A stretch of 64,000 nt of DNA, taken from NCBI GenBank assembly GCA_022826665.1, contig JAJDUK010000031.1, positions 124,001 through 188,000 on the forward strand, given 5' to 3'. Positions 1 to 64,000 of the stretch are shown one piece after another. Every line of letters begins with the position of its first letter. Within the stretch, counting starts at the first letter, position 1. The notes below the pieces were generated by a model. It worked only from the letters and a program-made list of their open reading frames with translations, ran no database searches and had not been told where the DNA came from. The position numbers were made by a program, and so were the translations under genes. Source of the stretch: Alphaproteobacteria bacterium (GTDB lineage: Bacteria; Pseudomonadota; Alphaproteobacteria; UBA828).

Positions 1-1016
1 AAGCCCAGAGCCGGCGAACTCTCGGCGTCGTAATGAAAACTCGAATCGTTGAGGCGGAGCTTGGCGAGGCTCTCGCGCAGCCGCTCGTAGTCGTTCGAAT
101 CGACCGGGAAGAGCCCGCAGAAGACCACCGGCACGCTGGGGCGGAAGCCCGGCAGCGCCTCCGCCGCGGGGCGCCTGACCGCGGTGATTGTATCGCCCAC
201 TTCGCAGTCGGCCACGTCCTTGATGGCGGCTGTGATGAAGCCGATCTCGCCGGGACCGAGGCTGTCCACCAGCGTCTTCTTCGGCGTGAATACGCCGACT
301 CGCTCGACCTCGTGCTCCGCGCCCGAGGCCATCATGCGAATCTTCGTGCGCGGCGTGAGTCGGCCGTGCACGACGCGCACCAGGATCACCACGCCGAGAT
401 AGGGGTCGTACCAGCTATCGACCAGCAACGCCGTGAGCGGCGCGTCGGCGTCGCCTGCGGGCGGCGGCAGGCGGGCGATGAGCGCGTCGAGCACGGTCTC
501 GATGCCCTGGCCGGTCTTGGCGGAGACCTCCAGCGCGCCCGACGCGTCGATGCCGATGACATCCTCGATCTGCTGCTTCACGCGGTCCGGCTCGGCCGAG
601 GCGAGGTCCATCTTGTTGAGCACGGGAACGATTTCGTGGTCGTGGTCCACCGCCTGGTAGGCGTTGGCGAGAGTTTGCGCCTCCACGCCCTGGGTGGCGT
701 CGACCACCAGCAGCGAGCCCTCGCAGGCCGCGAGCGAGCGGCTCACCTCGTAGGAGAAATCCACGTGGCCGGGGGTGTCCACGAGATTGACCACATGGTC
801 GGAACCGTCGCTGCCGCGATAGGCGAGGCGCACGGTCTGCGCCTTGATCGTGATGCCGCGCTCGCGCTCGAGCTCCATCGAGTCGAGCACCTGGCTGGTC
901 ATCTCGCGCTTCTGCAGGCCGCCGCAGCGCTCGATCAGCCGGTCGGCGAGGGTCGACTTGCCGTGGTCGATATGGGCGATGATCGCGACGTTGCGGATGC
1001 GCGCGAGATCGGTCAT
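1..1016 (-). CDS. lepA: Elongation factor 4 (LepA), C-terminus beyond the window
   Basis: Ribosome back-translocating GTPase of the cytoplasm. The minus-strand reading frame begins at the ATG complementary to 1014-1016 and stays open to position 1, giving about 338 N-terminal residues of a protein that is normally near 600. The G1 loop reads AHIDHGKST, the switch region RGITIKA, G3 is DTPGH and G4 is NKMD, followed by an SAKTG G5 motif, all in the spacing of LepA. The [20 protein letters not shown] start is typical for the family. It lies 37 nt downstream of pheT in the same direction, so it may be cotranscribed with the translation genes. The 3' end is missing only because the window ends. 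Confidence 0.96.
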
Positions 1017-1053
1017 GGCCGCGTCTCCACGCGTCGGCCGGCGCTCGGGCGGA

Positions 1054-3462
1054 TCAGCCGCGCAGCACGCCGCCGGTCATCTTCGCCACGTTGGCGACGA
1101 TCTTCGCGGCCGCCGCGTCGATTTCCGGGTCGGTCAACGTGCGGTCCTGCGCCTCCAGGCGAACCGTGATCGCGAGGGATTTCTTGTCCGCCTCGATGCC
1201 GGGGCCGGCGTAGACATCGAACACCGTAACCGCCTTGATCAGCGCCTTCTCGGCATTGCGGGCCGCACGCTCGACCTCTGACGCAGGCACGCCGCCATCG
1301 AGGATAAACGCGAAGTCGCGTTCGGCCGCGGGATAGTCCGAGGCGGCGAGCGAGGGCTTGGCGCGCGTTGCCTTTGCCTTGGGCCGGGGCAGGGCGTCAA
1401 TCATCACCTCGAAGCCCACCATCGGCCCCTCGGCGCCAAGCTCCGCGAGGACGCCGGGATGCAGCTCGCCGAAGGTGGCCAATACGTTGCGGCCGAGCCC
1501 GAGCGTGCCGACCCGGCCGGGGTGGTACCACGCCGGGCCTTCCGTCCTGGTCTGGAGGCTGCCGAGCGAGACGCCGGCCGCGCTGAGCGCGGCGAGCGCA
1601 TCGGCCTTGGCATCGAAGGGGTCAACCGGGCGCTCCGGCCCGTGCCAGTTGCGCGGCACCGCCGCTGCGGCCCGCACGCCTGCGACCACCGTCCGCTGCT
1701 CGTCCGGCGCCGTGCCGCTGTAAACCGGTCCGGTCTCGAACAGCGCCGCATCGGCGAAGCCGCGATCTGCGTTGCGCCGACAGGCCTCGATCAAGTTGGG
1801 CAGGATCGAGGGGCGCATAGCATCGAGCTCGGCGTTGATCGGGTTCGCCAGCACCAGCGCGTCGGGCGCATCGCCGAAGAGGACCGCGTGCTGCCTCGGC
1901 ATGAACGACCAGGTCACCGCCTCGAACATGCCACGCGCCGTGAGCGAGCGGCGCACGGCGCCGAGCCGGCGGCGTGTGGGCGAGAGCGCCGGCCGCGCCC
2001 GCTCAGCTGCCGTCGGGCTGAGGGAGACCGCAGGGATCTGGTCGAAACCCGCGATCCGCAGCACTTCCTCGACAAGGTCCGCCTCGCCGAGGATGTCGCC
2101 GCGCCAGGGCGGCGGTGCGACCGAGACCATGCCGCCCTCTTGCTCCTTGCAGGCGAAGCCCAGAGCCGTGAGGATGCCGAGCGAGTCCGACCGCTCGCAG
2201 TCGACGCCGCCGAGCGCCTTGACCCTGGAGGGGCGAAAGGCGATCTCGCGCCGCCACGCGGGCTCCGCGCCCGCGACCACGACCTCGCTCGCCTCGCCGC
2301 CGCAGAGCTCCATCACGAGCCTGGTCATCAGCTCCATGCCGGGGCCTGCGAAGGCCGGATCGACCCCGCGCTCGAAGCGGTAGCGCGCGTCGCTCTCCAG
2401 GTTGAAGGTGCGCCCGGTCGCGGCGGTGCGGACGGGGTCGAAGAGCGCGATCTCGATGAAGACATCCGTCGTCTCCATCGTGCATCCCGTGGGCTCGCCG
2501 CCCATCACGCCGGCGAGGCTGATCACGCCGCTCTCGTCGCCGATGCCGGTCATCGCGTCGTCGAGCACGTACTCCTTGCCGTTGAGCGCGGCGAACGTCG
2601 CGCCGACCTGACCCAGCCTCAGCCAGATATCGCCCTTCACCTTGCCGGCATCGAAGACGTGCACGGGACGGTTGCGGTCGATGGTCAGGTAGTTGGTGAG
2701 GTCGACCAGAGCGGAGATCGGGCGCAAGCCGACCGAAGAAAGCCGGTCCTTGAGCCAGCGCGGGCTCTCGCAGTTTCGCACATCCCGGATGTAGCGGCCG
2801 AGAAAGAGCGGGCAGGGGCTCGGCCCGTCGCCGGGGAAGTCGAGGATCACGTCGATGGGACTCGTGAACGTGCCGGGGACGGGCTCGATGTCGGCGCTCT
2901 TGAGGCGGCCGAGCCCGGCTGCCGCGAGGTCGCGGGCAATACCGTAAACGCCAAGGCAATCGGCGCGGTTGGGCGTGATCGCGATGTCGAACAGCGGGTC
3001 GTCCAGGCCCATCACTTCAGCGAAGGGCGCGCCGACCGGGGCGTCCGGGTCGAGCTCGATGATCCCCTCGTGCTCGTCGCTCAGGCCCATCTCGCGCTCT
3101 GAGCAGAGCATGCCGCAGCTTTCGACGCCCCTGATCTTCGCCTTCTTGAGCGCGACGCCGGTGCCGGGGATGGTGGTGCCAGGCGGGGCGAAGACGCCCT
3201 TCATGCCCGTGTGCGCATTGGGCGCGCCGCAGACCACCTCGACCTGTTCCGTTCCCGTATCGACCGTGCAGAGCCTGAGCTTGTCGGCGTTCGGATGCTG
3301 CCGCGCCTCGACCACGTAGGCGACGGTGAAGGGCGCGAGCTCGTCGCCGGGCCGACGCACCTCCTCCACCTCGAGCCCGACGGCGGTGAGCTTGGCCGCG
3401 ATGTCGTCGACCGACACATCGGTCTCCAGATGCGTCTTCAGCCAGGAGAGGGTGAACTTCAC
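1054..3462 (-). CDS. pheT: Phenylalanyl-tRNA synthetase beta subunit
   Basis: Beta chain of the alpha2beta2 PheRS that charges tRNA-Phe in the cytoplasm; 802 residues, the normal family length. In order it has an N-terminal EMAP-type tRNA-binding fold (residues about 40-150), B3/B4 editing and B5 domains, a catalytic-like core, and a C-terminal anticodon-binding FDX-ACB domain (about 710-802, [14 protein letters not shown]). I take the GTG at 3460-3462 because its GTGA overlaps the pheS stop codon and the sequence [15 protein letters not shown] is the usual PheT start; the open frame continues upstream only because it reads through pheS out of frame. Translational coupling to pheS is expected. 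Confidence 0.97.
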
Positions 3463-4535
3463 GCGCTCAGCCCCGCAGCCAGGGTCGGCACGTCGAACGG
3501 CGCGAAGCCGTAGTGGCGCAGCCAGCGCAGGTCGGCGTCGAAGAAGCTGCGCAGGTCGGGGATGCCGTACTTCAGCATGGCCGGACGCTCGACCCCAATA
3601 CCGAAGGCGAAGCCCTGGTAGCGCGCCGGGTCGAGCCCCACGATCTCCAGCACCCTCGGGTGCACCATGCCGCAGCCCAGAATCTCCATCCAGTCGGCGC
3701 CGTGGCCGATGCGCAAGCCCCCGCCTTCCCGCGAACAGCCGATATCCATCTCGGCGGACGGTTCGGTGAAGGGGAAGTAGCTCGGCCGGAAGCGCACCGG
3801 CAGGTCTTCGACCTCGAAGAACGCCCGCGCCAGATCGATCAGGCAACCCTTGAGATGGCCCATGTGGGTGCTCTCGTCGATCACCAGCCCCTCGATCTGA
3901 TGGAACATGGGCGTGTGGGTCATGTCGTAGTCGCAGCGGTAGGTGCGGCCCGGCGCGATGATGCGGTGCGGCGGCGGCTCGGCCTGCATGTGGCGGATCT
4001 GCACCGGCGAGGTGTGGGTCCTGAGCAACATGCGCTCGCCCGCCTCGTCGGCGCCAAAATAGAAGGTGTCGTGCATCTGGCGCGCCGGGTGCTCCGGCGG
4101 GATGTTGAGCGCCGTGAAGTTGTGGAAGTCGTCCTCGATGTCCGGCCCTTCGACGACGCGGAAGCCCATGTCGGCGAGGATCGCGATCAGCTCGTCCAGC
4201 ACCTGGCTGATGGGGTGGACGGTGCCTTCCGCCTCGGGGCGGGTCGGGAGCGTCACGTCCACGCGCTCCGTGGCTAGGCGCTGGTCCAGGGCAGCGCGCT
4301 CCAGCGCCGCCCGCCGCACGTCGACCGCGTCGGCGAGCTTGCGCTTGATCTGGTTGAGCCGGACACCGGCCTCCTTACGGGCCTCGATATCGAGCCCGCC
4401 CAGGCCCTTCATCGCCTGGCTGAGGGGCGACTTCTTGCCGAGCGCGGCGACGCGCGCCTGCTCCAGTGCGGGCAGGTCACCGGCCGCCTCGATCCCGGCC
4501 AGCATCCGCTCTTCCAGGGCGTGAAGGTCTTCCAA
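3459..4535 (-). CDS. pheS: Phenylalanyl-tRNA synthetase alpha subunit
   Basis: Catalytic alpha chain of PheRS, 358 residues. An N-terminal coiled-coil tRNA-binding arm (about 1-95) is followed by the class II core with motif 2 ([19 protein letters not shown]) and motif 3 ([14 protein letters not shown]). The start is chosen as TTG at 4533-4535: it is preceded by GGAG eight bases upstream, it begins [11 protein letters not shown] as alphaproteobacterial PheS does, and no ATG or GTG lies nearer in frame. The longer open frame upstream is an out-of-frame reading of rplT. The stop overlaps the pheT GTG start by 4 nt. PheS and PheT form a heterotetramer. Confidence 0.95.
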
Positions 4536-4578
4536 GGACCCTACTCCGACGGCCGAGCCCAGGTGGCGCGGCGGCCGA

Positions 4579-4944
4579 TCAGCCGGTCGCGCCGTGCGCG
4601 CTCCGCGCCTGCTCCACCACGGCCGCGAACGCCGCCGGCTCACGGACAGCGAGGTCCGCCAGCACCTTGCGGTCGATATCCACCTTGGCGAGGGAAAGAC
4701 CGTGCATGAGCTGCGAATAGGTGAGCCCATGTTCGCGGGCCGCGGCATTGATCCGCTGGATCCAGAGCGCGCGGAACCGGCGCTTGCGGGTGCGGCGATC
4801 GCGATAGGCGTATTGCAGCGCCTTCTCGACGCGCCCAAGGGCTACCCGGTAGCTGGAATGGCTGCGCCCGCGATAGCCGCGGGCCAGCTTCAGCACCTTC
4901 TTGTGCCGGGCGTGGTTGGTCACGCCCCGCTTTACCCGTGCCAT
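4579..4944 (-). CDS. rplT: 50S ribosomal protein L20
   Basis: Primary 23S rRNA-binding protein of the large subunit, 121 residues with the basic N-terminus [19 protein letters not shown] and the conserved [20 protein letters not shown] segment. It follows rpmI after 21 nt and precedes pheS by 43 nt, which is the order infC-rpmI-rplT-pheST seen in many bacteria. In E. coli L20 represses its own operon by binding the leader mRNA; I did not identify an L20-binding pseudoknot here. Confidence 0.98.
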
Positions 4945-4965
4945 GGGGATGTTCCTCCGACGCGC

Positions 4966-5163
4966 TCAGAGATAAGGCAGGAACTGCCGCACGATCGCCG
5001 CATCCGGCGGGGAAAGCACCTGGGCGCTGCGCTGGTTGCGCTTCACCTTCTTCTCGCGCTTGGTCAGATTGTGGCGGTGGTAGGCGGCACGCCGGCGCAG
5101 CTTGCCGCGCCCCGTGGCGGAGAACCGCTTCTTCGCGCTGCTCTTGGTCTTGAGCTTTGACAT
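4966..5163 (-). CDS. rpmI: 50S ribosomal protein L35
   Basis: Small basic large-subunit protein, 65 residues, starting [14 protein letters not shown] and carrying the [19 protein letters not shown] core typical of L35. It is separated from infC by 182 nt, longer than the other gaps in this block, so a separate promoter or attenuation site may lie there, though none is obvious to the eye. The stop is 21 nt before rplT. Confidence 0.97.
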
Positions 5164-5345
5164 AAGCGTCTCGCGATCGTCGTCGTTTCTCGAAAGGGTG
5201 GGGCGCGCCGGGCGCGCGCCCTTGTACTCGCAGTGCTGACCGGATTCAAGAGTAGATGCGCTGGCGTGGCGTTCGCGGCCGGGGCCTTGCGAAATGGAGG
5301 CAGTCGCTGTGCTCGGCTACGAGGCGCCAGTGCGGCGCCCGGCGG

Positions 5346-5882
5346 CTACTTGCAGGTCATCACCATGGTCATCTGGCGGCCCTCCATCTTCGGCATCTGC
5401 TCCACCTTCGCCAAATCCTCGAGATCATCGCGCACGCGCATCAGCACGTTCATGCCGATGTTCTGGTGCACCATCTCGCGTCCCCGGAAGCGCATGGTCA
5501 CCTTGACCTTGTCGCCTTCGTCGAGGAACCGGCGGATGTTGCGCAGCTTCACGTCGTAGTCAGCCGCGTCGATGCCGGGCCGGAATTTGACCTCCTTGAT
5601 ATCGATCGTTTTTTGCTTCTTGCGGGCTTCGCTGGCCTTCTTCTGGGCCTCGTACTTGTACTTGCCGAAGTCGAGGAGCTTGCACACCGGCGGCTCCGCG
5701 TCCGGTGCGACCTCGACCAGGTCGAGCCCCGTCTCGTCCGCGAGCTCTAGAGCGCGCTCCACGGCGACGACGCCGACCTGTCCTCCGTTTTGATCGATGA
5801 GGCGGACACTTGCCGCCTGAATGTCATCATTGACGCGCGGTCCTTCACGCGTCGGTGGTGCCGCGACCGGATGTCTCGCTAT
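5346..5882 (-). CDS. infC: Translation initiation factor IF-3 with an AUA start codon
   Basis: IF-3 binds the 30S subunit and proofreads start-codon and initiator-tRNA choice. The frame encodes the complete two-domain protein: N-domain with GPRVNDDIQ and [10 protein letters not shown], a lysine-rich linker ([17 protein letters not shown]), and C-domain ending QMTMVMTCK. No ATG, GTG or TTG precedes the N-domain in frame. The first usable codon is ATA (5880-5882), preceded by a strong GGGAG-rich ribosome site; starting there gives 178 residues and an N-terminus [15 protein letters not shown], matching alphaproteobacterial IF-3. The only canonical start (GTG at 5762) would remove about 40 essential residues. 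Non-canonical AUU/AUC/AUA starts allow IF-3 to repress itself in other bacteria. Confidence 0.93.
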
Positions 5883-5947
5883 CCCCCGTCTCCCTTCATC
5901 GTGGCGCTAGACGGGCCGACGGCATCGTCATGGATAGTGTCGCTTCG

Positions 5948-7888
5948 TCAACCCGTTCCCTCCTGGGCGGCTCGCCGGCTGAGCGGACTGGCCGCTTGGT
6001 GGCAAAGTGTAGTGACGGCCTCGTCCAGCGCAAGAATTTCTTGGTCCCTGGAGCCCAAGCGGCGCAGGGATACCGTACCCTGTTCGGCCTCGCGCGCGCC
6101 GACGGCGAGGATCAACGGGATCTTGGCGGCGCTGTGCTCGCGCACCTTGTAGCCAATCTTCTCGTTGCGCAGGTCGGCGTCGACGCGCAGCCCGGCGCCC
6201 TGCAGGCGCGCCGCGACTGTCTTTGCGTAGGCGGCGTGCTGATCCGTGATGCTCGCCACCACCGCATGCGTGGGCGAGAGCCAGAGCGGCAGGTGGCCGC
6301 TGTAATGCTCCAGCAGAATCCCGATGAAGCGCTCCAGCGAGCCGAACAGCGCCCGGTGCAGCATCACCGGCCGGTGCCGCGCGCCGTCCTCGCCGATATA
6401 GCTCGCGTCGAGGCGCTCGGGCAGGTTCAGGTCGACCTGGAGCGTGCCGCACTGCCATTCGCGCCCGATGGCGTCGCGCAGCACGAACTCGAGCTTCGGC
6501 CCGTAGAACGCGCCCTCGCCGGGATTGTGGCTGTAGTCGATCCCCATGCTCTCCAGCGCGCCCTGGAGCGCGGCTTCCAGCTGGTCCCACACCTCGTCGG
6601 AGCCGATCCGCTTGGGCGGCCGGTCGGCGAACTTGATCTCCACGTCGTCGAAGCCGAAGTCGCGGTAAATGTCGAGGCAGAGCTCGGTCACGCCCCGGCA
6701 TTCCTCCTCGGTCTGCTCCGGCGTGCAGAAGATGTGGGCGTCGTCCTGGCTGAAGGCGCGCACCCTGAGCAGGCCGTGCAGCGCGCCCGACGGCTCGTAG
6801 CGGTGGACCTTGCCGAACTCCGAAATCCTGAGCGGCAGGTCGCGGTAGCTCTTGATGCCGCGCTTGTAGACCTGCACGTGCCCCGGGCAGTTCATCGGCT
6901 TGATCGCGTAGTGCCGGCCGTCCTCGGTCTGGGAAACGAACATGTGCTCGCGGAAGGTCTGCCAGTGGCCGGAGGCCTCCCAGAGCACGCTGTCCATCAT
7001 GTCGGGCGTGCTGACCTCGTGATAACCGGCGGCATCTTGCCGGGCGCGCATGTAGTCGACGAGGGAGCGGAAGAGCGTCCATCCCTTGGGGTGCCAGAAG
7101 GCCGCGCCCGGCGCTTCCTCCTGAAAGTGGAAGAGCCCCATCTCGCGCCCGAGCCGCCGGTGGTCGCGCTTCTCGGCTTCCTCGAGCCGGTGCAGGTAGG
7201 CCTTGAGCTGCTTGTCGTCCGGCCAGGCGGTACCGTAGATGCGCTGGAGCATCTCGTTCCGCGCATCGCCCCGCCAATAGGCGCCCGCGACCTTGAGCAG
7301 CTTGAAGGCACCGACCCTGCCGGTGGACGGCAGGTGCGGCCCGCGGCAGAGATCGACGAAGTCCCCCTGCCGGTAGAGGGTGATGGCCTCACCCTCCGGG
7401 ATCGCGGCGATCAGCTCCGCCTTGTAGAGCTCGCCCATGTCCTGGAACATCTCGACCGCGTCGTCGCGCGACCAGACCTCGCGCTCCACCGTCTCGTTCC
7501 GGCTCTTGATCTCGGCCATGCGCGCCTCGATTAGTTCGAGATCGGCGGGCGTGAAGGGCTCGTTGCGGGCGAAGTCGTAATAGAACCCGTCCTCGATGGC
7601 GGGACCGATGGTCACCTGAACGTCGGGGTAAAGCTCCTTGACCGCCTCCGCCAGGAGGTGCGCGGCGTCATGGCGGATGACCTCGAGCGCGTCCTCATCG
7701 CGCGCGGTGACCACGCGCACCGCCGCGTCGTCTTCGATGGGCCGGGAGAGGTCGCGCAGCTCGCCGTCGACCTCGACCAGAAGTGCCGCCTTGGCGAGTC
7801 CGGGTCCGATCGACGCCGCGAGGTCGGCGCCTGTCACAGGGGCGTCGAACGAGCGCGCCGCGCCGTCCGGCAACGAGAGTGTCGGCAT
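5948..7888 (-). CDS. thrS: Threonyl-tRNA synthetase
   Basis: Charges tRNA-Thr; 646 residues. Domains in order: TGS ([14 protein letters not shown], 1-60), the N2 editing domain with the [11 protein letters not shown] motif, the class II core with MNCPGH carrying a zinc ligand, motif 2 around [20 protein letters not shown], motif 3 around [15 protein letters not shown], and a C-terminal anticodon-binding domain. The start is the ATG at 7886-7888, where homology begins; an in-frame GTG 45 nt upstream (7931-7933) has a closer GGA and would add 15 unconserved residues. The stop lies 65 nt before the infC start and the two are probably cotranscribed. Confidence 0.96.
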
Positions 7889-8044
7889 GGCGGCGTCGTC
7901 GAATCCCTGCTTGCTCGGCGAAAGTCGCGGCACTCTATCCGCGGCGCTTCGCCTGTCAAGCAGAGCGGCGCGTCCGCAGCGGTTACCTGACTCGGTTCAG
8001 GCAGATCTGAGACGGCGCTCAAGCGAGAGGGATGGGAACGCACG

Positions 8045-8151
8045 ATGTCATACAGCTACAGAGCACTCGTCGTCGACAAGCAGGAGGACGGAGTCGGCGC
8101 CGAGATCAGGACGCTTACCAAGGCCGCGTCGTCGTCGACGTCAGCGCCTGA
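8045..8151 (+). pseudogene. Remnant of an acrylyl-CoA reductase/YhdH-type (AcuI) oxidoreductase gene
   Basis: The plus-strand frame from 8045 begins MSYSYRALVVDKQEDGV, which resembles the start of the AcuI/YhdH quinone-oxidoreductase family (pattern RALVVxKxEDG followed by LPxGxVxVDV). Around 8112-8118 the frame shifts; the other frame reads YQGRVVVDVSA and then stops at 8149-8151. Nothing of the remaining roughly 300 residues is present; a repeat element follows directly. I read this as the decayed 5' end of a lost gene. The fragment is short, so the family assignment is tentative. Confidence 0.5.
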
Positions 8152-8169
8152 CCCCGACGTAAGGGCAAG

Positions 8170-8277
8170 AAGTGGGCCGGGCCGCAACGCGGCCCGGAGC
8201 GCGCGACTGCGCGCCGCGCCATTGGCGCGTAGCCAAGCGAACGGAGTGAGCGCCCGGCGACTGAGGGAAACTGAAAG
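8170..8277. repeat. Dispersed hairpin-rich intergenic repeat, copy A
   Basis: The stretch contains a perfect GGGCCGC/GCGGCCC stem, GCGCG and GCGCC/GGCGC stems, then AGCCAAGCGAACGGAGT, GCGCCCGGCGA and TGAGGGAAACTGAAAGTCA. The same order of elements with nearly identical bases occurs twice, plus a partial third copy, at 33744-33965. In both places the repeat abuts the 3' end of a minus-strand gene (here greA, whose stop overlaps the last bases). It may shape the mRNA 3' end, but there is no T-run to make it a standard terminator. Confidence 0.8.
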
Positions 8278-8748
8278 TCAACCGTAAAGGACGGCGGTGA
8301 TCTCGTAGGTGTGGCGGCCGCCGGGGGTTTCGAGCTCAACGGAATCTCCGGTCGAGCGGCCGACCAGCGCCCGCGCCAACGGTGAGGTTATGGAGAGCCG
8401 GCCCTCGCTCGCGTCGGCCTCGTCGGCGCCGACGATCTGATAGGTGCTCGCGGCCTCGGTGTCCTCATCGACGATGGAGACCGTCGCGCCGAACTGCACC
8501 CGATCACCGGAAAGCGTGCTGGTGTCGATCACCTCCGCGCCGCCGAGCTTCGCTTCCAGCTCCAGGATGCGCGCTTCGGTGAGGCCCTGGCGGTCCTTCG
8601 CGGCGTGATACTCGGCGTTTTCCGACAGATCGCCGTGCTCGCGGGCCGCAGCGATCTCGCGCACGATGCGGGGACGCTCGGCCTTCAGCCGGCTAAGCTC
8701 CTCCTTGAGGCGCTTGTGCCCCTCGGGCGTCATCAAATGTCTGTCCAT
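8278..8748 (-). CDS. greA: Transcription elongation factor GreA
   Basis: GreA enters the RNA polymerase secondary channel and stimulates cleavage of backtracked RNA. From ATG 8746-8748 it is 156 residues, the normal length, with the N-terminal coiled coil carrying the catalytic acidic tip ([18 protein letters not shown]) and a C-terminal FKBP-like domain ending [11 protein letters not shown]. An in-frame GTG 18 nt upstream is possible, but the [18 protein letters not shown] start fits the family better. It is 74 nt downstream of carB in the same orientation. Confidence 0.94.
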
Positions 8749-8822
8749 CGTCGGACTGCCGCGCACCCGCGTTCGGGGCCGCGTCCCCTCCCGAGCCTTT
8801 CGATGATCTCCCGCTGCCGGCG

Positions 8823-12089
<3,267 letters not shown>

Positions 12090-12110
12090 CGTGCGTGCGC
12101 CCGTCCGCCG

Positions 12111-13262
12111 TCAGTCCATCAGCGCGACGAACCGGTCGAAGAGATGCTGGGCATCCTGCGGGCCGGGCGACGCTTCCGGATGGTACTGGACCGAGAAGAT
12201 GGGCCGGTCGTCGACGGCGAGGCCTTCCAGCGTGCCGTCGAAGAGAGAGACGTGGGTGGCGGTGACGCCGGCAGGCAGCGAATCCGCCATGACCTCGAAG
12301 CCGTGGTTCTGGCTCGTAATCTCGACTCGCCCCGTCGCCAGCTCTTTGACCGGGTGGTTGGCGCCGCGATGGCCGAAGGGCATCTTCTTGGTCTCGGCGC
12401 CGAGAGCCAAGGCGAGAAGCTGATGGCCGAGGCAGATGCCGAAAATGGGCAGCCCGCCCTCGATCAACGACTGGATCACGGGCACCGCATACTCGCCGGT
12501 CGCGGCCGGGTCTCCCGGCCCGTTCGAGAGAAAGATTCCATCCGGCGCGTGGGCGAGAATCGTGTCTGCGTCCGCCGTGGCGGGCACGACGGTCACGTCA
12601 CAGCCGGCGGCGGCGAGCGAGCGCAGGATGTTGCGCTTGGCGCCATAATCGACCGCGACCACGCGGTGGCGCGGCGCGGCGCGGGAGCCGTAGGCGCCGG
12701 TTTCGACATCCCAGGTGGTCTCGGTCCAGCCGTAGGCCTGGCGGCAGCAGACCGCCTTGGCGAGGTCCATGCCCTCGAGCCCCGGCCACGCACGGGCCTT
12801 CGCGATGAGCGCGGCCTCGTCGATGGCCTCGGGCTCGGATGTGTGGATCAGCGCGCCGTCCTGCGCGCCGCCGGTGCGCAACAGGCGGGTCAGACGTCTG
12901 GTATCGATACCCGCGATGCCGATGAGGCCGCGCCTTTCAAGCCAGCCTTCGAGGTGCTGGACCGCGCGCCAGTTCGAGGGCTCGGTGACATCCGCGCGCA
13001 ACACCAGCCCAAGCGCCGCTGGCGTTCCCGCCTCCAGGTCGTCCTCGTTGGTCCCGACGTTGCCGATATGGGGGAAAGTGAAGGTGATGATCTGCCCGGC
13101 ATATGACGGATCGGTGAGAATTTCCTGATAGCCGCTCATCGCGGTGTTGAAGCAGATTTCGCCCACGGCCTCGCCCCGCGCGCCAAGGCCGCGGCCGCGA
13201 AAAACCGTTCCGTCGGCGAGCGCGAGCGCCGCAGTTGCGGTAGGCGATCCAGACCCTGACAT
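12111..13262 (-). CDS. carA: Carbamoyl-phosphate synthase small subunit (glutaminase)
   Basis: Hydrolyses glutamine and channels ammonia to CarB. 383 residues: an N-terminal small-subunit domain (ALALADGTVFRGRGLGARG to about 150) and a class I glutamine amidotransferase domain with the nucleophile in FGICLGHQLLALALG and the His/Glu pair in VQYHPEASPGP. The start is the ATG at 13260-13262, seven bases after an AGGA ribosome site and where family similarity begins; the open frame upstream carries no conserved sequence. A good promoter candidate lies at 13340-13367, leaving a leader of about 70 nt. Confidence 0.97.
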   Translation of the reverse strand: MSGSGSPTATAALALADGTVFRGRGLGARGEAVGEICFNTAMSGYQEILTDPSYAGQIITFTFPHIGNVGTNEDDLEAGTPAALGLVLRADVTEPSNWRAVQHLEGWLERRGLIGIAGIDTRRLTRLLRTGGAQDGALIHTSEPEAIDEAALIAKARAWPGLEGMDLAKAVCCRQAYGWTETTWDVETGAYGSRAAPRHRVVAVDYGAKRNILRSLAAAGCDVTVVPATADADTILAHAPDGIFLSNGPGDPAATGEYAVPVIQSLIEGGLPIFGICLGHQLLALALGAETKKMPFGHRGANHPVKELATGRVEITSQNHGFEVMADSLPAGVTATHVSLFDGTLEGLAVDDRPIFSVQYHPEASPGPQDAQHLFDRFVALMD

Positions 13263-13339
13263 CGAAGTTCCTGCGGACGGGCCGCGCGTCCTCGCCGCCC
13301 TGTCCGACTCGTGGTGCGCGCGGAGTCGAAGGTGGGCGC

Positions 13340-13367
13340 AGTGTAGTCGGGGCCATGTCGCGGTCAA
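13340..13367 (-). promoter_or_regulatory. Predicted sigma-70 promoter of carAB
   Basis: Read on the minus strand, TTGACC (13362-13367) and TACACT (13340-13345) are separated by 16 nt, placing transcription start near 13333, about 70 nt before carA. Just upstream is a direct repeat of GTCGCGGTCRAGCATCGAC in tandem (about 13356-13395). The only support is sequence resemblance. Confidence 0.55.
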
Positions 13368-13489
13368 GCATCGACCCGTCGCGGTCGAGCATCGACGACA
13401 ATTGCCAATTGCAAGGTACGCAAAGCGCCCAATTCCGTCGCCGGAAGGCCCCGTCCGGAAACGAGATTCTTGTCAAGGGAGAATCGTCG

Positions 13490-13517
13490 TTGATCGGCAT
13501 TGTCGGGTGCCTATAGT
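13490..13517 (+). promoter_or_regulatory. Predicted sigma-70 promoter of yqeY-dnaG
   Basis: TTGATC (13490-13495) and TATAGT (13512-13517) with a 16-nt spacer, giving a start near 13524 and a short leader before yqeY at 13548. It is back to back with the carAB promoter in the 280-nt divergent region. Confidence 0.55.
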
Positions 13518-13547
13518 TCTCGGCATTCCAAATGACGGGGGATGCCC

Positions 13548-14006
13548 ATGCTGCGACCGCAGCTGGAGGAGGCGCTCAAGCGTGCCATGAAGGCGCGCGA
13601 AAAGTGCCGGGTCGCGACCATCAGGCTGATCCTGGCAGCGCTCAAGGATCGCGACATTGCTGAGCGCGGCAAGGGCAACGGAGAACTGGAAGACAGCCAA
13701 ATCCTGGCCCTGTTGCAGACGATGATTCGCCAACGACGCGAGAGTATCGAGCAGTATGAACGGGGCGGCCGGATCGACCTCGCCGAGCGCGAGGCCGAGG
13801 AAATCGCCGTGATCCAGACCTTCCTGCCGCCGGCGATCGAGGGCGACGATCTGGTCTCAGTTGTGCGCGGCGTCGTGGACGACCTGAATGCCAGCACAAT
13901 CAAGGACATGGGCCGCACGATGGCATGCCTGAAGCAAAAGTATTCGGGCCGTATGGACTTCGCCAAGGCGAGCGGGCTGGTGAGGGAGTTGCTCGCTTCC
14001 GGCTAA
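13548..14006 (+). CDS. yqeY: GatB/YqeY domain protein
   Basis: Helical protein related to the tail domain of the GatB amidotransferase subunit; cellular role not established, often encoded beside dnaG and rpoD as here. 152 residues with MLRPQLEEALKRAMKARE, a LRLILAALKDRDI-like helix, and the FLPPAIEGDDL motif. The ATG at 13548 is chosen over the one at 13542 because the GGGGG ribosome site sits six bases before it; the upstream ATG would touch that site. dnaG follows after 138 nt on the same strand. Confidence 0.9.
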   Translation: MLRPQLEEALKRAMKAREKCRVATIRLILAALKDRDIAERGKGNGELEDSQILALLQTMIRQRRESIEQYERGGRIDLAEREAEEIAVIQTFLPPAIEGDDLVSVVRGVVDDLNASTIKDMGRTMACLKQKYSGRMDFAKASGLVRELLASG

Positions 14007-14144
14007 TTTTAAGGCAGCCGGCAGGATTGGTGGGCCGGCGGAAAGTGATCTGCTCCTCGGGAATGGGTCGTCCCGTGAGGGATAGACAGGCTGGGAAACG
14101 GGCGCTGACCGCGCCATGATGAGCGCTTAGCCGGGCGTGAGGGG

Positions 14145-15971
14145 ATGACGTTCCCACCGAGTTTTCTGGACGAGATTCGCGCGCGCGTTCCGCTGGAAGG
14201 CGTGATCGGCAAACGCGTGCGGCTGGTGCGCCGCGGGCGCGAAATGATCGGCCTCTGCCCCTTCCACAAGGAGAAGACGCCCTCTTTCACCGTAAACGAG
14301 GAGAAGGGCTTCTTCCACTGCTTCGGCTGCGGCGCCCACGGCGACGTCATCGGCTTCCTCATGCGCGACGAGGGCCTCCCCTTCCCGGAGGCGGTGGAGC
14401 GCCTGGCAGGCGATGCGGGCCTGGCACTCCCCGCGCGCGATCCGCGCGCCGAGGCGCGGGAGAAGGAGCGGCACTCGCTCTACGGTGTGACCGAGGCTGC
14501 GGCCGCCTGGTTCGAGTCCGAGCTGGCGGGGCAGCGCGGCGCGGCGGCGCGGCGCTATCTCGACGCGCGCGGCGTGGATGAGGAGACCCGCGCACACTTC
14601 CGTATCGGCTTCGCGCCCGACAGCCGCACCGCGCTCCGCACCGCGCTGGAGGGCGACGGCGTGCCCGAAGCCATGATGCTGTCGGCCGGTCTCGTCATCG
14701 CGCCGGAGGATGGCGGCACGCCCTACGATCGCTTTCGGGGTCGGATCATCTTCCCCATCTGCGACCGGCGCGGCCGGGTTGTCGCCTTCGGCGGCCGGGC
14801 GTTGGGCGAGCGCCAGCCCAAGTATCTCAACTCGCCGGAGACGCCGCTCTTCGCCAAGGGCAGCCTGCTCTACGGCCAACATCTCGCCGCTCCCGCCGCC
14901 CGCAAGGCGAACCGGGTGATCGCGGTCGAGGGCTACATGGACGTAATCGCGCTGCATCAGGCGGGCATCACCGAGGCCGTGGCGCCGCTCGGCACCGCGC
15001 TTACCGAACAGCAGTTGGAAGCACTCTGGCGGCTCGCGGAGGATCCGGTGCTCTGCTTCGACGGCGACGAGGCCGGCGCCCGCGCCGCCGCACGTGCCGT
15101 CGAGCGAGCCTTGCCTCAGCTCAGCGCGAAGCGCTCGCTGCGGTTCGCGACGCTTCCCACCGGCCAGGACCCCGACACGATGGTGCGCGATCGCGGCCGC
15201 CGGGCGATGGCCGAGATCGTCGCCGCTGCGATCCCGCTCTCCGACCAGCTCTGGAAGATGGCGGCGGGCGGGCGCACGCTCGAAACGCCCGAGACGCGGG
15301 CCCGGGTCAACAAGCAGCTCCAGGACCATGTCGCGCGAATTCCCGATCGCGATCTCGGCTTCCGCTATATGGAGGATTACCGGCAGCGCCTGCGGCTGCC
15401 GTGGCAGGGGCGGCGGCAGGGCGGCGCGCCATCGTTCGTTGCCCCCGAGCCGCCGGTGCGGCGCGGCGAGGCGCTCGGCGCCGGCGGGCAAGGCATCGCG
15501 CAGCCCCGCGAGCGCGCCTTGCTCCAGCTCCTGCTCAGCTTCCCCGCATTGGCGCTGGAGCAGCACGAGGCGCTGGCTGGGCTCCACCTGGAAACGCCCC
15601 GATTCGCGGCCGTCGTCGCCGCGCTGATCGACTGGGCCGAGTCGGGACCCGAGCCGGAGAGTTCGGATCTCCGCGCGACCCTCGCGGCTCAGGACCTGGA
15701 CGATGTGGTCGAGGAGCTGGTGGGGCAGGACGCTCAATTTCTCGACAGGCCGACCGGTATCGACCACGCGCGTGATCTGTTCGTGGATGCCCTGAAGAGG
15801 CAGCACCAGCGCCTCGAAGAGCAGGCGACGCGAGCTGAGGCCGAAGCTGCACACACCGACGAAGAGGCATGGGAGCAAACCCGCGAGCGGATTCTGCGTC
15901 TTCAGGAGACCGCGAAGGCGGAGACGGACATACCCGATTTGGGCGTTTCACCGAGGGCAAGCGGGGCGTAG
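14145..15971 (+). CDS. dnaG: DNA primase DnaG
   Basis: Synthesises RNA primers for replication. 608 residues: CHC2 zinc-binding domain (CPFHKEKTPSF, then FHCFGCGAHGD, residues about 40-65), the core with the TOPRIM fold (AVEGYMDVIALHQAG around 265 and CFDGDEAGARAA around 305), and a C-terminal DnaB-interacting helical domain rich in charged residues. It sits between yqeY and rpoD, the conserved macromolecular-synthesis arrangement. A long antisense open frame on the minus strand is a codon-bias shadow. Confidence 0.97.
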   Translation: MTFPPSFLDEIRARVPLEGVIGKRVRLVRRGREMIGLCPFHKEKTPSFTVNEEKGFFHCFGCGAHGDVIGFLMRDEGLPFPEAVERLAGDAGLALPARDPRAEAREKERHSLYGVTEAAAAWFESELAGQRGAAARRYLDARGVDEETRAHFRIGFAPDSRTALRTALEGDGVPEAMMLSAGLVIAPEDGGTPYDRFRGRIIFPICDRRGRVVAFGGRALGERQPKYLNSPETPLFAKGSLLYGQHLAAPAARKANRVIAVEGYMDVIALHQAGITEAVAPLGTALTEQQLEALWRLAEDPVLCFDGDEAGARAAARAVERALPQLSAKRSLRFATLPTGQDPDTMVRDRGRRAMAEIVAAAIPLSDQLWKMAAGGRTLETPETRARVNKQLQDHVARIPDRDLGFRYMEDYRQRLRLPWQGRRQGGAPSFVAPEPPVRRGEALGAGGQGIAQPRERALLQLLLSFPALALEQHEALAGLHLETPRFAAVVAALIDWAESGPEPESSDLRATLAAQDLDDVVEELVGQDAQFLDRPTGIDHARDLFVDALKRQHQRLEEQATRAEAEAAHTDEEAWEQTRERILRLQETAKAETDIPDLGVSPRASGA

Positions 15972-16020
15972 CCGCACACCCGGCTCCATCGACCTTGCTA
16001 TGCCGCCAGTCAAGGTGCGC

Positions 16021-16084
16021 TTGACACTCGCTCGCGGGTTTTTCAGACTGGTTCGCGTAGGGGAGGCTTGACCCGGACGCCTCC
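16021..16084 (+). promoter_or_regulatory. Possible promoter and hairpin upstream of rpoD
   Basis: A consensus TTGACA (16021-16026) is followed 17 nt later by the poor -10 CAGACT, so the promoter call is weak; the preceding C makes CTTGAC, which also fits the -35 of RpoH promoters. Downstream, GGAGGC (16062-16067) and GCCTCC (16079-16084) form a six-base stem. The whole 238-nt dnaG-rpoD gap holds no other feature I can see. Confidence 0.3.
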
Positions 16085-16209
16085 GACCCCACATCACCCC
16101 AATCGGGCGCGAGCGGCGCAGGTGCGCCCCGAACCGTCCGCTGGGTCCAGCGCGTGCGCGAGCCCGAGCGGTGCCCGCCCGATCCCGAGGTCTGGAAAGG
16201 AAGAGCCGC

Positions 16210-18198
<1,989 letters not shown>

Positions 18199-18214
18199 GC
18201 CTTGGGGTCGAAGG

Positions 18215-18290
18215 GGCGCCGCGAAAAATACAAATTTGCAAAACGAACCCAATTTCTCATAACCCATTGATCTGATTGTATAATAGGGCG
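18215..18290 (+). promoter_or_regulatory. AT-rich island after rpoD with a TATAAT box
   Basis: About 75 nt after rpoD are far richer in A+T than the surroundings (for example AAAAATACAAATTTGC and CCAATTTCTCATAACCC). It contains a perfect TATAAT at 18279-18284 without a recognisable -35, which could drive the transporter gene starting about 90 nt later. Part of it resembles a short AT-rich insertion. No terminator hairpin for rpoD was seen. Confidence 0.35.
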
Positions 18291-18370
18291 GACGACAGCG
18301 CTATGGACTGGCGTTCGGGCCGTCTCCCGGCCGCGTGCTATGGTCTCTCGGCAACGGCATGGTGAGCGAC

Positions 18371-19309
18371 ATGGCGCCTGGCGAGCCGACGACCCCACAA
18401 GAATCGTCGCTGCCGTCGCGTCGGCACCAGTTCGTCTCCTTCGCGCTCCTCATCGTCTGCGGCGGCACCTTCGGGCTGATCTTCTCGGCCAACAAGATCG
18501 CCGTCACCGGGGGCATTCCGTTCTTCGCCTACGTCTTCTGGCAGACGCTCGGCGGCGGCCTCGTGCTGTTGCTGCTTGCCGGCGCGTTCCGCCGGCGCCC
18601 GCGCCTGAGCTGGCCCCATGTCAGGGCCTATTTCGTGATCGGCTTCTTCACGCTGGCCTTTCCCTTCGTTCTCCTGGCCTTCATCGCGCCCAAGCTGCCG
18701 GCCGGGGTAATCAGCCTGGGCGGCACGCTCAGCCCGACCATCACCTATATCCTGGCGCTGGCGCTCGCGATGGATCGCTTTCGCTGGCTCCGGATCGGCG
18801 GCATCTCGCTCGGGCTCGCTGGCGTTCTGCTGGTGGTGCTGCCGGAGACGAGCCTCCCCGAACCTGGCATGGCCGGCTGGGTGCTGCTCAGCCTGCTGGT
18901 CCCGGTCAGCTACGCCTCCGGTACGATCGCGGCCGCCCGCCTCGCGCCGGCTGACGGCGATTCGCTCACCACGGGCAGCGGGTTGCTCTTCGCCTCGTCG
19001 ATCATGGTCTTCCCCTTCATGGCGGGGAGCGGGCAGTGGTGGTTCTTCTCCGGCCCGATGAGCGACGCCGACTGGGCGCAGATCGGCGCCGTTCTGATCA
19101 ACGCCGCGTTCTTTTATCTGCTCCTGGAGATCGTCAGGCGCGCCGGGCCGGTCTTCTTCTCGACACAGAACTATGTCGCCACGCTGGCGGGCATCGGCTG
19201 GGGAATTCTGATTCTGGCCGAGAGCCACAGCGTCTACATCTGGGGCGCGCTCGCGCTGCTCTTCGCCGGTCTCTTTCTGGTGACCCGCCGCGGGCCGCGC
19301 GCCGCGTAG
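18371..19309 (+). CDS. EamA-type transporter of the DMT superfamily
   Basis: Inner-membrane permease of the drug/metabolite superfamily, 312 residues with about ten hydrophobic segments in two EamA repeats (first repeat about 25-150, second about 165-305). The motif GLIFSANKIAVTGGIPFFAY near the first helix and LGGTLSPTITYILALALAM at the end of the first repeat are typical. The substrate cannot be told from sequence; relatives export metabolites or amino acids. ATG 18371 is chosen because GGTGAG lies just before it; ATG 18359 and GTG 18335 are alternatives. It is convergent with the next gene. Confidence 0.88.
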   Translation: MAPGEPTTPQESSLPSRRHQFVSFALLIVCGGTFGLIFSANKIAVTGGIPFFAYVFWQTLGGGLVLLLLAGAFRRRPRLSWPHVRAYFVIGFFTLAFPFVLLAFIAPKLPAGVISLGGTLSPTITYILALALAMDRFRWLRIGGISLGLAGVLLVVLPETSLPEPGMAGWVLLSLLVPVSYASGTIAAARLAPADGDSLTTGSGLLFASSIMVFPFMAGSGQWWFFSGPMSDADWAQIGAVLINAAFFYLLLEIVRRAGPVFFSTQNYVATLAGIGWGILILAESHSVYIWGALALLFAGLFLVTRRGPRAA

Positions 19310-19339
19310 CGCGGGCGCGACGACGGTGAGGTTTCCGGT

Positions 19340-20098
19340 CTAGGGCTCCGCGACGAGTTCCAGCAGGCGCTGGGTCAGGAGCTCGCCCTCGGGCCAATCC
19401 AGGCCCCGGTCGGCGAGATAGCGGCGCACGGCGCTGTGAGTCTGTTCGCCGGGAATGCCGTCCGCCGGCCCCGGGTCGTAGCCGTGGGCGGCGAGCCGCC
19501 GCTGCAGGGTCTCGACCTGGCGCTCGGAGAGAATCAAGGTGGCCGCCGCCGACCGGATCGGCGCTTCCTCCGGGCTCGGCGTGAAAGCGCGGGCGTGGGC
19601 TTGCGCGGCCTCAAGCTCGTCTTCCTCGAGCAGCGGCGTCAGTTGGGCAGCGGCGTCGGCCGCCTGCTCCCGCTCCGCGCCCTCGCCGAGTCGCGCCGCA
19701 ACCTCCAGCCAGAAAAGCGCCTGCGCCACGTCCTGCGGCACGCCGCGCCCAACCTGGTGAAGCAGCGCCAGATTGTACTGCGCCCGAACCATGCCCTGCC
19801 TGGCGGCCCGTTCGTACCAGCCGGCAGCCTCGGCCGGAGCCTCGGTCACGCCCCGGCCGGTCTCGTGCAGGAGGCCCAGGTTGAACTGCGCCAGCGCGTC
19901 GCCGTCCTCGGCGAGCGGGCGCCAAATGTTGGCCGCCTCAGAATAGTCGCCGGCCTCGAAGGCTGCGGCGCCTTCGGCCAGCAGGTCGGCCGCAGTCGCC
20001 GGCCCCGCCGCCGACGCCCACAGAGCTGCGGCCGCGAGGAGCGGAGCGACCGACGCGAACGCGCGCCTAACGACTCGGATTGCAGGATTTGGTGTCAC
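19340..20098 (-). CDS. Secreted Sel1-repeat protein with peptidoglycan-binding domain
   Basis: 252 residues. A signal peptide occupies about 1-36 (hydrophobic LLAAAALWASAA, cleavage after ATA). Three Sel1/TPR-like repeats follow (YSEAANIWRPLAEDGDALAQ, AAGWYERAARQGMVRAQ, ALFWLEVAARLGEGAE; about 50-155), then a C-terminal domain resembling PG_binding_1 (VETLQRRLAAHGYDPGPADG to the end). It is likely periplasmic and may act as a scaffold at the cell wall; a precise role is not known. The start is GTG (20096-20098), the only start that includes the signal sequence. Confidence 0.85.
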   Translation of the reverse strand: MTPNPAIRVVRRAFASVAPLLAAAALWASAAGPATAADLLAEGAAAFEAGDYSEAANIWRPLAEDGDALAQFNLGLLHETGRGVTEAPAEAAGWYERAARQGMVRAQYNLALLHQVGRGVPQDVAQALFWLEVAARLGEGAEREQAADAAAQLTPLLEEDELEAAQAHARAFTPSPEEAPIRSAAATLILSERQVETLQRRLAAHGYDPGPADGIPGEQTHSAVRRYLADRGLDWPEGELLTQRLLELVAEP

Positions 20099-20184
20099 GG
20101 CGTCGCAACATTATCCCGATTCTCGCGGCGGGCAATAGAAAGCAGCCCTACGCCATGTTTGCCGAGTCTTGCGTCATGCCCGTC

Positions 20185-20213
20185 GGGCCATGACCCTGGC
20201 GAGACATGCGGGC
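20185..20213. repeat. Solitary end of the 53-kb inverted-repeat element
   Basis: These 29 nt (GGCCATGACCCTGGCGAGA then CATGCGGGCT) match the right end of the element at 52838-53101 (GGCCGTGACCGTGGTGAGA then AATGCGGGCT) with about five differences. No partner end could be found within the 175-nt gap between the Sel1 gene and the amidase, so this is a fragment or a solo end. It lies about 60 nt upstream of the amidase. Confidence 0.6.
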
Positions 20214-20273
20214 TAGAATGCGGCGCGCCGTTCGGGCACCACCCAGCGGCATTGGGAAGCAAGGGAGAGCAGA

Positions 20274-21845
20274 ATGCCGACAGGTCCAGTACCGCCGAGC
20301 GCAAAGAAGGTTCAGGAATTGGCCGAGTCGTTCGGCTTCACCATGAGCGACGCCGACGCCGACCTCTACAGCGAGATGATGGCGGGCACGCTGCAGAGCT
20401 ACCGCCGTCTCGACGCGATGCAGGAGACCAAGCCGCCGGTGAAATATCCGCGCGCTGGCTCCTACCGGCCGGGGCCGGAGGAGGATCCCTACAACGCCTG
20501 GTACGTGAAGGGCGAGATCAGGGGCGCGGCGGACGGCGTGCTCGCCGGCAAGCGGGTCGGCATCAAGGATGCAATCTGCGTCGCGGGCTTCCCCATGATC
20601 AACGGCGCCAAGGGGATGGAAGGCTACATCCCCGACATCGACGCCACCGTGGTGACGCGCGTGCTCGATGCCGGCGGGACCATCCTCGGCAAGACCAACA
20701 GCGAGGACTGCTCGTTCTCGGGCGGCAGCCACACCTCCGCCTACGGTCCCGTGCGCAACCCGCACAAGCCGACCCATTCCACCGGCGCGTCCTCCAACGG
20801 CAACGGCGCCGCCGTCGCGGCCGGCGATGTCGACGCGACCATCGGCGGCGATCAGGGCGGCTCGATCCGCATCCCGGCGAGCTGGAGCGGCATCGTCGGC
20901 CTGAAGCCGACCTACGGCCTCGTGCCCTACACCGGCGCCATGATGATCGAGATGACCATGGACCACCTCGGCCCCATGGCCGACACGGTCGAGAATGCCG
21001 CCCGCATGCTCACCGCCATCGCCGGCGAAGACCCGTTGGATCCGCGTCAACGGGGGATGATCCCGGCGGGGTTGGACATGGATTACGTCACCGGCCTCGA
21101 TGCGGGCTGCAAGGGTATCAAGATCGGCGTGCTCAAGGAGGGCTTCGACCAGGGCGCCGGCGAGGAGACTTGGGGCGATACCGGGCTGCCACCGGGCGAT
21201 AAGGTGGTGTCGGACAGCGTCCGTGCAGCCATCGAGCGCCTCGCGGGAGAAGGCGCCGAGGTGACCGAGGTCTCCAACCCGCGCCACGAGGACGCTTACC
21301 ACGTCTGGGTGCCGATGTGCGTGGAGGGCGCGCAGGCGGTCATGCTGAAGGGCAACAACACCGGTACCAACTGGCGGGGCTTCTACAACACCCAGCTGCT
21401 CGACAACGTGGCGAAGGGCTCTCGCGCCAGGCCCAACGACATGGGCGTGATGGTGAAGTACGTGCTGCTCTTCGGCGAATACATGCAGTCGGACTATTAC
21501 GGCCGCTACTACGCCAAGGCGCAGAACATCCGGGGCCAGATCGTGCAGAGCTACGACGACCTGCTGGAATCATGCGACGTGCTGGTGATGCCGTCCACGG
21601 CGATCCTGCCGACGCCGATCCCCGACAACGACGCGCCGCTCAAGGAGCGCATCATTCGTACGCTGGACATGATCCACAACACCTGCCAGTTCGACGTGAC
21701 CGGGCATCCGGCGATCTCGGTGCCGTGCGGCGTCCACGACGACCTGCCCATCGGCTGCATGATCGTCGGCCGCCACTTCGAGGACGCGAAGGTGCTCCAG
21801 GTCGCAGCGGCGCTGGAGGCCGCGAAGGACTGGAAGACCTGCTGA
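20274..21845 (+). CDS. Amidase signature family hydrolase
   Basis: 523-residue amidase that should hydrolyse an amide to acid and ammonia in the cytoplasm. The catalytic Lys/cis-Ser/Ser triad is visible: K98 in GIKDAI, S173 in GASSNGNGAA and S197 in GGDQGGSIR, the 24-residue spacing of the family. Length and the GYIPDIDATVVTRVLDAGG segment resemble the nitrile-hydratase-associated and enantioselective amidases of actinobacteria and rhizobia, but no nitrile hydratase genes are present here. The substrate is unknown. ATG 20274 follows an AGGGAGAGCAGA ribosome site. It is alone on its strand, convergent with the molybdoenzyme. Confidence 0.92.
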   Translation: MPTGPVPPSAKKVQELAESFGFTMSDADADLYSEMMAGTLQSYRRLDAMQETKPPVKYPRAGSYRPGPEEDPYNAWYVKGEIRGAADGVLAGKRVGIKDAICVAGFPMINGAKGMEGYIPDIDATVVTRVLDAGGTILGKTNSEDCSFSGGSHTSAYGPVRNPHKPTHSTGASSNGNGAAVAAGDVDATIGGDQGGSIRIPASWSGIVGLKPTYGLVPYTGAMMIEMTMDHLGPMADTVENAARMLTAIAGEDPLDPRQRGMIPAGLDMDYVTGLDAGCKGIKIGVLKEGFDQGAGEETWGDTGLPPGDKVVSDSVRAAIERLAGEGAEVTEVSNPRHEDAYHVWVPMCVEGAQAVMLKGNNTGTNWRGFYNTQLLDNVAKGSRARPNDMGVMVKYVLLFGEYMQSDYYGRYYAKAQNIRGQIVQSYDDLLESCDVLVMPSTAILPTPIPDNDAPLKERIIRTLDMIHNTCQFDVTGHPAISVPCGVHDDLPIGCMIVGRHFEDAKVLQVAAALEAAKDWKTC

Positions 21846-21888
21846 TCGCTAACGGATGAGGGGCGTCGCCGCTCGCCGAGGTGGCGCC

Positions 21889-23976
21889 CTAGTTCGCCGG
21901 CCGCGCCCAGATGGCGGTGTCGTGGAACACCGCGCCACCGTTGGGATAGCCGGGGTCGGCCGAGGTCAGTGTGTTGATCCCGAGCCCTTCCTCGAACGCG
22001 GTATTGGGCCAGATGCTCTCGACGATGACGGTGCCGCGCTGCTGGCCATGCGTGGTGCCGTTGGCCCTGCCGTTGCCATTCGCGATGCGCGCGTGAAGCA
22101 GGATCGAGCCGCGCCGGTTGCCGATGCGGACGCGGTCGCCGTCCTCGAAGCCGAGGTCGCGGGCATCGCCGGGGTGGAAGAGGGCGGAGGGCCTGGTCTC
22201 CTTGGCTATGCTGGTGGGCGTCTCCGTAAAGCTCGAGTTGAGGTAGTTGTGCGCGGGTGCGGTGACGAGGCGGAAGGGATGCTCCGCGTCCGGCGCCTCG
22301 GTCACTGCCATGTGGTCGGGGAAGGCGGGCATCTCAGCCCCGCGCGGGTTCATCCTGGTCCAGTCCGGCTTGAAGCGGAACCGCCCGTCCGGCCAGCCGA
22401 AGCCGTTCAGGTGATGGGCGCTCTCGAAGTCCGGCATGCAATCCTTCCAGCGCTCGGCCTTGAGCGTCGCCGCATCGGGGTGGCCTGAGCGCTTGAGCGT
22501 CGCGTCGATCAGCTCCCATGCTGTCATGTCGAAGCCCGGATGCTCGGCGCCGAGCCGCTTGGCGAGCGCGCGGATCATATCGTGGTTGGAGCGCGTCTCG
22601 GCATAAGGCTCGATCACCTTGGCGCCCATCAGCAGGTAGCTGTGGCCGCCGCCCACGTAGATGTCGTCATGCTCCAGGAAGGTCGTCGCCGGCAGCACGA
22701 TGTCGGCGTAGCGCGCGGTGTCGGTCATGAACTGCTCGTGCACGGCGAGGAAGAGGTCCTCGCGCAGCAGTCCCTCGCGCACCTTGGCCGATTCCGGTGC
22801 CACCGCGGCTGGATTGACGTTCTGCATGACGATGGCGGTGACCGGCGGGCCGTCGCCGAGGTCGGTGGGGTCTCCGGTCAGCACCGGGCCGATGCGTGAC
22901 ATGTCGAGAAGCCGCACCGAGCGGTCTCTGGCGTCGAGCCCCTCGATCAAAGTGGGATCGACGCCGTAGACGCTCTTGTTGGTGTGCATCGCGCCGCCGC
23001 CCTCGTACTGCCAGGCGCCGGTGACCGCCGCGATGCAGGAGGCTGCGTGCATGTTGGCGGCTCCGTTGCGCGAGCGGGTGAAGCCGTAGCCCAGGCGGAT
23101 GTAGGTGCGCTTGATGCGCCCGATCATGCGGGCGAGCGCCACGATCTCGGCGGCCGGAATGCCGGTGATGGCGGATGCCCACGCTGGGTCGCGGCTCGCG
23201 AGATGGGCCTCGAACTCGTCCGGGCAATCGGTGTAGCGCGCGAGGTAGTCGCGGTCGGCGAAGTCCTCGGCGAAGAGCACGTGCATGATGCCGCAGGCGA
23301 GCGCGCCGTCGGTGCCCGGCATCAGCGCCACGTGATGGTCGGCGACTTTGGCGGTCCGCGTCTCGTAGGGGTCGACCACCACGAGCGCCGCGTCCCGCGT
23401 CTTCCGCGCCTTCGCGATGTGGGTCATCACGTTGACCTGGGTGGAGGCCGGATTGCAGCCCCAGACGACGATCAGGTCCGCCTTCGCCATCTCGCGCGGG
23501 TCGGAGCCCACGTATGTGCCCACTCCGGCCCACCAGCCGTCGCTGGAAAGGCGCGAGCAGATGGTCTCGTCCTGCCGTGAATATTTCATCACGTGGCGCA
23601 GGCGGTTGATCCCGTCGCGCTGCACCAGGCCCATGGTGCCGGCGTAGTAGTAGGGCCAGACGGCCTCGGGGCCGTGCTTTTCCTCGGCGCGGACGAAGGC
23701 GTCTGCGATCAGGTCGAGCGCGTCGTCCCAGCCTATGGGGCGGAACGCGCCGGCGCCCTTCTCGCCGGTGCGCTGAAGCGGCTGAGCGAGGCGCCCCGGA
23801 TGGTGCACGCGCTCGGCGTAGCGCGCGACCTTGGCGCAGATGACGCCCGAGGTGTAGTCGTTCTCCCGCGCGCCCCTGACCGCGCCGATCCTGTCCGGCG
23901 CGAGCCGCTCGACCTCCAGCGCACAGGTCGACGGGCAGTCGTGGGGGCAGGCGGTGGCAACGAACTCGCTCGACAC
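21889..23976 (-). CDS. Molybdopterin (bis-MGD) oxidoreductase with N-terminal 4Fe-4S site
   Basis: 695-residue member of the DMSO-reductase/formate-dehydrogenase superfamily. The N-terminus has the 4Fe-4S pattern CPHDCPSTC followed by ICAK (Cys residues about 10-50), then the three Mo-cofactor domains and the C-terminal dinucleotide-binding domain (about 570-690). At the usual metal-ligand region the sequence is SRLSSDGWWAGVG, suggesting Ser rather than Cys or Sec, but I cannot be certain. No signal peptide, electron-transfer or membrane partner is adjacent, so it is probably cytoplasmic and its substrate is unknown. Start is GTG (23974-23976) eight bases after GGAGG. Confidence 0.88.
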   Translation of the reverse strand: MSSEFVATACPHDCPSTCALEVERLAPDRIGAVRGARENDYTSGVICAKVARYAERVHHPGRLAQPLQRTGEKGAGAFRPIGWDDALDLIADAFVRAEEKHGPEAVWPYYYAGTMGLVQRDGINRLRHVMKYSRQDETICSRLSSDGWWAGVGTYVGSDPREMAKADLIVVWGCNPASTQVNVMTHIAKARKTRDAALVVVDPYETRTAKVADHHVALMPGTDGALACGIMHVLFAEDFADRDYLARYTDCPDEFEAHLASRDPAWASAITGIPAAEIVALARMIGRIKRTYIRLGYGFTRSRNGAANMHAASCIAAVTGAWQYEGGGAMHTNKSVYGVDPTLIEGLDARDRSVRLLDMSRIGPVLTGDPTDLGDGPPVTAIVMQNVNPAAVAPESAKVREGLLREDLFLAVHEQFMTDTARYADIVLPATTFLEHDDIYVGGGHSYLLMGAKVIEPYAETRSNHDMIRALAKRLGAEHPGFDMTAWELIDATLKRSGHPDAATLKAERWKDCMPDFESAHHLNGFGWPDGRFRFKPDWTRMNPRGAEMPAFPDHMAVTEAPDAEHPFRLVTAPAHNYLNSSFTETPTSIAKETRPSALFHPGDARDLGFEDGDRVRIGNRRGSILLHARIANGNGRANGTTHGQQRGTVIVESIWPNTAFEEGLGINTLTSADPGYPNGGAVFHDTAIWARPAN

Positions 23977-24370
23977 GGTGCGTCCTCCTCGGGGCTGATG
24001 CCGGCCGCATCGCCGGCCCGGTGCCGGCGGGCAGCGATCCTCCCGATCCGAGTCCGCATCTTAGCCTGGAATTATCAGCACGGTCATGATCTGCCCCACT
24101 GATCCGTTCAACTCCCCGGACCAACCTGCGCTGTGCGGTGCGTCCAGAACGTGGATGACGCGCCCGGTTCACTTCGGTATGGCCGCGACTCGTTCCCCTA
24201 TGGCGAAGGACGGTCTTCGGGCGGCCTTCAAAACCAGGTTGATTGTGGGTCAGGCAGGTCCGAACCATACTTTGCGGGCTGCGACATTCTCTCGCCGAAA
24301 TTCCATGCGCAGGTTCGTCTGCGTTTCGGCGATTGTCGGCTTCAGGCGATAAATGCGGAGACCGCGACCA
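23977..24370. other. Divergent intergenic region
   Basis: 394 nt between the molybdoenzyme gene (minus) and the lipoprotein gene (plus). Short open frames cross it but none has a ribosome site or recognisable similarity. It is slightly less GC-rich than the flanking genes and must contain both promoters; no convincing -35/-10 pair was found. Confidence 0.4.
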
Positions 24371-25336
24371 ATGAATACCGCCCCCAGCTTCTTTTGCATC
24401 GCGCTTGCTCTTGCGCTGGCCGCTTGTTCCAGTGGGTCGATGGAAAAAGTCGAATCCGGACATAGCACCAGCTTCGACGGCGAGGTGCTGCGCATCGAAT
24501 TCGAACGCGAGGACGGCGGCAAGGAACGGTTCAGCGCACTCAGGGACCGTTGGTACGCCTGGTCCTGGGTGCCCTTCCTGCCCAACCATTCGGGGCGGCG
24601 CTGGGTAATGGGAAAGACCAACCGAGAGGGCACCTCGATCGCCTATGCCCTGGTGAGCTGGGACAATGATGAGCCCACCGACTACCTGGCTGCCGGCTAC
24701 TGGATGCGCTTCGACGGTTTTGATCGAGACCGCGGGCTTCCCATCGCAGCCGCCGACCTCGTCATGTTCATCGACGGATCGGAGATCGACTCTGCAACTC
24801 CGCCCGAACTCCCGGTCTCGGGGACAGCGAGCTACACCGGCCAGGCAGGCGGAATCTACACCTACAGCTACGGCGGCGACTGGACCGGGTACGACGGGCC
24901 CGACGTGGGTGAGGAGTTCTACGGCCCGATGACCGTCGAGGCGAATTTCGACGACATGACCATCGCGGGCTGCATCGGTTGCGATGGCGACCTCTGGATC
25001 GAGCGCGAGCACCTCTATGGGGTTCTCGGGTGGAGAACCAGAGAGCCGCTCGCCATGCCGACCGACTACGAAATTCAGTTCGCCCCGACGGAGATCGAGC
25101 CCGAAGGCAATTTCCTGGGAGAAGACGTGACGGTTACCCACCCGACGCGGACCGTCACGCATTCGAGTGGAGAATGGGACGGAAGCTTCTCCAATCAGCC
25201 GGCGGACGACGGCAACCCGCGCTTCGTTGCCGGCATCGCGAGCGCCGAGTTCATGGAGGACGATGGCAGCGAGGGCGCGTTCAAGTCGATCTTCATCGCG
25301 GTCCACCCGTCGCTGCTGCCCCCCGAGCAGCCCTGA
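24371..25336 (+). CDS. Lipoprotein with a TbpB/surface-lipoprotein-like beta-barrel domain
   Basis: 321 residues. The N-terminus MNTAPSFFCIALALALAACS is a lipoprotein signal with lipobox LAAC. The C-terminal half shows the repeated hairpin pattern of transferrin-binding-protein-B-like barrels: GTASYTGQAGGIYTYSYGG, then an acidic FYGPMTVEANFDDMTIAGCIG strand pair, and ANP-like strand ends up to FIAVHPS. Such proteins are anchored in the outer membrane and often surface exposed through Slam; no Slam or TonB receptor gene lies nearby. ATG 24371 follows GGAG. The next gene is the iron regulator irr, but whether they share control is unknown. Confidence 0.7.
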   Translation: MNTAPSFFCIALALALAACSSGSMEKVESGHSTSFDGEVLRIEFEREDGGKERFSALRDRWYAWSWVPFLPNHSGRRWVMGKTNREGTSIAYALVSWDNDEPTDYLAAGYWMRFDGFDRDRGLPIAAADLVMFIDGSEIDSATPPELPVSGTASYTGQAGGIYTYSYGGDWTGYDGPDVGEEFYGPMTVEANFDDMTIAGCIGCDGDLWIEREHLYGVLGWRTREPLAMPTDYEIQFAPTEIEPEGNFLGEDVTVTHPTRTVTHSSGEWDGSFSNQPADDGNPRFVAGIASAEFMEDDGSEGAFKSIFIAVHPSLLPPEQP

Positions 25337-25408
25337 AGGCGGGCTAAGACCGTCACCCCAGTAGCCGCGCGGGGGCGGGGTGCGTGCGCGCCGCTGCGGT
25401 CGGCAAGG

Positions 25409-25446
25409 AAATTCGCGCGAATTTGTGGTATTGAAACGCAAATTCG
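25409..25446 (+). promoter_or_regulatory. Palindromic operator upstream of irr
   Basis: A perfect 16-bp palindrome AAATTCGCGCGAATTT (25409-25424) overlaps a wider inverted repeat CGAATTTG (25418-25425) / CAAATTCG (25439-25446) with 13 nt between arms. The half site CGAATTT thus occurs three times in 38 nt, ending against the GGAGG ribosome site. A TATTGA box (25429-25434) lies inside. The layout suggests autoregulation by the Fur-family protein encoded just downstream. Confidence 0.6.
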
Positions 25447-25462
25447 GAGGTTGGGGCTCCAG

Positions 25463-25924
25463 ATGACGGCACTGCCTGAGAGCGACGCTGCGGCACGCCT
25501 GCGCGAAGCCGGGCTCAGGCCCACGCGCCAGCGCATCGTCCTCGCTCGCCGGCTCTTCGGCGGGCCGGACAGGCACGTCACCGCCGCCGAGCTTCATGCC
25601 GAGGTGTTGCGGGAGGAGGCGGGGGTCTCCCTCGCTACGGTCTACAACACCCTGCACCAGTTCACGAAGGCCGGCTTGCTGCGCGAGCTGGTGGTGGACG
25701 CGGGGCCCTCCTTCTTCGACACCAACACCACGCATCACCAGCACTTCTTCCTGGAGGAGACCGGCCGCCTAGTCGATGTGCCGGGCGATCGCGTCTCGGT
25801 GAGCGACCTGCCGCCGGCGCCGCCGGGGACCAAAGTTTCGCGCATCGACGTGATCATCCGGGTAACAGGCGAGGGGGAAGAGACGGGCTCGAAGCCCCCG
25901 CCTCGCGCTCGCACCCTGGAATGA
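25463..25924 (+). CDS. irr: Fur-family iron response regulator Irr
   Basis: 153-residue Fur-superfamily repressor/activator. The winged helix reads LRPTRQRIVLARRLFG, HVTAAELHAEV and SLATVYNTLHQFTKAGLLREL, closest by eye to Irr of rhizobia and other alphaproteobacteria. The regulatory-metal region is FFDTNTTHHQHFF, where Irr usually has three consecutive histidines. Irr responds to haem status and controls haem synthesis and iron storage; PerR-like function is the main alternative because a rubrerythrin gene follows. ATG 25463 is used; the TTG at 25451 directly abuts the GGAGG site and is too close. Confidence 0.82.
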   Translation: MTALPESDAAARLREAGLRPTRQRIVLARRLFGGPDRHVTAAELHAEVLREEAGVSLATVYNTLHQFTKAGLLRELVVDAGPSFFDTNTTHHQHFFLEETGRLVDVPGDRVSVSDLPPAPPGTKVSRIDVIIRVTGEGEETGSKPPPRARTLE

Positions 25925-25965
25925 TTCCAATCCGTTGACGGCGGCCGTGCGCTGCGTCATATAGA
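25918..25965 (+). promoter_or_regulatory. Predicted rubrerythrin promoter
   Basis: TTGACG (25935-25940) with TATAGA (25960-25965, 19-nt spacer) or ATATAG (18-nt) forms a plausible promoter. An 11-bp palindrome GGAATGATTCC (25918-25928) spans the irr stop codon directly upstream and could be a regulator site. Confidence 0.4.
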
Positions 25966-26046
25966 GTGCCGAATGCACCGGCCGTACTCGCGTCCTGCGG
26001 TGCGGCGGTCAAGCATCTCGAACCATCAGTCAGGGGGAACAAGACC

Positions 26047-26466
26047 ATGCCAGCATTGGGTGGAAGCAAGACCGAGCAGAACCTGAAGGACGCCTTCGCC
26101 GGCGAGTCACAGGCCAACCGCCGCTACCTCTACTTCGCCCGCAAGGCGGACGTGGAGGGCCACAACGATGTCTCGGCGCTCTTCCGCTCGACCGCCGAGG
26201 GCGAGACCGGCCATGCGCACGGCCATCTCGACTACCTGGTGGAGACCGGCGATCCGGCCACCGGCCTGCCGATCGGCCAGACCAGCGAAAACCTGGCGGC
26301 GGCCGTGGCGGGCGAGACCCACGAATACACCGACATGTATCCGGGCATGGCGCGCACCGCCCGCGACGAGGGCTTCGACGAGATCGCGGACTGGTTCGAG
26401 ACCCTGGCGAAGGCCGAGAAGTCCCACGCCGGGCGCTTCCAGAAGGCGCTCGACGGGCTCGACTGA
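26047..26466 (+). CDS. Rubrerythrin (diiron domain only)
   Basis: Peroxide-scavenging diiron protein of 139 residues. The four-helix ferritin-like fold shows the diiron ligands in [39 protein letters not shown] and AEKSHAGRF. It ends after the helical domain and lacks the C-terminal rubredoxin-like CxxC domain, as in the short rubrerythrins of many alphaproteobacteria. ATG 26047 follows GGGGGA. It is 122 nt downstream of irr, a pairing that suggests a link between iron sensing and peroxide defence. Confidence 0.9.
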
Positions 26467-26514
26467 GCGCCCTTTAGGAATGACCGCCGGCCCCGCCTGG
26501 GCGTGCTTCAGCGC

Positions 26515-27540
26515 TCAGGCGGATGCTGGCGCGCGCATGTAGCGGCTCGTCTCGCCGGGCGGGGTCGCGAGCCGAACTACACCGCCGTCGTGCAGCTCCC
26601 GCAGATAGCGAAAGCCCTTGGCGTATTCCGAGAGAATGTGCTCGCCGGAGCGGAACCCGCGATAGCGTGCGGGCCGCTCGGCCGTGACGAAGGGCGCAAG
26701 CGGCTCGACCCAGGCGTCGAAGTTCGTGGCGAAGAAGAGGGGTAGCGAGTACCGCTCCTCGTCGATTCCCACCACGCGATGCGGGCCCGAGGTGAAGAGC
26801 CCGTTGGTCCAGGTCTCCAGCGTGTCCCCCACGTTGACGACGAAGCTGCCGGGCAGGGGCAGCACGTCGATCCATTTGCCGTCCACGCTCATCACCTGCA
26901 GCCCCGGCTTGGTCTGGTGGAGGATGGTGAAGCACTCCGAATCGGTGTGCGAGCCGATGCCGAGCCGAAGCCGTTCCGACCCGGCGCCCGCCTCCGGCGC
27001 CGGGTAGTGCAGCAGCCGCAGGTTCGACGTGGGCTTGGTGAACATCGGCGCGAAGGCATCTTCCGGCAGGTCGAGGGCGCGGGCGAAGGCAGGGAGCAGC
27101 CGGCGCCCGAAGGCCATCACCGCCTCGTAGTAGCCGCCGACGGTCTCGCGAAAGCTGGGCAGGTCGGGCCAGACGTTGGGGCCGAGGAAGCGATAGCCCG
27201 CGACATAATCCGGGTCGTCCGCCGGCAGGTCGGTGGCGAGGTCGAAGGATGCCTTCTGGCCCACGCCCGGCTCGTCGCCGTAGTCCTCTTCGCCCGGTGG
27301 CACGTAGCCCCGGTGATTGCGCGACTTCGCGATGTGGTAGCGCTGCTTCTCCGCCTCCGGCAGCGCGTGGAAGCGCGCGGCCTGTTCGTACGTGGCGGCG
27401 ATCAGGGTTTCCGGCACCCCGTGGCCGGTGACGTAGAAGAACCCGGTTCCCCGGCAGGCCTCGCCGATCGCGTCGCAGAGTGCGCGGCGGGCGGCACTCT
27501 CACCGGCGTCGAGGGCGCCCGCGTCGATGACCGGGATCAC
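26515..27540 (-). CDS. 2-oxoglutarate/Fe(II) dioxygenase of the isopenicillin-N-synthase type
   Basis: 341-residue non-haem iron oxygenase. The N-terminal DIOX_N domain (IPVIDAGAL to about 120) precedes the jelly-roll core with iron ligands HTD (in GIGSHTDSECFTILHQ) and the distal H in TSGPHRVVG, and the RYSLP pair that binds the oxoacid. Similar proteins hydroxylate or oxidise small molecules (for example gibberellin-20-oxidase-like or 2-oxoglutarate-dependent ethylene-forming relatives); substrate unknown. The GTG start (27538-27540) overlaps the stop of the serine hydrolase gene as GTGA, so translation is coupled. Confidence 0.9.
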   Translation of the reverse strand: MIPVIDAGALDAGESAARRALCDAIGEACRGTGFFYVTGHGVPETLIAATYEQAARFHALPEAEKQRYHIAKSRNHRGYVPPGEEDYGDEPGVGQKASFDLATDLPADDPDYVAGYRFLGPNVWPDLPSFRETVGGYYEAVMAFGRRLLPAFARALDLPEDAFAPMFTKPTSNLRLLHYPAPEAGAGSERLRLGIGSHTDSECFTILHQTKPGLQVMSVDGKWIDVLPLPGSFVVNVGDTLETWTNGLFTSGPHRVVGIDEERYSLPLFFATNFDAWVEPLAPFVTAERPARYRGFRSGEHILSEYAKGFRYLRELHDGGVVRLATPPGETSRYMRAPASA

Positions 27541-28595
27541 GCGCCGGCCAGGCGGAAAACCTCGGCGAAGGCCGGGTGGATGCCCGCCGCGCCGAACGCC
27601 CCCAGGTCGCTCGAGCACGAGTTCTGGCTGAGCACGGCGGTGATCCCGCTCGGCGCGTGATGGCCGGCCATGGTGACGTGCCCGCGCAGTTGGCCGAGGT
27701 GGCCTTCGATCGTGAGGTCGCCGAAGCGGGAGACCAGGACACCGTGGCCGCAATGCGTGATGTTCGTGCCTGGGAAGGAGGCCGGGAGCAGGGGGCCGCG
27801 CAGCATGGCGAGGGCGCCGGAATCCAGCACCTGCCCGGTGAACAGCGCGTGGAAGCCCCGCGCAAGGTCGCGCGGTGTGGTGACCAGATCGCCCGCAGCC
27901 CCGATGCCGGAGAGCGGAAACCAGTCGGAGGAGTCCTGCGGCGGTGCCTTGGGCTTGGTGGAATCGAAGACGTATTGGCGGGCCAGCCGCGCGCGCGGGA
28001 AGGCTTCGTCGCCTCCGCTCCAGGTCTCGGCCATGCCCGCCGGCTCGAAGACCGCGCGCCCGAGCCACTGGGAGAGCACCTCGCCCCGCTCGCTGGCGAC
28101 GATCTCGCCCGCCAGCACGTAGCCGGGGTTGGAGTAGATGAAGGCCTCACCGGGGGCGATCGGCGTGCCGTTGGCGAGCGCGAAATCGACGATCCGCTCC
28201 GGCGTCCAGTCGTCTGCCGCGCCCTTCGGCATGAACGCCTCGTACTCGGGCAGGCCCGAGCGGTGACTGAGCAGGTGACGCACGCGGATCTCGTCCGCGC
28301 GTGGCAGGTGCGGGAACCACCCCTCGATGGTCTGGTCGAGGCCGATCCGCCCCTCGCTCACCAGCGCGAGCACGGCAACCGCGGTCCAGGTCTTCTTGGT
28401 GCTCGCGGTCTTGAACAGGTGGTCGGGGGTGAGCGGCGCTCCCGTCGCGCGATTGGCGCAGCCGGCGGCGAGAGTCAGCACCTCTTCGCCCGGCCGGACG
28501 AGGGCGAGCGAAGCGCCGACGATGCCCTGCACCACGTGGTCGCTCAGCACCCGGTCGAGCTGGGATACCAGAACGTCGGTCTCCGGCTTCAGCAT
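27537..28595 (-). CDS. Serine hydrolase of the class C beta-lactamase / DD-peptidase family
   Basis: 352 residues with the penicilloyl serine transferase fold: STKK gives the SxxK nucleophile motif (near residue 65), YSN (IYSNPGY) is the second motif, and HLG (EGHLGQLRG) replaces KTG as in esterases and D-aminopeptidases of this group. No signal peptide is evident, so a cytoplasmic esterase, amidase or lactonase role is more likely than beta-lactam resistance. ATG 28593-28595 follows a GGGGG ribosome site; upstream sequence in frame is unconserved. It forms an overlapping two-gene unit with the 2OG oxygenase. Confidence 0.88.
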   Translation of the reverse strand: MLKPETDVLVSQLDRVLSDHVVQGIVGASLALVRPGEEVLTLAAGCANRATGAPLTPDHLFKTASTKKTWTAVAVLALVSEGRIGLDQTIEGWFPHLPRADEIRVRHLLSHRSGLPEYEAFMPKGAADDWTPERIVDFALANGTPIAPGEAFIYSNPGYVLAGEIVASERGEVLSQWLGRAVFEPAGMAETWSGGDEAFPRARLARQYVFDSTKPKAPPQDSSDWFPLSGIGAAGDLVTTPRDLARGFHALFTGQVLDSGALAMLRGPLLPASFPGTNITHCGHGVLVSRFGDLTIEGHLGQLRGHVTMAGHHAPSGITAVLSQNSCSSDLGAFGAAGIHPAFAEVFRLAGA

Positions 28596-28750
28596 CGTCG
28601 CCCCCGTTCCGCTGCGCCTGCGCTCACCATAGCACGGGCCCGCCGCGCGGGCGGACGGCGGGACTGGGCAGGACGACGTGGGGTTCCGCAGCCCAGACCA
28701 TGGCCGTGTTCGGCAACGGCGTGCGTGCGCTTGCTCTTGCACTTCATGGC

Positions 28751-28802
28751 GCGATACTGCCCCGAGCGGCACGCGCCCTGCACCCCACCATGGTCCGGGG
28801 CG
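28751..28802. repeat. Dispersed short repeat containing ACCATGGTCC, copy 1
   Basis: GCGATACTGCCCCG, then a variable GC-rich run, then CACCATGGTCCGGGG. The same arrangement occurs at 33652-33704 (GCGATGCTGCCCCG ... GCACCATGGTCCTGGG). It sits about 30 nt upstream of the orphan coxL-type gene. Confidence 0.55.
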
Positions 28803-28832
28803 TTAGCACGCTGCAGCGAAGGGGGAGCACGG

Positions 28833-31193
28833 ATGGCGCACGTCGGCGCGGCGCACACACGCCTTGAAGACGATCGGTTTCTGACTGGCCGGGGCCGGTT
28901 CGTGGACGACATCCGCCTGCCGGGGGAGGCGTATGCGGCCTTCGTCCGCAGCCCCCACGCCCGTGCCCGCATCGGAGCGATTGCAACCGATCGCGCGCGC
29001 GCCATGCCGGGGGTGCTGGCGGTGCTCACCGGCGACGACTGGCGCCGCGACGGCGGCGGCGAGACCGACGTGCTGTGGGACGTCAACTCCCACGACGGCA
29101 CGCCGATGAACATCGCCCGCCGGCCGATCTTCGCCTCCGGCGAGGCCCGTCATGTGGGCGATACGGTGGCCCTCGTCGTCGCCGAGGACCCGCACACCGC
29201 CGCCGACGCTGCAGCCGCAGTCGAGGTCGCGTGGGAGCCGCTCCCCTCGATCACCGAACTGGCCGCCTCGGTCGAGCCGGACGCGCCGCTGGTCCACGAA
29301 GAGTTCGGCAGCAACGTCGCCTACGACTGGCGGCTGGGCGATGCCGAGGCGACGGAAGCCGCCTTCGCCGCCGCCGCCCACGTCACCGCGCTCTCGCTGA
29401 ACAACAACCGCCTCGCGCCTTCGGCCATGGAGCCCCGCGCGGCCATCGGCGCGTACGATCGCGGCAGCGAGCGCTACACCCTCTGGTCCACCACGCAGAA
29501 CCCGCATCTGGTCCGCCAGTGGCTCTCGCGCGACACGCTGCGCGCGCCCGAGCATGCGATCAGGGTGGTGGCGCCCGATGTGGGCGGCGGCTTCGGCCAG
29601 AAGACCTATCACTATCCTGAAGAGGCGAGCCTCCCCTGGGCCGCACGGCTGGTGGGCCGGCCGGTGCGCTGGACCGCGACCCGTGCCGAGACGCTCGCGG
29701 TGGACATCCACGCCCGCGACCACGTGACCGAGGCGCGCATGGCCTTCGATGAAGACGGGCGCATCGCCGCCGTCGAGGCCAACATCATCGCCAATCTCGG
29801 CGCCTATCAGAGTCAGTTCGCCGCCTGCATCCCGACGCTCTTCTGCGTCACCATGTTCTCCGGCCAGTACGCGATTCCCGCGCTGCACTGCCGGGTGCTC
29901 GGCGTCTACACCAACACCACGCCGATCGACGCCTATCGCGGCGCCGGCAATCCCGAGATCACCTACGTCATCGAGCGCCTGATCGAGAACGGCGCGCGGG
30001 AGATGGCCGCCGATTCGGTCGAAGCGCGGTCCCGTAACCTCGTGCCCGCCGCCGCCATGCCCTATGCGAGCGCGACCGGCGTCACCTACGACGTGGGCGA
30101 TTTCCCGGCGGTCCTCGGCAAGACCCGCGCATTGGCCGATCTCGAGGCGCTCAGGGCCGAGCAGGCGAGGCTCCGAGAAGACGGCATGTTGATGGGGATC
30201 GGCATGGCGGCCTTCATCCGCTCCGGCGGGGCCGGGCCGAGTCGGCTTGCCGCCGCCCTCGGCAGCCGCATGGGGCTCTGGGACGTCGCCACCGTCCGCG
30301 TCCACCCCAGCGGCAAGATCACCGTGCTCTGCGGCAGCCACAACCACGGCCAGTCCCACGCCACCACCTACGCGCAGATCGTGGCCGACCGCTTCGGCTG
30401 CGACATGGCCGATATCGAGATCGTGGAGGGCGATACGGACCGCATCCCCCACGGCCTCGGCACCTGGGCCTCGCGCTCGATCACCGTGGTGGGTTCCGCG
30501 CTCGCCGTCGCTTCCGACCGTATCATCGACAAGGGCCGCCGCCTCGCCGCCCACCTCATGGAATGCGCCGTGGAGGATATCGACTTCGGGTCCGGCGCCT
30601 ATTCCGTGCGCGGCACCGACCGGCGGATGACCTTCGTCGAGATTGCCGACATGGCCTATCGCGGCGCCGACTACCCGGATGGCTTCGAGCTCGGGCTGGA
30701 GGAGGCGGCATTCTTCGATCCGGACGACTTCAACTATCCCTACGGCACCCATGTCGCCACCGTCACCGTCGATGCCGAGACCGGCGCGGTGAAGCTCACC
30801 GGCTACTACTCGGTGGAGGACATGGGCCTGGTGATCAACCCGCTGGTGGTGGACGGCCAGCGCCACGGCGCCGCCGCCCAGGGCATCGGCCAGGCGCTGC
30901 TGGAGGACGTGCGCTACGAGCCAGACTCGGGCCAGCTCCTCACCGGCTCCTTCATGGACTACACGATCCCCCGCGCCGACGACATGCCGAACTTCGCGCT
31001 CGACAGCCACGTGACGCTGACCGAGACCAACCCGCTCGGCGTCAAGGGCGTGGGCGAGCTCGGCACCGCCGGGCCGCCGGCCGCGATCGGCAACGCCATC
31101 CTCGATGCGCTCTGGCACCTGGGCGTCCGTCACATGGAGATGCCGTTCACGGCGGAGCGGGTCTGGCGCGCGATCCGGGCTGCCTCCGCGTAG
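28833..31193 (+). CDS. Molybdenum hydroxylase large subunit (form II CoxL-like), orphan
   Basis: 786 residues, xanthine dehydrogenase/CO dehydrogenase superfamily. N-terminal a/b hammerhead domain (about 1-120), then the two Mo-cofactor domains. The active-site loop DAYRGAGNPE marks a form II enzyme (form I CO dehydrogenase has AYRCSFR), and GVGELGTAG near the C-terminus supplies the catalytic Glu. No FAD or 2Fe-2S subunit gene is adjacent, unlike the two complete sets later in the window. It is therefore either served by distant subunits or by those at 45-46 or 56-58 kb. ATG 28833 follows GGGGGAG. Substrate unknown. Confidence 0.88.
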   Translation: MAHVGAAHTRLEDDRFLTGRGRFVDDIRLPGEAYAAFVRSPHARARIGAIATDRARAMPGVLAVLTGDDWRRDGGGETDVLWDVNSHDGTPMNIARRPIFASGEARHVGDTVALVVAEDPHTAADAAAAVEVAWEPLPSITELAASVEPDAPLVHEEFGSNVAYDWRLGDAEATEAAFAAAAHVTALSLNNNRLAPSAMEPRAAIGAYDRGSERYTLWSTTQNPHLVRQWLSRDTLRAPEHAIRVVAPDVGGGFGQKTYHYPEEASLPWAARLVGRPVRWTATRAETLAVDIHARDHVTEARMAFDEDGRIAAVEANIIANLGAYQSQFAACIPTLFCVTMFSGQYAIPALHCRVLGVYTNTTPIDAYRGAGNPEITYVIERLIENGAREMAADSVEARSRNLVPAAAMPYASATGVTYDVGDFPAVLGKTRALADLEALRAEQARLREDGMLMGIGMAAFIRSGGAGPSRLAAALGSRMGLWDVATVRVHPSGKITVLCGSHNHGQSHATTYAQIVADRFGCDMADIEIVEGDTDRIPHGLGTWASRSITVVGSALAVASDRIIDKGRRLAAHLMECAVEDIDFGSGAYSVRGTDRRMTFVEIADMAYRGADYPDGFELGLEEAAFFDPDDFNYPYGTHVATVTVDAETGAVKLTGYYSVEDMGLVINPLVVDGQRHGAAAQGIGQALLEDVRYEPDSGQLLTGSFMDYTIPRADDMPNFALDSHVTLTETNPLGVKGVGELGTAGPPAAIGNAILDALWHLGVRHMEMPFTAERVWRAIRAASA

Positions 31194-31218
31194 TTCTGGC
31201 GCTGCCCGCCGCGCCCCG

Positions 31219-32739
31219 TTACCGCAGGAACAGGCGGTAGGCGGGGTTGTCGGTTTCCTCCCGGTAGTCGTACCCCACCTGCTCCAGGAACGACTGGAAG
31301 TCCGAGCGTTCGGCCTGCGGCACCTGCAGGCCGATCAGCACCCGGCCGTAGTCCGAGCCGTGGTTGCGATAGTGGAACATGCTGATGTTCCAGGGCCTGC
31401 GGCCCATCTGCGTGAGAAAGTGCATGAGCGCGCCCGGCCGCTCGGGAAAGTCGAAGCGATAGAGCACCTCGTCCAGTTCGCCCGGCGCGTGGCCGCCCAC
31501 CATGTGGCGCACGTGGAGCTTGGCCATCTCGTTGTCGGTCAGGTCCAGGACGGGATAGCCGTCGCGCTCCAGCGCATCGACGAGTGACTGCTTGTCGGCG
31601 CCGGCATCGCTGATCTCGACGCCCACGAAGATGTGCGCATCCGCCTCGTCGGCGTAGCGGTAGTTGAACTCGGTGATCGAGCGGTTGCCGATCAGCTCGC
31701 AAAAGCGCATCAGGCTTCCGGGCCGCTCGGGGATGGTCACCGCGAGCAGGCTCTCCCGCTGCTCGCCAAGCTGCGCCCGCTGGGCGATATGGCGGAGGCG
31801 GTCGAAGTTGACGTTGGCGCCGCTCACCACCGCCGCGAAGCGTCCACCGTTCGTTCCGCCCTCCCGCTCGACGTAGCGCTTGAGCCCCGCCACCGCGAGG
31901 GCGCCCGCCGGCTCCGCGATCGAGCGGGTGTCCTCGAAGATGTCCTTGATCGCCGCGCAGATTTCGTCGGTGGAGACCAGCACGACCTCGTCCACGCACG
32001 CGCGCGCGATGCGGAAGGGCTCGGCGCCGATCTGCTTCACCGCGACGCCGTCGGCGAAGATTCCGACACTCTCCAGCACCACCCGCTCGCCCGCCGCGAG
32101 CGCCGCGTGCAGTGTCGGCGTCTCCTGCGGCTCCACGCCGACGATGCGTGTCTCCGGCCACAATGCCTTGATGTAGGCGGCGATGCCGGCGATGAGCCCG
32201 CCGCCGCCGACGCTGACGAAGATGGCATCGAAGGGCTCGCCCTGCTGGCGCACGATCTCCATCCCGACCGTGCCCTGGCCGGCGATGACGTGCTCGTCGT
32301 CGTAGGGCGGAATCAGCACCATGCCGCGCTCGGCGGCAAGCGCCTCCGCTCTCTCCTTCGCCTCGTCGTAGGAGGAGCCGGCCAGCAGCACCTCGGCGCC
32401 GAGACGTTCGACCGCGTCCACCTTGATGCGGGGCGCCGTCTCCGGCATCACGATGAGCGCCCGGACGCCGAGCCTGCGCGCCGCCAGCGCGACCCCTTGC
32501 GCATGATTGCCGGCGGATGACGCGATCACCCCCCGCGCCCGCTCCTCGGGTGTGAGCGAGGCGAGCTTGTTGTAGGCGCCTCGGAGCTTGAACGAGAAGA
32601 CCGGCTGCAGGTCCTCCCGCTTGAGCCACACCTCGCAGCCGAGCCGGGAAGAGAGTTTTGGCGCCCGCTCGAGGGGCGTCTCGCGCGCCACGTCGTAGAC
32701 GCGCGCCTTCAGGATTTTCGTCACGTAGTCTCGGGACAT
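31219..32739 (-). CDS. ilvA: Threonine ammonia-lyase, biosynthetic type with paired ACT-like domains
   Basis: PLP enzyme converting threonine to 2-oxobutyrate for isoleucine synthesis. 506 residues: PLP-binding lysine in FSFKLRGAYNKL, the glycine-rich phosphate loop SVGGGGLIAG, and two C-terminal ACT-like regulatory segments (about 325-505: LLAVTIPERPGSLMRFCELI and VLYRFDFPERPGALMHFL), the arrangement of the isoleucine-inhibited enzyme IlvA. ATG 32737-32739 starts MSRDYVTKILKARVYDVA, typical of the family; 28 more residues in frame upstream are not conserved. Confidence 0.95.
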   Translation of the reverse strand: MSRDYVTKILKARVYDVARETPLERAPKLSSRLGCEVWLKREDLQPVFSFKLRGAYNKLASLTPEERARGVIASSAGNHAQGVALAARRLGVRALIVMPETAPRIKVDAVERLGAEVLLAGSSYDEAKERAEALAAERGMVLIPPYDDEHVIAGQGTVGMEIVRQQGEPFDAIFVSVGGGGLIAGIAAYIKALWPETRIVGVEPQETPTLHAALAAGERVVLESVGIFADGVAVKQIGAEPFRIARACVDEVVLVSTDEICAAIKDIFEDTRSIAEPAGALAVAGLKRYVEREGGTNGGRFAAVVSGANVNFDRLRHIAQRAQLGEQRESLLAVTIPERPGSLMRFCELIGNRSITEFNYRYADEADAHIFVGVEISDAGADKQSLVDALERDGYPVLDLTDNEMAKLHVRHMVGGHAPGELDEVLYRFDFPERPGALMHFLTQMGRRPWNISMFHYRNHGSDYGRVLIGLQVPQAERSDFQSFLEQVGYDYREETDNPAYRLFLR

Positions 32740-32842
32740 GAGGCTGGCTCGTTCGCATGATTGTGGACGCGACCGCCGGCGTGCGCGCCGCGACGCATTC
32801 ACATGGGAACGCGGCGGAATCAAATCAATCCACAGTCTCCAT

Positions 32843-32935
32843 CATTCGCGGTCATGCCCGGACCTGCCCGGACTTGATCCGGGTATCCGGGTTTCCCGGC
32901 ATCTTTATCCGCCGGGCATTCCCTCTGACATGCCG
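32843..32935. repeat. Alphaproteobacterial GTCATGCCCGG hairpin repeat
   Basis: Begins CATTCGCGGTCATGCCCGGA and contains the stem CCCGGA (32867-32872) / TCCGGG (32878-32883), then CCGGGTTTCCCGGC and GCCGGGCATTCCC. This is the common intergenic repeat type of alphaproteobacteria (form GTCATGCCCGGACTTGATCC). It lies between ilvA and the gp27-like gene and contains the stop codon of the latter. Confidence 0.7.
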
Positions 32936-33612
32936 TGAGACAGGGACGAATTATTCAGGCGGGACTCGCCGGGATCAGCTGGGATCGATGGGTATAGGCG
33001 GGCTTCGGCAGGGTTCCACGGGTCCACCGGCACCGACGTGACGGTGCGGGGAGCAGGCGGGGGTGGCGGGGGCCTGCCCTCCACCTCCGCGCGGATGATG
33101 GCGACCGCCTCCGGCGAGAGCCCGCCCTGGCCCTTGGGCTGATCAGCGCGTGCCGCCTTCTTTGCCGCCCGCTCCCGGTCCGTGCGGAGCTTGTCGGTGC
33201 CTTCGATGCGCTTGAGGATGAGGGCGAGGCGGGCGAGCTCCTCCGTCGACACGGGCTCTTCCCGCGCGCTGAGACGAGCCATGGTGGAGAGCACCATGGT
33301 CCGCAGGGTCTCGATCAGGATGAGTCCCGCCTGACCCTCCGGGCGCTCGCCCAGCGCGTCCACCCACGCCTTGATGGTGCGGTCGGTCTCCTGCTGTTCG
33401 CGGATCATGTCGCGCATGTTCTTGGCGTAGCGGCCGACGGCCGAGCGCGAGCATGTCTCGCCTTCGGCCCGGATGCGGGCGGTGATCTCGTCGATGGTGG
33501 CGCCGTCCGCGATGGCCTGATCGACGGCCTCGCGCAGCTTGCGCGGCAGGCGCTTGATGGAGGAGCGGCTGAACGCCGCCGCCGGCGTAGTCTGTCGGGT
33601 TTCGTTCTTCAT
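32905..33612 (-). CDS. Mu gp27-like protein (DUF3486), orphan phage-type gene
   Basis: 235 residues. The N-terminal part RSSIKRLPRKLREAVDQAI, CSRSAVGRYAKNMRDMI and the long helix that follows match the DUF3486 pattern (SSIxxLPxxxR, KSAVHRYxxK) of the phage Mu gp27 family, which is linked to DNA packaging. The tail is proline rich (PPPPPPAP, about 180-190) and runs into the intergenic repeat before stopping. No terminase, portal or other phage genes are present. ATG 33610-33612 is where similarity begins; ATG 33648 (12 residues longer) is possible. It may be a relic or a domesticated DNA-binding protein. Confidence 0.65.
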   Translation of the reverse strand: MKNETRQTTPAAAFSRSSIKRLPRKLREAVDQAIADGATIDEITARIRAEGETCSRSAVGRYAKNMRDMIREQQETDRTIKAWVDALGERPEGQAGLILIETLRTMVLSTMARLSAREEPVSTEELARLALILKRIEGTDKLRTDRERAAKKAARADQPKGQGGLSPEAVAIIRAEVEGRPPPPPPAPRTVTSVPVDPWNPAEARLYPSIPADPGESRLNNSSLSHGMSEGMPGG

Positions 33613-33651
33613 GGTGTGGATACGCTCGCGGGATGGTTTCTGGCTCATCCC

Positions 33652-33704
33652 GCGATGCTGCCCCGCGCCGCCCCTCCCTGTGCACCGCACCATGGTCCTG
33701 GGTC
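33652..33704. repeat. Dispersed short repeat containing ACCATGGTCC, copy 2
   Basis: GCGATGCTGCCCCG ... GCACCATGGTCCTGGG, matching the element at 28751-28802. It is directly upstream of the gp27-like gene and directly followed (after about 40 nt) by the hairpin repeat cluster, so the 336-nt gap before the next gene is essentially all repeats. Confidence 0.55.
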
Positions 33705-33743
33705 CCTTGCCGCCGGCAACAAACGAGGTGTTTGTCCTGATGG

Positions 33744-33965
33744 GACCGGGCCGCGCAGCGGCCCGGACGGCGCGCATGCGCCGCGCGCGAAGCGCGGAGC
33801 CAAGCGAACGGAGTTCGCGCCCGGCGATTGAGGGAAATGATTAAGTCAGGCCCGGACGGCGCGAATGCGCCGCGCGCCGAATGGCTCGTAAGCCAAGCGA
33901 ACGGAGTTCGCGCCCGGCGATTGAGGGAAATGAAAGAGTCAGCGCCCGGCGATTGAGGGAACTGA
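33744..33965. repeat. Tandem copies of the hairpin-rich repeat (copies B1, B2 and partial B3)
   Basis: Copy B1 (about 33744-33843) and B2 (about 33848-33942) each contain a GC-rich hairpin block, then AGCCAAGCGAACGGAGTTCG, CGCCCGGCGATTGAGGGAAA and TGA(A/T)..AGTCA; a third truncated copy (33943-33965) keeps only GCGCCCGGCGATTGAGGGAA. Copy A is at 8170-8277. Reading this DNA as protein gives the recurring SLNRRARTPFAWL, which is an artefact of the repeat and not a gene. It abuts the 3' end of the M29-like gene. Confidence 0.85.
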
Positions 33966-33984
33966 AAAAAGGCGAGCGCCCGGC

Positions 33985-35028
33985 CTATCCGTAAATCGGG
34001 CGTAGCTGCTCGGCCATCGTCGCGAGCGGCTCGGGCGCGACGATGACGCCGTCTTCGAGGATCTGCTGCCCCTCGATCCACATCGACTGCATCGAGATCA
34101 CGCAGTCGGGGTGGTTCTCGCCGCCGCCCGGCACCCAGAACGGCAGCCCGAGTCCGATGGCGTTGTAGCCGGCCACGCGCTGGTCCTCGATGAAGCACTT
34201 GCCGGTGTAGCGCGCCGCCGGATGGAAGCCGCAGGTGAAGTGCACGACGTAGCCGAACTCGCCGTTCCCGGCCCGCGTCAGGGCGCGGCGCATGACCTTG
34301 TTCTCCGGCCCGCCGCCGATGACCTCCCTGACCTTGCCGTCGATCTTCAGCGTCATCGGCTCGGCAAGCTCGGTGTAATACTCGTGGAACATGTTGCTGG
34401 TGACGACGGAGCCCACCACCGACTCCATCTCCGGCAGGATCATTACCGTGCCGGGCACGAAATAGCCGCCGGGCTCGGTCGCGCGGGCGAAGGCGAAGCC
34501 CTCCGGCTTGCCCAGCGTGAAGCCGACGTCGGTGCCGCGCGCGTTGGTGATGCGGCAGTCCTTGCCGGCGGATTGCGCGAGCAGGTCGCCGAATGCGTCA
34601 CCGAGCTGGAACAACCCGTCGAGGTCGGCGCCACCCATGAGGCGCACCATCTCGTCGGCGCCGACATCGGCGCCCAGAAAGTAGCGGGTGCGGTTCTTCT
34701 CCATCGCTTCGTCGAAGGCCTTGGAGCCGGCCAGATAGGGCATGCAGAGATCGATCCAGACGTCGCACGCGCCCGTGGCCGCCTTGACGTGGTCCGGCAG
34801 ATACTCGTCCGCCAGCCCGCCCTGGAAGGGCACCGGCGGTGCCAGCGTGATCGAGGCGACCTTGGCGCCGAGCCGGTAGGCGGCATCCTGGATCGCCTGG
34901 ACGCCGACGACATCGGTCCCCGTGTCGGTCGTGATGAGGACGCTCTCGCCTGCCTCGATGCACATCATGTCCCGCGTGAGGACATCGGCGGCGCGCGCCA
35001 GCTTCGGTCCGATCCCTGCATCGGGCAT
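33985..35028 (-). CDS. M29/NicX-like metalloenzyme (aminopeptidase or dihydroxypyridine-dioxygenase fold)
   Basis: 347 residues related to thermophilic M29 aminopeptidases and to NicX, the 2,5-dihydroxypyridine 5,6-dioxygenase, which shares that fold. N-terminal DVLTRDMMCIEAGESVLITTD, then VVHFTCGFHPAA and GGGENHPDCVISM; the H-x-D in NHPDC fits the metal-ligand pair of the family. Whether it is a peptidase or a ring-cleaving iron dioxygenase cannot be settled by eye; the surrounding heterocycle-type genes favour the second. ATG 35026-35028 follows AGGGGAAGAG. It is divergent from the ThDP enzyme, sharing a 134-nt regulatory gap. Confidence 0.78.
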   Translation of the reverse strand: MPDAGIGPKLARAADVLTRDMMCIEAGESVLITTDTGTDVVGVQAIQDAAYRLGAKVASITLAPPVPFQGGLADEYLPDHVKAATGACDVWIDLCMPYLAGSKAFDEAMEKNRTRYFLGADVGADEMVRLMGGADLDGLFQLGDAFGDLLAQSAGKDCRITNARGTDVGFTLGKPEGFAFARATEPGGYFVPGTVMILPEMESVVGSVVTSNMFHEYYTELAEPMTLKIDGKVREVIGGGPENKVMRRALTRAGNGEFGYVVHFTCGFHPAARYTGKCFIEDQRVAGYNAIGLGLPFWVPGGGENHPDCVISMQSMWIEGQQILEDGVIVAPEPLATMAEQLRPIYG

Positions 35029-35162
35029 GGCTCTTCCCCTCGATCTGGACGTTGAGGCTCCGCAGGCCTGACGAATGCCCACCGACCGGCAGTATACCGT
35101 AGTGGGAATTCCTGGCTCACCTTAAGGTACGCGCGACGAAATGGGAGGCGGAGTTTGGGCCG

Positions 35163-36848
35163 ATGACGAAGCGCTCGGGCGCGGAGGTTCTGGCGGAGAT
35201 GCTGCAGGGCTACGGCGTCACGCATGTCTTCATGGTGCCCTCCATCCTGCGGCGTGCGCTGGTCGAGATGGAACGGCGGACCACGATCCGGCGCATCCAG
35301 GTCCATGCGGAAAAATCAGCCGCCTACATGGCAGACGGCTATGCGCGGGCGTGCGGCCGGCCCGGCATCTGCATGGCGCAGGTGGTCGGCGCGCTCAACC
35401 TCGCTGCCGGCCTGCGCGACGCTCATCTCGCCAACGCGCCGGTGATCGCCATGACCGGCGGGCGCGACCCGCACACCAAGTTCCGCAAGGCGTATCAGGA
35501 CCTGGACGACATGCCGGCCTTCGAGCCGGTGACCAAGTTCAACGCGACCGTGGACGAGGTGACGCGCATCCCCGACCTGCTGCGCCAGGCCTTCCGGGTC
35601 GCGGTCTCGGGCAAGCCCGGCCCGGTGCACCTGCAGTTCCGGGGCAACGAGGGGCAGATCGACTACGAGGAAGCGGAGATGGAGCCGCTGGCGGAAGAGC
35701 TGTTCGCGCAAGTGCCGCCCTTCCGGCCGGCGCCGGCGCCCGAGCACGCCCGCGCGGCGCTCGACGCGATCGAGGCCGCCGAGCGGCCGGTGTTCGTCGC
35801 CGGCGGCGGGGTTCGCGCGTCGGGCGCAGGCGCGGCGCTGGTGGCGCTCGCCGAGCGCCTCGCCGTCCCGGTCGCGACCTCGCTCCACGCCAAGGACACC
35901 ATTACGGGCGATCACCCGCTCTCGGTGGGCGTCGTCGGAACCTACTCGCGTGAGACCGCCAACCGCGTCGTGGGCGAGGCTGACCTCGTCTGCTTCGTCG
36001 GCAGCGAGACCGGCGGCATGACCACGCATTTCTGGCAGGTGCCGCCCATCGGCACGCCTGCGGTCCAGATCGACATCGAGCCCCAGTCCCTTGGCCGCAA
36101 CTACCCGCTCAAGGCGGCGGTTTGCGCCGATGCCAAGATGGCTCTCGACTGGATGCTGGCTCACGCCGATCCCGGATCGGCCGAACGTCGGACGGCGTGG
36201 ACCGCCCGCGCCCGCCAGATCGTGGCGGAGTGGCACGATCGTTACCGGCCCCTCCTGGAGTCCGACGTCGTGCCTATCCGGCCCGAGCGCATCTGCCACG
36301 AGCTCTCCCAACACCTGCCGGAGGACGCCATCGTCATGGCAGACACGGGTCACTCGGGCATGTGGATGGGCGGCATGTACGACCTGCGCGCGCCCGCACA
36401 GAGCTATATCCGGAGCGCCGGCCATCTTGGCTGGGCATTTCCGGCCGGCCTGGGCGCGAAGTGCGCAGCGCCGGAGCGCCCGGTCTTCGTCTTCACCGGC
36501 GACGCGGGCTTCTGGTACCACCTCAGCGAGATCGAGACCGCCGTGCGCTGCGGCATCAACACCGTCACCCTGGTGAACAACAACAGCTCGGGCAATCAGG
36601 GCTCACCCGGCTTCGACCGCGCCTATGGCGGGAAGCAATCGGAGCAGGGACGCGAGCTCTGGACCTACAACGACGTCAACTTCGCCACAATCGCCGAGGC
36701 CATGGGGGCGCTGGGATTGCGCGTCGAGAACCCCGCCGACATTCCCGGCGCGCTCGAGACGGCCTTCGCCGCCAAGCGGCCCGTGGTGATCGATGTCGTC
36801 AGCGATATCGAGGCGCAGGCTCCGCTCGCGGTGATCGGCGGATCCTGA
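35163..36848 (+). CDS. Thiamine-diphosphate-dependent enzyme, acetolactate synthase/benzoylformate decarboxylase-like
   Basis: 561 residues with the three ThDP domains: pyrimidine-binding (about 1-170, catalytic Glu in VHAEKSAAYMADGYAR), a central domain (about 190-330), and the PP-binding domain with GDAGFWYH ... VTLVNNN as the metal/diphosphate motif. It resembles 2-oxoacid decarboxylases and glyoxylate carboligase-like proteins more than IlvB, and no small regulatory subunit is adjacent. The last codons read QAPLAVIGGS; a near copy of this end (QAPLAVIGGGG) lies 345 nt downstream, beyond the antitoxin. ATG 35163; a GGGAGGCGGAG ribosome site precedes it. Confidence 0.85.
   Translation: MTKRSGAEVLAEMLQGYGVTHVFMVPSILRRALVEMERRTTIRRIQVHAEKSAAYMADGYARACGRPGICMAQVVGALNLAAGLRDAHLANAPVIAMTGGRDPHTKFRKAYQDLDDMPAFEPVTKFNATVDEVTRIPDLLRQAFRVAVSGKPGPVHLQFRGNEGQIDYEEAEMEPLAEELFAQVPPFRPAPAPEHARAALDAIEAAERPVFVAGGGVRASGAGAALVALAERLAVPVATSLHAKDTITGDHPLSVGVVGTYSRETANRVVGEADLVCFVGSETGGMTTHFWQVPPIGTPAVQIDIEPQSLGRNYPLKAAVCADAKMALDWMLAHADPGSAERRTAWTARARQIVAEWHDRYRPLLESDVVPIRPERICHELSQHLPEDAIVMADTGHSGMWMGGMYDLRAPAQSYIRSAGHLGWAFPAGLGAKCAAPERPVFVFTGDAGFWYHLSEIETAVRCGINTVTLVNNNSSGNQGSPGFDRAYGGKQSEQGRELWTYNDVNFATIAEAMGALGLRVENPADIPGALETAFAAKRPVVIDVVSDIEAQAPLAVIGGS
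36816..36841 (+). repeat. Left copy of the duplicated ThDP-gene 3' end
   Basis: 26 nt inside the end of the ThDP gene (CAGGCTCCGCTCGCGGTGAT then CGGCGG) recur at 37161-37186 with one difference. The copies are in the same orientation and flank the antitoxin gene. Confidence 0.85.
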
Positions 36849-36876
36849 CCGATCCGGGCCGGATGTCTTCGCGCGG

Positions 36877-37095
36877 TCATGGCTCGGCGCGGCTGATGGC
36901 GTCGATCTCGGCGTCGGAAAGGTCTTCCACGGCCAGCGCTTGACGGTCCCGCCGCTTGAGGCGCTCATACTCGTCGACCGAGAGAATCACGAGCCGGTCC
37001 CGTCCGTTCCGGGTGATCGCCAGCGGTGCCTTCAGCGCCTCGTCCTGACAGCGCCCGAAATTGCGCTGGAACTCGCGTGACGTGACTCGCTGCAT
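36877..37095 (-). CDS. Phd/YefM-family antitoxin without a toxin gene
   Basis: 72 residues from ATG 37093-37095: MQRVTSREFQRNFGR, then AITRNGRDRLVILSVDEYERLKRRD, the Phd/YefM fold that binds its own operator and whose C-terminus normally wraps a Doc or RelE-type toxin. Downstream is only the end of the ThDP gene, so no partner toxin exists here. The predicted transcription start near 37117 excludes the upstream in-frame ATG at 37125, which lies in the -10 box; a leaderless start at 37116 is conceivable. Confidence 0.82.
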   Translation of the reverse strand: MQRVTSREFQRNFGRCQDEALKAPLAITRNGRDRLVILSVDEYERLKRRDRQALAVEDLSDAEIDAISRAEP

Positions 37096-37123
37096 GCCCT
37101 TCACCCCGATCTGCATGATCTGC

Positions 37124-37152
37124 ATAATACGGATTGTCAGACAATGTGTCGA
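37124..37152 (-). promoter_or_regulatory. Antitoxin promoter with internal operator
   Basis: On the minus strand TCGACA (37147-37152) and TATTAT (37124-37129) are spaced by 17 nt. The spacer holds a palindrome, ATTGTCTGACAAT (37133-37145). Downstream ATGCAGATC occurs twice in tandem. This is the expected layout for autorepression by the antitoxin. Confidence 0.65.
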
Positions 37153-37160
37153 GCAGCGCC

Positions 37161-37186
37161 CAGGCGCCGCTCGCGGTGATCGGCGG
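37161..37186 (+). repeat. Right copy of the duplicated ThDP-gene 3' end
   Basis: Matches 36816-36841 in 25 of 26 positions and continues in frame to a TGA (reading QAPLAVIGGGG), so it probably represents the original end of the ThDP gene, displaced by insertion of the antitoxin segment. Confidence 0.85.
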
Positions 37187-37202
37187 GGGCGGCTGAAGCA
37201 CG

Positions 37203-37233
37203 GGGCGGCGCGCCCTCTGGTTGCGCGCCGCCC
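37203..37233 (-). terminator. Strong hairpin after potF
   Basis: GGGCGGCGCGC (37203-37213) and GCGCGCCGCCC (37223-37233) form a perfect 11-bp stem with a 9-nt loop, 19 nt after the last gene of the pot operon. No T-run follows, so termination may be Rho-assisted. It could serve transcripts from both sides. Confidence 0.6.
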
Positions 37234-37251
37234 GGCTTCACATCAGAACGT

Positions 37252-38289
37252 CTACTTCTTCAGGCGGGTCCACATGGTGTCGTAGACCTCCTGGGTCGCC
37301 TGATCGCACACCGCGACGAACGTGCCTGCTGGTGCATCGGCAGGCGGCACGGACTCGGGCTGGCTGGCCAGTTCCGGATCGAGATGCGGAGTCACGCCCT
37401 CGACGCCAGCCGCATAGCGCGCGAAGTTGGTGACCGCGGCGATATTCTCCGGCTCCAGCAGGAAGTCCATGAACTTGATCGCGCTGGCCCGGTTGGGCGC
37501 GTCCTTCAGCAGCACGACGTTGTCCATCCAGACGACATAGCCCTGGCGCGGATAGGCGTACTCGATGTTGGCGCCCTCCGCCCGCGCCTTGGCGCCGAAG
37601 CCGTTCCAGATCATCCCCACGGCGGCATCGCCGGAAACGAGCACGTCCTTGGCGCCGTCGGAGTTGAAGGAGGCCCAGTGAGGCTTGGCCGCCTGCAGCA
37701 GCGCATCGAGCTGCTTGAGCTGCTCGCGGTCGTTCGAGCACTGCGGAATGCCCAGATGCAGCGCGGCCAGCAGCATGACCTCGCCCTGGGAGTCGAGGAC
37801 GTTGATCTTGCCCTTCAGCTCGTCCGGCGGGTCGTAGACGATGCTCGTGTCGTTGATGTCGCCCTGATAGACGTCCCGGTTCACCGAGAAGCTGGTCGAG
37901 CCCCACTGATAGGGGATCGAGTGCATCCGGCCCGGATCGAAGGGCACGTCCACCCACTGCGGCTCGATGTTGCCCCGATTGGCAAGCTCGCCCTCGGCAA
38001 TGGTGTCGAGCATGCCTTCGCCGATCATGATCTCGACCATGTAGTCGCCCGGCACGGCTACGTCGTAGGAGCCGAGCTTGCCGGCCTTGAGCGAGGCCAG
38101 CATGGCCTCATTGGAATCGAAGGTGTCCATGGTCACCTCGATCCCGGTCTCGGCCGCGAACTTGTCGAGCAGCTCCTGCGGGATGTACTCGAACCAGTGA
38201 TAGATCGAGAGCTTCTCCTGAGCCTGTGCCGCGCCTGCGACAAAGGTCAGGGCTAACGCCGCTATTCCGGCTTTGAGTAAGGTCCGCAT
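37252..38289 (-). CDS. Periplasmic polyamine-binding protein (PotD/PotF type)
   Basis: 345 residues. Signal peptide to AQA (about residue 23), mature start QEKLSIYHWFEYIPQELLDKF, the pattern of PotF/PotD-like solute-binding proteins (xxYxWxxYxP). Conserved AVPGDYMVEIMI and GMIWNGFGAKA segments line the polyamine site in the family. It would deliver an amine to the PotABC importer encoded just upstream; ligand specificity (putrescine, spermidine, or another amine such as histamine) is not determinable. ATG 38287-38289 follows AAGGAGGGAG. It is the last gene of the long operon. Confidence 0.92.
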   Translation of the reverse strand: MRTLLKAGIAALALTFVAGAAQAQEKLSIYHWFEYIPQELLDKFAAETGIEVTMDTFDSNEAMLASLKAGKLGSYDVAVPGDYMVEIMIGEGMLDTIAEGELANRGNIEPQWVDVPFDPGRMHSIPYQWGSTSFSVNRDVYQGDINDTSIVYDPPDELKGKINVLDSQGEVMLLAALHLGIPQCSNDREQLKQLDALLQAAKPHWASFNSDGAKDVLVSGDAAVGMIWNGFGAKARAEGANIEYAYPRQGYVVWMDNVVLLKDAPNRASAIKFMDFLLEPENIAAVTNFARYAAGVEGVTPHLDPELASQPESVPPADAPAGTFVAVCDQATQEVYDTMWTRLKK

Positions 38290-38324
38290 GTCTCCCTCCT
38301 TGGTTGCGGTGTTTACGGTGATGA

Positions 38325-39146
38325 CTACGCCTCCGCCTTCGTTCCAGGCCGCCCGTAACGGCTGATGAAATAGGACAGCGTGACGATCAGGATCGAGACG
38401 GAGAGCATGATGGTGCTGAGCGCCATGATGTCGGGTTTGATCCCCTGCTTGACGGCTCCGAAGATTGCCGTGGGCAGGGTCTCGATCCCGGCACCCTTGA
38501 TGAAGTTGGTGATGATGAAATCGTCCAGCGAGATGATGAACGCCAGCAGAAAGCCCGCGAGAATGCCGGGCGCCATCAATGGCATGAGAACGCGCAGGAA
38601 CGCCTGGAACCGGCTGGCGTAGAGGTCCTGCGCGGCCTCTTCGTAGCTGCCGTCGATGCCCTGCAGGCGGGCCGCGATGGGCAGGTAGGCGAACGGAATG
38701 CAGAAGACGATGTGCGCGACGAGGATCGACAGATAACCGAGCGTGAAGCCGATGGCGCTGAAGAAGACCAGCGTCGCCACGGCGGTGACGATCTCCGGCA
38801 CCATGATCGGCATACTGATGAGCGCGAGGTTCAGCGCCTTCCCTTTGAAAGCACCGCCCCGCACCATGGCCACCGCCGCAGCCGTCGCGATGATGGTGCT
38901 GGCGACGGCGGCCGAGAGCGCGATGGTGAGCGAGTTCCAGGCGGCATCCTTGAACTTCGCGGACTCCGGCCCGGTGAAGATTTCCATGTACCAGCGGAAG
39001 CTGAACCCGCCCCAGCGGGTGATGGAGAGCGAATCGTTGAAGCTGTAGACCATCACCACCAGCAGCGGCGCGTAGAGCACCACCAGGCAGAGGATCGTCA
39101 CCGGCAGGAAGCCGGGGTAGCGTTTGATGTTGATCCGTTGCCGCAT
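38325..39146 (-). CDS. Polyamine-type ABC transporter permease PotC/PotI
   Basis: 273 residues with six predicted membrane helices. The BPD_transp_1 domain (about 60-255) has the EAA loop [28 protein letters not shown] that contacts the ATPase. It begins [19 protein letters not shown] from ATG 39144-39146, one base after the potB stop, so the two permeases are translated together. Function: one half of the membrane channel for amine import. Confidence 0.93.
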
Positions 39147-39147
39147 C

Positions 39148-40074
39148 TCAGGCGGCCTGCGCGCTGCGCCGTGCCTGCCGGCGCGCATAGATGAAGAGCG
39201 CGATGAGCACGAGAGAGAGCAGGATCATCGACGCCGCCGCGCCGAAGGGCCAGTTGCCGGCATTACCCTTGAACTGCTCCTCGATCAGCGAGCCGATCAG
39301 GAAGTTCTTGGCGCCGCCGAGCAGGTCGGGCGCGAGGAAGGCGCCAAGGCTCGGCACGAAGACCAGGATGCACCCGGCCACGATGCCGGGCCACACGATC
39401 GGCAGGATGACCTTGTACAGGATGGTCCAGCGATTGGCGTAGAGGTCGGCCGCCGCTTCGGAGAGCGCGAAGTCGTAGCGCTCCACCGAGGCATAGATCG
39501 GCAGCACCATGAAGGGCAGGTACGAGTAGAAGAGCCCGAGCTGCACCGCGAAGTCGGTGTTGATCAGCGCAATGGGCTCGCCGATGACGCCCAAGCCCAT
39601 CAGTGCTTCGTTGAGCGGCCCGTTGTCCCGGATCAGGAACTTCATGGAGACCGTGCGTATCAGCAGGTTCACCCAGTAGGGCACCGTCACCAGGAAGAGC
39701 CACATCGAGCGCGTCGCGGGCGAGCGCGTCGCGATGAAGTATGCGGTCGGGAAGCCGATGATCAGACAAAGCAGCGTGGCGACGGCGGCCTGGATGATCG
39801 AGCGCACGAAGATGACGATGTAGGTCCACTCGATCTGCGGCGGCTCGTCGCCGAAGAGGCCGCGGTCGAAGATGAACTGGTCGTAAGCCGCGAGCGAGAA
39901 CTCCCAGATCACGCCGCCCCGGAACTCCTTCGTCAGGAAGGAGTAGGCCAGCATCATCAGCACCGGCGCCACGAGGAAGAAGCCGATGATCACCCAGGTC
40001 GGAATCAGCAACGGGGTGCGCACCGGCGCGAAGGTGCGGGAGACCGCGCGCGTGCTGGCGAGCTCGCCGGCCAT
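39148..40074 (-). CDS. Polyamine-type ABC transporter permease PotB/PotH
   Basis: 308 residues, about six membrane helices, first at [23 protein letters not shown] loop near 210-240 ([21 protein letters not shown]). The ATGA overlap with the potA stop (40074-40076) indicates coupled translation. Pairs with PotC as the translocation pathway. Confidence 0.93.
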
Positions 40075-41162
40075 CAGTCCACCAGGAGCCGGGCGCCGCC
40101 GGGCGCGATGGCGAGACCGACCCGGTCTCCGTTGCGGAAGGATGTCGTGTCGCTGCCAACGTTCTGCGCGCGCACCAGGACGTCCGGCCCCTCGTCCAGC
40201 CGGACGCCGTACTGGATGTCGGTGCCAAGATAGACGATCTGGTCCACCACGCCGGTGAGGCCGCTGTTGCTCTCCGCCTCGGGCACGAGCGAGAGGCGTT
40301 CCGGGCGGATCAGCACGTGCGCGGCAGCGCCGTCCTGCGGCGGCGTCCCCGCGGCCTCGCAGGGAAACACCGCGCCGTTGGGGAGCCGGCTATGCCAGGC
40401 GCCGTCCGGCCCGCGCTGCACGGTCACGTCGAGGACGTTGGTCTCGCCGATGAAGTCGGCCACGAAGCGGTCGTTAGGCGCCTCGTAGATTTCGTGCGGC
40501 GTGCCCACCTGCCGGATCTCGCCCGCCGACATCACGGCGATGCGGTCCGACATGGTCAGCGCCTCCTCCTGGTCGTGGGTGACGAAGACGAAGGTGATTC
40601 CGGTTTCCTCCTGAATCTGCTTCAGCTCGATCCGCATCGCCTGGCGTAGCTTGAGGTCGAGCGCGGAGAGCGGCTCGTCGAGCAGGAGCACCTTGGGGCG
40701 GGGGGCCATGGCGCGGGCCAGCGCGACCCGCTGCTGCTGCCCGCCGGAGAGCTGCGCCGGCCTGCGCGCCGCGAGGTCGCCGAGCTTCACCAGGTCCAGG
40801 ATTCGGCCGGTCTGGTCCTCGATATCGGCCTTGCTCCAGCCCAGCCTGCGCATGCCGAAGGCCACGTTTTCCGCCACCGTCATGTGCGGGAAGAGCGCGT
40901 AGTGTTGGAAGACCGTGTTGATCGGGCGCCGGTTGGGCGGCAGCGTGCCTATGTCTTCGCCGTAGAGCAGGATTTCTCCCTCGGTGATCTCCTCGAAGCC
41001 CGCGATCAGGCGGAGCAGGGTGGTCTTGCCGCAGCCCGAGGGCCCGAGCAGGGTGAAGAACTCGTTGTCCCGGATCGTCAGCGACACGCCGGCGAGCGCC
41101 GTCACCGCGCCGAAGCGCTTGACGGCGTTGCGCACGTCGATGGCGATGTCTTGCTCGGACAA
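40074..41162 (-). CDS. potA: Polyamine-type ABC transporter ATP-binding protein PotA
   Basis: 362 residues. Walker A GPSGCGKTT, Q-loop, signature LSGGQQQRVALARAM, Walker B LLLDEPLSALD and switch His in FVTHDQEEA are all intact; a C-terminal TOBE domain (about 270-362) is present. The start is TTG (41160-41162), preceded by GGGAGG at good spacing; no ATG lies near. It follows the histidine decarboxylase gene by 30 nt, tying the importer to that enzyme. Confidence 0.95.
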   Translation of the reverse strand: MSEQDIAIDVRNAVKRFGAVTALAGVSLTIRDNEFFTLLGPSGCGKTTLLRLIAGFEEITEGEILLYGEDIGTLPPNRRPINTVFQHYALFPHMTVAENVAFGMRRLGWSKADIEDQTGRILDLVKLGDLAARRPAQLSGGQQQRVALARAMAPRPKVLLLDEPLSALDLKLRQAMRIELKQIQEETGITFVFVTHDQEEALTMSDRIAVMSAGEIRQVGTPHEIYEAPNDRFVADFIGETNVLDVTVQRGPDGAWHSRLPNGAVFPCEAAGTPPQDGAAAHVLIRPERLSLVPEAESNSGLTGVVDQIVYLGTDIQYGVRLDEGPDVLVRAQNVGSDTTSFRNGDRVGLAIAPGGARLLVD

Positions 41163-41192
41163 CGGCGCCTCCCTTCGCCTGTCAATCCGCGC

Positions 41193-42131
41193 CTAGTGGA
41201 GAGGGATGTTCGGCCCGGTCAGGGTCTTGAGCGCGTAGTCAGGTTCCTCGACTCTGGAGAAGCCGACCCTGGACAACCACTCGTCCGTGGAAATCCCGAG
41301 GATATCCGTTTCTGAGGTCATGTTCGTGAACGCGCCGGACGGCAGGGTCACGTAGGGAGCGCACGCCAGCGCACAGCCCACATGGTTCTTCGGAATGTGG
41401 GACGCCTTCCAGCCGATGTAGATCTTCTTGTAGCGCGCGCCCTGATTCTCGCCGCACAGATACGCCGCATAGGCGATCCTGTTGAGCCTGTTGTCGAGTC
41501 TGGTTCTCACCGACTCTTCCTCGTCTCCCGCGAGGTGCATGATTCCCGTGTCTTCCATGAAGAGGCACGCGTGATTGTCGCGATCTTCCGCGATCGCAAA
41601 GCCTAGCGCGCACCAGATCCACATGTTGCCGTCCGAGACCATGCTGGTGCGGTATTTTTCCGCGCAAACGACCATGGCCCCTTCCTGCGGCGGGAAATGC
41701 CGCGCGTCGGCGACGCCGAAGAGTTGCCGGGTCGCGTCGCGCAACGGAATCAGGGAGTAGATGGGAATGTTCTCGATGCGCCCGACGGGATACGTCTTGC
41801 CGATGCGGGAATCGACGGCCAGGTCGTAGCCCCAAATCGCCCCATTGACGCCACTGAACGACGACGCCTGCAGCATGTTGACCTGGCCGATATAGGAATC
41901 GTTACACTCGGCGCGATCGTAGGACACGATTTCGGCCATGCCCTGGTCCAAATCCTCCTCGAACGGAAAACCGGGAAACTGCTCCAGGTTTACGGCACCT
42001 GTCGAAAGCAGGATGGTCGATATGTAGGATCCCGGCTGACCCGTCGCCGTCGGCTCCTGATATCCCCCGCAGCTGCTCGCCGTCGTGTTGCGACAATTCC
42101 GGACGATCTCTTCTATACGAGCGTCAGCCAT
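41193..42131 (-). CDS. hdcA: Pyruvoyl-dependent histidine decarboxylase family protein
   Basis: 312 residues, the length of the proenzyme that self-cleaves into beta and alpha chains and makes a pyruvoyl cofactor. EIVSYDRAECNDSYIGQVN and LQASSFSGVNG match the corresponding region of Lactobacillus 30a HdcA (YDRAE, IGQIN, TASSFTG); the Ser90-Ser91 pair is the expected cleavage site. FMEDTG supplies the proton-donor Glu (E193, equivalent to E197 of HdcA) and CAPYVTLPSG the C-terminal conserved block. It should decarboxylate histidine or a close analogue without PLP. ATG 42129-42131 follows AAGGA; IclR precedes by 12 nt and potA follows by 30 nt. Confidence 0.88.
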   Translation of the reverse strand: MADARIEEIVRNCRNTTASSCGGYQEPTATGQPGSYISTILLSTGAVNLEQFPGFPFEEDLDQGMAEIVSYDRAECNDSYIGQVNMLQASSFSGVNGAIWGYDLAVDSRIGKTYPVGRIENIPIYSLIPLRDATRQLFGVADARHFPPQEGAMVVCAEKYRTSMVSDGNMWIWCALGFAIAEDRDNHACLFMEDTGIMHLAGDEEESVRTRLDNRLNRIAYAAYLCGENQGARYKKIYIGWKASHIPKNHVGCALACAPYVTLPSGAFTNMTSETDILGISTDEWLSRVGFSRVEEPDYALKTLTGPNIPLH

Positions 42132-42143
42132 CGCGCCGTTCCT

Positions 42144-42905
42144 TCAGGCCGTGAATCCGAGCCGCCTGCCGAGATCGGCAGCGGCCTCGGCCAGTTTCTG
42201 CTTGATGCGGGTGGGCTCCATGGGGCGGAAGCGGTCCGCGAGCCCGGTGATGCCGACTGAGTAGAGCACGTAGCCGCCGTTCACGCGGATCGGGTGGCCG
42301 TAGCTCAACACGCCGGCGTCGAGTTCGTTGTCGCAGACCGCCACGCCGTCAGCGCGGATCTGCGCGAGCTCGTCGAGGATGTCGGTTTCCTCGACCTTGG
42401 TCTTGTCCGTGAAGCGCGTGCGCGGGCGCGACAGGTAGCGGGCGACGAAGGCCTCGTCCTGAAACGCGAGGAGCGCCTTGCCGCTGGCCGCCGCGTGCAA
42501 CGGCAGCTGCCGCCCCGGCTGCACGAAGGCGCGGTCCGAGCCCGAGGGCTGCTCCATCAGCACGGATTCCGCGAAGTCGCCGTTCAGCCGGGCCAGATGG
42601 GCGGTCTCGCCAAACTCCGCAACCAGCCCGTCGAGGACGGACTTGGCGAGCCCCGCATAGCCCGCACGGTCCATGGTCGTGTGCAGCAGGGTCTGCAGGC
42701 GCGGCCCGGTCACGTAGCTCTTGGTGCCGGGCGCGCTCCGCAGCAGGTCGAGGTCCACGAGCCCCCGGATCAAGCGGTGCGCCGTTCCCGGCTGCAGGTT
42801 CATCTCCCGCGCGATGTCGGTGAGCGTCAGGCCGGTCTTGGCCCGCGCAACCGTCTCGAGAACCCGGATGTACCGGCCCAGCGGCTTGTCGTTGCTATCG
42901 CTCAT
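42144..42905 (-). CDS. IclR-family transcriptional regulator
   Basis: 253 residues: winged helix-turn-helix (about 12-70, GLTLTDIAREMNLQPGTAHRLIRGLVDLDLL) and the IclR effector-binding GAF-like domain (HLARLNGDFAESVLMEQPSG to GITGLADRF). It is embedded between the molybdenum-hydroxylase and decarboxylase genes, so it probably senses a pathway intermediate and controls the run; candidate operators are at 51117-51147 and 52664-52676. ATG 42905 gives the usual IclR length; ATG 42935, inside the coxL-type gene end, is an alternative. Confidence 0.9.
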   Translation of the reverse strand: MSDSNDKPLGRYIRVLETVARAKTGLTLTDIAREMNLQPGTAHRLIRGLVDLDLLRSAPGTKSYVTGPRLQTLLHTTMDRAGYAGLAKSVLDGLVAEFGETAHLARLNGDFAESVLMEQPSGSDRAFVQPGRQLPLHAAASGKALLAFQDEAFVARYLSRPRTRFTDKTKVEETDILDELAQIRADGVAVCDNELDAGVLSYGHPIRVNGGYVLYSVGITGLADRFRPMEPTRIKQKLAEAAADLGRRLGFTA

Positions 42906-42924
42906 CGCCCGCGCCGTCGGGTTG

Positions 42925-45246
42925 TCAGGAGGCATCGCGCTGCTGCAACGCCGTGACCACGCGTTCCGGCGTGATCGGCATCTCGAACACGCGCACGCCG
43001 ATGGCGTCGGCGACCGCGTTGGCGATGGCCGGTGCAACGGCGGTCATGGCCGGCTCGCCGATGCCCTTGGCGCCGAAGGGCCCGACGCCGCTACGGGATT
43101 CGAGGATGATGCACTCGACGTTCGGCATATCCATCGCCGTCGGCATCAGGTATTCGCTGAACGACGGCGTGACCAGCCGGCCCTCCTCGTAGAGCATCTC
43201 CTCGCTGAGCGCATAGCCTTGGCCGTTCTGCGCACCGCCCTGGATCTGACCCTCGACCGCGGCCGGGTTGATGCACTGGCCGACATCGTGGGCGGCCACG
43301 CTCTTCAGCACCTCGACCTCGCCGGTCTCCACGTCGACCGAGACCTCGACCGCGTGCGCGCCGTAGGCATAGTCCGGGTGGGCCTGGCCCTGGCCGGTCT
43401 CGGGATCGAGAAAGTCGCCGAACGGCGCGCGGAAGATCGCGAGCTCCGAACGGTGGATGCCCTCGGCCGCGCAGGTGCGCACCAGGTCGACCAGCGGCAT
43501 GGTCTTTTCCGGCCTGTCGATGACGAAGACCTCGTTGAAGGCCATGTCGATCTCGTCCGGCGTCACGCCGAACTCTTGCGCTGCGCGCTCGGCCAGCCGG
43601 GCGCGCAGCCCTTCGGCCGCCTGCTTGGCGGCGTTGCCTGTCATGTAGAGCGCGCGCGTCGCCGTGGTGGTGCCGGCGAGGGGGGTCACGGCGGAATCAC
43701 TATTGTAGATGACCACGTTGTCCAGGGTGACGCCCAGCACCTCCACCGCGATCTGGCCGAGCGCCGAGATCTGCCCGGCGCCGATGTCGGTGACGCCGGA
43801 GCGCACCACCACGGTGCCGTCCATCTCGACTCCCACCCAGGCCTCCGAGGTGTCGTGCAGGAAGGTGAGGCGGCCGTAGCTCTGCTGGTAGCAGGCGAGG
43901 CCGCGGCCGGTCCGGATCGGCCCGTCCGAGGCAGTGGGCTCGCCCAGCCCGGCCCAGGCCTTCTCCGCGCACTGCTCGGTCCAGATCGCGCTCGGCGGCA
44001 CGAAGCCCGTGGACATGGGCTCGCCGGTCTTCAGGAAGTTCCGTCGCCGAAGCTTCAGGCGGTCGATGCTGAGCGTGTTGGCGATCTCGTCCATCTGCTG
44101 CTCGTAGGCCGCGCAGGCCTGTAGCGCGCCGAAGCCGCGGAAGGCGCTGGTGTACATATTGTTGGTCGCCACCGCCTTGGCGAAGACGTTGAGGTTGTCC
44201 ACCCGGTAGGGGCCGGGCGCCGCCACCAGCGCGTAGAGGATGACGTAGGGGCTGAGGAAAACGTAGGCGCCGGCATCGGCGATCATGTTCACGTCGAGGG
44301 CGGTGATCTTGCCCTCCTTCGTGACGCCGGTGCGGTAGGTCAGGATGAAGGGGTGGCGCTTGCCGTGGCCCACGAAGGAATCCTCGCGCGAGTACTCCAG
44401 CCGCACCGGCCGCCCGGTCTGCTTGGCGAGCAGCGCGAGATAGACCTCGACGGTCAGGTCCTCCTTGCCGCCGAAACCGCCGCCCACCAGCGCGCCGCGC
44501 ACGCGGACCTTGTTGTGGGGCACACCGAGAGCGTCGGCGATGGGCCGGAAGTGCTCGATCACCTGGGTCGAGACCCGGATGTTGACCACGTCGTTCTCGT
44601 CCACCCAGGCGAGGCCCACCTCCGGCTCCAGGAAGGCGTGCTCCTGGAACGGGGTCCTGTAGGTGTTCTCGACGATCAGGTCGGCCCTGGCGAAGCCCGC
44701 CTCGACATCGCCCTTCCTGATCTTGCGCTCGGCGACGATGTTGTCGCGGCCGTAGACCAGCGGCGCGCCCGGCTTCAGCGCCTCCAGGGTGTCGTAGACG
44801 CCGGGGATCGGTTCCAGCTCGAACTCGATCAGCTCCGCCGCGTGGTCGGCGATGTCGCGGGTCTCCGCCGCGATCAGCGCCAGCGGCTCGCCGAAGTAGC
44901 GCACCCGGTCCCTCACCAGAATCGGCTGGTCGGTATCGAGGCGCTTCTGGCCGGTCTGGCCGGGGATGTCGGTGGCGGCCGTGCGGTCGGCGAGGTCGTC
45001 GGCGGTGAGCACGCAGGCGACGCCGGTGAGCGCCCGTGCCTTCGAGACATCGAGGCGCACGAGGCGTGCGCTCGCGATATCGGCGCGCAGCACCCGCATG
45101 TGCAGCATGTTCGGCATCACGTAATCGCCGGCGTAGGGCGTGCGGCCCGTGACCTTGCCCGGCGCGTCGGTGCGGGTCAGCGGCTTGCCGACCTGCCGAA
45201 ACTGGACGTTGGCCAATGTCCCCGGATCCATGTCGGTGTGGGTCAT
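42925..45246 (-). CDS. Molybdenum hydroxylase large subunit (xanthine dehydrogenase type)
   Basis: 773 residues, the Mo-cofactor chain of a three-subunit hydroxylase. Hammerhead domain (about 20-135), then VGGGFGGKEDLTVEV, the SAFRGFGALQ loop (with Phe before Arg as in xanthine dehydrogenase/4-hydroxybenzoyl-CoA reductase types rather than CO dehydrogenase), and GAKGIGEPAM with the catalytic Glu. It hydroxylates an aromatic N-heterocycle or aldehyde carbon with water. Start ATG overlaps the small-subunit stop by ATGA. The neighbouring hydantoinase suggests the product is a cyclic ureide. Confidence 0.92.
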   Translation of the reverse strand: MTHTDMDPGTLANVQFRQVGKPLTRTDAPGKVTGRTPYAGDYVMPNMLHMRVLRADIASARLVRLDVSKARALTGVACVLTADDLADRTAATDIPGQTGQKRLDTDQPILVRDRVRYFGEPLALIAAETRDIADHAAELIEFELEPIPGVYDTLEALKPGAPLVYGRDNIVAERKIRKGDVEAGFARADLIVENTYRTPFQEHAFLEPEVGLAWVDENDVVNIRVSTQVIEHFRPIADALGVPHNKVRVRGALVGGGFGGKEDLTVEVYLALLAKQTGRPVRLEYSREDSFVGHGKRHPFILTYRTGVTKEGKITALDVNMIADAGAYVFLSPYVILYALVAAPGPYRVDNLNVFAKAVATNNMYTSAFRGFGALQACAAYEQQMDEIANTLSIDRLKLRRRNFLKTGEPMSTGFVPPSAIWTEQCAEKAWAGLGEPTASDGPIRTGRGLACYQQSYGRLTFLHDTSEAWVGVEMDGTVVVRSGVTDIGAGQISALGQIAVEVLGVTLDNVVIYNSDSAVTPLAGTTTATRALYMTGNAAKQAAEGLRARLAERAAQEFGVTPDEIDMAFNEVFVIDRPEKTMPLVDLVRTCAAEGIHRSELAIFRAPFGDFLDPETGQGQAHPDYAYGAHAVEVSVDVETGEVEVLKSVAAHDVGQCINPAAVEGQIQGGAQNGQGYALSEEMLYEEGRLVTPSFSEYLMPTAMDMPNVECIILESRSGVGPFGAKGIGEPAMTAVAPAIANAVADAIGVRVFEMPITPERVVTALQQRDAS

Positions 45247-45731
45247 GGTGCACCTCCCTCGGCGCGCATGTCGTCGGCCGCGTCGGCGATCGCCTCGAAG
45301 ATCTTGGTGTAGCCGGTGCAGCGGCAGAGATTACCGCTCAGCCCTAGGCGAATGTCGTCCTCGCTCGGCTCCGGGTGCTCGTCGATGATCGCCTTGGCCG
45401 CGATGATGATGCCCGGAATGCAGTAGCCGCACTGGGCGGCGCCGCCGTCGGCGAAGGCCTTCTGCAGCGGGTGCGGCGCATCCAGGTCGCCGAGGCCGGA
45501 GACGGTGGTGATCTCCTTGCCTGCAGCCATCCAGGCCAGCGTCAGGCAGCTGTCCACGGCCATGCCGTCGAGCAGCACGGCGCAGGCGCCGCAGTCGCCC
45601 TTCTCGCAGCCGCACTTCACCTCCATGTGGCCGAGGTGGCGCAGTGCTTCGAGGAGCGTGCGATGGGCGGGGAAGCGCCCTTCCTCCTCGCGGCCGTTGA
45701 TGCGGAGCGTGATGGTCCTTGTCTCAGGCAT
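45243..45731 (-). CDS. Molybdenum hydroxylase small subunit (2x 2Fe-2S)
   Basis: 162 residues. The plant-type ferredoxin domain has CGCEKGDCGACAVLLDG plus a fourth Cys in DSCLTLAW; the C-terminal helical domain has CGYC and CRCTGY, giving two 2Fe-2S clusters that pass electrons from the Mo centre to FAD. ATG 45731 is preferred because GGGAG lies nine bases upstream; GTG 45740 is possible. It is 13 nt after the FAD subunit and overlaps the large subunit by 4 nt. Confidence 0.93.
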   Translation of the reverse strand: MPETRTITLRINGREEEGRFPAHRTLLEALRHLGHMEVKCGCEKGDCGACAVLLDGMAVDSCLTLAWMAAGKEITTVSGLGDLDAPHPLQKAFADGGAAQCGYCIPGIIIAAKAIIDEHPEPSEDDIRLGLSGNLCRCTGYTKIFEAIADAADDMRAEGGAP

Positions 45732-45744
45732 GAGCGTCACTCCC

Positions 45745-46611
45745 TCAGGCCAGCCGGTCCCACGCCTGGGTCACCAGGCGCCGGGTCAGGGCTTCGACCG
45801 TGTGGCGGCGGTAGCCGGCGGAGGCCCGGATGTCGTCGATGGGTGTGCATGTGCTGGCGGCTGCTTCCGCCGCCTCGTCGATCAGCGCGGGCGTCAGCGC
45901 CTGACCTTCCAGCACCGCCTCCGCCTCCTTGACGCGGCGCACGACGGGCGCGACGGAGGCAAGCGCGATCCGCGCCCTGCTGCACGTGCCGTCCGCCACC
46001 GAGAGCGTGACCGCCACGCCGGTGACGGTGATGGCGTCGCCCTTGCGTCGCGCCAGCTTGTAGAAGGTGTTCGCCGAGTTCTCCGGCAAGCGCGGCCAGG
46101 AGATCCGGGTAATCAGCTCGTCCGGCCGCCGCGCGTCCTGCTTGTAGCCGAGGTAGTAGTCGTCCAGCGCCAGCGTGCGCGTGGCGCTCGCGCTCGCCAG
46201 CGTCAGCTCGGCATCGAGGGTCAGCAACGGCGGCACCAGGTCCGCCGCCGGTGAGCCGCTCGCGATGTTGCCGGCGACCGTCCCGGTGTTGCGCACCATC
46301 AGCCCGCCGAAGAGCCGCGCGGCCTCGATCAGCGAGGGCGCCTCGTGGGCGATCTCGGGCGAGCGCAGCAGGTCGCTCACCGTGGTGCGGCCACCGATGG
46401 AGATGCGCTCTGGCCCGAACTCCATGCCGAGCAGCTCGTCGACCTCGCCGAGGCCCACCATCCGGTCGGGCCGCTCGCGCTTCGCGCGAATGTCGACGAT
46501 CAGGTTCGTGCCGCCTGCGATGGGGAGCACGGTCTCGCCGCCGCCGTTCGCGAGCGCCGCGAGGGCGCCATCCAGGGTCGTGGGGATGTCCAGTTCGAAG
46601 GGCGCGTACAT
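45745..46611 (-). CDS. Molybdenum hydroxylase FAD subunit (CoxM type)
   Basis: 288 residues. FAD-binding PCMH-type motifs LPIAGGTNLIVDIRAK and VRNTGTVAGNIASGSPAADL hold the flavin, followed by the CO-dehydrogenase flavoprotein C-terminal domain (about 180-285). Start ATG 46609-46611 follows AGGAGG. It is the first gene of the subunit trio, 26 nt after the SDR gene. Confidence 0.93.
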   Translation of the reverse strand: MYAPFELDIPTTLDGALAALANGGGETVLPIAGGTNLIVDIRAKRERPDRMVGLGEVDELLGMEFGPERISIGGRTTVSDLLRSPEIAHEAPSLIEAARLFGGLMVRNTGTVAGNIASGSPAADLVPPLLTLDAELTLASASATRTLALDDYYLGYKQDARRPDELITRISWPRLPENSANTFYKLARRKGDAITVTGVAVTLSVADGTCSRARIALASVAPVVRRVKEAEAVLEGQALTPALIDEAAEAAASTCTPIDDIRASAGYRRHTVEALTRRLVTQAWDRLA

Positions 46612-46637
46612 CGCGAATCCTCCTGCCTCTGCCCGCG

Positions 46638-47420
46638 CTACACGTCCCAGCCGCCGTCGACCGTGATGGCCTGGCCGGTGATCTGGCGGCTGTCCTCGCT
46701 CGCCATGAACAGCACGGCGTTGGCCACGTCCTGGCAGGTGGTGACACGCTTCAGGCACATCTCCTGAACGTATTCGTCGTACACCTCGTCGATGGTCCAG
46801 CCGCGCACTCGGGCTTTCTCCTCGCAGAGCTTTTGCATGCGCGGCGTCTCGACGATGCCGGGGCAGACGGCGTTGACGTTGACGTTGTACTTGCCGACCT
46901 CCAGCGCGACCGTGCGCGTGATCCCGCGCACCGCCCATTTGGAGGCGCTGTAGGCGGTCCGCATGGCATAGCCGCGCAGGCCCGAGGTGCCGCCGATGTT
47001 GACGATCTTGCCGCTCTTCTGCGCGATCATGGTCGGCACCACGTGCTTGATGGGCAGGAAGGTGCCGATCTCGTTGGCCCTGATGACGTAGTCGAAGTCA
47101 GCCACGTCGATGTCCTGCACCGGCGTCTCGATGGGCCCGGTGACGCCCGCGATGTTGACCAGGATGTCGATGCGCCCGTCGAAGGCTTCGAGGGCCTTGT
47201 CGACCACCGCCTTGACCTCGGCATCTTCGGTCACGTCGCAGGCCGCGACGTGCGCCTCCCGCCCCAGCGCACGCACGTCCGCGGCGACCTGTTCGAGCGG
47301 CTCGGTGTCGCGGGCGGTCAGCACGACATCGGCGCCCTCGCGCGCGAGTGTCGTCGTGATGGCCGCGCCCATGCCCTTCGCGGCGCCGGTGACGATCGCC
47401 TTCTTGCCATCCACTTTCAC
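46638..47420 (-). CDS. Short-chain dehydrogenase/reductase
   Basis: 260 residues of classical SDR: TGAAKGMG cofactor motif, acidic residue after beta-2 replaced by ARDTEPLEQ context (NADP or NAD preference uncertain), NIAGV, and the catalytic YSASK with upstream Ser (GGTSGLRG). In this operon it probably interconverts an alcohol and aldehyde/ketone intermediate. Start GTG 47418-47420 with GGAG nine bases before; 25 nt after hyuB. Confidence 0.9.
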   Translation of the reverse strand: MKVDGKKAIVTGAAKGMGAAITTTLAREGADVVLTARDTEPLEQVAADVRALGREAHVAACDVTEDAEVKAVVDKALEAFDGRIDILVNIAGVTGPIETPVQDIDVADFDYVIRANEIGTFLPIKHVVPTMIAQKSGKIVNIGGTSGLRGYAMRTAYSASKWAVRGITRTVALEVGKYNVNVNAVCPGIVETPRMQKLCEEKARVRGWTIDEVYDEYVQEMCLKRVTTCQDVANAVLFMASEDSRQITGQAITVDGGWDV

Positions 47421-47445
47421 TGCACTTTTCTCCTGCTTGCGTCGC

Positions 47446-49041
47446 TCATCGGCCCTTGGTCTCGGGCTGCCCGTAACCGCCGCCGCCGCAGCTCTCGACG
47501 ATCACCACGTCGTCCCTGTCGAGGCGGAGGTTCGCCTTGCCCGGCATGTCCTCCCGGCTGCCGTCCGCACGCGCGATGGTCACGCGGAAGGGCGCCCCGT
47601 CCTCGCCTCCCTGCAGGCCGTAAGGCGGCACCACGCGGCGCTCGAACATCGAGGTCACCGACATGTCGTCGGTGAGCACCCGGTAGGCGCGGTGCAATCC
47701 CTCGCCGCCCTGCTGCCGGCCGGCACCGCCCGAGCCCCGGCGCAGGCGCTGGCTCTCGATGCGGATGGGGAACTCGGCTTCCACCACTTCGGCCGGCGTG
47801 TTCATCACGTTGGACATGTGGACGCGCACCACCGGCGCGCCGTCGCGGTCGTGCCGCGCGCCCTCGCCGCCGCCGTGGACCTCATAGAGCGTGGTCCAGG
47901 CGCCGTCGGCCCGCCTGCCGCCGAACAGCACCAGGCCCGACGTGGTCGGCCCGCCGGCGGAGATGCGCTCCGGCCCCACGGCTTCGAAGGCCTTGAACAC
48001 GGCGTCGGCGATCCGCTGCGAGGTCTCGTGGTTGCCGCCCACCACCGGGCTCTCCGGCCCCGGATCGAGCAGGGAACCGGGGCGGGTCACGATCTCCAGC
48101 GGGCGGTAGCAGCCGCCGCTCGGCTGGATCTCGGGGCCGAACAGCGTCTTCACCACATAGAAGACCGAGGCCGCGGCGATGAAGGGCGTGGTGTTCACCG
48201 GCCCCCGCGCCGCGTCGTCGGTCCCGGAGAAGTCGAAGCGGGCGCCGTCGCCAGCGATGGTGACGCGCACGCGGACGGCGACCGGCCCGCCGCCGCCGGC
48301 ATCGTCGTCCAGCCAGTCCGCGCCTTCGTAGGTACCGTCAGGAATCGCGGTGAGGGCCGCGCGCATCTGCGCCTCGGCCCGGTCGTGGATCGCGGCGATG
48401 GCGGCCAATACCGTCTCCCGCCCGTGCTCCGCGCAGACGTGCTGAACGCGCTCGTCTGCGGCCCGGCTGGCGGCGACCTGCGCCAGGATGTCGCCCTCGC
48501 GCTCGTCGGCGCCCCGCACGTTGGCACAGATCATGTCGAGCTTCTCGCGGTCGGGGCCTGCGGCGGTGAACAGCCGGAAGGGCGGGATGCGCAGCCCCTC
48601 CTGCCAGGCGTCGGTGGCGCCGGCGACGTAGCTGCCGGGCACCGCGCCGCCGATATCCGCCCAGTGGGCCAGGCTCGCCGCGAAGGCCACGATGGCGCCG
48701 TCCACGAAGATCGGCCGGATCGCCTTCACGTCGGGCAGGTGGTTGCCGCCCACCTCGGGCAGGTTGAGGAACCAGACATCGCTCGGCTCCAGCCTGTCGC
48801 GCGGCACCCGCTTCAGGAACTCGCGCACGGTGAAGCTCATCACCCCCATGTGCATGGGGATGTCGCGGCCCTGGGCGATGAGGTGGCCGTCCGCGTCGGT
48901 CAGCGCCGAGGAGAGATCGCCGGCCTCGCGCAGCAGCGGCGAGCGGGCCGAGCGCATGACCACGAGCGACATTTCCTCCGCCGTCGCCGACAGCGCGTGG
49001 CGGATGACCTCCAGGGTGATGGGGTCCACGGCGCCGCTCAT
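47446..49041 (-). CDS. hyuB: Hydantoinase B / N-methylhydantoinase beta subunit
   Basis: 531 residues of the HyuB/oxoprolinase C-terminal family (DPITLEVIRHALSATAEEMSLVV, GGNHLPDVKAI, VVGGNHETSQRIADAVFKA). With HyuA it forms an ATP-dependent amidohydrolase that opens five-membered cyclic ureides or lactams (hydantoin, N-methylhydantoin, oxoproline); acetone and acetophenone carboxylases are related, so a carboxylase is possible. ATGA overlap with hyuA proves close coupling. Confidence 0.93.
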   Translation of the reverse strand: MSGAVDPITLEVIRHALSATAEEMSLVVMRSARSPLLREAGDLSSALTDADGHLIAQGRDIPMHMGVMSFTVREFLKRVPRDRLEPSDVWFLNLPEVGGNHLPDVKAIRPIFVDGAIVAFAASLAHWADIGGAVPGSYVAGATDAWQEGLRIPPFRLFTAAGPDREKLDMICANVRGADEREGDILAQVAASRAADERVQHVCAEHGRETVLAAIAAIHDRAEAQMRAALTAIPDGTYEGADWLDDDAGGGGPVAVRVRVTIAGDGARFDFSGTDDAARGPVNTTPFIAAASVFYVVKTLFGPEIQPSGGCYRPLEIVTRPGSLLDPGPESPVVGGNHETSQRIADAVFKAFEAVGPERISAGGPTTSGLVLFGGRRADGAWTTLYEVHGGGEGARHDRDGAPVVRVHMSNVMNTPAEVVEAEFPIRIESQRLRRGSGGAGRQQGGEGLHRAYRVLTDDMSVTSMFERRVVPPYGLQGGEDGAPFRVTIARADGSREDMPGKANLRLDRDDVVIVESCGGGGYGQPETKGR

Positions 49042-51053
49042 GGGCCGGCTCCGGTGGCGATGTGGAGGTGGCCGGCGTCATCGGCGGTGAGCGTCGCGCC
49101 CGGCGGCACGACCACGGTCGACCACGCATCGTCCACGATGACCGGCCCATCCAGCGAACTATCCGGGCTCAGGCCCGCGCGGTCGTAGCGCGGCGTCGGC
49201 ACCGATCCGCCGGAATCGAACGTGCAGGGCTGCGTCTTGGTGGGGGAGGGCGGCTCGTTCGCCTTGGTCGTAGGGGAACGCACCTCGCCGTTGCGAGGCG
49301 CCGCGACGCGCATGCGGATCGAGACCAGCTCCCACGGCTCCTCGGTGGCGAAGCCGTAGAGCGCCCGGTGACGCTCAATGAAGGTGCGGCCCAGCTCCAG
49401 CGGGTCGTCGAGCGCCGCATCCGCGATCTCGATGGCGTAGCTCTGGCCGCTGTAGCGGACCGACGCCACCTCCTCGACCGTGAGCGCTGCGTCCTCGTGG
49501 CCGGCCGCCGAGAGCGGCGCGGCGAGGGTCGCGCGGAGCTCCCGCCGCACGCCGTCCACGCGCGCCTGAACCCACGAGTCGGCGGCCATCCGCAGCGTCC
49601 GCTGCTGCGCGTAGCTCATCTCCGCGCCGACACAGCCGAGCGCCGAGAACATGCTGGAATGCGCAGGGACCACCACCTTGTCGATGGCGAAGGCGCGGGC
49701 CAGCGCTACCGCGTGCATGGGGCCCGCGCCGCCGAAGGCGAGCAGCGTGCAGCTGCGCCCGTCGACGCCGCGCTCCACCGTCACTCGGCGCAGCGCCCGC
49801 AGCATCGCCGCGTTCGCCACCCTGACCACGCCCAGAGCCGCGGCCTCCGGCGTCATGTCCATGGCCGAACCGAGCGGCGCGATCACGTCGTGGGCCGCGC
49901 GCGCATCCAGGTGCACGTCCCCGCCCAGCACACGGTCCGTGTCCATGTATCCCAGCAGCAGGTTGGCGTCGGTGACGGTCGGCCGGTCGCCGCCCTTGGC
50001 GTAGCAGGCGGGTCCGGGGACGGCGCCAGCGCTCTCCGGCCCGACCATCAGCGAGCCGTGATCGAGCCGGGCGATGGAGCCGCCGCCCGCACCGATGGAC
50101 TCCACCGCCACCATGGGCTGGCGCAGGGGCCGCCCGCCGAGGGAGCGGTCGCTCGCGATCTGCGCCGCGCCGTCAAGGATCAGGCAGACGTCGGTGGTGG
50201 TGCCGCCCATGTCGAAGCTGATGGCACGCTCGATCCCGAGCGCGCGGGCCATGCGCCCGGCCGCGGCGACACCGGCGGCGGGGCCCGAGGCGGCAAGCCC
50301 GAGCGGCAGGTCGCGGAGCGCCGCAGGCGAGGCCATGCCGCCGGCGGAATGGAAGAGATGCAGCCGGGAGTCCTCCGGTTTCGCCGCCTCCAGGTCGTCC
50401 ATGTACGCCGCCGCCAGCGGCATGACGCCGGCGCTCAGCGCCGTGGTCGCGGTCCGCTCGTATTCCCGCGCCTCGGGATTGACCCGGTGCGAGAGCGCGA
50501 CGTAGGGGAACCGCGCGCGCAGCCTTTCGCCGAGCGCTTCCTCGTGCGCCGGGTTGGCGTAGGAATGCAGCAGCGAGACGGCGACCGCCTCGGCGCCGCT
50601 CGCCGCGACGCGTCCGATCGCGTCCGCCACTGAGTCCGGGTCCAGTGCGGTCATGACCTGGCCGTCGTGGTCGAGCCGCTCGGTCACCTCGAAGCGGCGT
50701 TCGGCCGGCACCTGGGGTGTGAGCTTCGGCGGCAGGTCCAGCCGGTAGAGGTGGCGCCGGTTCTGGCGCCCGATGGCGAGCGTGTCCGAAAAGCCGCGCG
50801 TCGCGATCAGCGCGACCCTCGCGTGCGCACCCTGGATGATGGCGTTGGTGACGATGGTGGTGCCGTGGATCAGGTCGTCCACGTCCGCCCATTGGAGATC
50901 GACCGCGCCGAGCGCCGCCACCAGGCCCGCGATGCGGTCGTCGGTGCGGGAGGGGACCTTCGCGGCTCTCACCTCGCCGCGCGCCCGGTGATGGGCGATC
51001 ACGTCGGTGAACGTGCCGCCGACATCGATACCGACTTGCCATCCCTTCGGCAC
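49038..51053 (-). CDS. hyuA: Hydantoinase A / N-methylhydantoinase alpha subunit
   Basis: 671 residues of the HyuA family: N-terminal ATPase motif VGIDVGGTFTDVI, ISFDMGGTTTDVCLI phosphate loop, and AFGGAGPMHAVALA. It activates the substrate by phosphorylation for HyuB. Start GTG 51051-51053 with GGAGG seven bases upstream. It is the first gene of the minus-strand run that ends with potF, about 64 nt downstream of the palindromic operator. Confidence 0.93.
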   Translation of the reverse strand: MPKGWQVGIDVGGTFTDVIAHHRARGEVRAAKVPSRTDDRIAGLVAALGAVDLQWADVDDLIHGTTIVTNAIIQGAHARVALIATRGFSDTLAIGRQNRRHLYRLDLPPKLTPQVPAERRFEVTERLDHDGQVMTALDPDSVADAIGRVAASGAEAVAVSLLHSYANPAHEEALGERLRARFPYVALSHRVNPEAREYERTATTALSAGVMPLAAAYMDDLEAAKPEDSRLHLFHSAGGMASPAALRDLPLGLAASGPAAGVAAAGRMARALGIERAISFDMGGTTTDVCLILDGAAQIASDRSLGGRPLRQPMVAVESIGAGGGSIARLDHGSLMVGPESAGAVPGPACYAKGGDRPTVTDANLLLGYMDTDRVLGGDVHLDARAAHDVIAPLGSAMDMTPEAAALGVVRVANAAMLRALRRVTVERGVDGRSCTLLAFGGAGPMHAVALARAFAIDKVVVPAHSSMFSALGCVGAEMSYAQQRTLRMAADSWVQARVDGVRRELRATLAAPLSAAGHEDAALTVEEVASVRYSGQSYAIEIADAALDDPLELGRTFIERHRALYGFATEEPWELVSIRMRVAAPRNGEVRSPTTKANEPPSPTKTQPCTFDSGGSVPTPRYDRAGLSPDSSLDGPVIVDDAWSTVVVPPGATLTADDAGHLHIATGAGP

Positions 51054-51116
51054 GGGCCTGCCTCCGGATGCCGGGTCGCCGGGCGGCCTTTCTTGCGGAC
51101 CGTTACGGCAACCGAG

Positions 51117-51147
51117 GTTATCGAATATCGAAAGTTATTTCGATAAC
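51117..51147 (-). promoter_or_regulatory. Palindromic operator upstream of hyuA
   Basis: GTTATCGAA (51117-51125) and TTCGATAAC (51139-51147) are a perfect 9-bp inverted repeat with a 13-nt spacer in an AT-rich island, followed by a further TCGATAAAG. The minus-strand word ATCGAAATAACTT (51132-51144) recurs with one change upstream of ccr. It is a likely binding site for the operon regulator, possibly the IclR protein. Confidence 0.6.
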
Positions 51148-51294
51148 TCGATAAAGATGCGCCGTCTCCGGGCGTCCGTCAACAGGAAATTTCGACAGTG
51201 CTGTGGAGTGGCCGGTGACGGGGTGGCCCCCGGTCGCGCCGGTAGGCGCGCGGAATCGCAGGGCGGCCGGCTGCCGTGAGCGATAAAGAGGCCG

Positions 51295-51323
51295 GAGCGT
51301 TTCCGTGCAAAACGGAAACGCTC
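51295..51323 (-). terminator. Hairpin after ccr
   Basis: GAGCGTTTCCGT (51295-51306) and ACGGAAACGCTC (51312-51323) form a perfect 12-bp stem with a 5-nt loop GCAAA, nine bases after the ccr stop. On the minus strand it is followed by CCGGCCTCTTTATCG, with only a weak T-tract. It would separate ccr from hyuA. Confidence 0.65.
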
Positions 51324-51331
51324 TTGAGGAG

Positions 51332-52564
51332 CTACGACGCTCCTTGTCCAGGCTCCGTCGCGTTCACGAGTGCGGCCATGTTTCCGTACGGGTGGCGGTT
51401 CTCGTACATCTGCTGATGCGCCTCGCCGATTTCGTCGAACGAGAAGGTGTGAGACAGGCAGGGGTCGACCTTCCGGTCCATGATCATCCGGTTTACGGCC
51501 GCGGCCTGCTCGTCGTTCGAAAGGTGGCTGCCCTGAAACCGCTTCTGCCGCATCCAGTGGTAGCGAAGGTCGAGTGTCGCGGTGTACCCGGTCGTTCCGG
51601 CGCAAATGACGATCATGCCGCCCGTCGCGCACAGGAATCCCGAGGTCGGCAGCGTCGCCTCGCCTGGGTGCTCAAAGACGATGCGGGGGCTCGCCTTCTC
51701 GCCAGCCGCTTCCCAGAAGGCCTTGCCGAACGCCCGTGCGCCCTTGAACCACTGCCCCCAATCCTTGCTGCTCGTGTCGGGCATCGGACCCCAGTGGTCG
51801 AAATCGTTCCGGTTGATCACGCCGACGGCGCCATGGTCGAGACAGAACTGCCGTTTCTCTTCATCGGACACGACTGCCACCGGTTTACCGCCGTTCGCCG
51901 TCACGATCTGGAGCGCCAGCGCGCCGAGCCCGCCGGCGGCGCCCCACACCAAAACGTAGTCGCCCTCTTCGACGACGTTCGGCGACCAACCCATGAGCAT
52001 TCGGTACGCGGTCGACGCACAAAGCAGGTAGCAGCCGGCGGCCTCCCACGAGAGATGCTTGGGCTTCGGCTGACACTGGTGAGATTGAGCACGGGCAAAC
52101 TGGCAGTAGCTGCCATAATTGGTCTGGTAGCCCCAGATGCGCGTGCTTTCGGCAAGCATGGGGTCGCGTCCGGACAGCACCCACGGGTCGTCCGGCTCCC
52201 ACCAACCGCTATGGACGACGACTTCGTCACCGGGGCGGACGTTCGTCACCTGATCGCCGACTGCGAACACGATGCCCGAGCAGTCGCTGCCACCCGCGTG
52301 AAAGTCTTCCGGCTCTCCCTTCCTCTGCCGGTCGGCGATGACATCGACGGGCTTGCCCAGAGCTGCCCAGACGTTGTTGTAGTTGATTCCGGTTGCCATG
52401 ACGTAGACGAGCACGTCGAGCGGACCGATTTCGGGGGTGTCGATGACTTCTCGCTGCCATGCGTCCTTGGGTTCGCCGAAACGATCCTGGCGCACGGCGA
52501 ACGCATGCATCTTTTCCGGCACCTCACCCAGCGGCGGGCGGTCGCCGAGATCATATAACTCCAT
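51332..52564 (-). CDS. ccr: Crotonyl-CoA carboxylase/reductase
   Basis: 410-residue medium-chain dehydrogenase/reductase of the Ccr family, which reductively carboxylates crotonyl-CoA to ethylmalonyl-CoA with NADPH. Family blocks include [47 protein letters not shown] (nucleotide fold) and [11 protein letters not shown] near the C-terminus. In place of the usual TNFGSFAQF the sequence has TNYGSYCQF. No other ethylmalonyl-CoA pathway genes are adjacent, so it may supply a specialised carboxylated acyl-CoA. ATG 52564 follows GGGAGG. Confidence 0.9.
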
Positions 52565-52663
52565 TTGCTTCCTCCCCTCACGCTCCGCGATCCACATTGG
52601 GGACGAAGCCGCAGGCACTAGGTCTTCACGCGATAACCCGCTATCAGCAGCGCGTGTGTGCTT

Positions 52664-52676
52664 AAGCTATTTCGAT
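52664..52676 (-). promoter_or_regulatory. Sequence shared with the hyuA operator, upstream of ccr
   Basis: The minus-strand word ATCGAAATAGCTT (100 nt before ccr) matches ATCGAAATAACTT in the hyuA operator in 12 of 13 positions, again in an AT-rich island with GATATCGAAA. It suggests joint control of ccr and the hyu-cox-hdc-pot run. Confidence 0.45.
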
Positions 52677-52837
52677 ATCTCACTAATTGTCGAGTAAATC
52701 TGCTGCCGTGCTCTCCCCAGAATTCGCGTTATCGCCGAAACCCCGTTTTCCAGCACCATCGGCTTCGCCGATGCGGTCCCAGACTCCGCTGCGCCGGTGT
52801 ACCGGATCGCCGCATCGGCCCTCGAATCGGAACCTAA

Positions 52838-53101
52838 CCCGCATATCTCACCAGGGTCATGGTCTGCGCGGCGCTGTCCGGCCTACAGAGCAGGAAAGCC
52901 GCGAAGCGCGATGCGGGGACATCGGGGGAGCGGCTTGACGCACTCTGTAGGCCGGGGAGCGCCGCCCTTCGGGTCGCGCCCAGGCGCCCGCCCGCGTCGT
53001 CGCGGGCCTCAACCGTATTCCCTGATACGCTTTTCGGCCCGCTCCTGGCGGATCGAACGCCTGGACGCGACGCAGGCCGTGACCGTGGTGAGAAATGCGG
53101 G
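52838..53101. mobile_element. 264-bp non-coding element with terminal inverted repeats (MITE-like)
   Basis: The left end CCCGCATATCTCACCAGGGT then CATGG, and the complement of the right end CCCGCATTTCTCACCACGGT then CACGG, are imperfect inverted repeats of about 25-35 nt. Inside is a second inverted repeat (52871-52890 and 52943-52962, 18 of 20 paired, core CCGGCCTACAGAG). CTAA and CTGA flank the ends, a possible imperfect 4-bp target duplication. No transposase frame is present. A further copy of one end is at 20185. The ends suggest mobilisation by a related full-length element; the family is not certain. Confidence 0.7.
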
Positions 53102-53280
53102 CTGAGCCTCTTCGGTTTGGAGTTGCCCCGCTTTGGCGGACACCTGATCGGTTGGGAGAAAGGAGTTCACGATGTCGATGACACGTCCGCCCCATGCATC
53201 TGCGTTCCGTGAACGGATGGTCGAGCTGGTTCTCTCGGGCCGCTCACCGGAGGAGCTGGCCCGTCGGGTTCGGGCCGGGG
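53102..53280 (+). pseudogene. IS3-type insertion sequence remnant with the 5' part of orfA
   Basis: After a GCCCCGCTTTGGCGGACACC segment like the left ends of some IS3-group elements, a frame opens at ATG 53172 with GAAAGGAG upstream and reads HASAFRERMVELVLSGRSPE then ELARRVRAG, the start of an IS3 OrfA helix-turn-helix (usual pattern EFRERMVxLVRxGRSPEELA). Similarity stops near 53275 at the end of the neighbouring minus-strand gene, where the frame merely continues antisense. The rest of orfA and all of orfB are gone. The 52565-53280 gap thus holds the ccr promoter, the MITE-like element and this remnant. Confidence 0.7.
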
Positions 53281-53955
53281 TCACGCGGTCTGTGGGATTG
53301 GCAGTCCGAACAGGAAACGCCGGCTGCCGGCCAGCTCCCGGCGCCGCTTCAGGTCCATGGTGCAGTCCTCGGCGGCGTCGAGCGCGCGCACGGCGCTCTC
53401 GTAGAGCGGCAGCGCCGCGGCAACGGCGATGGAAGGCCGGATGCGCTCCACGGTGAAGTCCAGTTTTTCGCGCGCCTGCGCGATGGTGTAGCGGCCGTCC
53501 CGCACCCAATCGACGGTGATCCAGTCCAGGGTCTCCAGGAACGAGAGCGAGTCCGCCGCCTGCACGAAGTCGGCCTCCCAGCCGCCGCCGATCTCGTGCC
53601 GCAGGATGAGCCGGCGCACCCGCCGGATGAACGCCTCGTCCGGCGCCGGCGTGCGGCTGCGCAGCCATTCCTCGACGATGTTCGCAGACCGGGTGGAGTG
53701 CGCGAAGAGGTAGTCGGGATCGTCGAAGCCGTTGGTCGGCGTGCTGGAAGGCCCGCCGGGGAAGAACCGCTCCGCGTCGTGCGTCAATGCCGCGAATTTC
53801 ACTTCGGGCGAGGCCTCCGGGCATATCTTGATGGCCCACATCCGCGTCGCGATGAGATGCTCCAGCTGGTAGAAGCCGTCGAGCCACGCCATCGCATCGT
53901 CTTCCAGCGGCGAGAGACCGGCGTTCGCGTAACGGCCGCGGGCGGGATAATCCAT
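53281..53955 (-). CDS. HD-domain-like protein of unknown function
   Basis: 224 residues. Helical, with LIATRMWAIKICPEASPEVK, FAALTHDAERFFPG, RRLILRHEIGGGWEADFVQA and ADSLSFLETL; the order H...HD...H...D resembles HD-superfamily metal phosphohydrolases (pattern AxxHDxxR and HxxxxxxxxDxxQxADxLS), but I cannot name a family. It is the last gene of the second Cox operon, 10 nt after the large-subunit stop, start ATG 53953-53955. Its 3' end is right against the IS3 remnant, which may have trimmed the original downstream sequence, not the gene. Confidence 0.75.
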   Translation of the reverse strand: MDYPARGRYANAGLSPLEDDAMAWLDGFYQLEHLIATRMWAIKICPEASPEVKFAALTHDAERFFPGGPSSTPTNGFDDPDYLFAHSTRSANIVEEWLRSRTPAPDEAFIRRVRRLILRHEIGGGWEADFVQAADSLSFLETLDWITVDWVRDGRYTIAQAREKLDFTVERIRPSIAVAAALPLYESAVRALDAAEDCTMDLKRRRELAGSRRFLFGLPIPQTA

Positions 53956-53965
53956 CTCGGCTACC

Positions 53966-56329
53966 TCATCGTGGCTCGCGGGCGTTCCTCGCCGCCGACA
54001 GCGCCTGCCAGACGCGCTCCGGCGTGAGCGGCAGGGTCGAAATTTCCACGCCGTAGTCCGCCAGCGCATCGCAGACGGCGTTGGTGATGGCCGCCGCCGG
54101 CGGGATCGTGCCGACCTCGCCGACGCCGCGCACGCCGAAGGGCGTGATCGAGGAAGGGATCTCGGTGTGCAGCAGGTCGATGGGCGGCACGTCCATGATG
54201 GTGGGTGCGAAGTAGTCCAGCATGCTGCCGCTCACGAGCTGGCCCGTGCTTGCGTCGTAGCGCAGCTCCTCCGCCAGCGCCGCGCCCAGCCCCTGCACCA
54301 GGCCGCCCCGCACCTGGCCCTCGACCAGCGGCGGGTTGACCACGACGCCGCAGTCGTGCGCCATCACGAAGCGCTCCACGTCGAACTCCCCGCTCTCGAG
54401 ATCGACCGAGACCACCGCCGCGGCCGTGCCGAACGAGAACGAGGCGTGCGAGGGCTCGAAGTGTGCGGCCGCCTCCAGGCCCGGCGCTTCGTCTTCCGAA
54501 ATCCCCTGGCCGATGATGGCGCGGGTGAAGATGTCGGCGAGCGACACGGTGCGGCCGGGCTCGTCCGCCACGCGCACGGCGCGCCCGTGCACCTCCAGCG
54601 CATCCGGCGTCGATTGCAGCACCATGGCCGCGATGCGAAGCGTCTTGTCGCGCAAAGCGTCGGCGGCCTCGCGAATGGCGCCGGCGGCGGCGATCAGGGT
54701 GCGCGAGGCGAAGGCGCCGGTATTGAGCGGCGATGCCCCGCTATCCCCGGCATGGATGGTGATGGCCTCGTAGTCGATGCCGAAGACCTCGGCGCAGACT
54801 TGCGCGAACGCCGTCTCGCTTCCTTGCCCGAAGGTCGAGACGCCGGTGTAGAGGTCGATGCCGCCGGAACGGTTGGCGCGTAGGACGACGCTCTCGTGGG
54901 CGCCGAAGCGCGAGCCCCGGCCCGCGAGGAAGCGCGCGCTGGCATAGCCCGTGCGCTCGACGAAGGAGGCGAAGCCGATGCCCGTCAGCCGGCCGTCGTC
55001 GTGGCATTCCCGGCCTACGGCGCGGTGGGCGTCGTAGTCCACCGCGTCGGCGGCCATCTGAAGAGTCTTCAGGTAGTCGCCGTTGTCGTAGACCGCGCGG
55101 CTCGGCGTGGTCCAGGGCAGGTCTTCGGGCCGCAGCATGTTCGTTCGCCGCAGCTCCAGCGGGTCGACATCCAGGCGCCGCGCCAGCCGGTCGATCAGGA
55201 CCTCCAGGGCGAAGTTGACCTCCGGCTGGCCGTAGCCGCGATAGGCCCCGATCGGCGTCTTGTTGGTGAGGGCGACGCGGCGCTCGACCGCTGCATCGGC
55301 CACCTTGTAGGGGCCGGTGAAGACCACGCTGGAAAGCTGCGCCGAGCCGTAAGTCGAGTTCCAGGCGCCGAGGTCGGTGGTGTACTGGTTGGTGATCGCG
55401 ACGATGCGGCCGTCGGCCTCGGCGCCGATGCGGACCTCGTGCACGGCCTCGCGCGCCTGGGTGCTGGCGCGGAAGAACTCGAGGCGATCCTCGATCCACT
55501 TGACCGGACGCCGCAGCGCCATGGCGTGCAGCACCGCCAGCACGTCCTCCGGATAAAGCCCGAGCTTCATGCCGAATCCGCCGCCGACATCGGAGGCGAT
55601 GACGCGGATGCAGCCCTCGTCGAGCGGCAGGCACTCCGCCAGCTGCTGCCGGATCAGGTGCGGCGTCTGGGTGGAGGCGTGGACCTCCAGCGTGCGGGCG
55701 CCGGCGCGCCAGTGGGCGACGATGCCGCGCGCCTCCATGGGCAGCGCGCTCACCCGGTTCACGTGGAAGCGCCCCTCGACGACGACCGGGGCCTCGGCCA
55801 AGCGGGCCTCCGGCTCGCCGGCGCGGTCCACGTTGCTGGTCAGCAGGTTCGAGGGCAGGGTCTCCCGATGCAGCACCGGCGCGTCGTCGGCGAGCGCGCC
55901 CAGCGTGTCGGTCACGTGCGGCAGGGGCTCGTAGTCGATGTCGATCAGCTCCAGCGCGTCCTCGGCAATGGCACGGCTGGCCGCGACCACGCTCACCACC
56001 GGCTGGCCCTCGTGGATCGCCTCCTCGCCCGCCAGCGCGTAGTAGGGCAGCAGCGGCGCGCCGGGCACGGGCCTCAACACGGTCAGCGGCTCGCTCGCGG
56101 CCCGCACGTCGGCGCCGGTCAGGATGTGCCGCACGTCGGCGAGCGCGCGGGCTTGCGCCACGTCGATGGCGCCGATGGCGGCGCGGGGGAAGGGGCAGCG
56201 GCCCACCGCCATCTCCAGCTGATGGGCAAGCTGTACGTCGTCGGTGAAGAGGCCGTCGCCGCGCAGCAGACGGTCGTCCTCCTTGCGCGGGAGCGCGGCG
56301 CCGATGAGGCTCTGGCGGGGTGCGCTCAC
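53966..56329 (-). CDS. Molybdenum hydroxylase large subunit (form II CoxL type)
   Basis: 787 residues. Hammerhead N-domain, then IASDVGGGFGMKLGLYPED, the AYRGYGQPEVNFALE active-site loop of form II enzymes, and GVRGVGEVGTIPP with the catalytic Glu. It hydroxylates an unknown substrate; form I CO dehydrogenase is excluded by lack of AYRCSFR. Start GTG 56327-56329 overlaps the small-subunit stop (GTGA). Confidence 0.92.
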   Translation of the reverse strand: MSAPRQSLIGAALPRKEDDRLLRGDGLFTDDVQLAHQLEMAVGRCPFPRAAIGAIDVAQARALADVRHILTGADVRAASEPLTVLRPVPGAPLLPYYALAGEEAIHEGQPVVSVVAASRAIAEDALELIDIDYEPLPHVTDTLGALADDAPVLHRETLPSNLLTSNVDRAGEPEARLAEAPVVVEGRFHVNRVSALPMEARGIVAHWRAGARTLEVHASTQTPHLIRQQLAECLPLDEGCIRVIASDVGGGFGMKLGLYPEDVLAVLHAMALRRPVKWIEDRLEFFRASTQAREAVHEVRIGAEADGRIVAITNQYTTDLGAWNSTYGSAQLSSVVFTGPYKVADAAVERRVALTNKTPIGAYRGYGQPEVNFALEVLIDRLARRLDVDPLELRRTNMLRPEDLPWTTPSRAVYDNGDYLKTLQMAADAVDYDAHRAVGRECHDDGRLTGIGFASFVERTGYASARFLAGRGSRFGAHESVVLRANRSGGIDLYTGVSTFGQGSETAFAQVCAEVFGIDYEAITIHAGDSGASPLNTGAFASRTLIAAAGAIREAADALRDKTLRIAAMVLQSTPDALEVHGRAVRVADEPGRTVSLADIFTRAIIGQGISEDEAPGLEAAAHFEPSHASFSFGTAAAVVSVDLESGEFDVERFVMAHDCGVVVNPPLVEGQVRGGLVQGLGAALAEELRYDASTGQLVSGSMLDYFAPTIMDVPPIDLLHTEIPSSITPFGVRGVGEVGTIPPAAAITNAVCDALADYGVEISTLPLTPERVWQALSAARNAREPR

Positions 56330-56817
56330 CGCGAAGCCTCGGGCTCGTCCGCGTTCAGGTACTCCTCCACCGCGCGCAGGATGTTCTCGTAGCCGGTGCA
56401 GCGGCAGAGGACGCCCACAAGCTCTTCGCGGACTTCCGCGCGGGAGAGCGTCCGTCCGCTCGCCTTCAGGCTCTCCGCCAGCATCAGGAAGCCCGGCGTG
56501 CAGTAACCGCACTGCAGCGCGTGGTGCCGCTTGAAGGACTCCTGAGCGGCGTTGAGGCGGTCGCCCTCGGCCAGGGCTTCGACCGTTGTCACCTCCGCGC
56601 CGTCCAGCTGCACGGCGAGCATGAGGCAGGACTTGATGGCGGCGCCGTCCACCAGGATCGTGCACATGCCGCAGACGCCCTGCTCGCAGCCGACGTGGGT
56701 GCCGGTCCAGCCCAGGCGGTGGCGCAGGAAGTCGGCCGCGTGCATGCGGACGGGTGCGTCTGCTGATACCGCCTCGCCGTTCAGGCGGAAGGCGATGGCG
56801 CGTTCAGTGCCGCTCAA
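56326..56817 (-). CDS. Molybdenum hydroxylase small subunit (2x 2Fe-2S, CoxS type)
   Basis: 163 residues. Ferredoxin cluster CEQGVCGMCTILVDG with CLMLAVQ, and helical-domain cluster CGYC/CRCTGYENI. The start is taken as TTG 56815-56817, seven bases after GGAGG, which overlaps the end of coxG by 14 nt; a longer frame upstream lies wholly inside coxG. Electron carrier between the Mo and FAD chains. Confidence 0.9.
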   Translation of the reverse strand: MSGTERAIAFRLNGEAVSADAPVRMHAADFLRHRLGWTGTHVGCEQGVCGMCTILVDGAAIKSCLMLAVQLDGAEVTTVEALAEGDRLNAAQESFKRHHALQCGYCTPGFLMLAESLKASGRTLSRAEVREELVGVLCRCTGYENILRAVEEYLNADEPEASR

Positions 56818-57310
56818 CGGCTGCCTCCCCGGGTCGGGGCGCCGCGCCGGGCGCATCGGCGGCCGAAAGCGCTTGCTCCAGGTTGCAAGCGAATTGGGCT
56901 GTCACCTTCGCGGCGTGCTTGTTGATCACCGCGCTGCCGACGGTGCCGAGCACGCCGGCCAGCGCGACCTCGCCCTCCACCGAGACGCAGGTCTCGCCGC
57001 CCGCCTCCGTCAGCGTCACCGCGTTCTGGGCGCGGAAGTTGCCGACCGCGCCGCGCACCGCCTTGCCGGTGGCGGTGAACGCGATGCGCGCGCCGGCGAC
57101 GCGCTCGGTGATGCGGACCTTGGCCTGGAAAGTCGTCGACATGGGCCCGAGTTTTTGGGTCGCGCGGACGGAATAGCTGTCGTCCTCGCTCTCCAGCGGC
57201 TCCGCCGTCTCGACGCCGGGCATGCACTGCGCGACCTCCAGCGGCCGCTCGAAGAAGCGCCAGACCGTATCGCCGCTCGCCCGGACGCGGAACTCGTGGC
57301 GATACTTCAT
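56804..57310 (-). CDS. CoxG-like SRPBCC protein
   Basis: 168 residues of the CO-dehydrogenase subunit G family (START/Bet v1-like cavity fold): PLEVAQCMPGVE, GPMSTTFQAKVRITE, SVEGEVALAGVLGTVGSAVI. In Oligotropha CoxG helps anchor the enzyme at the membrane; the presence of coxG here marks the operon as a full Cox-like set. ATGA overlap with the FAD subunit stop. Confidence 0.9.
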   Translation of the reverse strand: MKYRHEFRVRASGDTVWRFFERPLEVAQCMPGVETAEPLESEDDSYSVRATQKLGPMSTTFQAKVRITERVAGARIAFTATGKAVRGAVGNFRAQNAVTLTEAGGETCVSVEGEVALAGVLGTVGSAVINKHAAKVTAQFACNLEQALSAADAPGAAPRPGEAAVERH

Positions 57311-58179
57311 CGCGCGGCCGCCTGCGCCGAGGCGCGCAGGTCGCGCAGCACCCGCGCGACGTAGATCGGCACGAGATGGGCGCGGTACTCGGCCGAGCCC
57401 CGGATGTCGTCGGGCGGATCGATGGCGCGGAGCGCGGCCCCGCCCGCCGCCGCGATGTCCGCGTCGTCGAGGCGGCTTCCTTCCAGCAACGCCATGCTGG
57501 CCTCGGCCAGAACCGGCGTGTCGTTGACCCCGCCGAGCCCGATGCGAAGCCCGCGCCAGCGGCCGTCGTCGGCCATCCGCCCGGTCGCCGCCACCGAGAG
57601 CACGCAGAAATCGTTGTGCCGGCGGCAGCACTCCCGAAAGGCGAAGTGCGGCGGATGCGGCGGCACGCGGACCTCCGTCAGCACCTCGTCGGGCGCGAGG
57701 GTGGCGGTGTAGGCGCCCTCGTAAAGGTCTTCCATCGCGATGGTGTGCGCGCCGGAAGGCCCGAGGACGCTGACCGTTGCGCCTAGAACCAGGCAGCCCA
57801 GCGGCATTTCGCCGGTCGGGTCGCCCTGAACCAGGCTGCCGCCGATTGTGCCGCGATTGCGCACCTGCCGGTCGCCGACGAAGGCCACCATCGCCTTGAG
57901 CAGCGGCAGCCGCTCCGCCACGAGCGGGGAGAATTCCAGTGTGGAATAGCGCACCAGCGCGCCGATCCGGGTCTCGTCGCCCTCTGCCGTGAGTTCCGCG
58001 AGGTCGGTGAGCCCGTTGATGTCGACCACCGCGTCCGGGCGCCAGAGCCGCATGTTCATCATCGGCATCAGGCTCTGGCCGCCGGCCAGGACGCGGGCGC
58101 CGCCGTCGTAGTCTTGCAGGTGGCGCACCGCTTCGGCGATGTCGCCCGGCCGGTGGTAGGCGAAGTCGGCGCTCTTCAC
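57307..58179 (-). CDS. Molybdenum hydroxylase FAD subunit (CoxM type)
   Basis: 290 residues. Flavin motifs VLAGGQSLMPMMNMR and RNRGTIGGSLVQGDPTGEM, then the C-terminal CO_deh_flav domain (about 175-285). Start GTG 58177-58179 overlaps the kinase-subunit stop (GTGA), so the Mo hydroxylase is translationally coupled to the split PEP-synthase-like pair. Confidence 0.92.
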   Translation of the reverse strand: MKSADFAYHRPGDIAEAVRHLQDYDGGARVLAGGQSLMPMMNMRLWRPDAVVDINGLTDLAELTAEGDETRIGALVRYSTLEFSPLVAERLPLLKAMVAFVGDRQVRNRGTIGGSLVQGDPTGEMPLGCLVLGATVSVLGPSGAHTIAMEDLYEGAYTATLAPDEVLTEVRVPPHPPHFAFRECCRRHNDFCVLSVAATGRMADDGRWRGLRIGLGGVNDTPVLAEASMALLEGSRLDDADIAAAGGAALRAIDPPDDIRGSAEYRAHLVPIYVARVLRDLRASAQAAAR

Positions 58180-59273
58180 GGCTCTCGCTGTCCGGGGCCC
58201 GCCGTCGCCACCCGGCCGCCCGACAGCCTGGCGAGCACATGCCCGACCGCACTCCGGCTCTCGGAGACGAGGCCGGCACTCTCCCGCTGGCTCCACACCG
58301 TTTCGGGCCGGACCTGGAGCACCCGCACTTCGCCGTCCGCGCCGATGGCCCATTCGATGTCCTGCGCTGCGCCGCGGTGCCCCTCGATCCGCTTGGCGAG
58401 CCGTGCCAGCGCGAGCGCCTCGGCGTCGTCGATGCAGGCCGTCTGTCCCCGCTCGGGCGCGAGCGGCATCAGGCACACCGCGTTGGCGGTGGGATCGAAG
58501 CGGTATTCCTCGGCTTGCGGCACGACGTCCCGCTTGACGATCTCCAGCGTCACCTTGTCGACGGTGAAGCGGCTCGGCGTCACGTCGCCCTTCACCACGC
58601 CCTCGCCGAGACCCCAGCAGGCCTCCATGACGATCTTGGAGCGATCGCCGTTGAGCGGATCGAGGGTGAACATGACGCCGGCGGCGCGCGCCTCCACCAT
58701 CTGCTGGATGCCGACGCAGATGCCGTCGCCGCCCGCGGCCGCCGCTTCGCCGCCGCCCGCCCGGTAGGAGAGCGCCGCGTCGCCGAACATGCTGGCCCAG
58801 CATGACCGGACATGCCGCAGCACGGCATCGGCGCCCGCGATCCAGAGATAGGTGTCGTACTGGCCCGCGAAGCTCGCATCAGCGAGGTCCTCGGCCTCAC
58901 CGCTGGAGCGCACCGCCACCGGCACGCCGGCCCGGCCCGTCCTCTCCTCAAGCGCAGCGTAGTTGCGCCGGATTGCCGTCTCCAGCGTGCCCGGCATCGG
59001 GGTCGCGCCGATGGCGTCGGTCAGCCGCGCCCGCGCGCTGCCGATCTCCGCGAGCGCAGAGCGGCGGGCGGCCTCCCTCACGAACGCGGCCTTGTCGTCG
59101 AGGCCCGCGTGGGCCATGAAGACGCGATAGGCCGTTGTGGTCACGCCGAACCCCACAGGGACAGCGAAGCCGGCCGCCGTCATCTCGGCGAGGCTCGCGA
59201 ACTTGCCCCCGAGCAGCGGGTTTCCCGGCGCGCCTTCCTGATCCAGCCACAGAATGTGGGGATCGTCGCTCAC
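58176..59273 (-). CDS. PEP synthase/PPDK N-terminal ATP-binding domain as a separate subunit
   Basis: 365 residues comprising only the ATP-grasp nucleotide-binding half of PEP synthase/pyruvate phosphate dikinase: GGKFASLAEMTAAGF, PVAVRSSGEAEDLADASFAG, GVMFTLDPLNGD, and QDIEWAIGADGEVRVLQVRPE at the end. The phospho-histidine domain is on the neighbouring gene. The arrangement matches phenylphosphate synthase subunit 2 (about 40 kDa) of Thauera, which activates phenol with ATP. Start GTG 59271-59273 overlaps the partner stop (GTGA). Confidence 0.88.
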   Translation of the reverse strand: MSDDPHILWLDQEGAPGNPLLGGKFASLAEMTAAGFAVPVGFGVTTTAYRVFMAHAGLDDKAAFVREAARRSALAEIGSARARLTDAIGATPMPGTLETAIRRNYAALEERTGRAGVPVAVRSSGEAEDLADASFAGQYDTYLWIAGADAVLRHVRSCWASMFGDAALSYRAGGGEAAAAGGDGICVGIQQMVEARAAGVMFTLDPLNGDRSKIVMEACWGLGEGVVKGDVTPSRFTVDKVTLEIVKRDVVPQAEEYRFDPTANAVCLMPLAPERGQTACIDDAEALALARLAKRIEGHRGAAQDIEWAIGADGEVRVLQVRPETVWSQRESAGLVSESRSAVGHVLARLSGGRVATAGPGQREP

Positions 59274-61156
59274 GGCGCGGCTCGCTCCAGAACTGTGACC
59301 GTGCCTTCGTTGCCGTCCACCTCGACGCGGTCGCCGGTGCGGATCGTCGCCGTCGCGAAGCCCACGCCGACCACCGCCGGCAGCCCGTATTCGCGCGAGA
59401 TGATCGCGGTGTGGGCCATCATGCCGCCCACGTCGGAGACCGCCGCGCCGATACGGCCGAAGACCGTCGCCCAACTCGGCGCCGTGATCCGGCACACCAG
59501 GATCTCGCCCTCGCTGACGCTGTAGAGGTCTTCGGTGCGGGTGATCACGCGGGCCGGCCCGGTCACCTTGCCGGCGGACGCGGGCACGCCGCGCAGGACA
59601 TCGCCGGCAGCGGTGGGATCGACGCCGAGCCACTCCTCGATCGTCTTTTCGGTGATGCCCCAGAGCATGATGGTGATGGGCTCGGTGACGACATCCGGCG
59701 GGGTTCCCAGCGCGGGTGGCGGCGTCCACTTGCAGAGCGAATCCCGGATGCGCCGGCGCCGCTGGACGATGGGCCGCCAGTAGACCTCACCGCGCGGCGG
59801 CGTGCCCGTGGCCCAGCCGATCAACAGGTCGTAGAGCGCGTCGTAGACCTCGTGGCGATGCAGGTAGAAGAGGTCCTCGCGGTCGTCGAGGAAGCCGTGC
59901 GCGACGAAGACATCCGCAAGCTCCCGCACCTTCGACCAGAAGATCGTGTGGTGCCAGTGTTCGACGTAGAAGTTGTGGTCCTCGACGTAGGGAAAGACCT
60001 TGCAGGTGAGCGCGAGCAGGCCGTCGAAGGCCTCGCGGTCCCGATCGGTGGGCAGCAGCGCGCGGTACTCCGCCGTCACCCGCTGGCGCTCCGCCAGCAG
60101 CCGCTCGAGCGGGCGGCGGATGTCCTCGCCCCGCCCTAACGCCTCGACGTAGCCCCGCAGCGCGATGAACGGCAGCCGCAGGTCGTCGATCCAGACCGGG
60201 TCCGAATGGTCGTAGCCGACGCCCGTGGAGAAGTGGAACCAGGGCTCCTTCGCCGCCTCGAAGGCCTCCAGCCATTCGGCCCCGCCGTCTGCCTCCGCCA
60301 TGGCGGCCAGTAGCGCGTCCGGGTCGTCGTGTTGCAGGACGACGCCGGCGAGGTTCTGCTCGACCGCCAGTTCGGCCAGCTCGCGGACCTTGTCGTCCGG
60401 CCGCAGCAGCAGGTTGTCGATGCCGCAGACAATTTGAGTCAGCGTCCGATCCGTGATGCCGGGGAACGCCTGCTGGCAGAACTCGCGGAAGGTCAGGTAG
60501 GCGCCGTAGCCGAGGTTCAGCATCTCGAAATGGTAGGAGCCCATCTCGAGCATGTTCTCGATCAACCGGTTGTAGGCGCTGAGCAGGTCGTGGGAGGAGT
60601 AGACGCCGCGATGGCCGAAGACGTTCTCTTCCGGCTCCAGCTCCGGCAGCGGGCGGAACTCGATCTCGTTCAGGCGGGCGATGCAGTCTTTCGCCTTCTC
60701 CGCCCAGTTGCCGTAAATCTCGTCCCAGTTCTCGAAGTAGTGGCCGGCGCGGCGGGTGAAATGCTCGTTCCGCGCCGCGATCTGCTCGGGGTCGGTGACG
60801 CTGTTGGGGCTGACGTAGATGTAGCCGTTCACCAGCCGCTGATCGATGCCCATGGCGACCGGAATCGGCCAGACCCGGCTCGCCATCTGGCTGGCCGCGA
60901 CCCACCAGTTCTCGGTCATGATGGTGTCGAAAGGGTAGAGTGGCTCCGGGTTGTGCATCCCGTCGAAGAACCAGAACTTTCCCTCCTCCATCGCGCGACG
61001 CTCGTCGCTGATCAGGCAGTAATAGGGATATAGCTCCTCCCAGCCCTCGGCGCCGTCGGGCGTGGGCAGTTCGAACGGGCTCGGGAAGCCCCGGTTGGGG
61101 GGCGGCGTCGCCGCGGCCTCCGGGCCTGTCCCGGCGCTCTCGGGTGTATCACTCAT
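59270..61156 (-). CDS. PEP synthase-like phospho-histidine subunit
   Basis: 628 residues. The C-terminal 100 residues are a PEP-utilising mobile domain with the phosphorylatable His in VGGMMAHTAI (H582) and YGLPAVVGV; the N-terminal 500 residues are a distinct helical region with NWWVAASQMASRVWPIPVA and VGYDHSDPVWIDDLRLP. No pyruvate-binding TIM barrel is present. Size and architecture resemble phenylphosphate synthase subunit 1 (about 70 kDa). With the ATP-grasp partner it would transfer the beta-phosphoryl group of ATP to an unknown hydroxylated or amide substrate. Start ATG 61154-61156; ribosome site weak. Confidence 0.85.
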   Translation of the reverse strand: MSDTPESAGTGPEAAATPPPNRGFPSPFELPTPDGAEGWEELYPYYCLISDERRAMEEGKFWFFDGMHNPEPLYPFDTIMTENWWVAASQMASRVWPIPVAMGIDQRLVNGYIYVSPNSVTDPEQIAARNEHFTRRAGHYFENWDEIYGNWAEKAKDCIARLNEIEFRPLPELEPEENVFGHRGVYSSHDLLSAYNRLIENMLEMGSYHFEMLNLGYGAYLTFREFCQQAFPGITDRTLTQIVCGIDNLLLRPDDKVRELAELAVEQNLAGVVLQHDDPDALLAAMAEADGGAEWLEAFEAAKEPWFHFSTGVGYDHSDPVWIDDLRLPFIALRGYVEALGRGEDIRRPLERLLAERQRVTAEYRALLPTDRDREAFDGLLALTCKVFPYVEDHNFYVEHWHHTIFWSKVRELADVFVAHGFLDDREDLFYLHRHEVYDALYDLLIGWATGTPPRGEVYWRPIVQRRRRIRDSLCKWTPPPALGTPPDVVTEPITIMLWGITEKTIEEWLGVDPTAAGDVLRGVPASAGKVTGPARVITRTEDLYSVSEGEILVCRITAPSWATVFGRIGAAVSDVGGMMAHTAIISREYGLPAVVGVGFATATIRTGDRVEVDGNEGTVTVLERAAP

Positions 61157-61249
61157 GCGTGGCACTTCGCGCGTCCTGCCGCCCGGCATCATGCCATGCT
61201 TGTGCCCGGCGGCTCACGACCATAGGGCGAGGCGGATCGAGCGGGGGCG

Positions 61250-62179
61250 CTACTCGGCGGCGGCCGCGGCCTCCTGCGGCTCCCACTCGGGGATGCGGCC
61301 GTCGTAGTAGGGCATCTGCTCGACCCGCGGCGTCCACGAGCCGTCGTCGATGCACTGGCGCACGTGGCGCGCGATCTCGTCCATGGTCGCGAACCAGACA
61401 CCGCCCTTCTGCTGCAGCGCCTCGATCCACGCCGCCACGCGGCGCATCCGCGCGAGCCTGCCCGACACGAAGGGGTGCCAGACGGTGATCAGCACGCCGC
61501 CGTTTTCGTACATCGCCTCGAACTCGGAATCGAAGACCCGCATGGCCTCGTCCGGCGACTTGATGGTCATGGTGTAGTGGAAGTCGAGGCTGTGCATGTA
61601 GTGCGGCCAGTCGTCCATGCCCCAGTGAGAGGGCAGGCAGATGACCTCGCCCTTGGGCGTGTTCAGCAGGTAGGGCACGTCGTCGCCCATCAGGCTCGCG
61701 TCGTAGAGCATGCCGCGCTCGGCGAGCAGCGTCGGCGAATGCTTGGAGGCATTGTAGAGCGGCGCGCGCCAGCCGCGCGGCACCCGGCCGGTCATGCGCT
61801 TGATCACGTCGATCTGCCGGTCGAGCCAGTACTCCTGGCGGTCGCGGGATTCGTCGTTGGGGTTCTCGTGGAGGTAGCCGTGGGCCGCGATCTCGTGCCC
61901 ACCCTCCAGGATCGCATCCACCAGATGCGGATAACGCTCCATGCACCAGGCCGGATAGAAGAAGGTCTGCTTGATGCCGTAGTGCGCGTAGACCTTCAGG
62001 ATCCGCGGGATCGCCACCTCGTCGTACTTCAGGAACGAGTTGGCCGAGAGCATGTTCTCGGCCTTGTCGGGGAAATCGAGGTGCAGGATGCTGTCGGTGT
62101 CGATGTCGAAGGTGATGGCCACGGCGCAGCGCGCGCCGTCCGGCCACGGCACCGGATTCTCGATCAGCTTGAGCGTCAT
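61250..62179 (-). CDS. Polysaccharide-deacetylase-fold hydrolase (CE4, PuuE/HpPgdA-like)
   Basis: 309 residues of the NodB/CE4 superfamily in the subgroup that acts on small cyclic amides or ureides as well as glycans. AITFDIDTDS gives the catalytic Asp, HEIAAHGYLHE the metal His pair, GWRAPLYNAS the Arg, and VWHPFVSGR the late His. There is no signal peptide, so a cytoplasmic deacylase or ring-opening amidohydrolase (allantoinase PuuE is a relative) is more likely than peptidoglycan deacetylation. ATG 62177-62179 follows GAGGAGGGAA. First gene of the second Cox operon, divergent from the Lrp regulator. Confidence 0.9.
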   Translation of the reverse strand: MTLKLIENPVPWPDGARCAVAITFDIDTDSILHLDFPDKAENMLSANSFLKYDEVAIPRILKVYAHYGIKQTFFYPAWCMERYPHLVDAILEGGHEIAAHGYLHENPNDESRDRQEYWLDRQIDVIKRMTGRVPRGWRAPLYNASKHSPTLLAERGMLYDASLMGDDVPYLLNTPKGEVICLPSHWGMDDWPHYMHSLDFHYTMTIKSPDEAMRVFDSEFEAMYENGGVLITVWHPFVSGRLARMRRVAAWIEALQQKGGVWFATMDEIARHVRQCIDDGSWTPRVEQMPYYDGRIPEWEPQEAAAAAE

Positions 62180-62251
62180 CGCTTCCCTCCTCGCGGCAGC
62201 CTTTGCGGCGACCTTACACGCGGTATAGGGCAAATCCAAGGATTCGAAATT

Positions 62252-62300
62252 CGTGAATTCACGGGCCTACATTGACGGATTTCCAGGCTATTGCTAGACT
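62252..62300 (+). promoter_or_regulatory. Divergent control region: palindrome and predicted promoter
   Basis: A perfect 12-bp palindrome CGTGAATTCACG (62252-62263), just after GATTCGAAATTCG, is followed by TTGACG (62272-62277) and TAGACT (62295-62300) with 17-nt spacing, which fit the promoter of the Lrp gene. The palindrome sits where a regulator could control both directions; Lrp/AsnC autoregulation is the simplest idea. Confidence 0.55.
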
Positions 62301-62368
62301 GCCGTGAGGATTTCGGTGGACTTGGACGCTCTGGGAGCCGGAATCCGCTGACCGCACGAGAGGTTGGC

Positions 62369-63022
62369 ATGAGCGCCTCGAAACCATCCTCGCAGGCGAA
62401 GGGGAACAGCCGGGAGCCTCGGCTTCGCGCGCTGGCGGAGGGCGAGCCCGCGCCGGTCATGGGGCTGCGCCAGGTGGGGATGGCGGACCTGCAGGGCGAT
62501 GCGGTCGCCCCTGCCTCGATCCCCCATATCGAGGGGCTCAACCGGGAGATCGTCGCCCTGCTGCAGGAGGACGGTCGGATGCCCTTCTCCAGCATTGCGC
62601 GCACGCTGGGCGTCTCGGAAGGGACCGTGCGCTCCCGCGTCGGCCAGATGCACAAGGCCAACCTGATCCACTTCATTACGGTGGTGAACCCGCTGGCGCT
62701 GGGCTACACGGCCTGGTCGATGCTCGGCATCAAGGTCGCCCGCGGCGCCAGCGCCCATGAGGTGGCGTCCCACTTCCGCGATCGGCCGGAGGTCGTCTAT
62801 GTCATGCGTGTCGCCGCGCGCTACGACCTGCTGGCCGAGGTGGTGTGCGGCTCGCCCGACGAGTTGCGCGAATTCCTCGATGACCATTGCTACGGCTCGG
62901 ACGACATCGCCCAGGTCGAGCCGATGATGGGGCTGGGCCTCTACAAGAGCCTGTTCAAGTGGGACAAGCCGCTCGGCGCCGGCGATGGCCGCGGCAAGTC
63001 GGCCGGGCGCAGCAGCCGGTAG
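62369..63022 (+). CDS. Lrp/AsnC-family transcriptional regulator
   Basis: 217 residues. After a 60-residue poorly conserved N-terminal extension, an AsnC helix-turn-helix (LNREIVALLQEDGRMPFSSI, ARTLGVSEGTVRSRVGQM) is followed by the RAM/ligand domain (VVNPLALGYTAWSMLGIKV, YVMRVAARYDLLAEVVC). The extension is unusual, since typical Lrp proteins begin at the HTH. It is divergent from the CE4-Cox operon and 38 nt upstream of the RidA gene, so likely regulates both. ATG 62369 follows GAGAGG. Confidence 0.9.
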   Translation: MSASKPSSQAKGNSREPRLRALAEGEPAPVMGLRQVGMADLQGDAVAPASIPHIEGLNREIVALLQEDGRMPFSSIARTLGVSEGTVRSRVGQMHKANLIHFITVVNPLALGYTAWSMLGIKVARGASAHEVASHFRDRPEVVYVMRVAARYDLLAEVVCGSPDELREFLDDHCYGSDDIAQVEPMMGLGLYKSLFKWDKPLGAGDGRGKSAGRSSR

Positions 63023-63060
63023 CGGCCAACGCATAAAAAGAAAGGGGAGACCAACCGCCA

Positions 63061-64000
63061 TGAGCAAGCGCCGCATCATGCCTGCCGGACACTGGGACTG
63101 GAGCATGCCGATCACGCTCTCCCAGGGCTGGCGGCTGGGCGACCTGGTCGTGGTCGGCGGCCAGATTTCGGCGGACGCAAAGGGCCGCACGGTCGGCGGC
63201 GACATCGAGACCCAGACCCGCAACATCATGGAGTTCATCGGCCGCGTGCTGCGCGAGTCGGGCGCCGACTTCGGCGATGTGGTGAAGCAGAACGTCTACT
63301 ACGTGGTCGATGACGAGAGCCCGCCGGCGGACGAGATCGTGCGGCGCATCGACGCGGTACAGGCCGAGTATTTTGCGGCGCCGGGCCCGGTCACGACCGA
63401 GACGCCGGTCTCCGGCCTCGCCTACGAGGGGCTGTTGCTGGAGATCGACGCCTTTGCCGTGGTGGGCGCGGACAAGCGCCCGCTCATGCCCGAGGGCCAC
63501 TGGTCGCGTGGCAACGGCATCGCCTGCGTCCAGGGCTGGCAGGCAGGCGACTGGGTCTTCGTCGGCGGCCAGCGCTCGCTCAACGGCGACGGCTCGCTCA
63601 GGGATGCCGGCGACATTGGGGCGCAGACCCGTAATTGCTTCAACGGCATGGCTGGCGTCCTTGCCGAGGCCGGCGCCTCGATGAACGACCTCTTGCGCCT
63701 CAACACCTACTACCGGCACGAGACCGCGGGCGCCGACGTGACCGCGTTCTGGGAGGCGCTGACCCGCGTGCGCATGGAGCACCTGCCGAACCCGGGGCCC
63801 GCCGGCACGGGGCTCAGGGTCAAGGATTTCTCCCATCCGGGCGAGCTGATTCAGATCGAAGGCGTCGCCCATCTCGGCCGGGAGCGCCGGCGCATCATGC
63901 CGGCGGGCCACTGGGACTGGAGCATGCCGGTGCCGTTCTCCCAAGGCTGGCGGGTTGGCAACGTCGTTTTCGCGGGCGGCCAGATCTCCGCCGATCAGAA
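63061..64000 (+). CDS. Tandem RidA-domain protein, truncated by the window
   Basis: 313 codons are visible and the frame is open at the edge. Two RidA/YjgF-like domains follow each other (about 10-135: DLVVVGGQISAD, GDIETQTRNIMEFIGRVL, NVYYVVDD; about 145-270: DWVFVGGQRSLN, GDIGAQTRNCFNGMAGVL, NTYYRHET), and then RRIMPAGHWDWSMP recurs at residue 279, starting a third domain identical at its start to the first. The repeat unit is about 274 residues. RidA proteins deaminate reactive enamines/imines; a multi-domain tandem is unusual. ATG 63061 follows GGGGAG. Confidence 0.9.

Follow-up and report, generated by a model that had tools for sequence, protein, structure and literature searches.

A divergent pyruvoyl histidine decarboxylase family gene in a genus-specific, putatively catabolic array of Alphaproteobacteria

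The gene array around hdc

The window, i.e., the whole analysed stretch of 64,000 nucleotides, carries the array hyuA-hyuB-SDR-xdhB-xdhC-xdhA-iclR-hdc-potABCD on its minus strand, running from 51053 to 37252 with short gaps or overlapping genes:

49038..51053 (-): hyuA-like subunit of an ATP-dependent hydantoinase/lactamase (PF01968; nearest NCBIfam model caprolactamase alpha, below cut-off)
47446..49041 (-): hyuB-like subunit of an ATP-dependent hydantoinase/lactamase (PF02538, E 1e-177; nearest NCBIfam model caprolactamase beta, below cut-off)
46638..47420 (-): short-chain dehydrogenase, SDR (PF13561)
45745..46560 (-): xdhB-type FAD subunit, start uncertain (PF00941, PF03450)
45243..45740 (-): xdhC-type [2Fe-2S] subunit (PF01799, PF00111)
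42925..45246 (-): xdhA-type molybdopterin subunit of a molybdenum hydroxylase (PF02738, PF20256)
42144..42989 (-): iclR, IclR-family regulator, start uncertain (PF01614 / PF09339)
41193..42131 (-): hdc, pyruvoyl-type (histidine) decarboxylase proenzyme (PF02329, fold, invariant residues, dN/dS)
40074..41162 (-): potA-like ABC ATPase (TIGR01187 potA subfamily, 382.4 bits, cut-off 355.6)
39148..40074 (-): potB-like permease (PotB model, E 5e-71, below equivalog cut-off)
38325..39188 (-): potC-like permease (PotC model, E 2e-65, below equivalog cut-off)
37252..38289 (-): potD-like periplasmic binding protein (PotD model, E 6e-61, below equivalog cut-off)

According to the list of open reading frames, hdc is an intact gene with an ATG start and encodes 312 amino acids. 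The iclR frame overlaps the 3' end of xdhA and ends 12 bp upstream of hdc, while the potA-like gene starts 30 bp past it. All four Pot proteins score below the PotA, PotB, PotC and PotD equivalog cut-offs. The initial annotation had placed hdc between an IclR gene (42144-42989) and a PotABCD-like importer (37252-41162). Both neighbours are real, and this setting is conserved across most of the genus. No description of hdc between an IclR gene and a polyamine-type importer was found in the literature.

In the congeners the array order is kept to the limits of their contigs, save for the place of hdc in one genome (G004, see below). A potD orthologue occurs in seven out of seven congeners, and potD and xdhA, which were the two array genes compared across the family, are confined to the genus at high similarity. 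Homologues of the antiporter (hdcC), hdcB and hisS were found neither in the window, by tblastn, nor in the hdc loci of the congeners. No repeats were found around hdc, and no RNA element within 36800-52000 exceeded the Rfam gathering scores. Elsewhere in the window, further xanthine-dehydrogenase-like subunits (56362-58104 and 28839-31190) share approximately 27-39% identity with those of the array. The product of 32905-33777 (-) matches Phage_Mu_Gp27 (PF11985, E 1e-26) and may be a relic of a Mu-like prophage close to the hdc region.

Family membership and distribution of Hdc

Residues 19-292 of Hdc match positions 18-292 of the 294 positions of the Pfam HDC profile PF02329 with an E-value of 1.3e-45 (156.2 bits, cut-off 25), and the closest PDB match to its sequence is 1hq6/1pya, the chains of the Lactobacillus 30a histidine decarboxylase. 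An AlphaFold2 model built on an input alignment of 38 homologues reached a mean pLDDT of 91.4. Chain 1pya_B is its top match both by Foldseek (E 3.4e-15) and by VIA (Z 22.5, rmsd 1.9 Å over 207 residues), where the VIA match spans residues 92-305, i.e., the portion after the predicted cleavage site. The next structural match is the pyruvoyl arginine decarboxylase of Methanococcus jannaschii. The profile search and the comparison with 1PYA-like folds, both suggested by the initial annotation as checks, confirm its assignment to the pyruvoyl HdcA family.

The open reading frame and the four motifs that had been pointed out, SYDRAE (70-75), YIGQVN (80-85), ASSFSG (89-94) and FMEDTG (191-196), lie exactly where they had been placed. 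The predicted cleavage site Ser90-Ser91 aligns with the chain boundary of 1hq6, and the predicted acid catalyst Glu193 is the equivalent of 1PYA Glu197, so that both predictions agree with the alignment. Ser90, Ser91 and Glu193 are invariant in the 38 aligned homologues, as are Phe92, Asp72, Glu75 and Lys159; Tyr71 and Phe191 are almost invariant. Hdc keeps the equivalents of 1PYA Ile59, Tyr62, Asp63, Glu66, Ser81-Ser82, Phe83, Lys155, Phe195 and Glu197, some of which line the histidine pocket. Family match, fold and conserved residues are beyond chance by far: Hdc is a true member of the pyruvoyl histidine decarboxylase family, conserved and divergent.

As to the name histidine decarboxylase, the family part stands while the substrate is less certain. 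Against the equivalog model TIGR00541 (histidine decarboxylase, pyruvoyl type) Hdc reaches 151.8 bits, below the cut-off of 346.65, and its clade sits on a long stem of 1.55 changes per column; histidine is therefore a likely, inferred substrate. It is the first guess, with histamine as the product, since the pocket residues are unchanged. Self-cleavage of the proenzyme would fall between Ser90 and Ser91 and create a pyruvoyl group at the new N-terminus, residue 91. This group would form a Schiff base with the amino acid, most likely histidine, and Glu193 would protonate the product, then histamine, once CO2 is lost.

The initial view of the family as mainly Gram-positive is outdated. Pyruvoyl hdcA was reported in 2021 from six phyla, Proteobacteria included (PMC8465708), and genes on PLSDB plasmids of Salipiger, Methylocystis and Rhizobium are already annotated as "histidine decarboxylase, pyruvoyl type". 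Our genome scan for HDC homologues gave 80 loci, including Bacteroidota, Cyanobacteriota, Actinomycetota, Acidobacteriota and Nitrospirota. In samples drawn evenly from the class and the phylum the gene is rare, and it is absent from every other genus of the window's family among the genomes searched. Within the genus it is present in the window genome and in six of the seven congeners, among them all five with a completeness of at least 90%.

A tree built from 75 family members unites the window Hdc with its counterparts from the six congeners in a single clade, at a large distance from the HdcA enzymes of Firmicutes. The nearest group comprises Rhodobacterales/Stappiaceae sequences and one cyanobacterium, with a support of 87/81 that is not firm; given this support and the long stem, a firm placement of the genus clade is not possible. 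Across the six congeners dN/dS ranges from 0.07 to 0.17, and hdc is under purifying selection. Its GC3 in the window lineage is 0.80 versus approximately 0.92 in its neighbours, which fits a later arrival. We rejected the idea of a random recent insert, because the gene is under purifying selection and stays with the cluster in six congeners.

The long stem and the TIGR00541 score below the cut-off would also fit a change of substrate, such that Hdc decarboxylates an amino acid other than histidine, e.g., one that is cyclic or a modified histidine, in a route served by its neighbours. This would be in agreement with a cluster that is genus-specific and whose hyuA and hyuB products have caprolactamase as their nearest NCBIfam models, and with a family that diversifies, as seen from Rhizobium homologues with altered active sites. 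We nevertheless regard such a change as unlikely, in view of the unchanged pocket residues and of the adjacent dehydrogenase of the congeners, which resembles histamine dehydrogenases (see below).

The altered Rhizobium homologues are plasmid-borne (L012:8956-9948 and L013:8956-9948) and read SGDRCRV for SYDRAE and ATSYTG for ASSFSG. One of them is annotated as pyruvoyl histidine decarboxylase; judged from these motifs, they possibly have a different activity. A separate HDC clade (L011, L021, L102), found on a Methylocystis plasmid, in another alphaproteobacterium and in a Nitrospira MAG, carries ELCG or EACD in place of EDxG after the acid Glu.

Dehydrogenase link and possible fate of the amine

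A histamine-dehydrogenase-like gene lies 3' of potD in four congeners (G002, G004, G006 and G007). G004 shows the order iclR-potABCD-flavoprotein-hdc, where the flavoprotein has 691 amino acids and hdc starts 23 bp after its gene. G006 and G007 likewise have the flavoprotein gene after potD, but their hdc is still located after iclR, and G002 has the same two halves split over two contigs. A 1013-aa open frame in G004 raised the question of a fusion of Hdc to an upstream protein. This was rejected, as the upstream part is an open but non-coding frame and hdc has its own ATG 23 bp after the dehydrogenase gene.

Among PDB entries, the congener flavoprotein best matches two histamine dehydrogenases, 6de6 (E 1e-269) and 3k30 (E 2e-263), with trimethylamine dehydrogenase (TMADH) well behind. 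It keeps the catalytic Tyr/His/Asp as well as Gln60, Phe72, Glu74, Trp263 and Asp354, residues named for the Rhizobium histamine dehydrogenase, HDH (PMC10180351), whose numbering is used here. In the window genome and in G005, the closest homologue is 75% identical, lies on another contig and has Glu at the Gln60 position; in the window genome it adjoins putA, outside the hdc cluster. The window-genome homologue shares with the congener flavoprotein the catalytic Tyr/His/Asp and the Asp354-type residue that replaces Trp355 of TMADH. Both types were not seen together in one genome of the genus, some genomes of which are incomplete. From their sequences, we refer to these proteins as histamine-dehydrogenase-like. 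Judged by title and abstract, none of the papers found that mention histamine dehydrogenase together with histidine decarboxylase deals with a cluster of this kind. Genomes of the window's family (G000-G020) hold up to ten TMADH/histamine-dehydrogenase-like flavoproteins each, which suggests a broad use of amines.

Implementing these facts, our best explanation is that Hdc converts histidine to histamine within a catabolic cluster that oxidises histamine inside the cell, a reading we hold with a probability of roughly 0.6. Histamine would be made in the cell or imported via the Pot-like importer, and would be oxidised to the aldehyde by the flavoprotein encoded after potD in four congeners and on another contig in the window genome. 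The molybdenum hydroxylase and the hydantoinase-like enzymes may then process the aldehyde further. Family, fold, conserved residues, gene order and conservation are observed; the self-cleavage, the use of histidine as substrate, the role of histamine as the shared intermediate and all later steps are inferred. An importer and breakdown enzymes in place of the usual histamine exporter suggest that histamine is consumed and not secreted. Several facts count against this explanation, namely a TIGR00541 score of less than half the cut-off, approximately 30% identity to the HdcA of Tetragenococcus and Limosilactobacillus and the stem of 1.55, as well as the dehydrogenase of the window genome, which is located outside the cluster with 75% identity and Glu for Gln60.

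Alternatively, histamine might be made for release in the manner of lactic acid bacteria, as a host signal or to balance pH or redox state, with the catabolic neighbours being incidental. The pyruvoyl HDCs studied to date serve histidine/histamine exchange (PMC8465708), and the low GC3 of hdc fits a later arrival. Some congeners are MAGs named RHO, which, going by the name alone, possibly stands for the sponge Rhopaloeides odorabile, and histamine was measured in other sponges (PMC8706640). We consider release improbable, the least probable of the readings weighed here: antiporter, hdcB and hisS were not found nearby, hdc is followed by an importer instead, and the repositioned hdc of G004 remains in the cluster, directly behind the dehydrogenase.

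The importer and the dehydrogenase also occur together without hdc. In three other Alphaproteobacteria (G104, G196, G218), potABCD orthologues (potD 52-71% identical) are linked to a histamine-dehydrogenase-like gene and to aguB, which scores over its equivalog cut-off; two of the three modules (G196 and G218) contain argE-like genes. This arrangement counts against the histamine reading, since the amine of the module may be agmatine or a polyamine, and the histamine dehydrogenases of Rhizobium and Nocardioides (N. simplex) oxidise agmatine too (PMC10180351). Importer and dehydrogenase could hence serve agmatine or polyamines, with hdc as a separate co-transcribed passenger. This appears doubtful to us, given that the genus array showed no gene resembling aguB and that most residues on record as binding histamine are retained in the potD-adjacent dehydrogenase. 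The importer-dehydrogenase pair without hdc is probably the older module, which hdc joined, in one species directly behind the dehydrogenase; histamine is thus the best single guess for the amine of the hdc/importer/dehydrogenase cluster.

With respect to histidine degradation, the window genome contains hutU, hutC, hutG, hutI and hutF (G000:C100, L148, and G000:C19, L149:5541-6992), which likewise counts against intracellular histamine catabolism as the best explanation. In this genome, which is 99% complete, no HutH scored over the NCBIfam cut-off; one divergent aromatic ammonia-lyase encoded elsewhere reaches 148 bits versus a HutH cut-off of 539. These data would allow a further route into histidine degradation, without demonstrating one. 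A tentative and rather unlikely proposal for the genus is a route from histidine via histamine, as a catabolic intermediate, to imidazole-acetaldehyde, where the pyruvoyl enzyme and the flavoprotein dehydrogenase would catalyse the first two steps, the Xdh-type enzyme would hydroxylate the imidazole ring and the HyuAB-type enzyme would open it. If true, histidine degradation would have an entry independent of histidine ammonia-lyase.

From a biological point of view, histamine production by bacteria has so far been studied almost only as an exchange of amino acid and amine with release of histamine. If hdc acts together with the importer and, in the congeners, the dehydrogenase-like gene, histamine can be an internal intermediate, and an hdcA homologue need not mean a histamine producer.

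Comparison with known systems

Hdc shares with the HdcA enzymes of Lactobacillus 30a (1PYA), Tetragenococcus and Limosilactobacillus the fold, the Ser-Ser cleavage site, the Tyr-Asp-x-x-Glu motif and the Glu197 equivalent. It differs by an insert of approximately 11 residues near residues 50-61 and by an identity of only about 30% to the Tetragenococcus and Limosilactobacillus enzymes. In contrast to the HdcA operons, the window hdc has no antiporter, hdcB or hisS neighbours, but an importer and oxidative genes instead.

The HDCs of Rhodobacterales and Stappiaceae (Salipiger, Yoonia, Palleronia, Roseibium) are approximately 40-45% identical and have the same active-site residues, whereas their genes directly follow a transglutaminase-like (TGL) gene and not iclR, with no importer after hdc. 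Such pairs, in which the TGL gene encodes about 420 amino acids, occur in Rhodobacterales, Stappiaceae and two MAG loci (L010:8641-9960, L058:8678-9916, L059:8703-9986, L061:8742-9986, L065:8678-9964, L067, L072, L079, L080). The TGL gene matches PF20085 (protein-glutamine gamma-glutamyltransferase; E 1e-9 for L010) and contains the invariant motif RGECAGA, and the model of a Rhodobacterales TGL-like protein has a mean pLDDT of 48. In animals, histamine is a known amine donor of transglutaminases, so the TGL-hdc pair could histaminylate proteins.

With the histamine dehydrogenases of Rhizobium sp. (6DE6) and Nocardioides simplex (3K30), the copies of the genus share the catalytic triad and the Asp replacing the Trp of TMADH. 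They differ from the Rhizobium enzyme in having His for Asn at position 110 and Leu for Phe at 176, and the homologue of the window genome is not adjacent to hdc. The hin system of Pseudomonas follows a logic similar to the one proposed here, from histamine via aldehyde and acid to central metabolism, but it uses an aminotransferase and an APC permease, and no histidine decarboxylase step is described for it (PMC8231116). The enzyme type encoded by hdc is already known; new is its setting in a genus-specific array devoid of antiporter, hdcB and hisS, which is best read as a catabolic variant built on a known enzyme.

Follow-up and report, generated by a model that had tools for sequence, protein, structure and literature searches.

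A split small-molecule dikinase and a molybdenum hydroxylase are joined in one operon of the window, by which we mean the whole stretch of 64,000 nucleotides analyzed here, and the coupling of the two enzymes is real and conserved. As read from their sequences, the genes make up a predicted seven-gene catabolic cassette: kinase H, kinase I, the FAD, CoxG/SRPBCC, 2Fe-2S, and Mo subunits, and an HD hydrolase. We consider it probable, at about 60%, that the cassette phosphorylates a hydroxypyridine, hydroxylates it, and then removes the phosphate; within this model we infer the order of the steps, what the HD protein does, and which substrate the window organism uses.

The Kinase Pair

The H-like component of the dikinase (59270..61156, minus strand, ATG to TGA) is a protein of 628 residues in which an RPH-type substrate-binding domain (residues ~24–515) precedes a swivel/phospho-His domain (residues ~518–625). 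The I-like component (58176..59273, minus strand, GTG start) has 365 residues and consists of an ATP-grasp/PEP-synthase N-terminal domain and nothing else. An earlier note on this DNA had placed the ATP-grasp and phospho-His halves in separate, overlapping genes, and this is borne out by the domain matches: PF01326 is the sole Pfam match of the ATP-grasp protein (nearly full length, 304 bits), PF00391 is the sole match of the 628-residue protein (residues 548–618), and the stop of the one gene and the start of the other have GTGA in common. The 500-residue region that the note regarded as novel is, instead, the RPH-type substrate-binding domain, since the NCBIfam model NF006153/PRK08296 matches residues 22–625 with 795 bits.

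The AlphaFold model of the 628-residue protein aligns along its length with rifampin phosphotransferase (RPH; Z 24.5, 480 residues), whereas alignments with PPDK and PEP-synthase chains are essentially confined to the swivel domain. The C-terminal TIM barrel of PEP synthase/PPDK, which the note had named as a sign against its own reading, was sought by Pfam profile search and by fold, and neither kinase protein contains a match. A full PEP synthase or PPDK is thus ruled out. The catalytic residue, His582, lies in the segment SDVGGMMAH, and the His motif is kept in each of the 36 rows that extend over it. The segment fits the T/S-x-x-G-G-x-x-x-H motif of the dikinase subfamily, which includes the catalytic His but not the regulatory Thr (PMC12167813); the Thr is absent here as well.

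Proteins of the CreH type (46% identity) and the PpsA type (45%) are colinear with the 628-residue protein from end to end, and the top PDB match of the ATP-grasp protein is HpeI (9GOJ, 226 bits). Sequence and model together thus identify the pair as a predicted two-component small-molecule dikinase of the H/I type. The split architecture has already been published for the PpsAB, CreHI, and HpeHI subfamily, of which this pair is a further member. Phenylphosphate synthase of Thauera had been taken for the only well-known parallel, but CreHI and HpeHI are also characterized (PMC12167813). The CBS subunit and the carboxylase are indeed missing, as had been remarked; the lack of the CBS subunit is nevertheless no peculiarity, because the subfamily is described as two-component (PMC12167813).

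The Hydroxylase and the Seventh Gene

Four separate cox genes, all on the minus strand, form the Mo hydroxylase. The coxM-like gene for the FAD subunit (57307..58179; PF00941, PF03450) overlaps the ATP-grasp gene by GTGA and is itself overlapped, by ATGA, by a separate coxG/SRPBCC gene (56804..57310; PF06240, 62.6 bits). The product of the latter is a probable membrane anchor, the role reported for CoxG homologues (PMC11962113). The genes for the coxS-like [2Fe-2S] subunit (56326..56814, start approximate; PF00111, PF01799) and the coxL-like molybdopterin subunit (53966..56329; PF01315, PF02738, PF20256) share a further GTGA. These start/stop overlaps suggest translational coupling across most of the operon. 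CoxL displays an AYRGYGQ active-site loop and a conserved Glu742 (GVGEVG), motifs that are identical in 13 rows.

The operon extends past the cox genes into a conserved seventh gene that is absent from the earlier note (53281..53955, minus strand). It encodes an HD-superfamily hydrolase of 224 residues, a predicted phosphohydrolase with the conserved H...HD...D pattern and an HD fold (Z 13.1); the invariant residues are H40, H66-D67, and D142, numbered on a 231-residue stretch. Its Pfam matches, to HD and DUF4202, are weak, and a PDB sequence search gave chance matches only. The gene is present in all 12 of the cassette loci covered, and its profile finds no match among 23 non-cassette loci. 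Because its sequence shows no significant similarity to the CreD-type HD protein, direct homology with the latter was dropped, and the likeness is at the level of the fold. From fold and gene context it may be suggested that the protein hydrolyzes a phosphate ester; the cassette model thereby assigns a role to a conserved HD protein with no curated Pfam match.

Conservation of the Cassette

The kinase clade comprises 15 sequences, ranging from Proteobacteria, Alphaproteobacteria among them, to one Mycobacterium (support 100/100). In 14 of 14 related clade loci (at least 67% identity; synteny counts taken from tblastn) the kinase pair is followed by coxM, and coxG, coxS, and coxL are found wherever the contig reaches. 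Together with the gene overlaps, these counts verify the coupling of the pair to a molybdenum hydroxylase that the note had proposed. The note had also held that finding the pair without Cox genes in relatives would weigh against its reading. Such pairs do occur, at no more than 56% identity and so in distant relatives only, but not within the clade. No record in the plasmid collection contains the cassette, and the homologues there are all below 50% identity.

Proposed Reaction and Substrate

By analogy with homologues, in which the kinase mechanism is established, ATP bound by the ATP-grasp protein would pyrophosphorylate His582. One phosphate would be lost, and the swivel domain would then carry the β-phosphate to the hydroxyl group (3-OH) of a heteroaromatic compound held in the RPH-type pocket. 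Next, the Mo hydroxylase would add a water-derived hydroxyl group at the carbon adjoining the ring nitrogen (C6), and the HD protein would cleave the phosphate ester to free the hydroxylated product. This order of dikinase, hydroxylase, and HD protein is modeled on the cresol route from CreHI through a P450 to CreD. ATP activation of a small aromatic or heterocyclic substrate around hydroxylation, along the lines that the note suggested, is the best reading, and the genes adjoining the cassette in relatives favor a hydroxypyridine over a phenol as that substrate.

Those neighbors encode homologues of NicX, NicD, NicF, and NicE. NicX, a 2,5-dihydroxypyridine dioxygenase (PDB match 7CN3, 310 bits), lies beside 6 of 14 cassette loci and none of 23 other loci (Fisher p 0.0013, with rows that are not independent). 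Most of the six NicX-bearing clusters also have NicD, NicF, and NicE homologues, the maleate isomerase of this neighborhood being identified by its PDB match to 4FQ7; at L010 and L014, two cassette loci whose flanks are complete, no NicX was found within the flank. Paraburkholderia tagetis and Salinicola are among the culturable bacteria that carry both the cassette and NicX. Breakdown of 3-hydroxypyridine runs via 2,5-dihydroxypyridine and N-formylmaleamate (PMC6525221). The cassette of the relatives with adjacent Nic genes most likely converts 3-hydroxypyridine to 2,5-dihydroxypyridine. The kinase subunits of the window are 67–73% identical to those of these relatives, and the window enzyme most likely catalyzes the same reaction or a close variant.

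At E 1e-10 the window genome yields no orthologue of NicD, and it yields none of NicE either, the NicE-type match being only 25% identical. A NicX homologue (45%) is encoded on another contig, C49, beside a Rieske oxygenase; NicF-type isochorismatases are numerous and not diagnostic. With the NicD and NicE orthologues missing, the lower pathway in this genome is probably different.

Why catabolism of such compounds begins with phosphorylation has been called unclear (PMC12167813). A dikinase of this type that feeds a Mo hydroxylase, rather than a carboxylase or a P450, and is accompanied by a dedicated HD hydrolase makes the role of phosphorylation testable. A more specific proposal, to which we give somewhat less than even odds, is that the phosphate serves as a handle: a hydroxy-N-heterocycle would be phosphorylated by the split dikinase, hydroxylated only as the phosphate ester, and freed by a dedicated HD phosphohydrolase that lacks a curated Pfam model, by one cassette across two bacterial phyla and with a lower pathway other than NicX-NicD-NicF-NicE in the window genus. 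If the hydroxylase does accept the phosphate ester only, phosphate would be a removable recognition handle that serves three or more unrelated classes of downstream enzyme.

Alternative Readings

The names CoxMGSL and the inclusion of a coxG gene might suggest an operon for aerobic CO dehydrogenase into which unrelated kinase genes have been inserted. That view is excluded for practical purposes: CoxL reaches 547 and 485 bits where the curated CODH cut-offs are 950 and 991, respectively, and the loop is AYRGYGQ in 13 of 13 rows, whereas that of form I CODH is CSFR. Nor is it at all likely that the Cox genes are bystanders of a phenylphosphate synthase that phosphorylates phenol for carboxylation. 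The PpsAB systems of Thauera, Aromatoleum, and Azoarcus are homologous two-part dikinases, with the full-length identity of the PpsA type noted above, but genes for a PpsC-type CBS protein and phenylphosphate carboxylase adjoin them; the Azoarcus Pps locus has both, and a Chloroflexi pair has UbiD. No gene for a CBS protein or a Ppc/UbiD carboxylase is among the annotated neighbors in the window, and the linkage to Cox genes holds clade-wide.

Gene order alone does not fix the order of reactions, and the hydroxylase could act first, with the resulting dihydroxypyridine then being phosphorylated for trapping or activation and the HD protein acting as an editing phosphatase. The authors of the HpeHI study propose that phosphorylation traps a diffusible substrate, and since the NicX of some cassettes needs free 2,5-dihydroxypyridine, the phosphate must come off in either case. 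Hydroxylation first is nevertheless improbable: phosphorylation is the opening step in all three characterized relatives, Pps, Cre, and Hpe (PMC12167813), the Hpe carboxylase accepts the phosphorylated compound only, and the operon starts with the kinase genes. It is also conceivable, though on balance doubtful, that in the window genus the cassette has been redeployed for another N-heterocycle or a hydroxylated aromatic compound, together with a CapAB-like ATP-dependent lactamase, a PuuE-like hydrolase, RidA proteins, and a diiron monooxygenase. The NicX/D/F/E block is missing from the window genome and from those of its closest relatives, which instead have in common genes for a deacetylase, Lrp, RidA, and a NitT/TauT-type transporter; CapA/CapB-like genes (47446–51053) come after the cassette, and the NicD and NicE results point the same way. 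However, the kinase and hydroxylase subunits still share 60–76% identity with their counterparts in the NicX-bearing clusters, the genome has a NicX homologue elsewhere, and the position of CapAB is not kept in L008, where an amidase is found. Phosphorylation of a hydroxypyridine followed by hydroxylation and dephosphorylation thus remains the preferred reading.

Relation to Known Systems

Set beside it by description, the cassette appears to match the system of HpdA, the 3-hydroxypyridine dehydrogenase of Ensifer adhaerens HP1 (Wang et al. 2020, AEM 86:e01313-20, cited in PMC11962113), for which a CoxG homologue and a “four-component gene cluster” are reported (PMC11962113). The likeness includes a four-component Mo hydroxylase, a separate CoxG/SRPBCC protein, and a link to 2,5-dihydroxypyridine; the window differs in having no adjoining lower-pathway genes such as are found in most relatives. 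The activity of HpdA is said to depend on two further proteins, one PEP-utilizing and the other a pyruvate-phosphate dikinase.

In the CreHI-CreJEF-CreD system for 4-cresol in Corynebacterium glutamicum, a dikinase, an oxidase, and a phosphohydrolase likewise lie in one operon, and in the cre clusters of Rhodococcus an HD-domain protein occupies the creD position. The oxidase there is a P450 (CreJ) rather than a Mo hydroxylase, CreH is only 46% identical to the window H component, and the HD proteins are not significantly similar. HpeHI, the hydroxyphenylethanone kinase of Rhodococcus rhodochrous GD02, shares the split architecture and the RPH-type fold, but the genes downstream of it encode a biotin-dependent carboxylase and a NagD-like phosphatase rather than a hydroxylase. 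Rifampin phosphotransferase has the same three domains and fold order in a single chain, inactivates an antibiotic, and is ~20% identical.

Just upstream of the cassette lies a gene for a PuuE/polysaccharide-deacetylase-family hydrolase (61250..62179, minus strand; PF01522, with TIGR03212 at 83 bits, below its cut-off). It is kept only in the genus-level relatives of the window (L006–L008) and is possibly a lower-pathway gene.

A Split Dikinase of Known Type

The two kinase genes that the earlier note placed in a Cox operon are present as claimed. On the minus strand, the gene for a 628-residue protein (59270–61156; Pfam, PEP-utilizers mobile domain only) ends in a GTGA that also starts the gene for a 365-residue ATP-grasp protein (58176–59273; PPDK_N only), and further overlaps follow down the operon: GTGA into coxM, ATGA into coxG, and GTGA between coxS and coxL. 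Neither protein carries the PEP synthase TIM barrel that the note had named as evidence to the contrary, as judged by a domain search of both. The observation is correct, and its interpretation holds only in part: the supposedly novel region of the 628-residue protein already belongs to NF006153/PRK08296, a known though unnamed family that takes in the whole protein (795 bits; cut-off 578).

The 628-residue protein shares 46% identity over 610 residues with a CreH-type protein of a Rhodococcus cre-like operon, and 45% over 609 residues with the PpsA-type protein whose gene lies by ppcBDAG in Azoarcus. Its AlphaFold model (mean pLDDT 85) matches rifampin phosphotransferase over 480 residues (Z 24.5), and the match of PPDK and PEP synthase is essentially confined to the swivel domain; the same relation has been reported for HpeH (PMC12167813). 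The top PDB match of the ATP-grasp protein, 9GOJ, is HpeI (PMC12167813). SDVGGMMAH in the 628-residue protein fits the catalytic motif T/SxxGGxxxH, and His582 corresponds to His581 of HpeH. The residue preceding this histidine is Ala in the window, Cys in HpeH, and Ser in CreH and PpsA, and the C580A variant of HpeH is active (PMC12167813). From the identities, the fold, the HpeI match and the motif together, the split is therefore that of the published small-molecule dikinases, and the window kinase is a further member of this two-component subfamily.

At L022:6899–11809 two PEP-utilizing proteins stand in tandem behind one ATP-grasp protein; they are 47% and 52% identical to the PEP-utilizing protein of the window, and the two may be substrate-binding components that share a single ATP-binding component. 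For the split dikinases of Chloroflexi (L018:7617–9077 and related loci), linkage to IclR regulators as well as UbiD-family carboxylases suggests Pps-like carboxylation pathways. Haloarchaeal plasmids too carry such kinases, as in a Haladaptatus plasmid (L049), where the pair lies near a ring-hydroxylating dioxygenase.

Conservation of the Cassette

A scan of genome contigs yielded 30 loci. All 14 relatives with at least 67% identity carry coxM after the pair, with coxG, coxS and coxL also present as far as the contigs extend. Pairs without following cox genes, which the earlier note took to speak against the coupling, are seen only at 56% identity or less; even there, a loosely similar Mo-hydroxylase set occurs near L019 and in Thermomicrobium. 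In a maximum-likelihood tree of 37 sequences the 15 Cox-linked ones form one clade (support 100/100) whose members include Acetobacter, Pusillimonas, Salinicola, Paraburkholderia, and a Mycobacterium. The cassette occurs in 5 of 22 genomes of the window's own order, and an even draw over the class gave 3 matches in 385, two of them at only 42% identity. This distribution, rare and patchy, is the kind that a transferred catabolic module should show.

A protein of 186–235 residues (window gene 53281–53955, minus strand) follows coxL in 12 of 12 covered loci, and a profile built from it found no other match within the loci searched. Its Pfam matches, HD and DUF4202, are both below threshold; its predicted structure (pLDDT 87) has an HD-superfamily fold (Z 13.1 to 2PQ7, 12.2 to YpgQ), and H40, H66-D67, and D142 are invariant. 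Fold and operon position point to a predicted metal-dependent phosphohydrolase. Cyanamide hydratase is among the Foldseek matches, and the HD family includes non-phosphohydrolase activities.

Proposed Pathway

A gene for NicX flanks or interleaves the cassette in L009, L011, L012, L016, L017, and L033, most of which add NicD-, NicF-, and NicE-like genes; genes for ammonium transporters and GntR regulators are frequent there. NicX scores 310 bits against 2,5-dihydroxypyridine dioxygenase (7CN3), and the NicE-like protein 218 bits against maleate isomerase (4FQ7). Of the 14 cassette loci, 6 have NicX nearby, and of the 23 other loci none does (Fisher p 0.0013, the rows not being independent). 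The window cassette is most likely one of the 3-hydroxypyridine dehydrogenase clusters already reported. For the 3-hydroxypyridine dehydrogenase HpdA of Ensifer adhaerens HP1, activity is reported to involve a PEP-utilizing protein together with a pyruvate-phosphate dikinase. HpdA is a four-component enzyme, and a CoxG homologue has been proposed to anchor it in the membrane (PMC11962113). In Agrobacterium DW-1 hydroxylation of 3-hydroxypyridine yields 2,5-dihydroxypyridine (PMC6525221).

By analogy, the closest complete precedent for the cassette is 4-cresol catabolism, whose operon comprises creC-D-E-F (aldehyde dehydrogenase, phosphohydrolase, and P450 partners) and creG-H-I-J (alcohol dehydrogenase, kinase H, kinase I, and P450). 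The Rhodococcus clusters compared keep this order and have an HD-domain protein where creD would stand; exchanging the P450 for a Mo hydroxylase yields the cassette of the window. The carboxylase of the Hpe pathway accepts compounds only in phosphorylated form, and the product is afterwards set free by a phosphatase (PMC12167813). In the window, the dikinase would convert 3-hydroxypyridine to 3-pyridyl phosphate, the Mo hydroxylase would oxidize this to 6-oxo-1,6-dihydropyridin-3-yl phosphate, and the HD protein would release 2,5-dihydroxypyridine. We infer this order of steps; gene content and folds are what the analysis established. Two features are less well known: the HD hydrolase, which is strictly conserved, and the phosphate-handle mechanism proposed for a Mo hydroxylase, which is open to test.

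The Window's Own Lineage

The Nic block is absent beside the cassette in the window and its nearest relatives. A 45% identical NicX homologue (274 bits to 7CN3) lies on another contig of the genome, C49 (L036:1498–3815), adjoining a Rieske oxygenase and a sugar-type binding protein, with NicD, NicF, and NicE not nearby. The genome has no NicD match at E 1e-10 and a NicE-type match at only 25% identity. The cassette is surrounded by genes for a PuuE-like hydrolase, a RidA-repeat protein, an Lrp regulator, and a NitT/TauT-type ABC transporter, together with diiron-monooxygenase-like, ccr-like, and CapAB-like genes. Either this lineage has a different route for breaking down 2,5-dihydroxypyridine, or its cassette acts on a close analogue of the substrate.

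Downstream of the cassette, a crotonyl-CoA-reductase-family gene (51332–52567) precedes a CapA/CapB-like subunit pair of the caprolactamase/hydantoinase family (47446–51053, minus strand; well under the caprolactamase cut-offs). In the relative L006 ccr and capA likewise follow the cassette; in L008 an amidase stands there instead. A pyruvoyl-type histidine-decarboxylase-like protein (41193–42131, minus strand; TIGR00541, 152 bits against a cut-off of 347) is encoded alongside a Pot-type polyamine ABC transporter (37252–41162) and a second xanthine-dehydrogenase-like enzyme (42925–46938). Divergent from the cassette, on the plus strand, is the gene for a 436-residue protein (62985–63998, running past the window end; L005:486–1796) with apparently three RidA-type repeats, each beginning near MPxGHW; it is kept in the three nearest relatives. 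Just past the window, a diiron-monooxygenase-like large subunit (L005:4738–6258; no NCBIfam match), kept in L006 and L008, adjoins a NitT/TauT-type transporter and may belong to a monooxygenase of aromatics or N-heterocycles.
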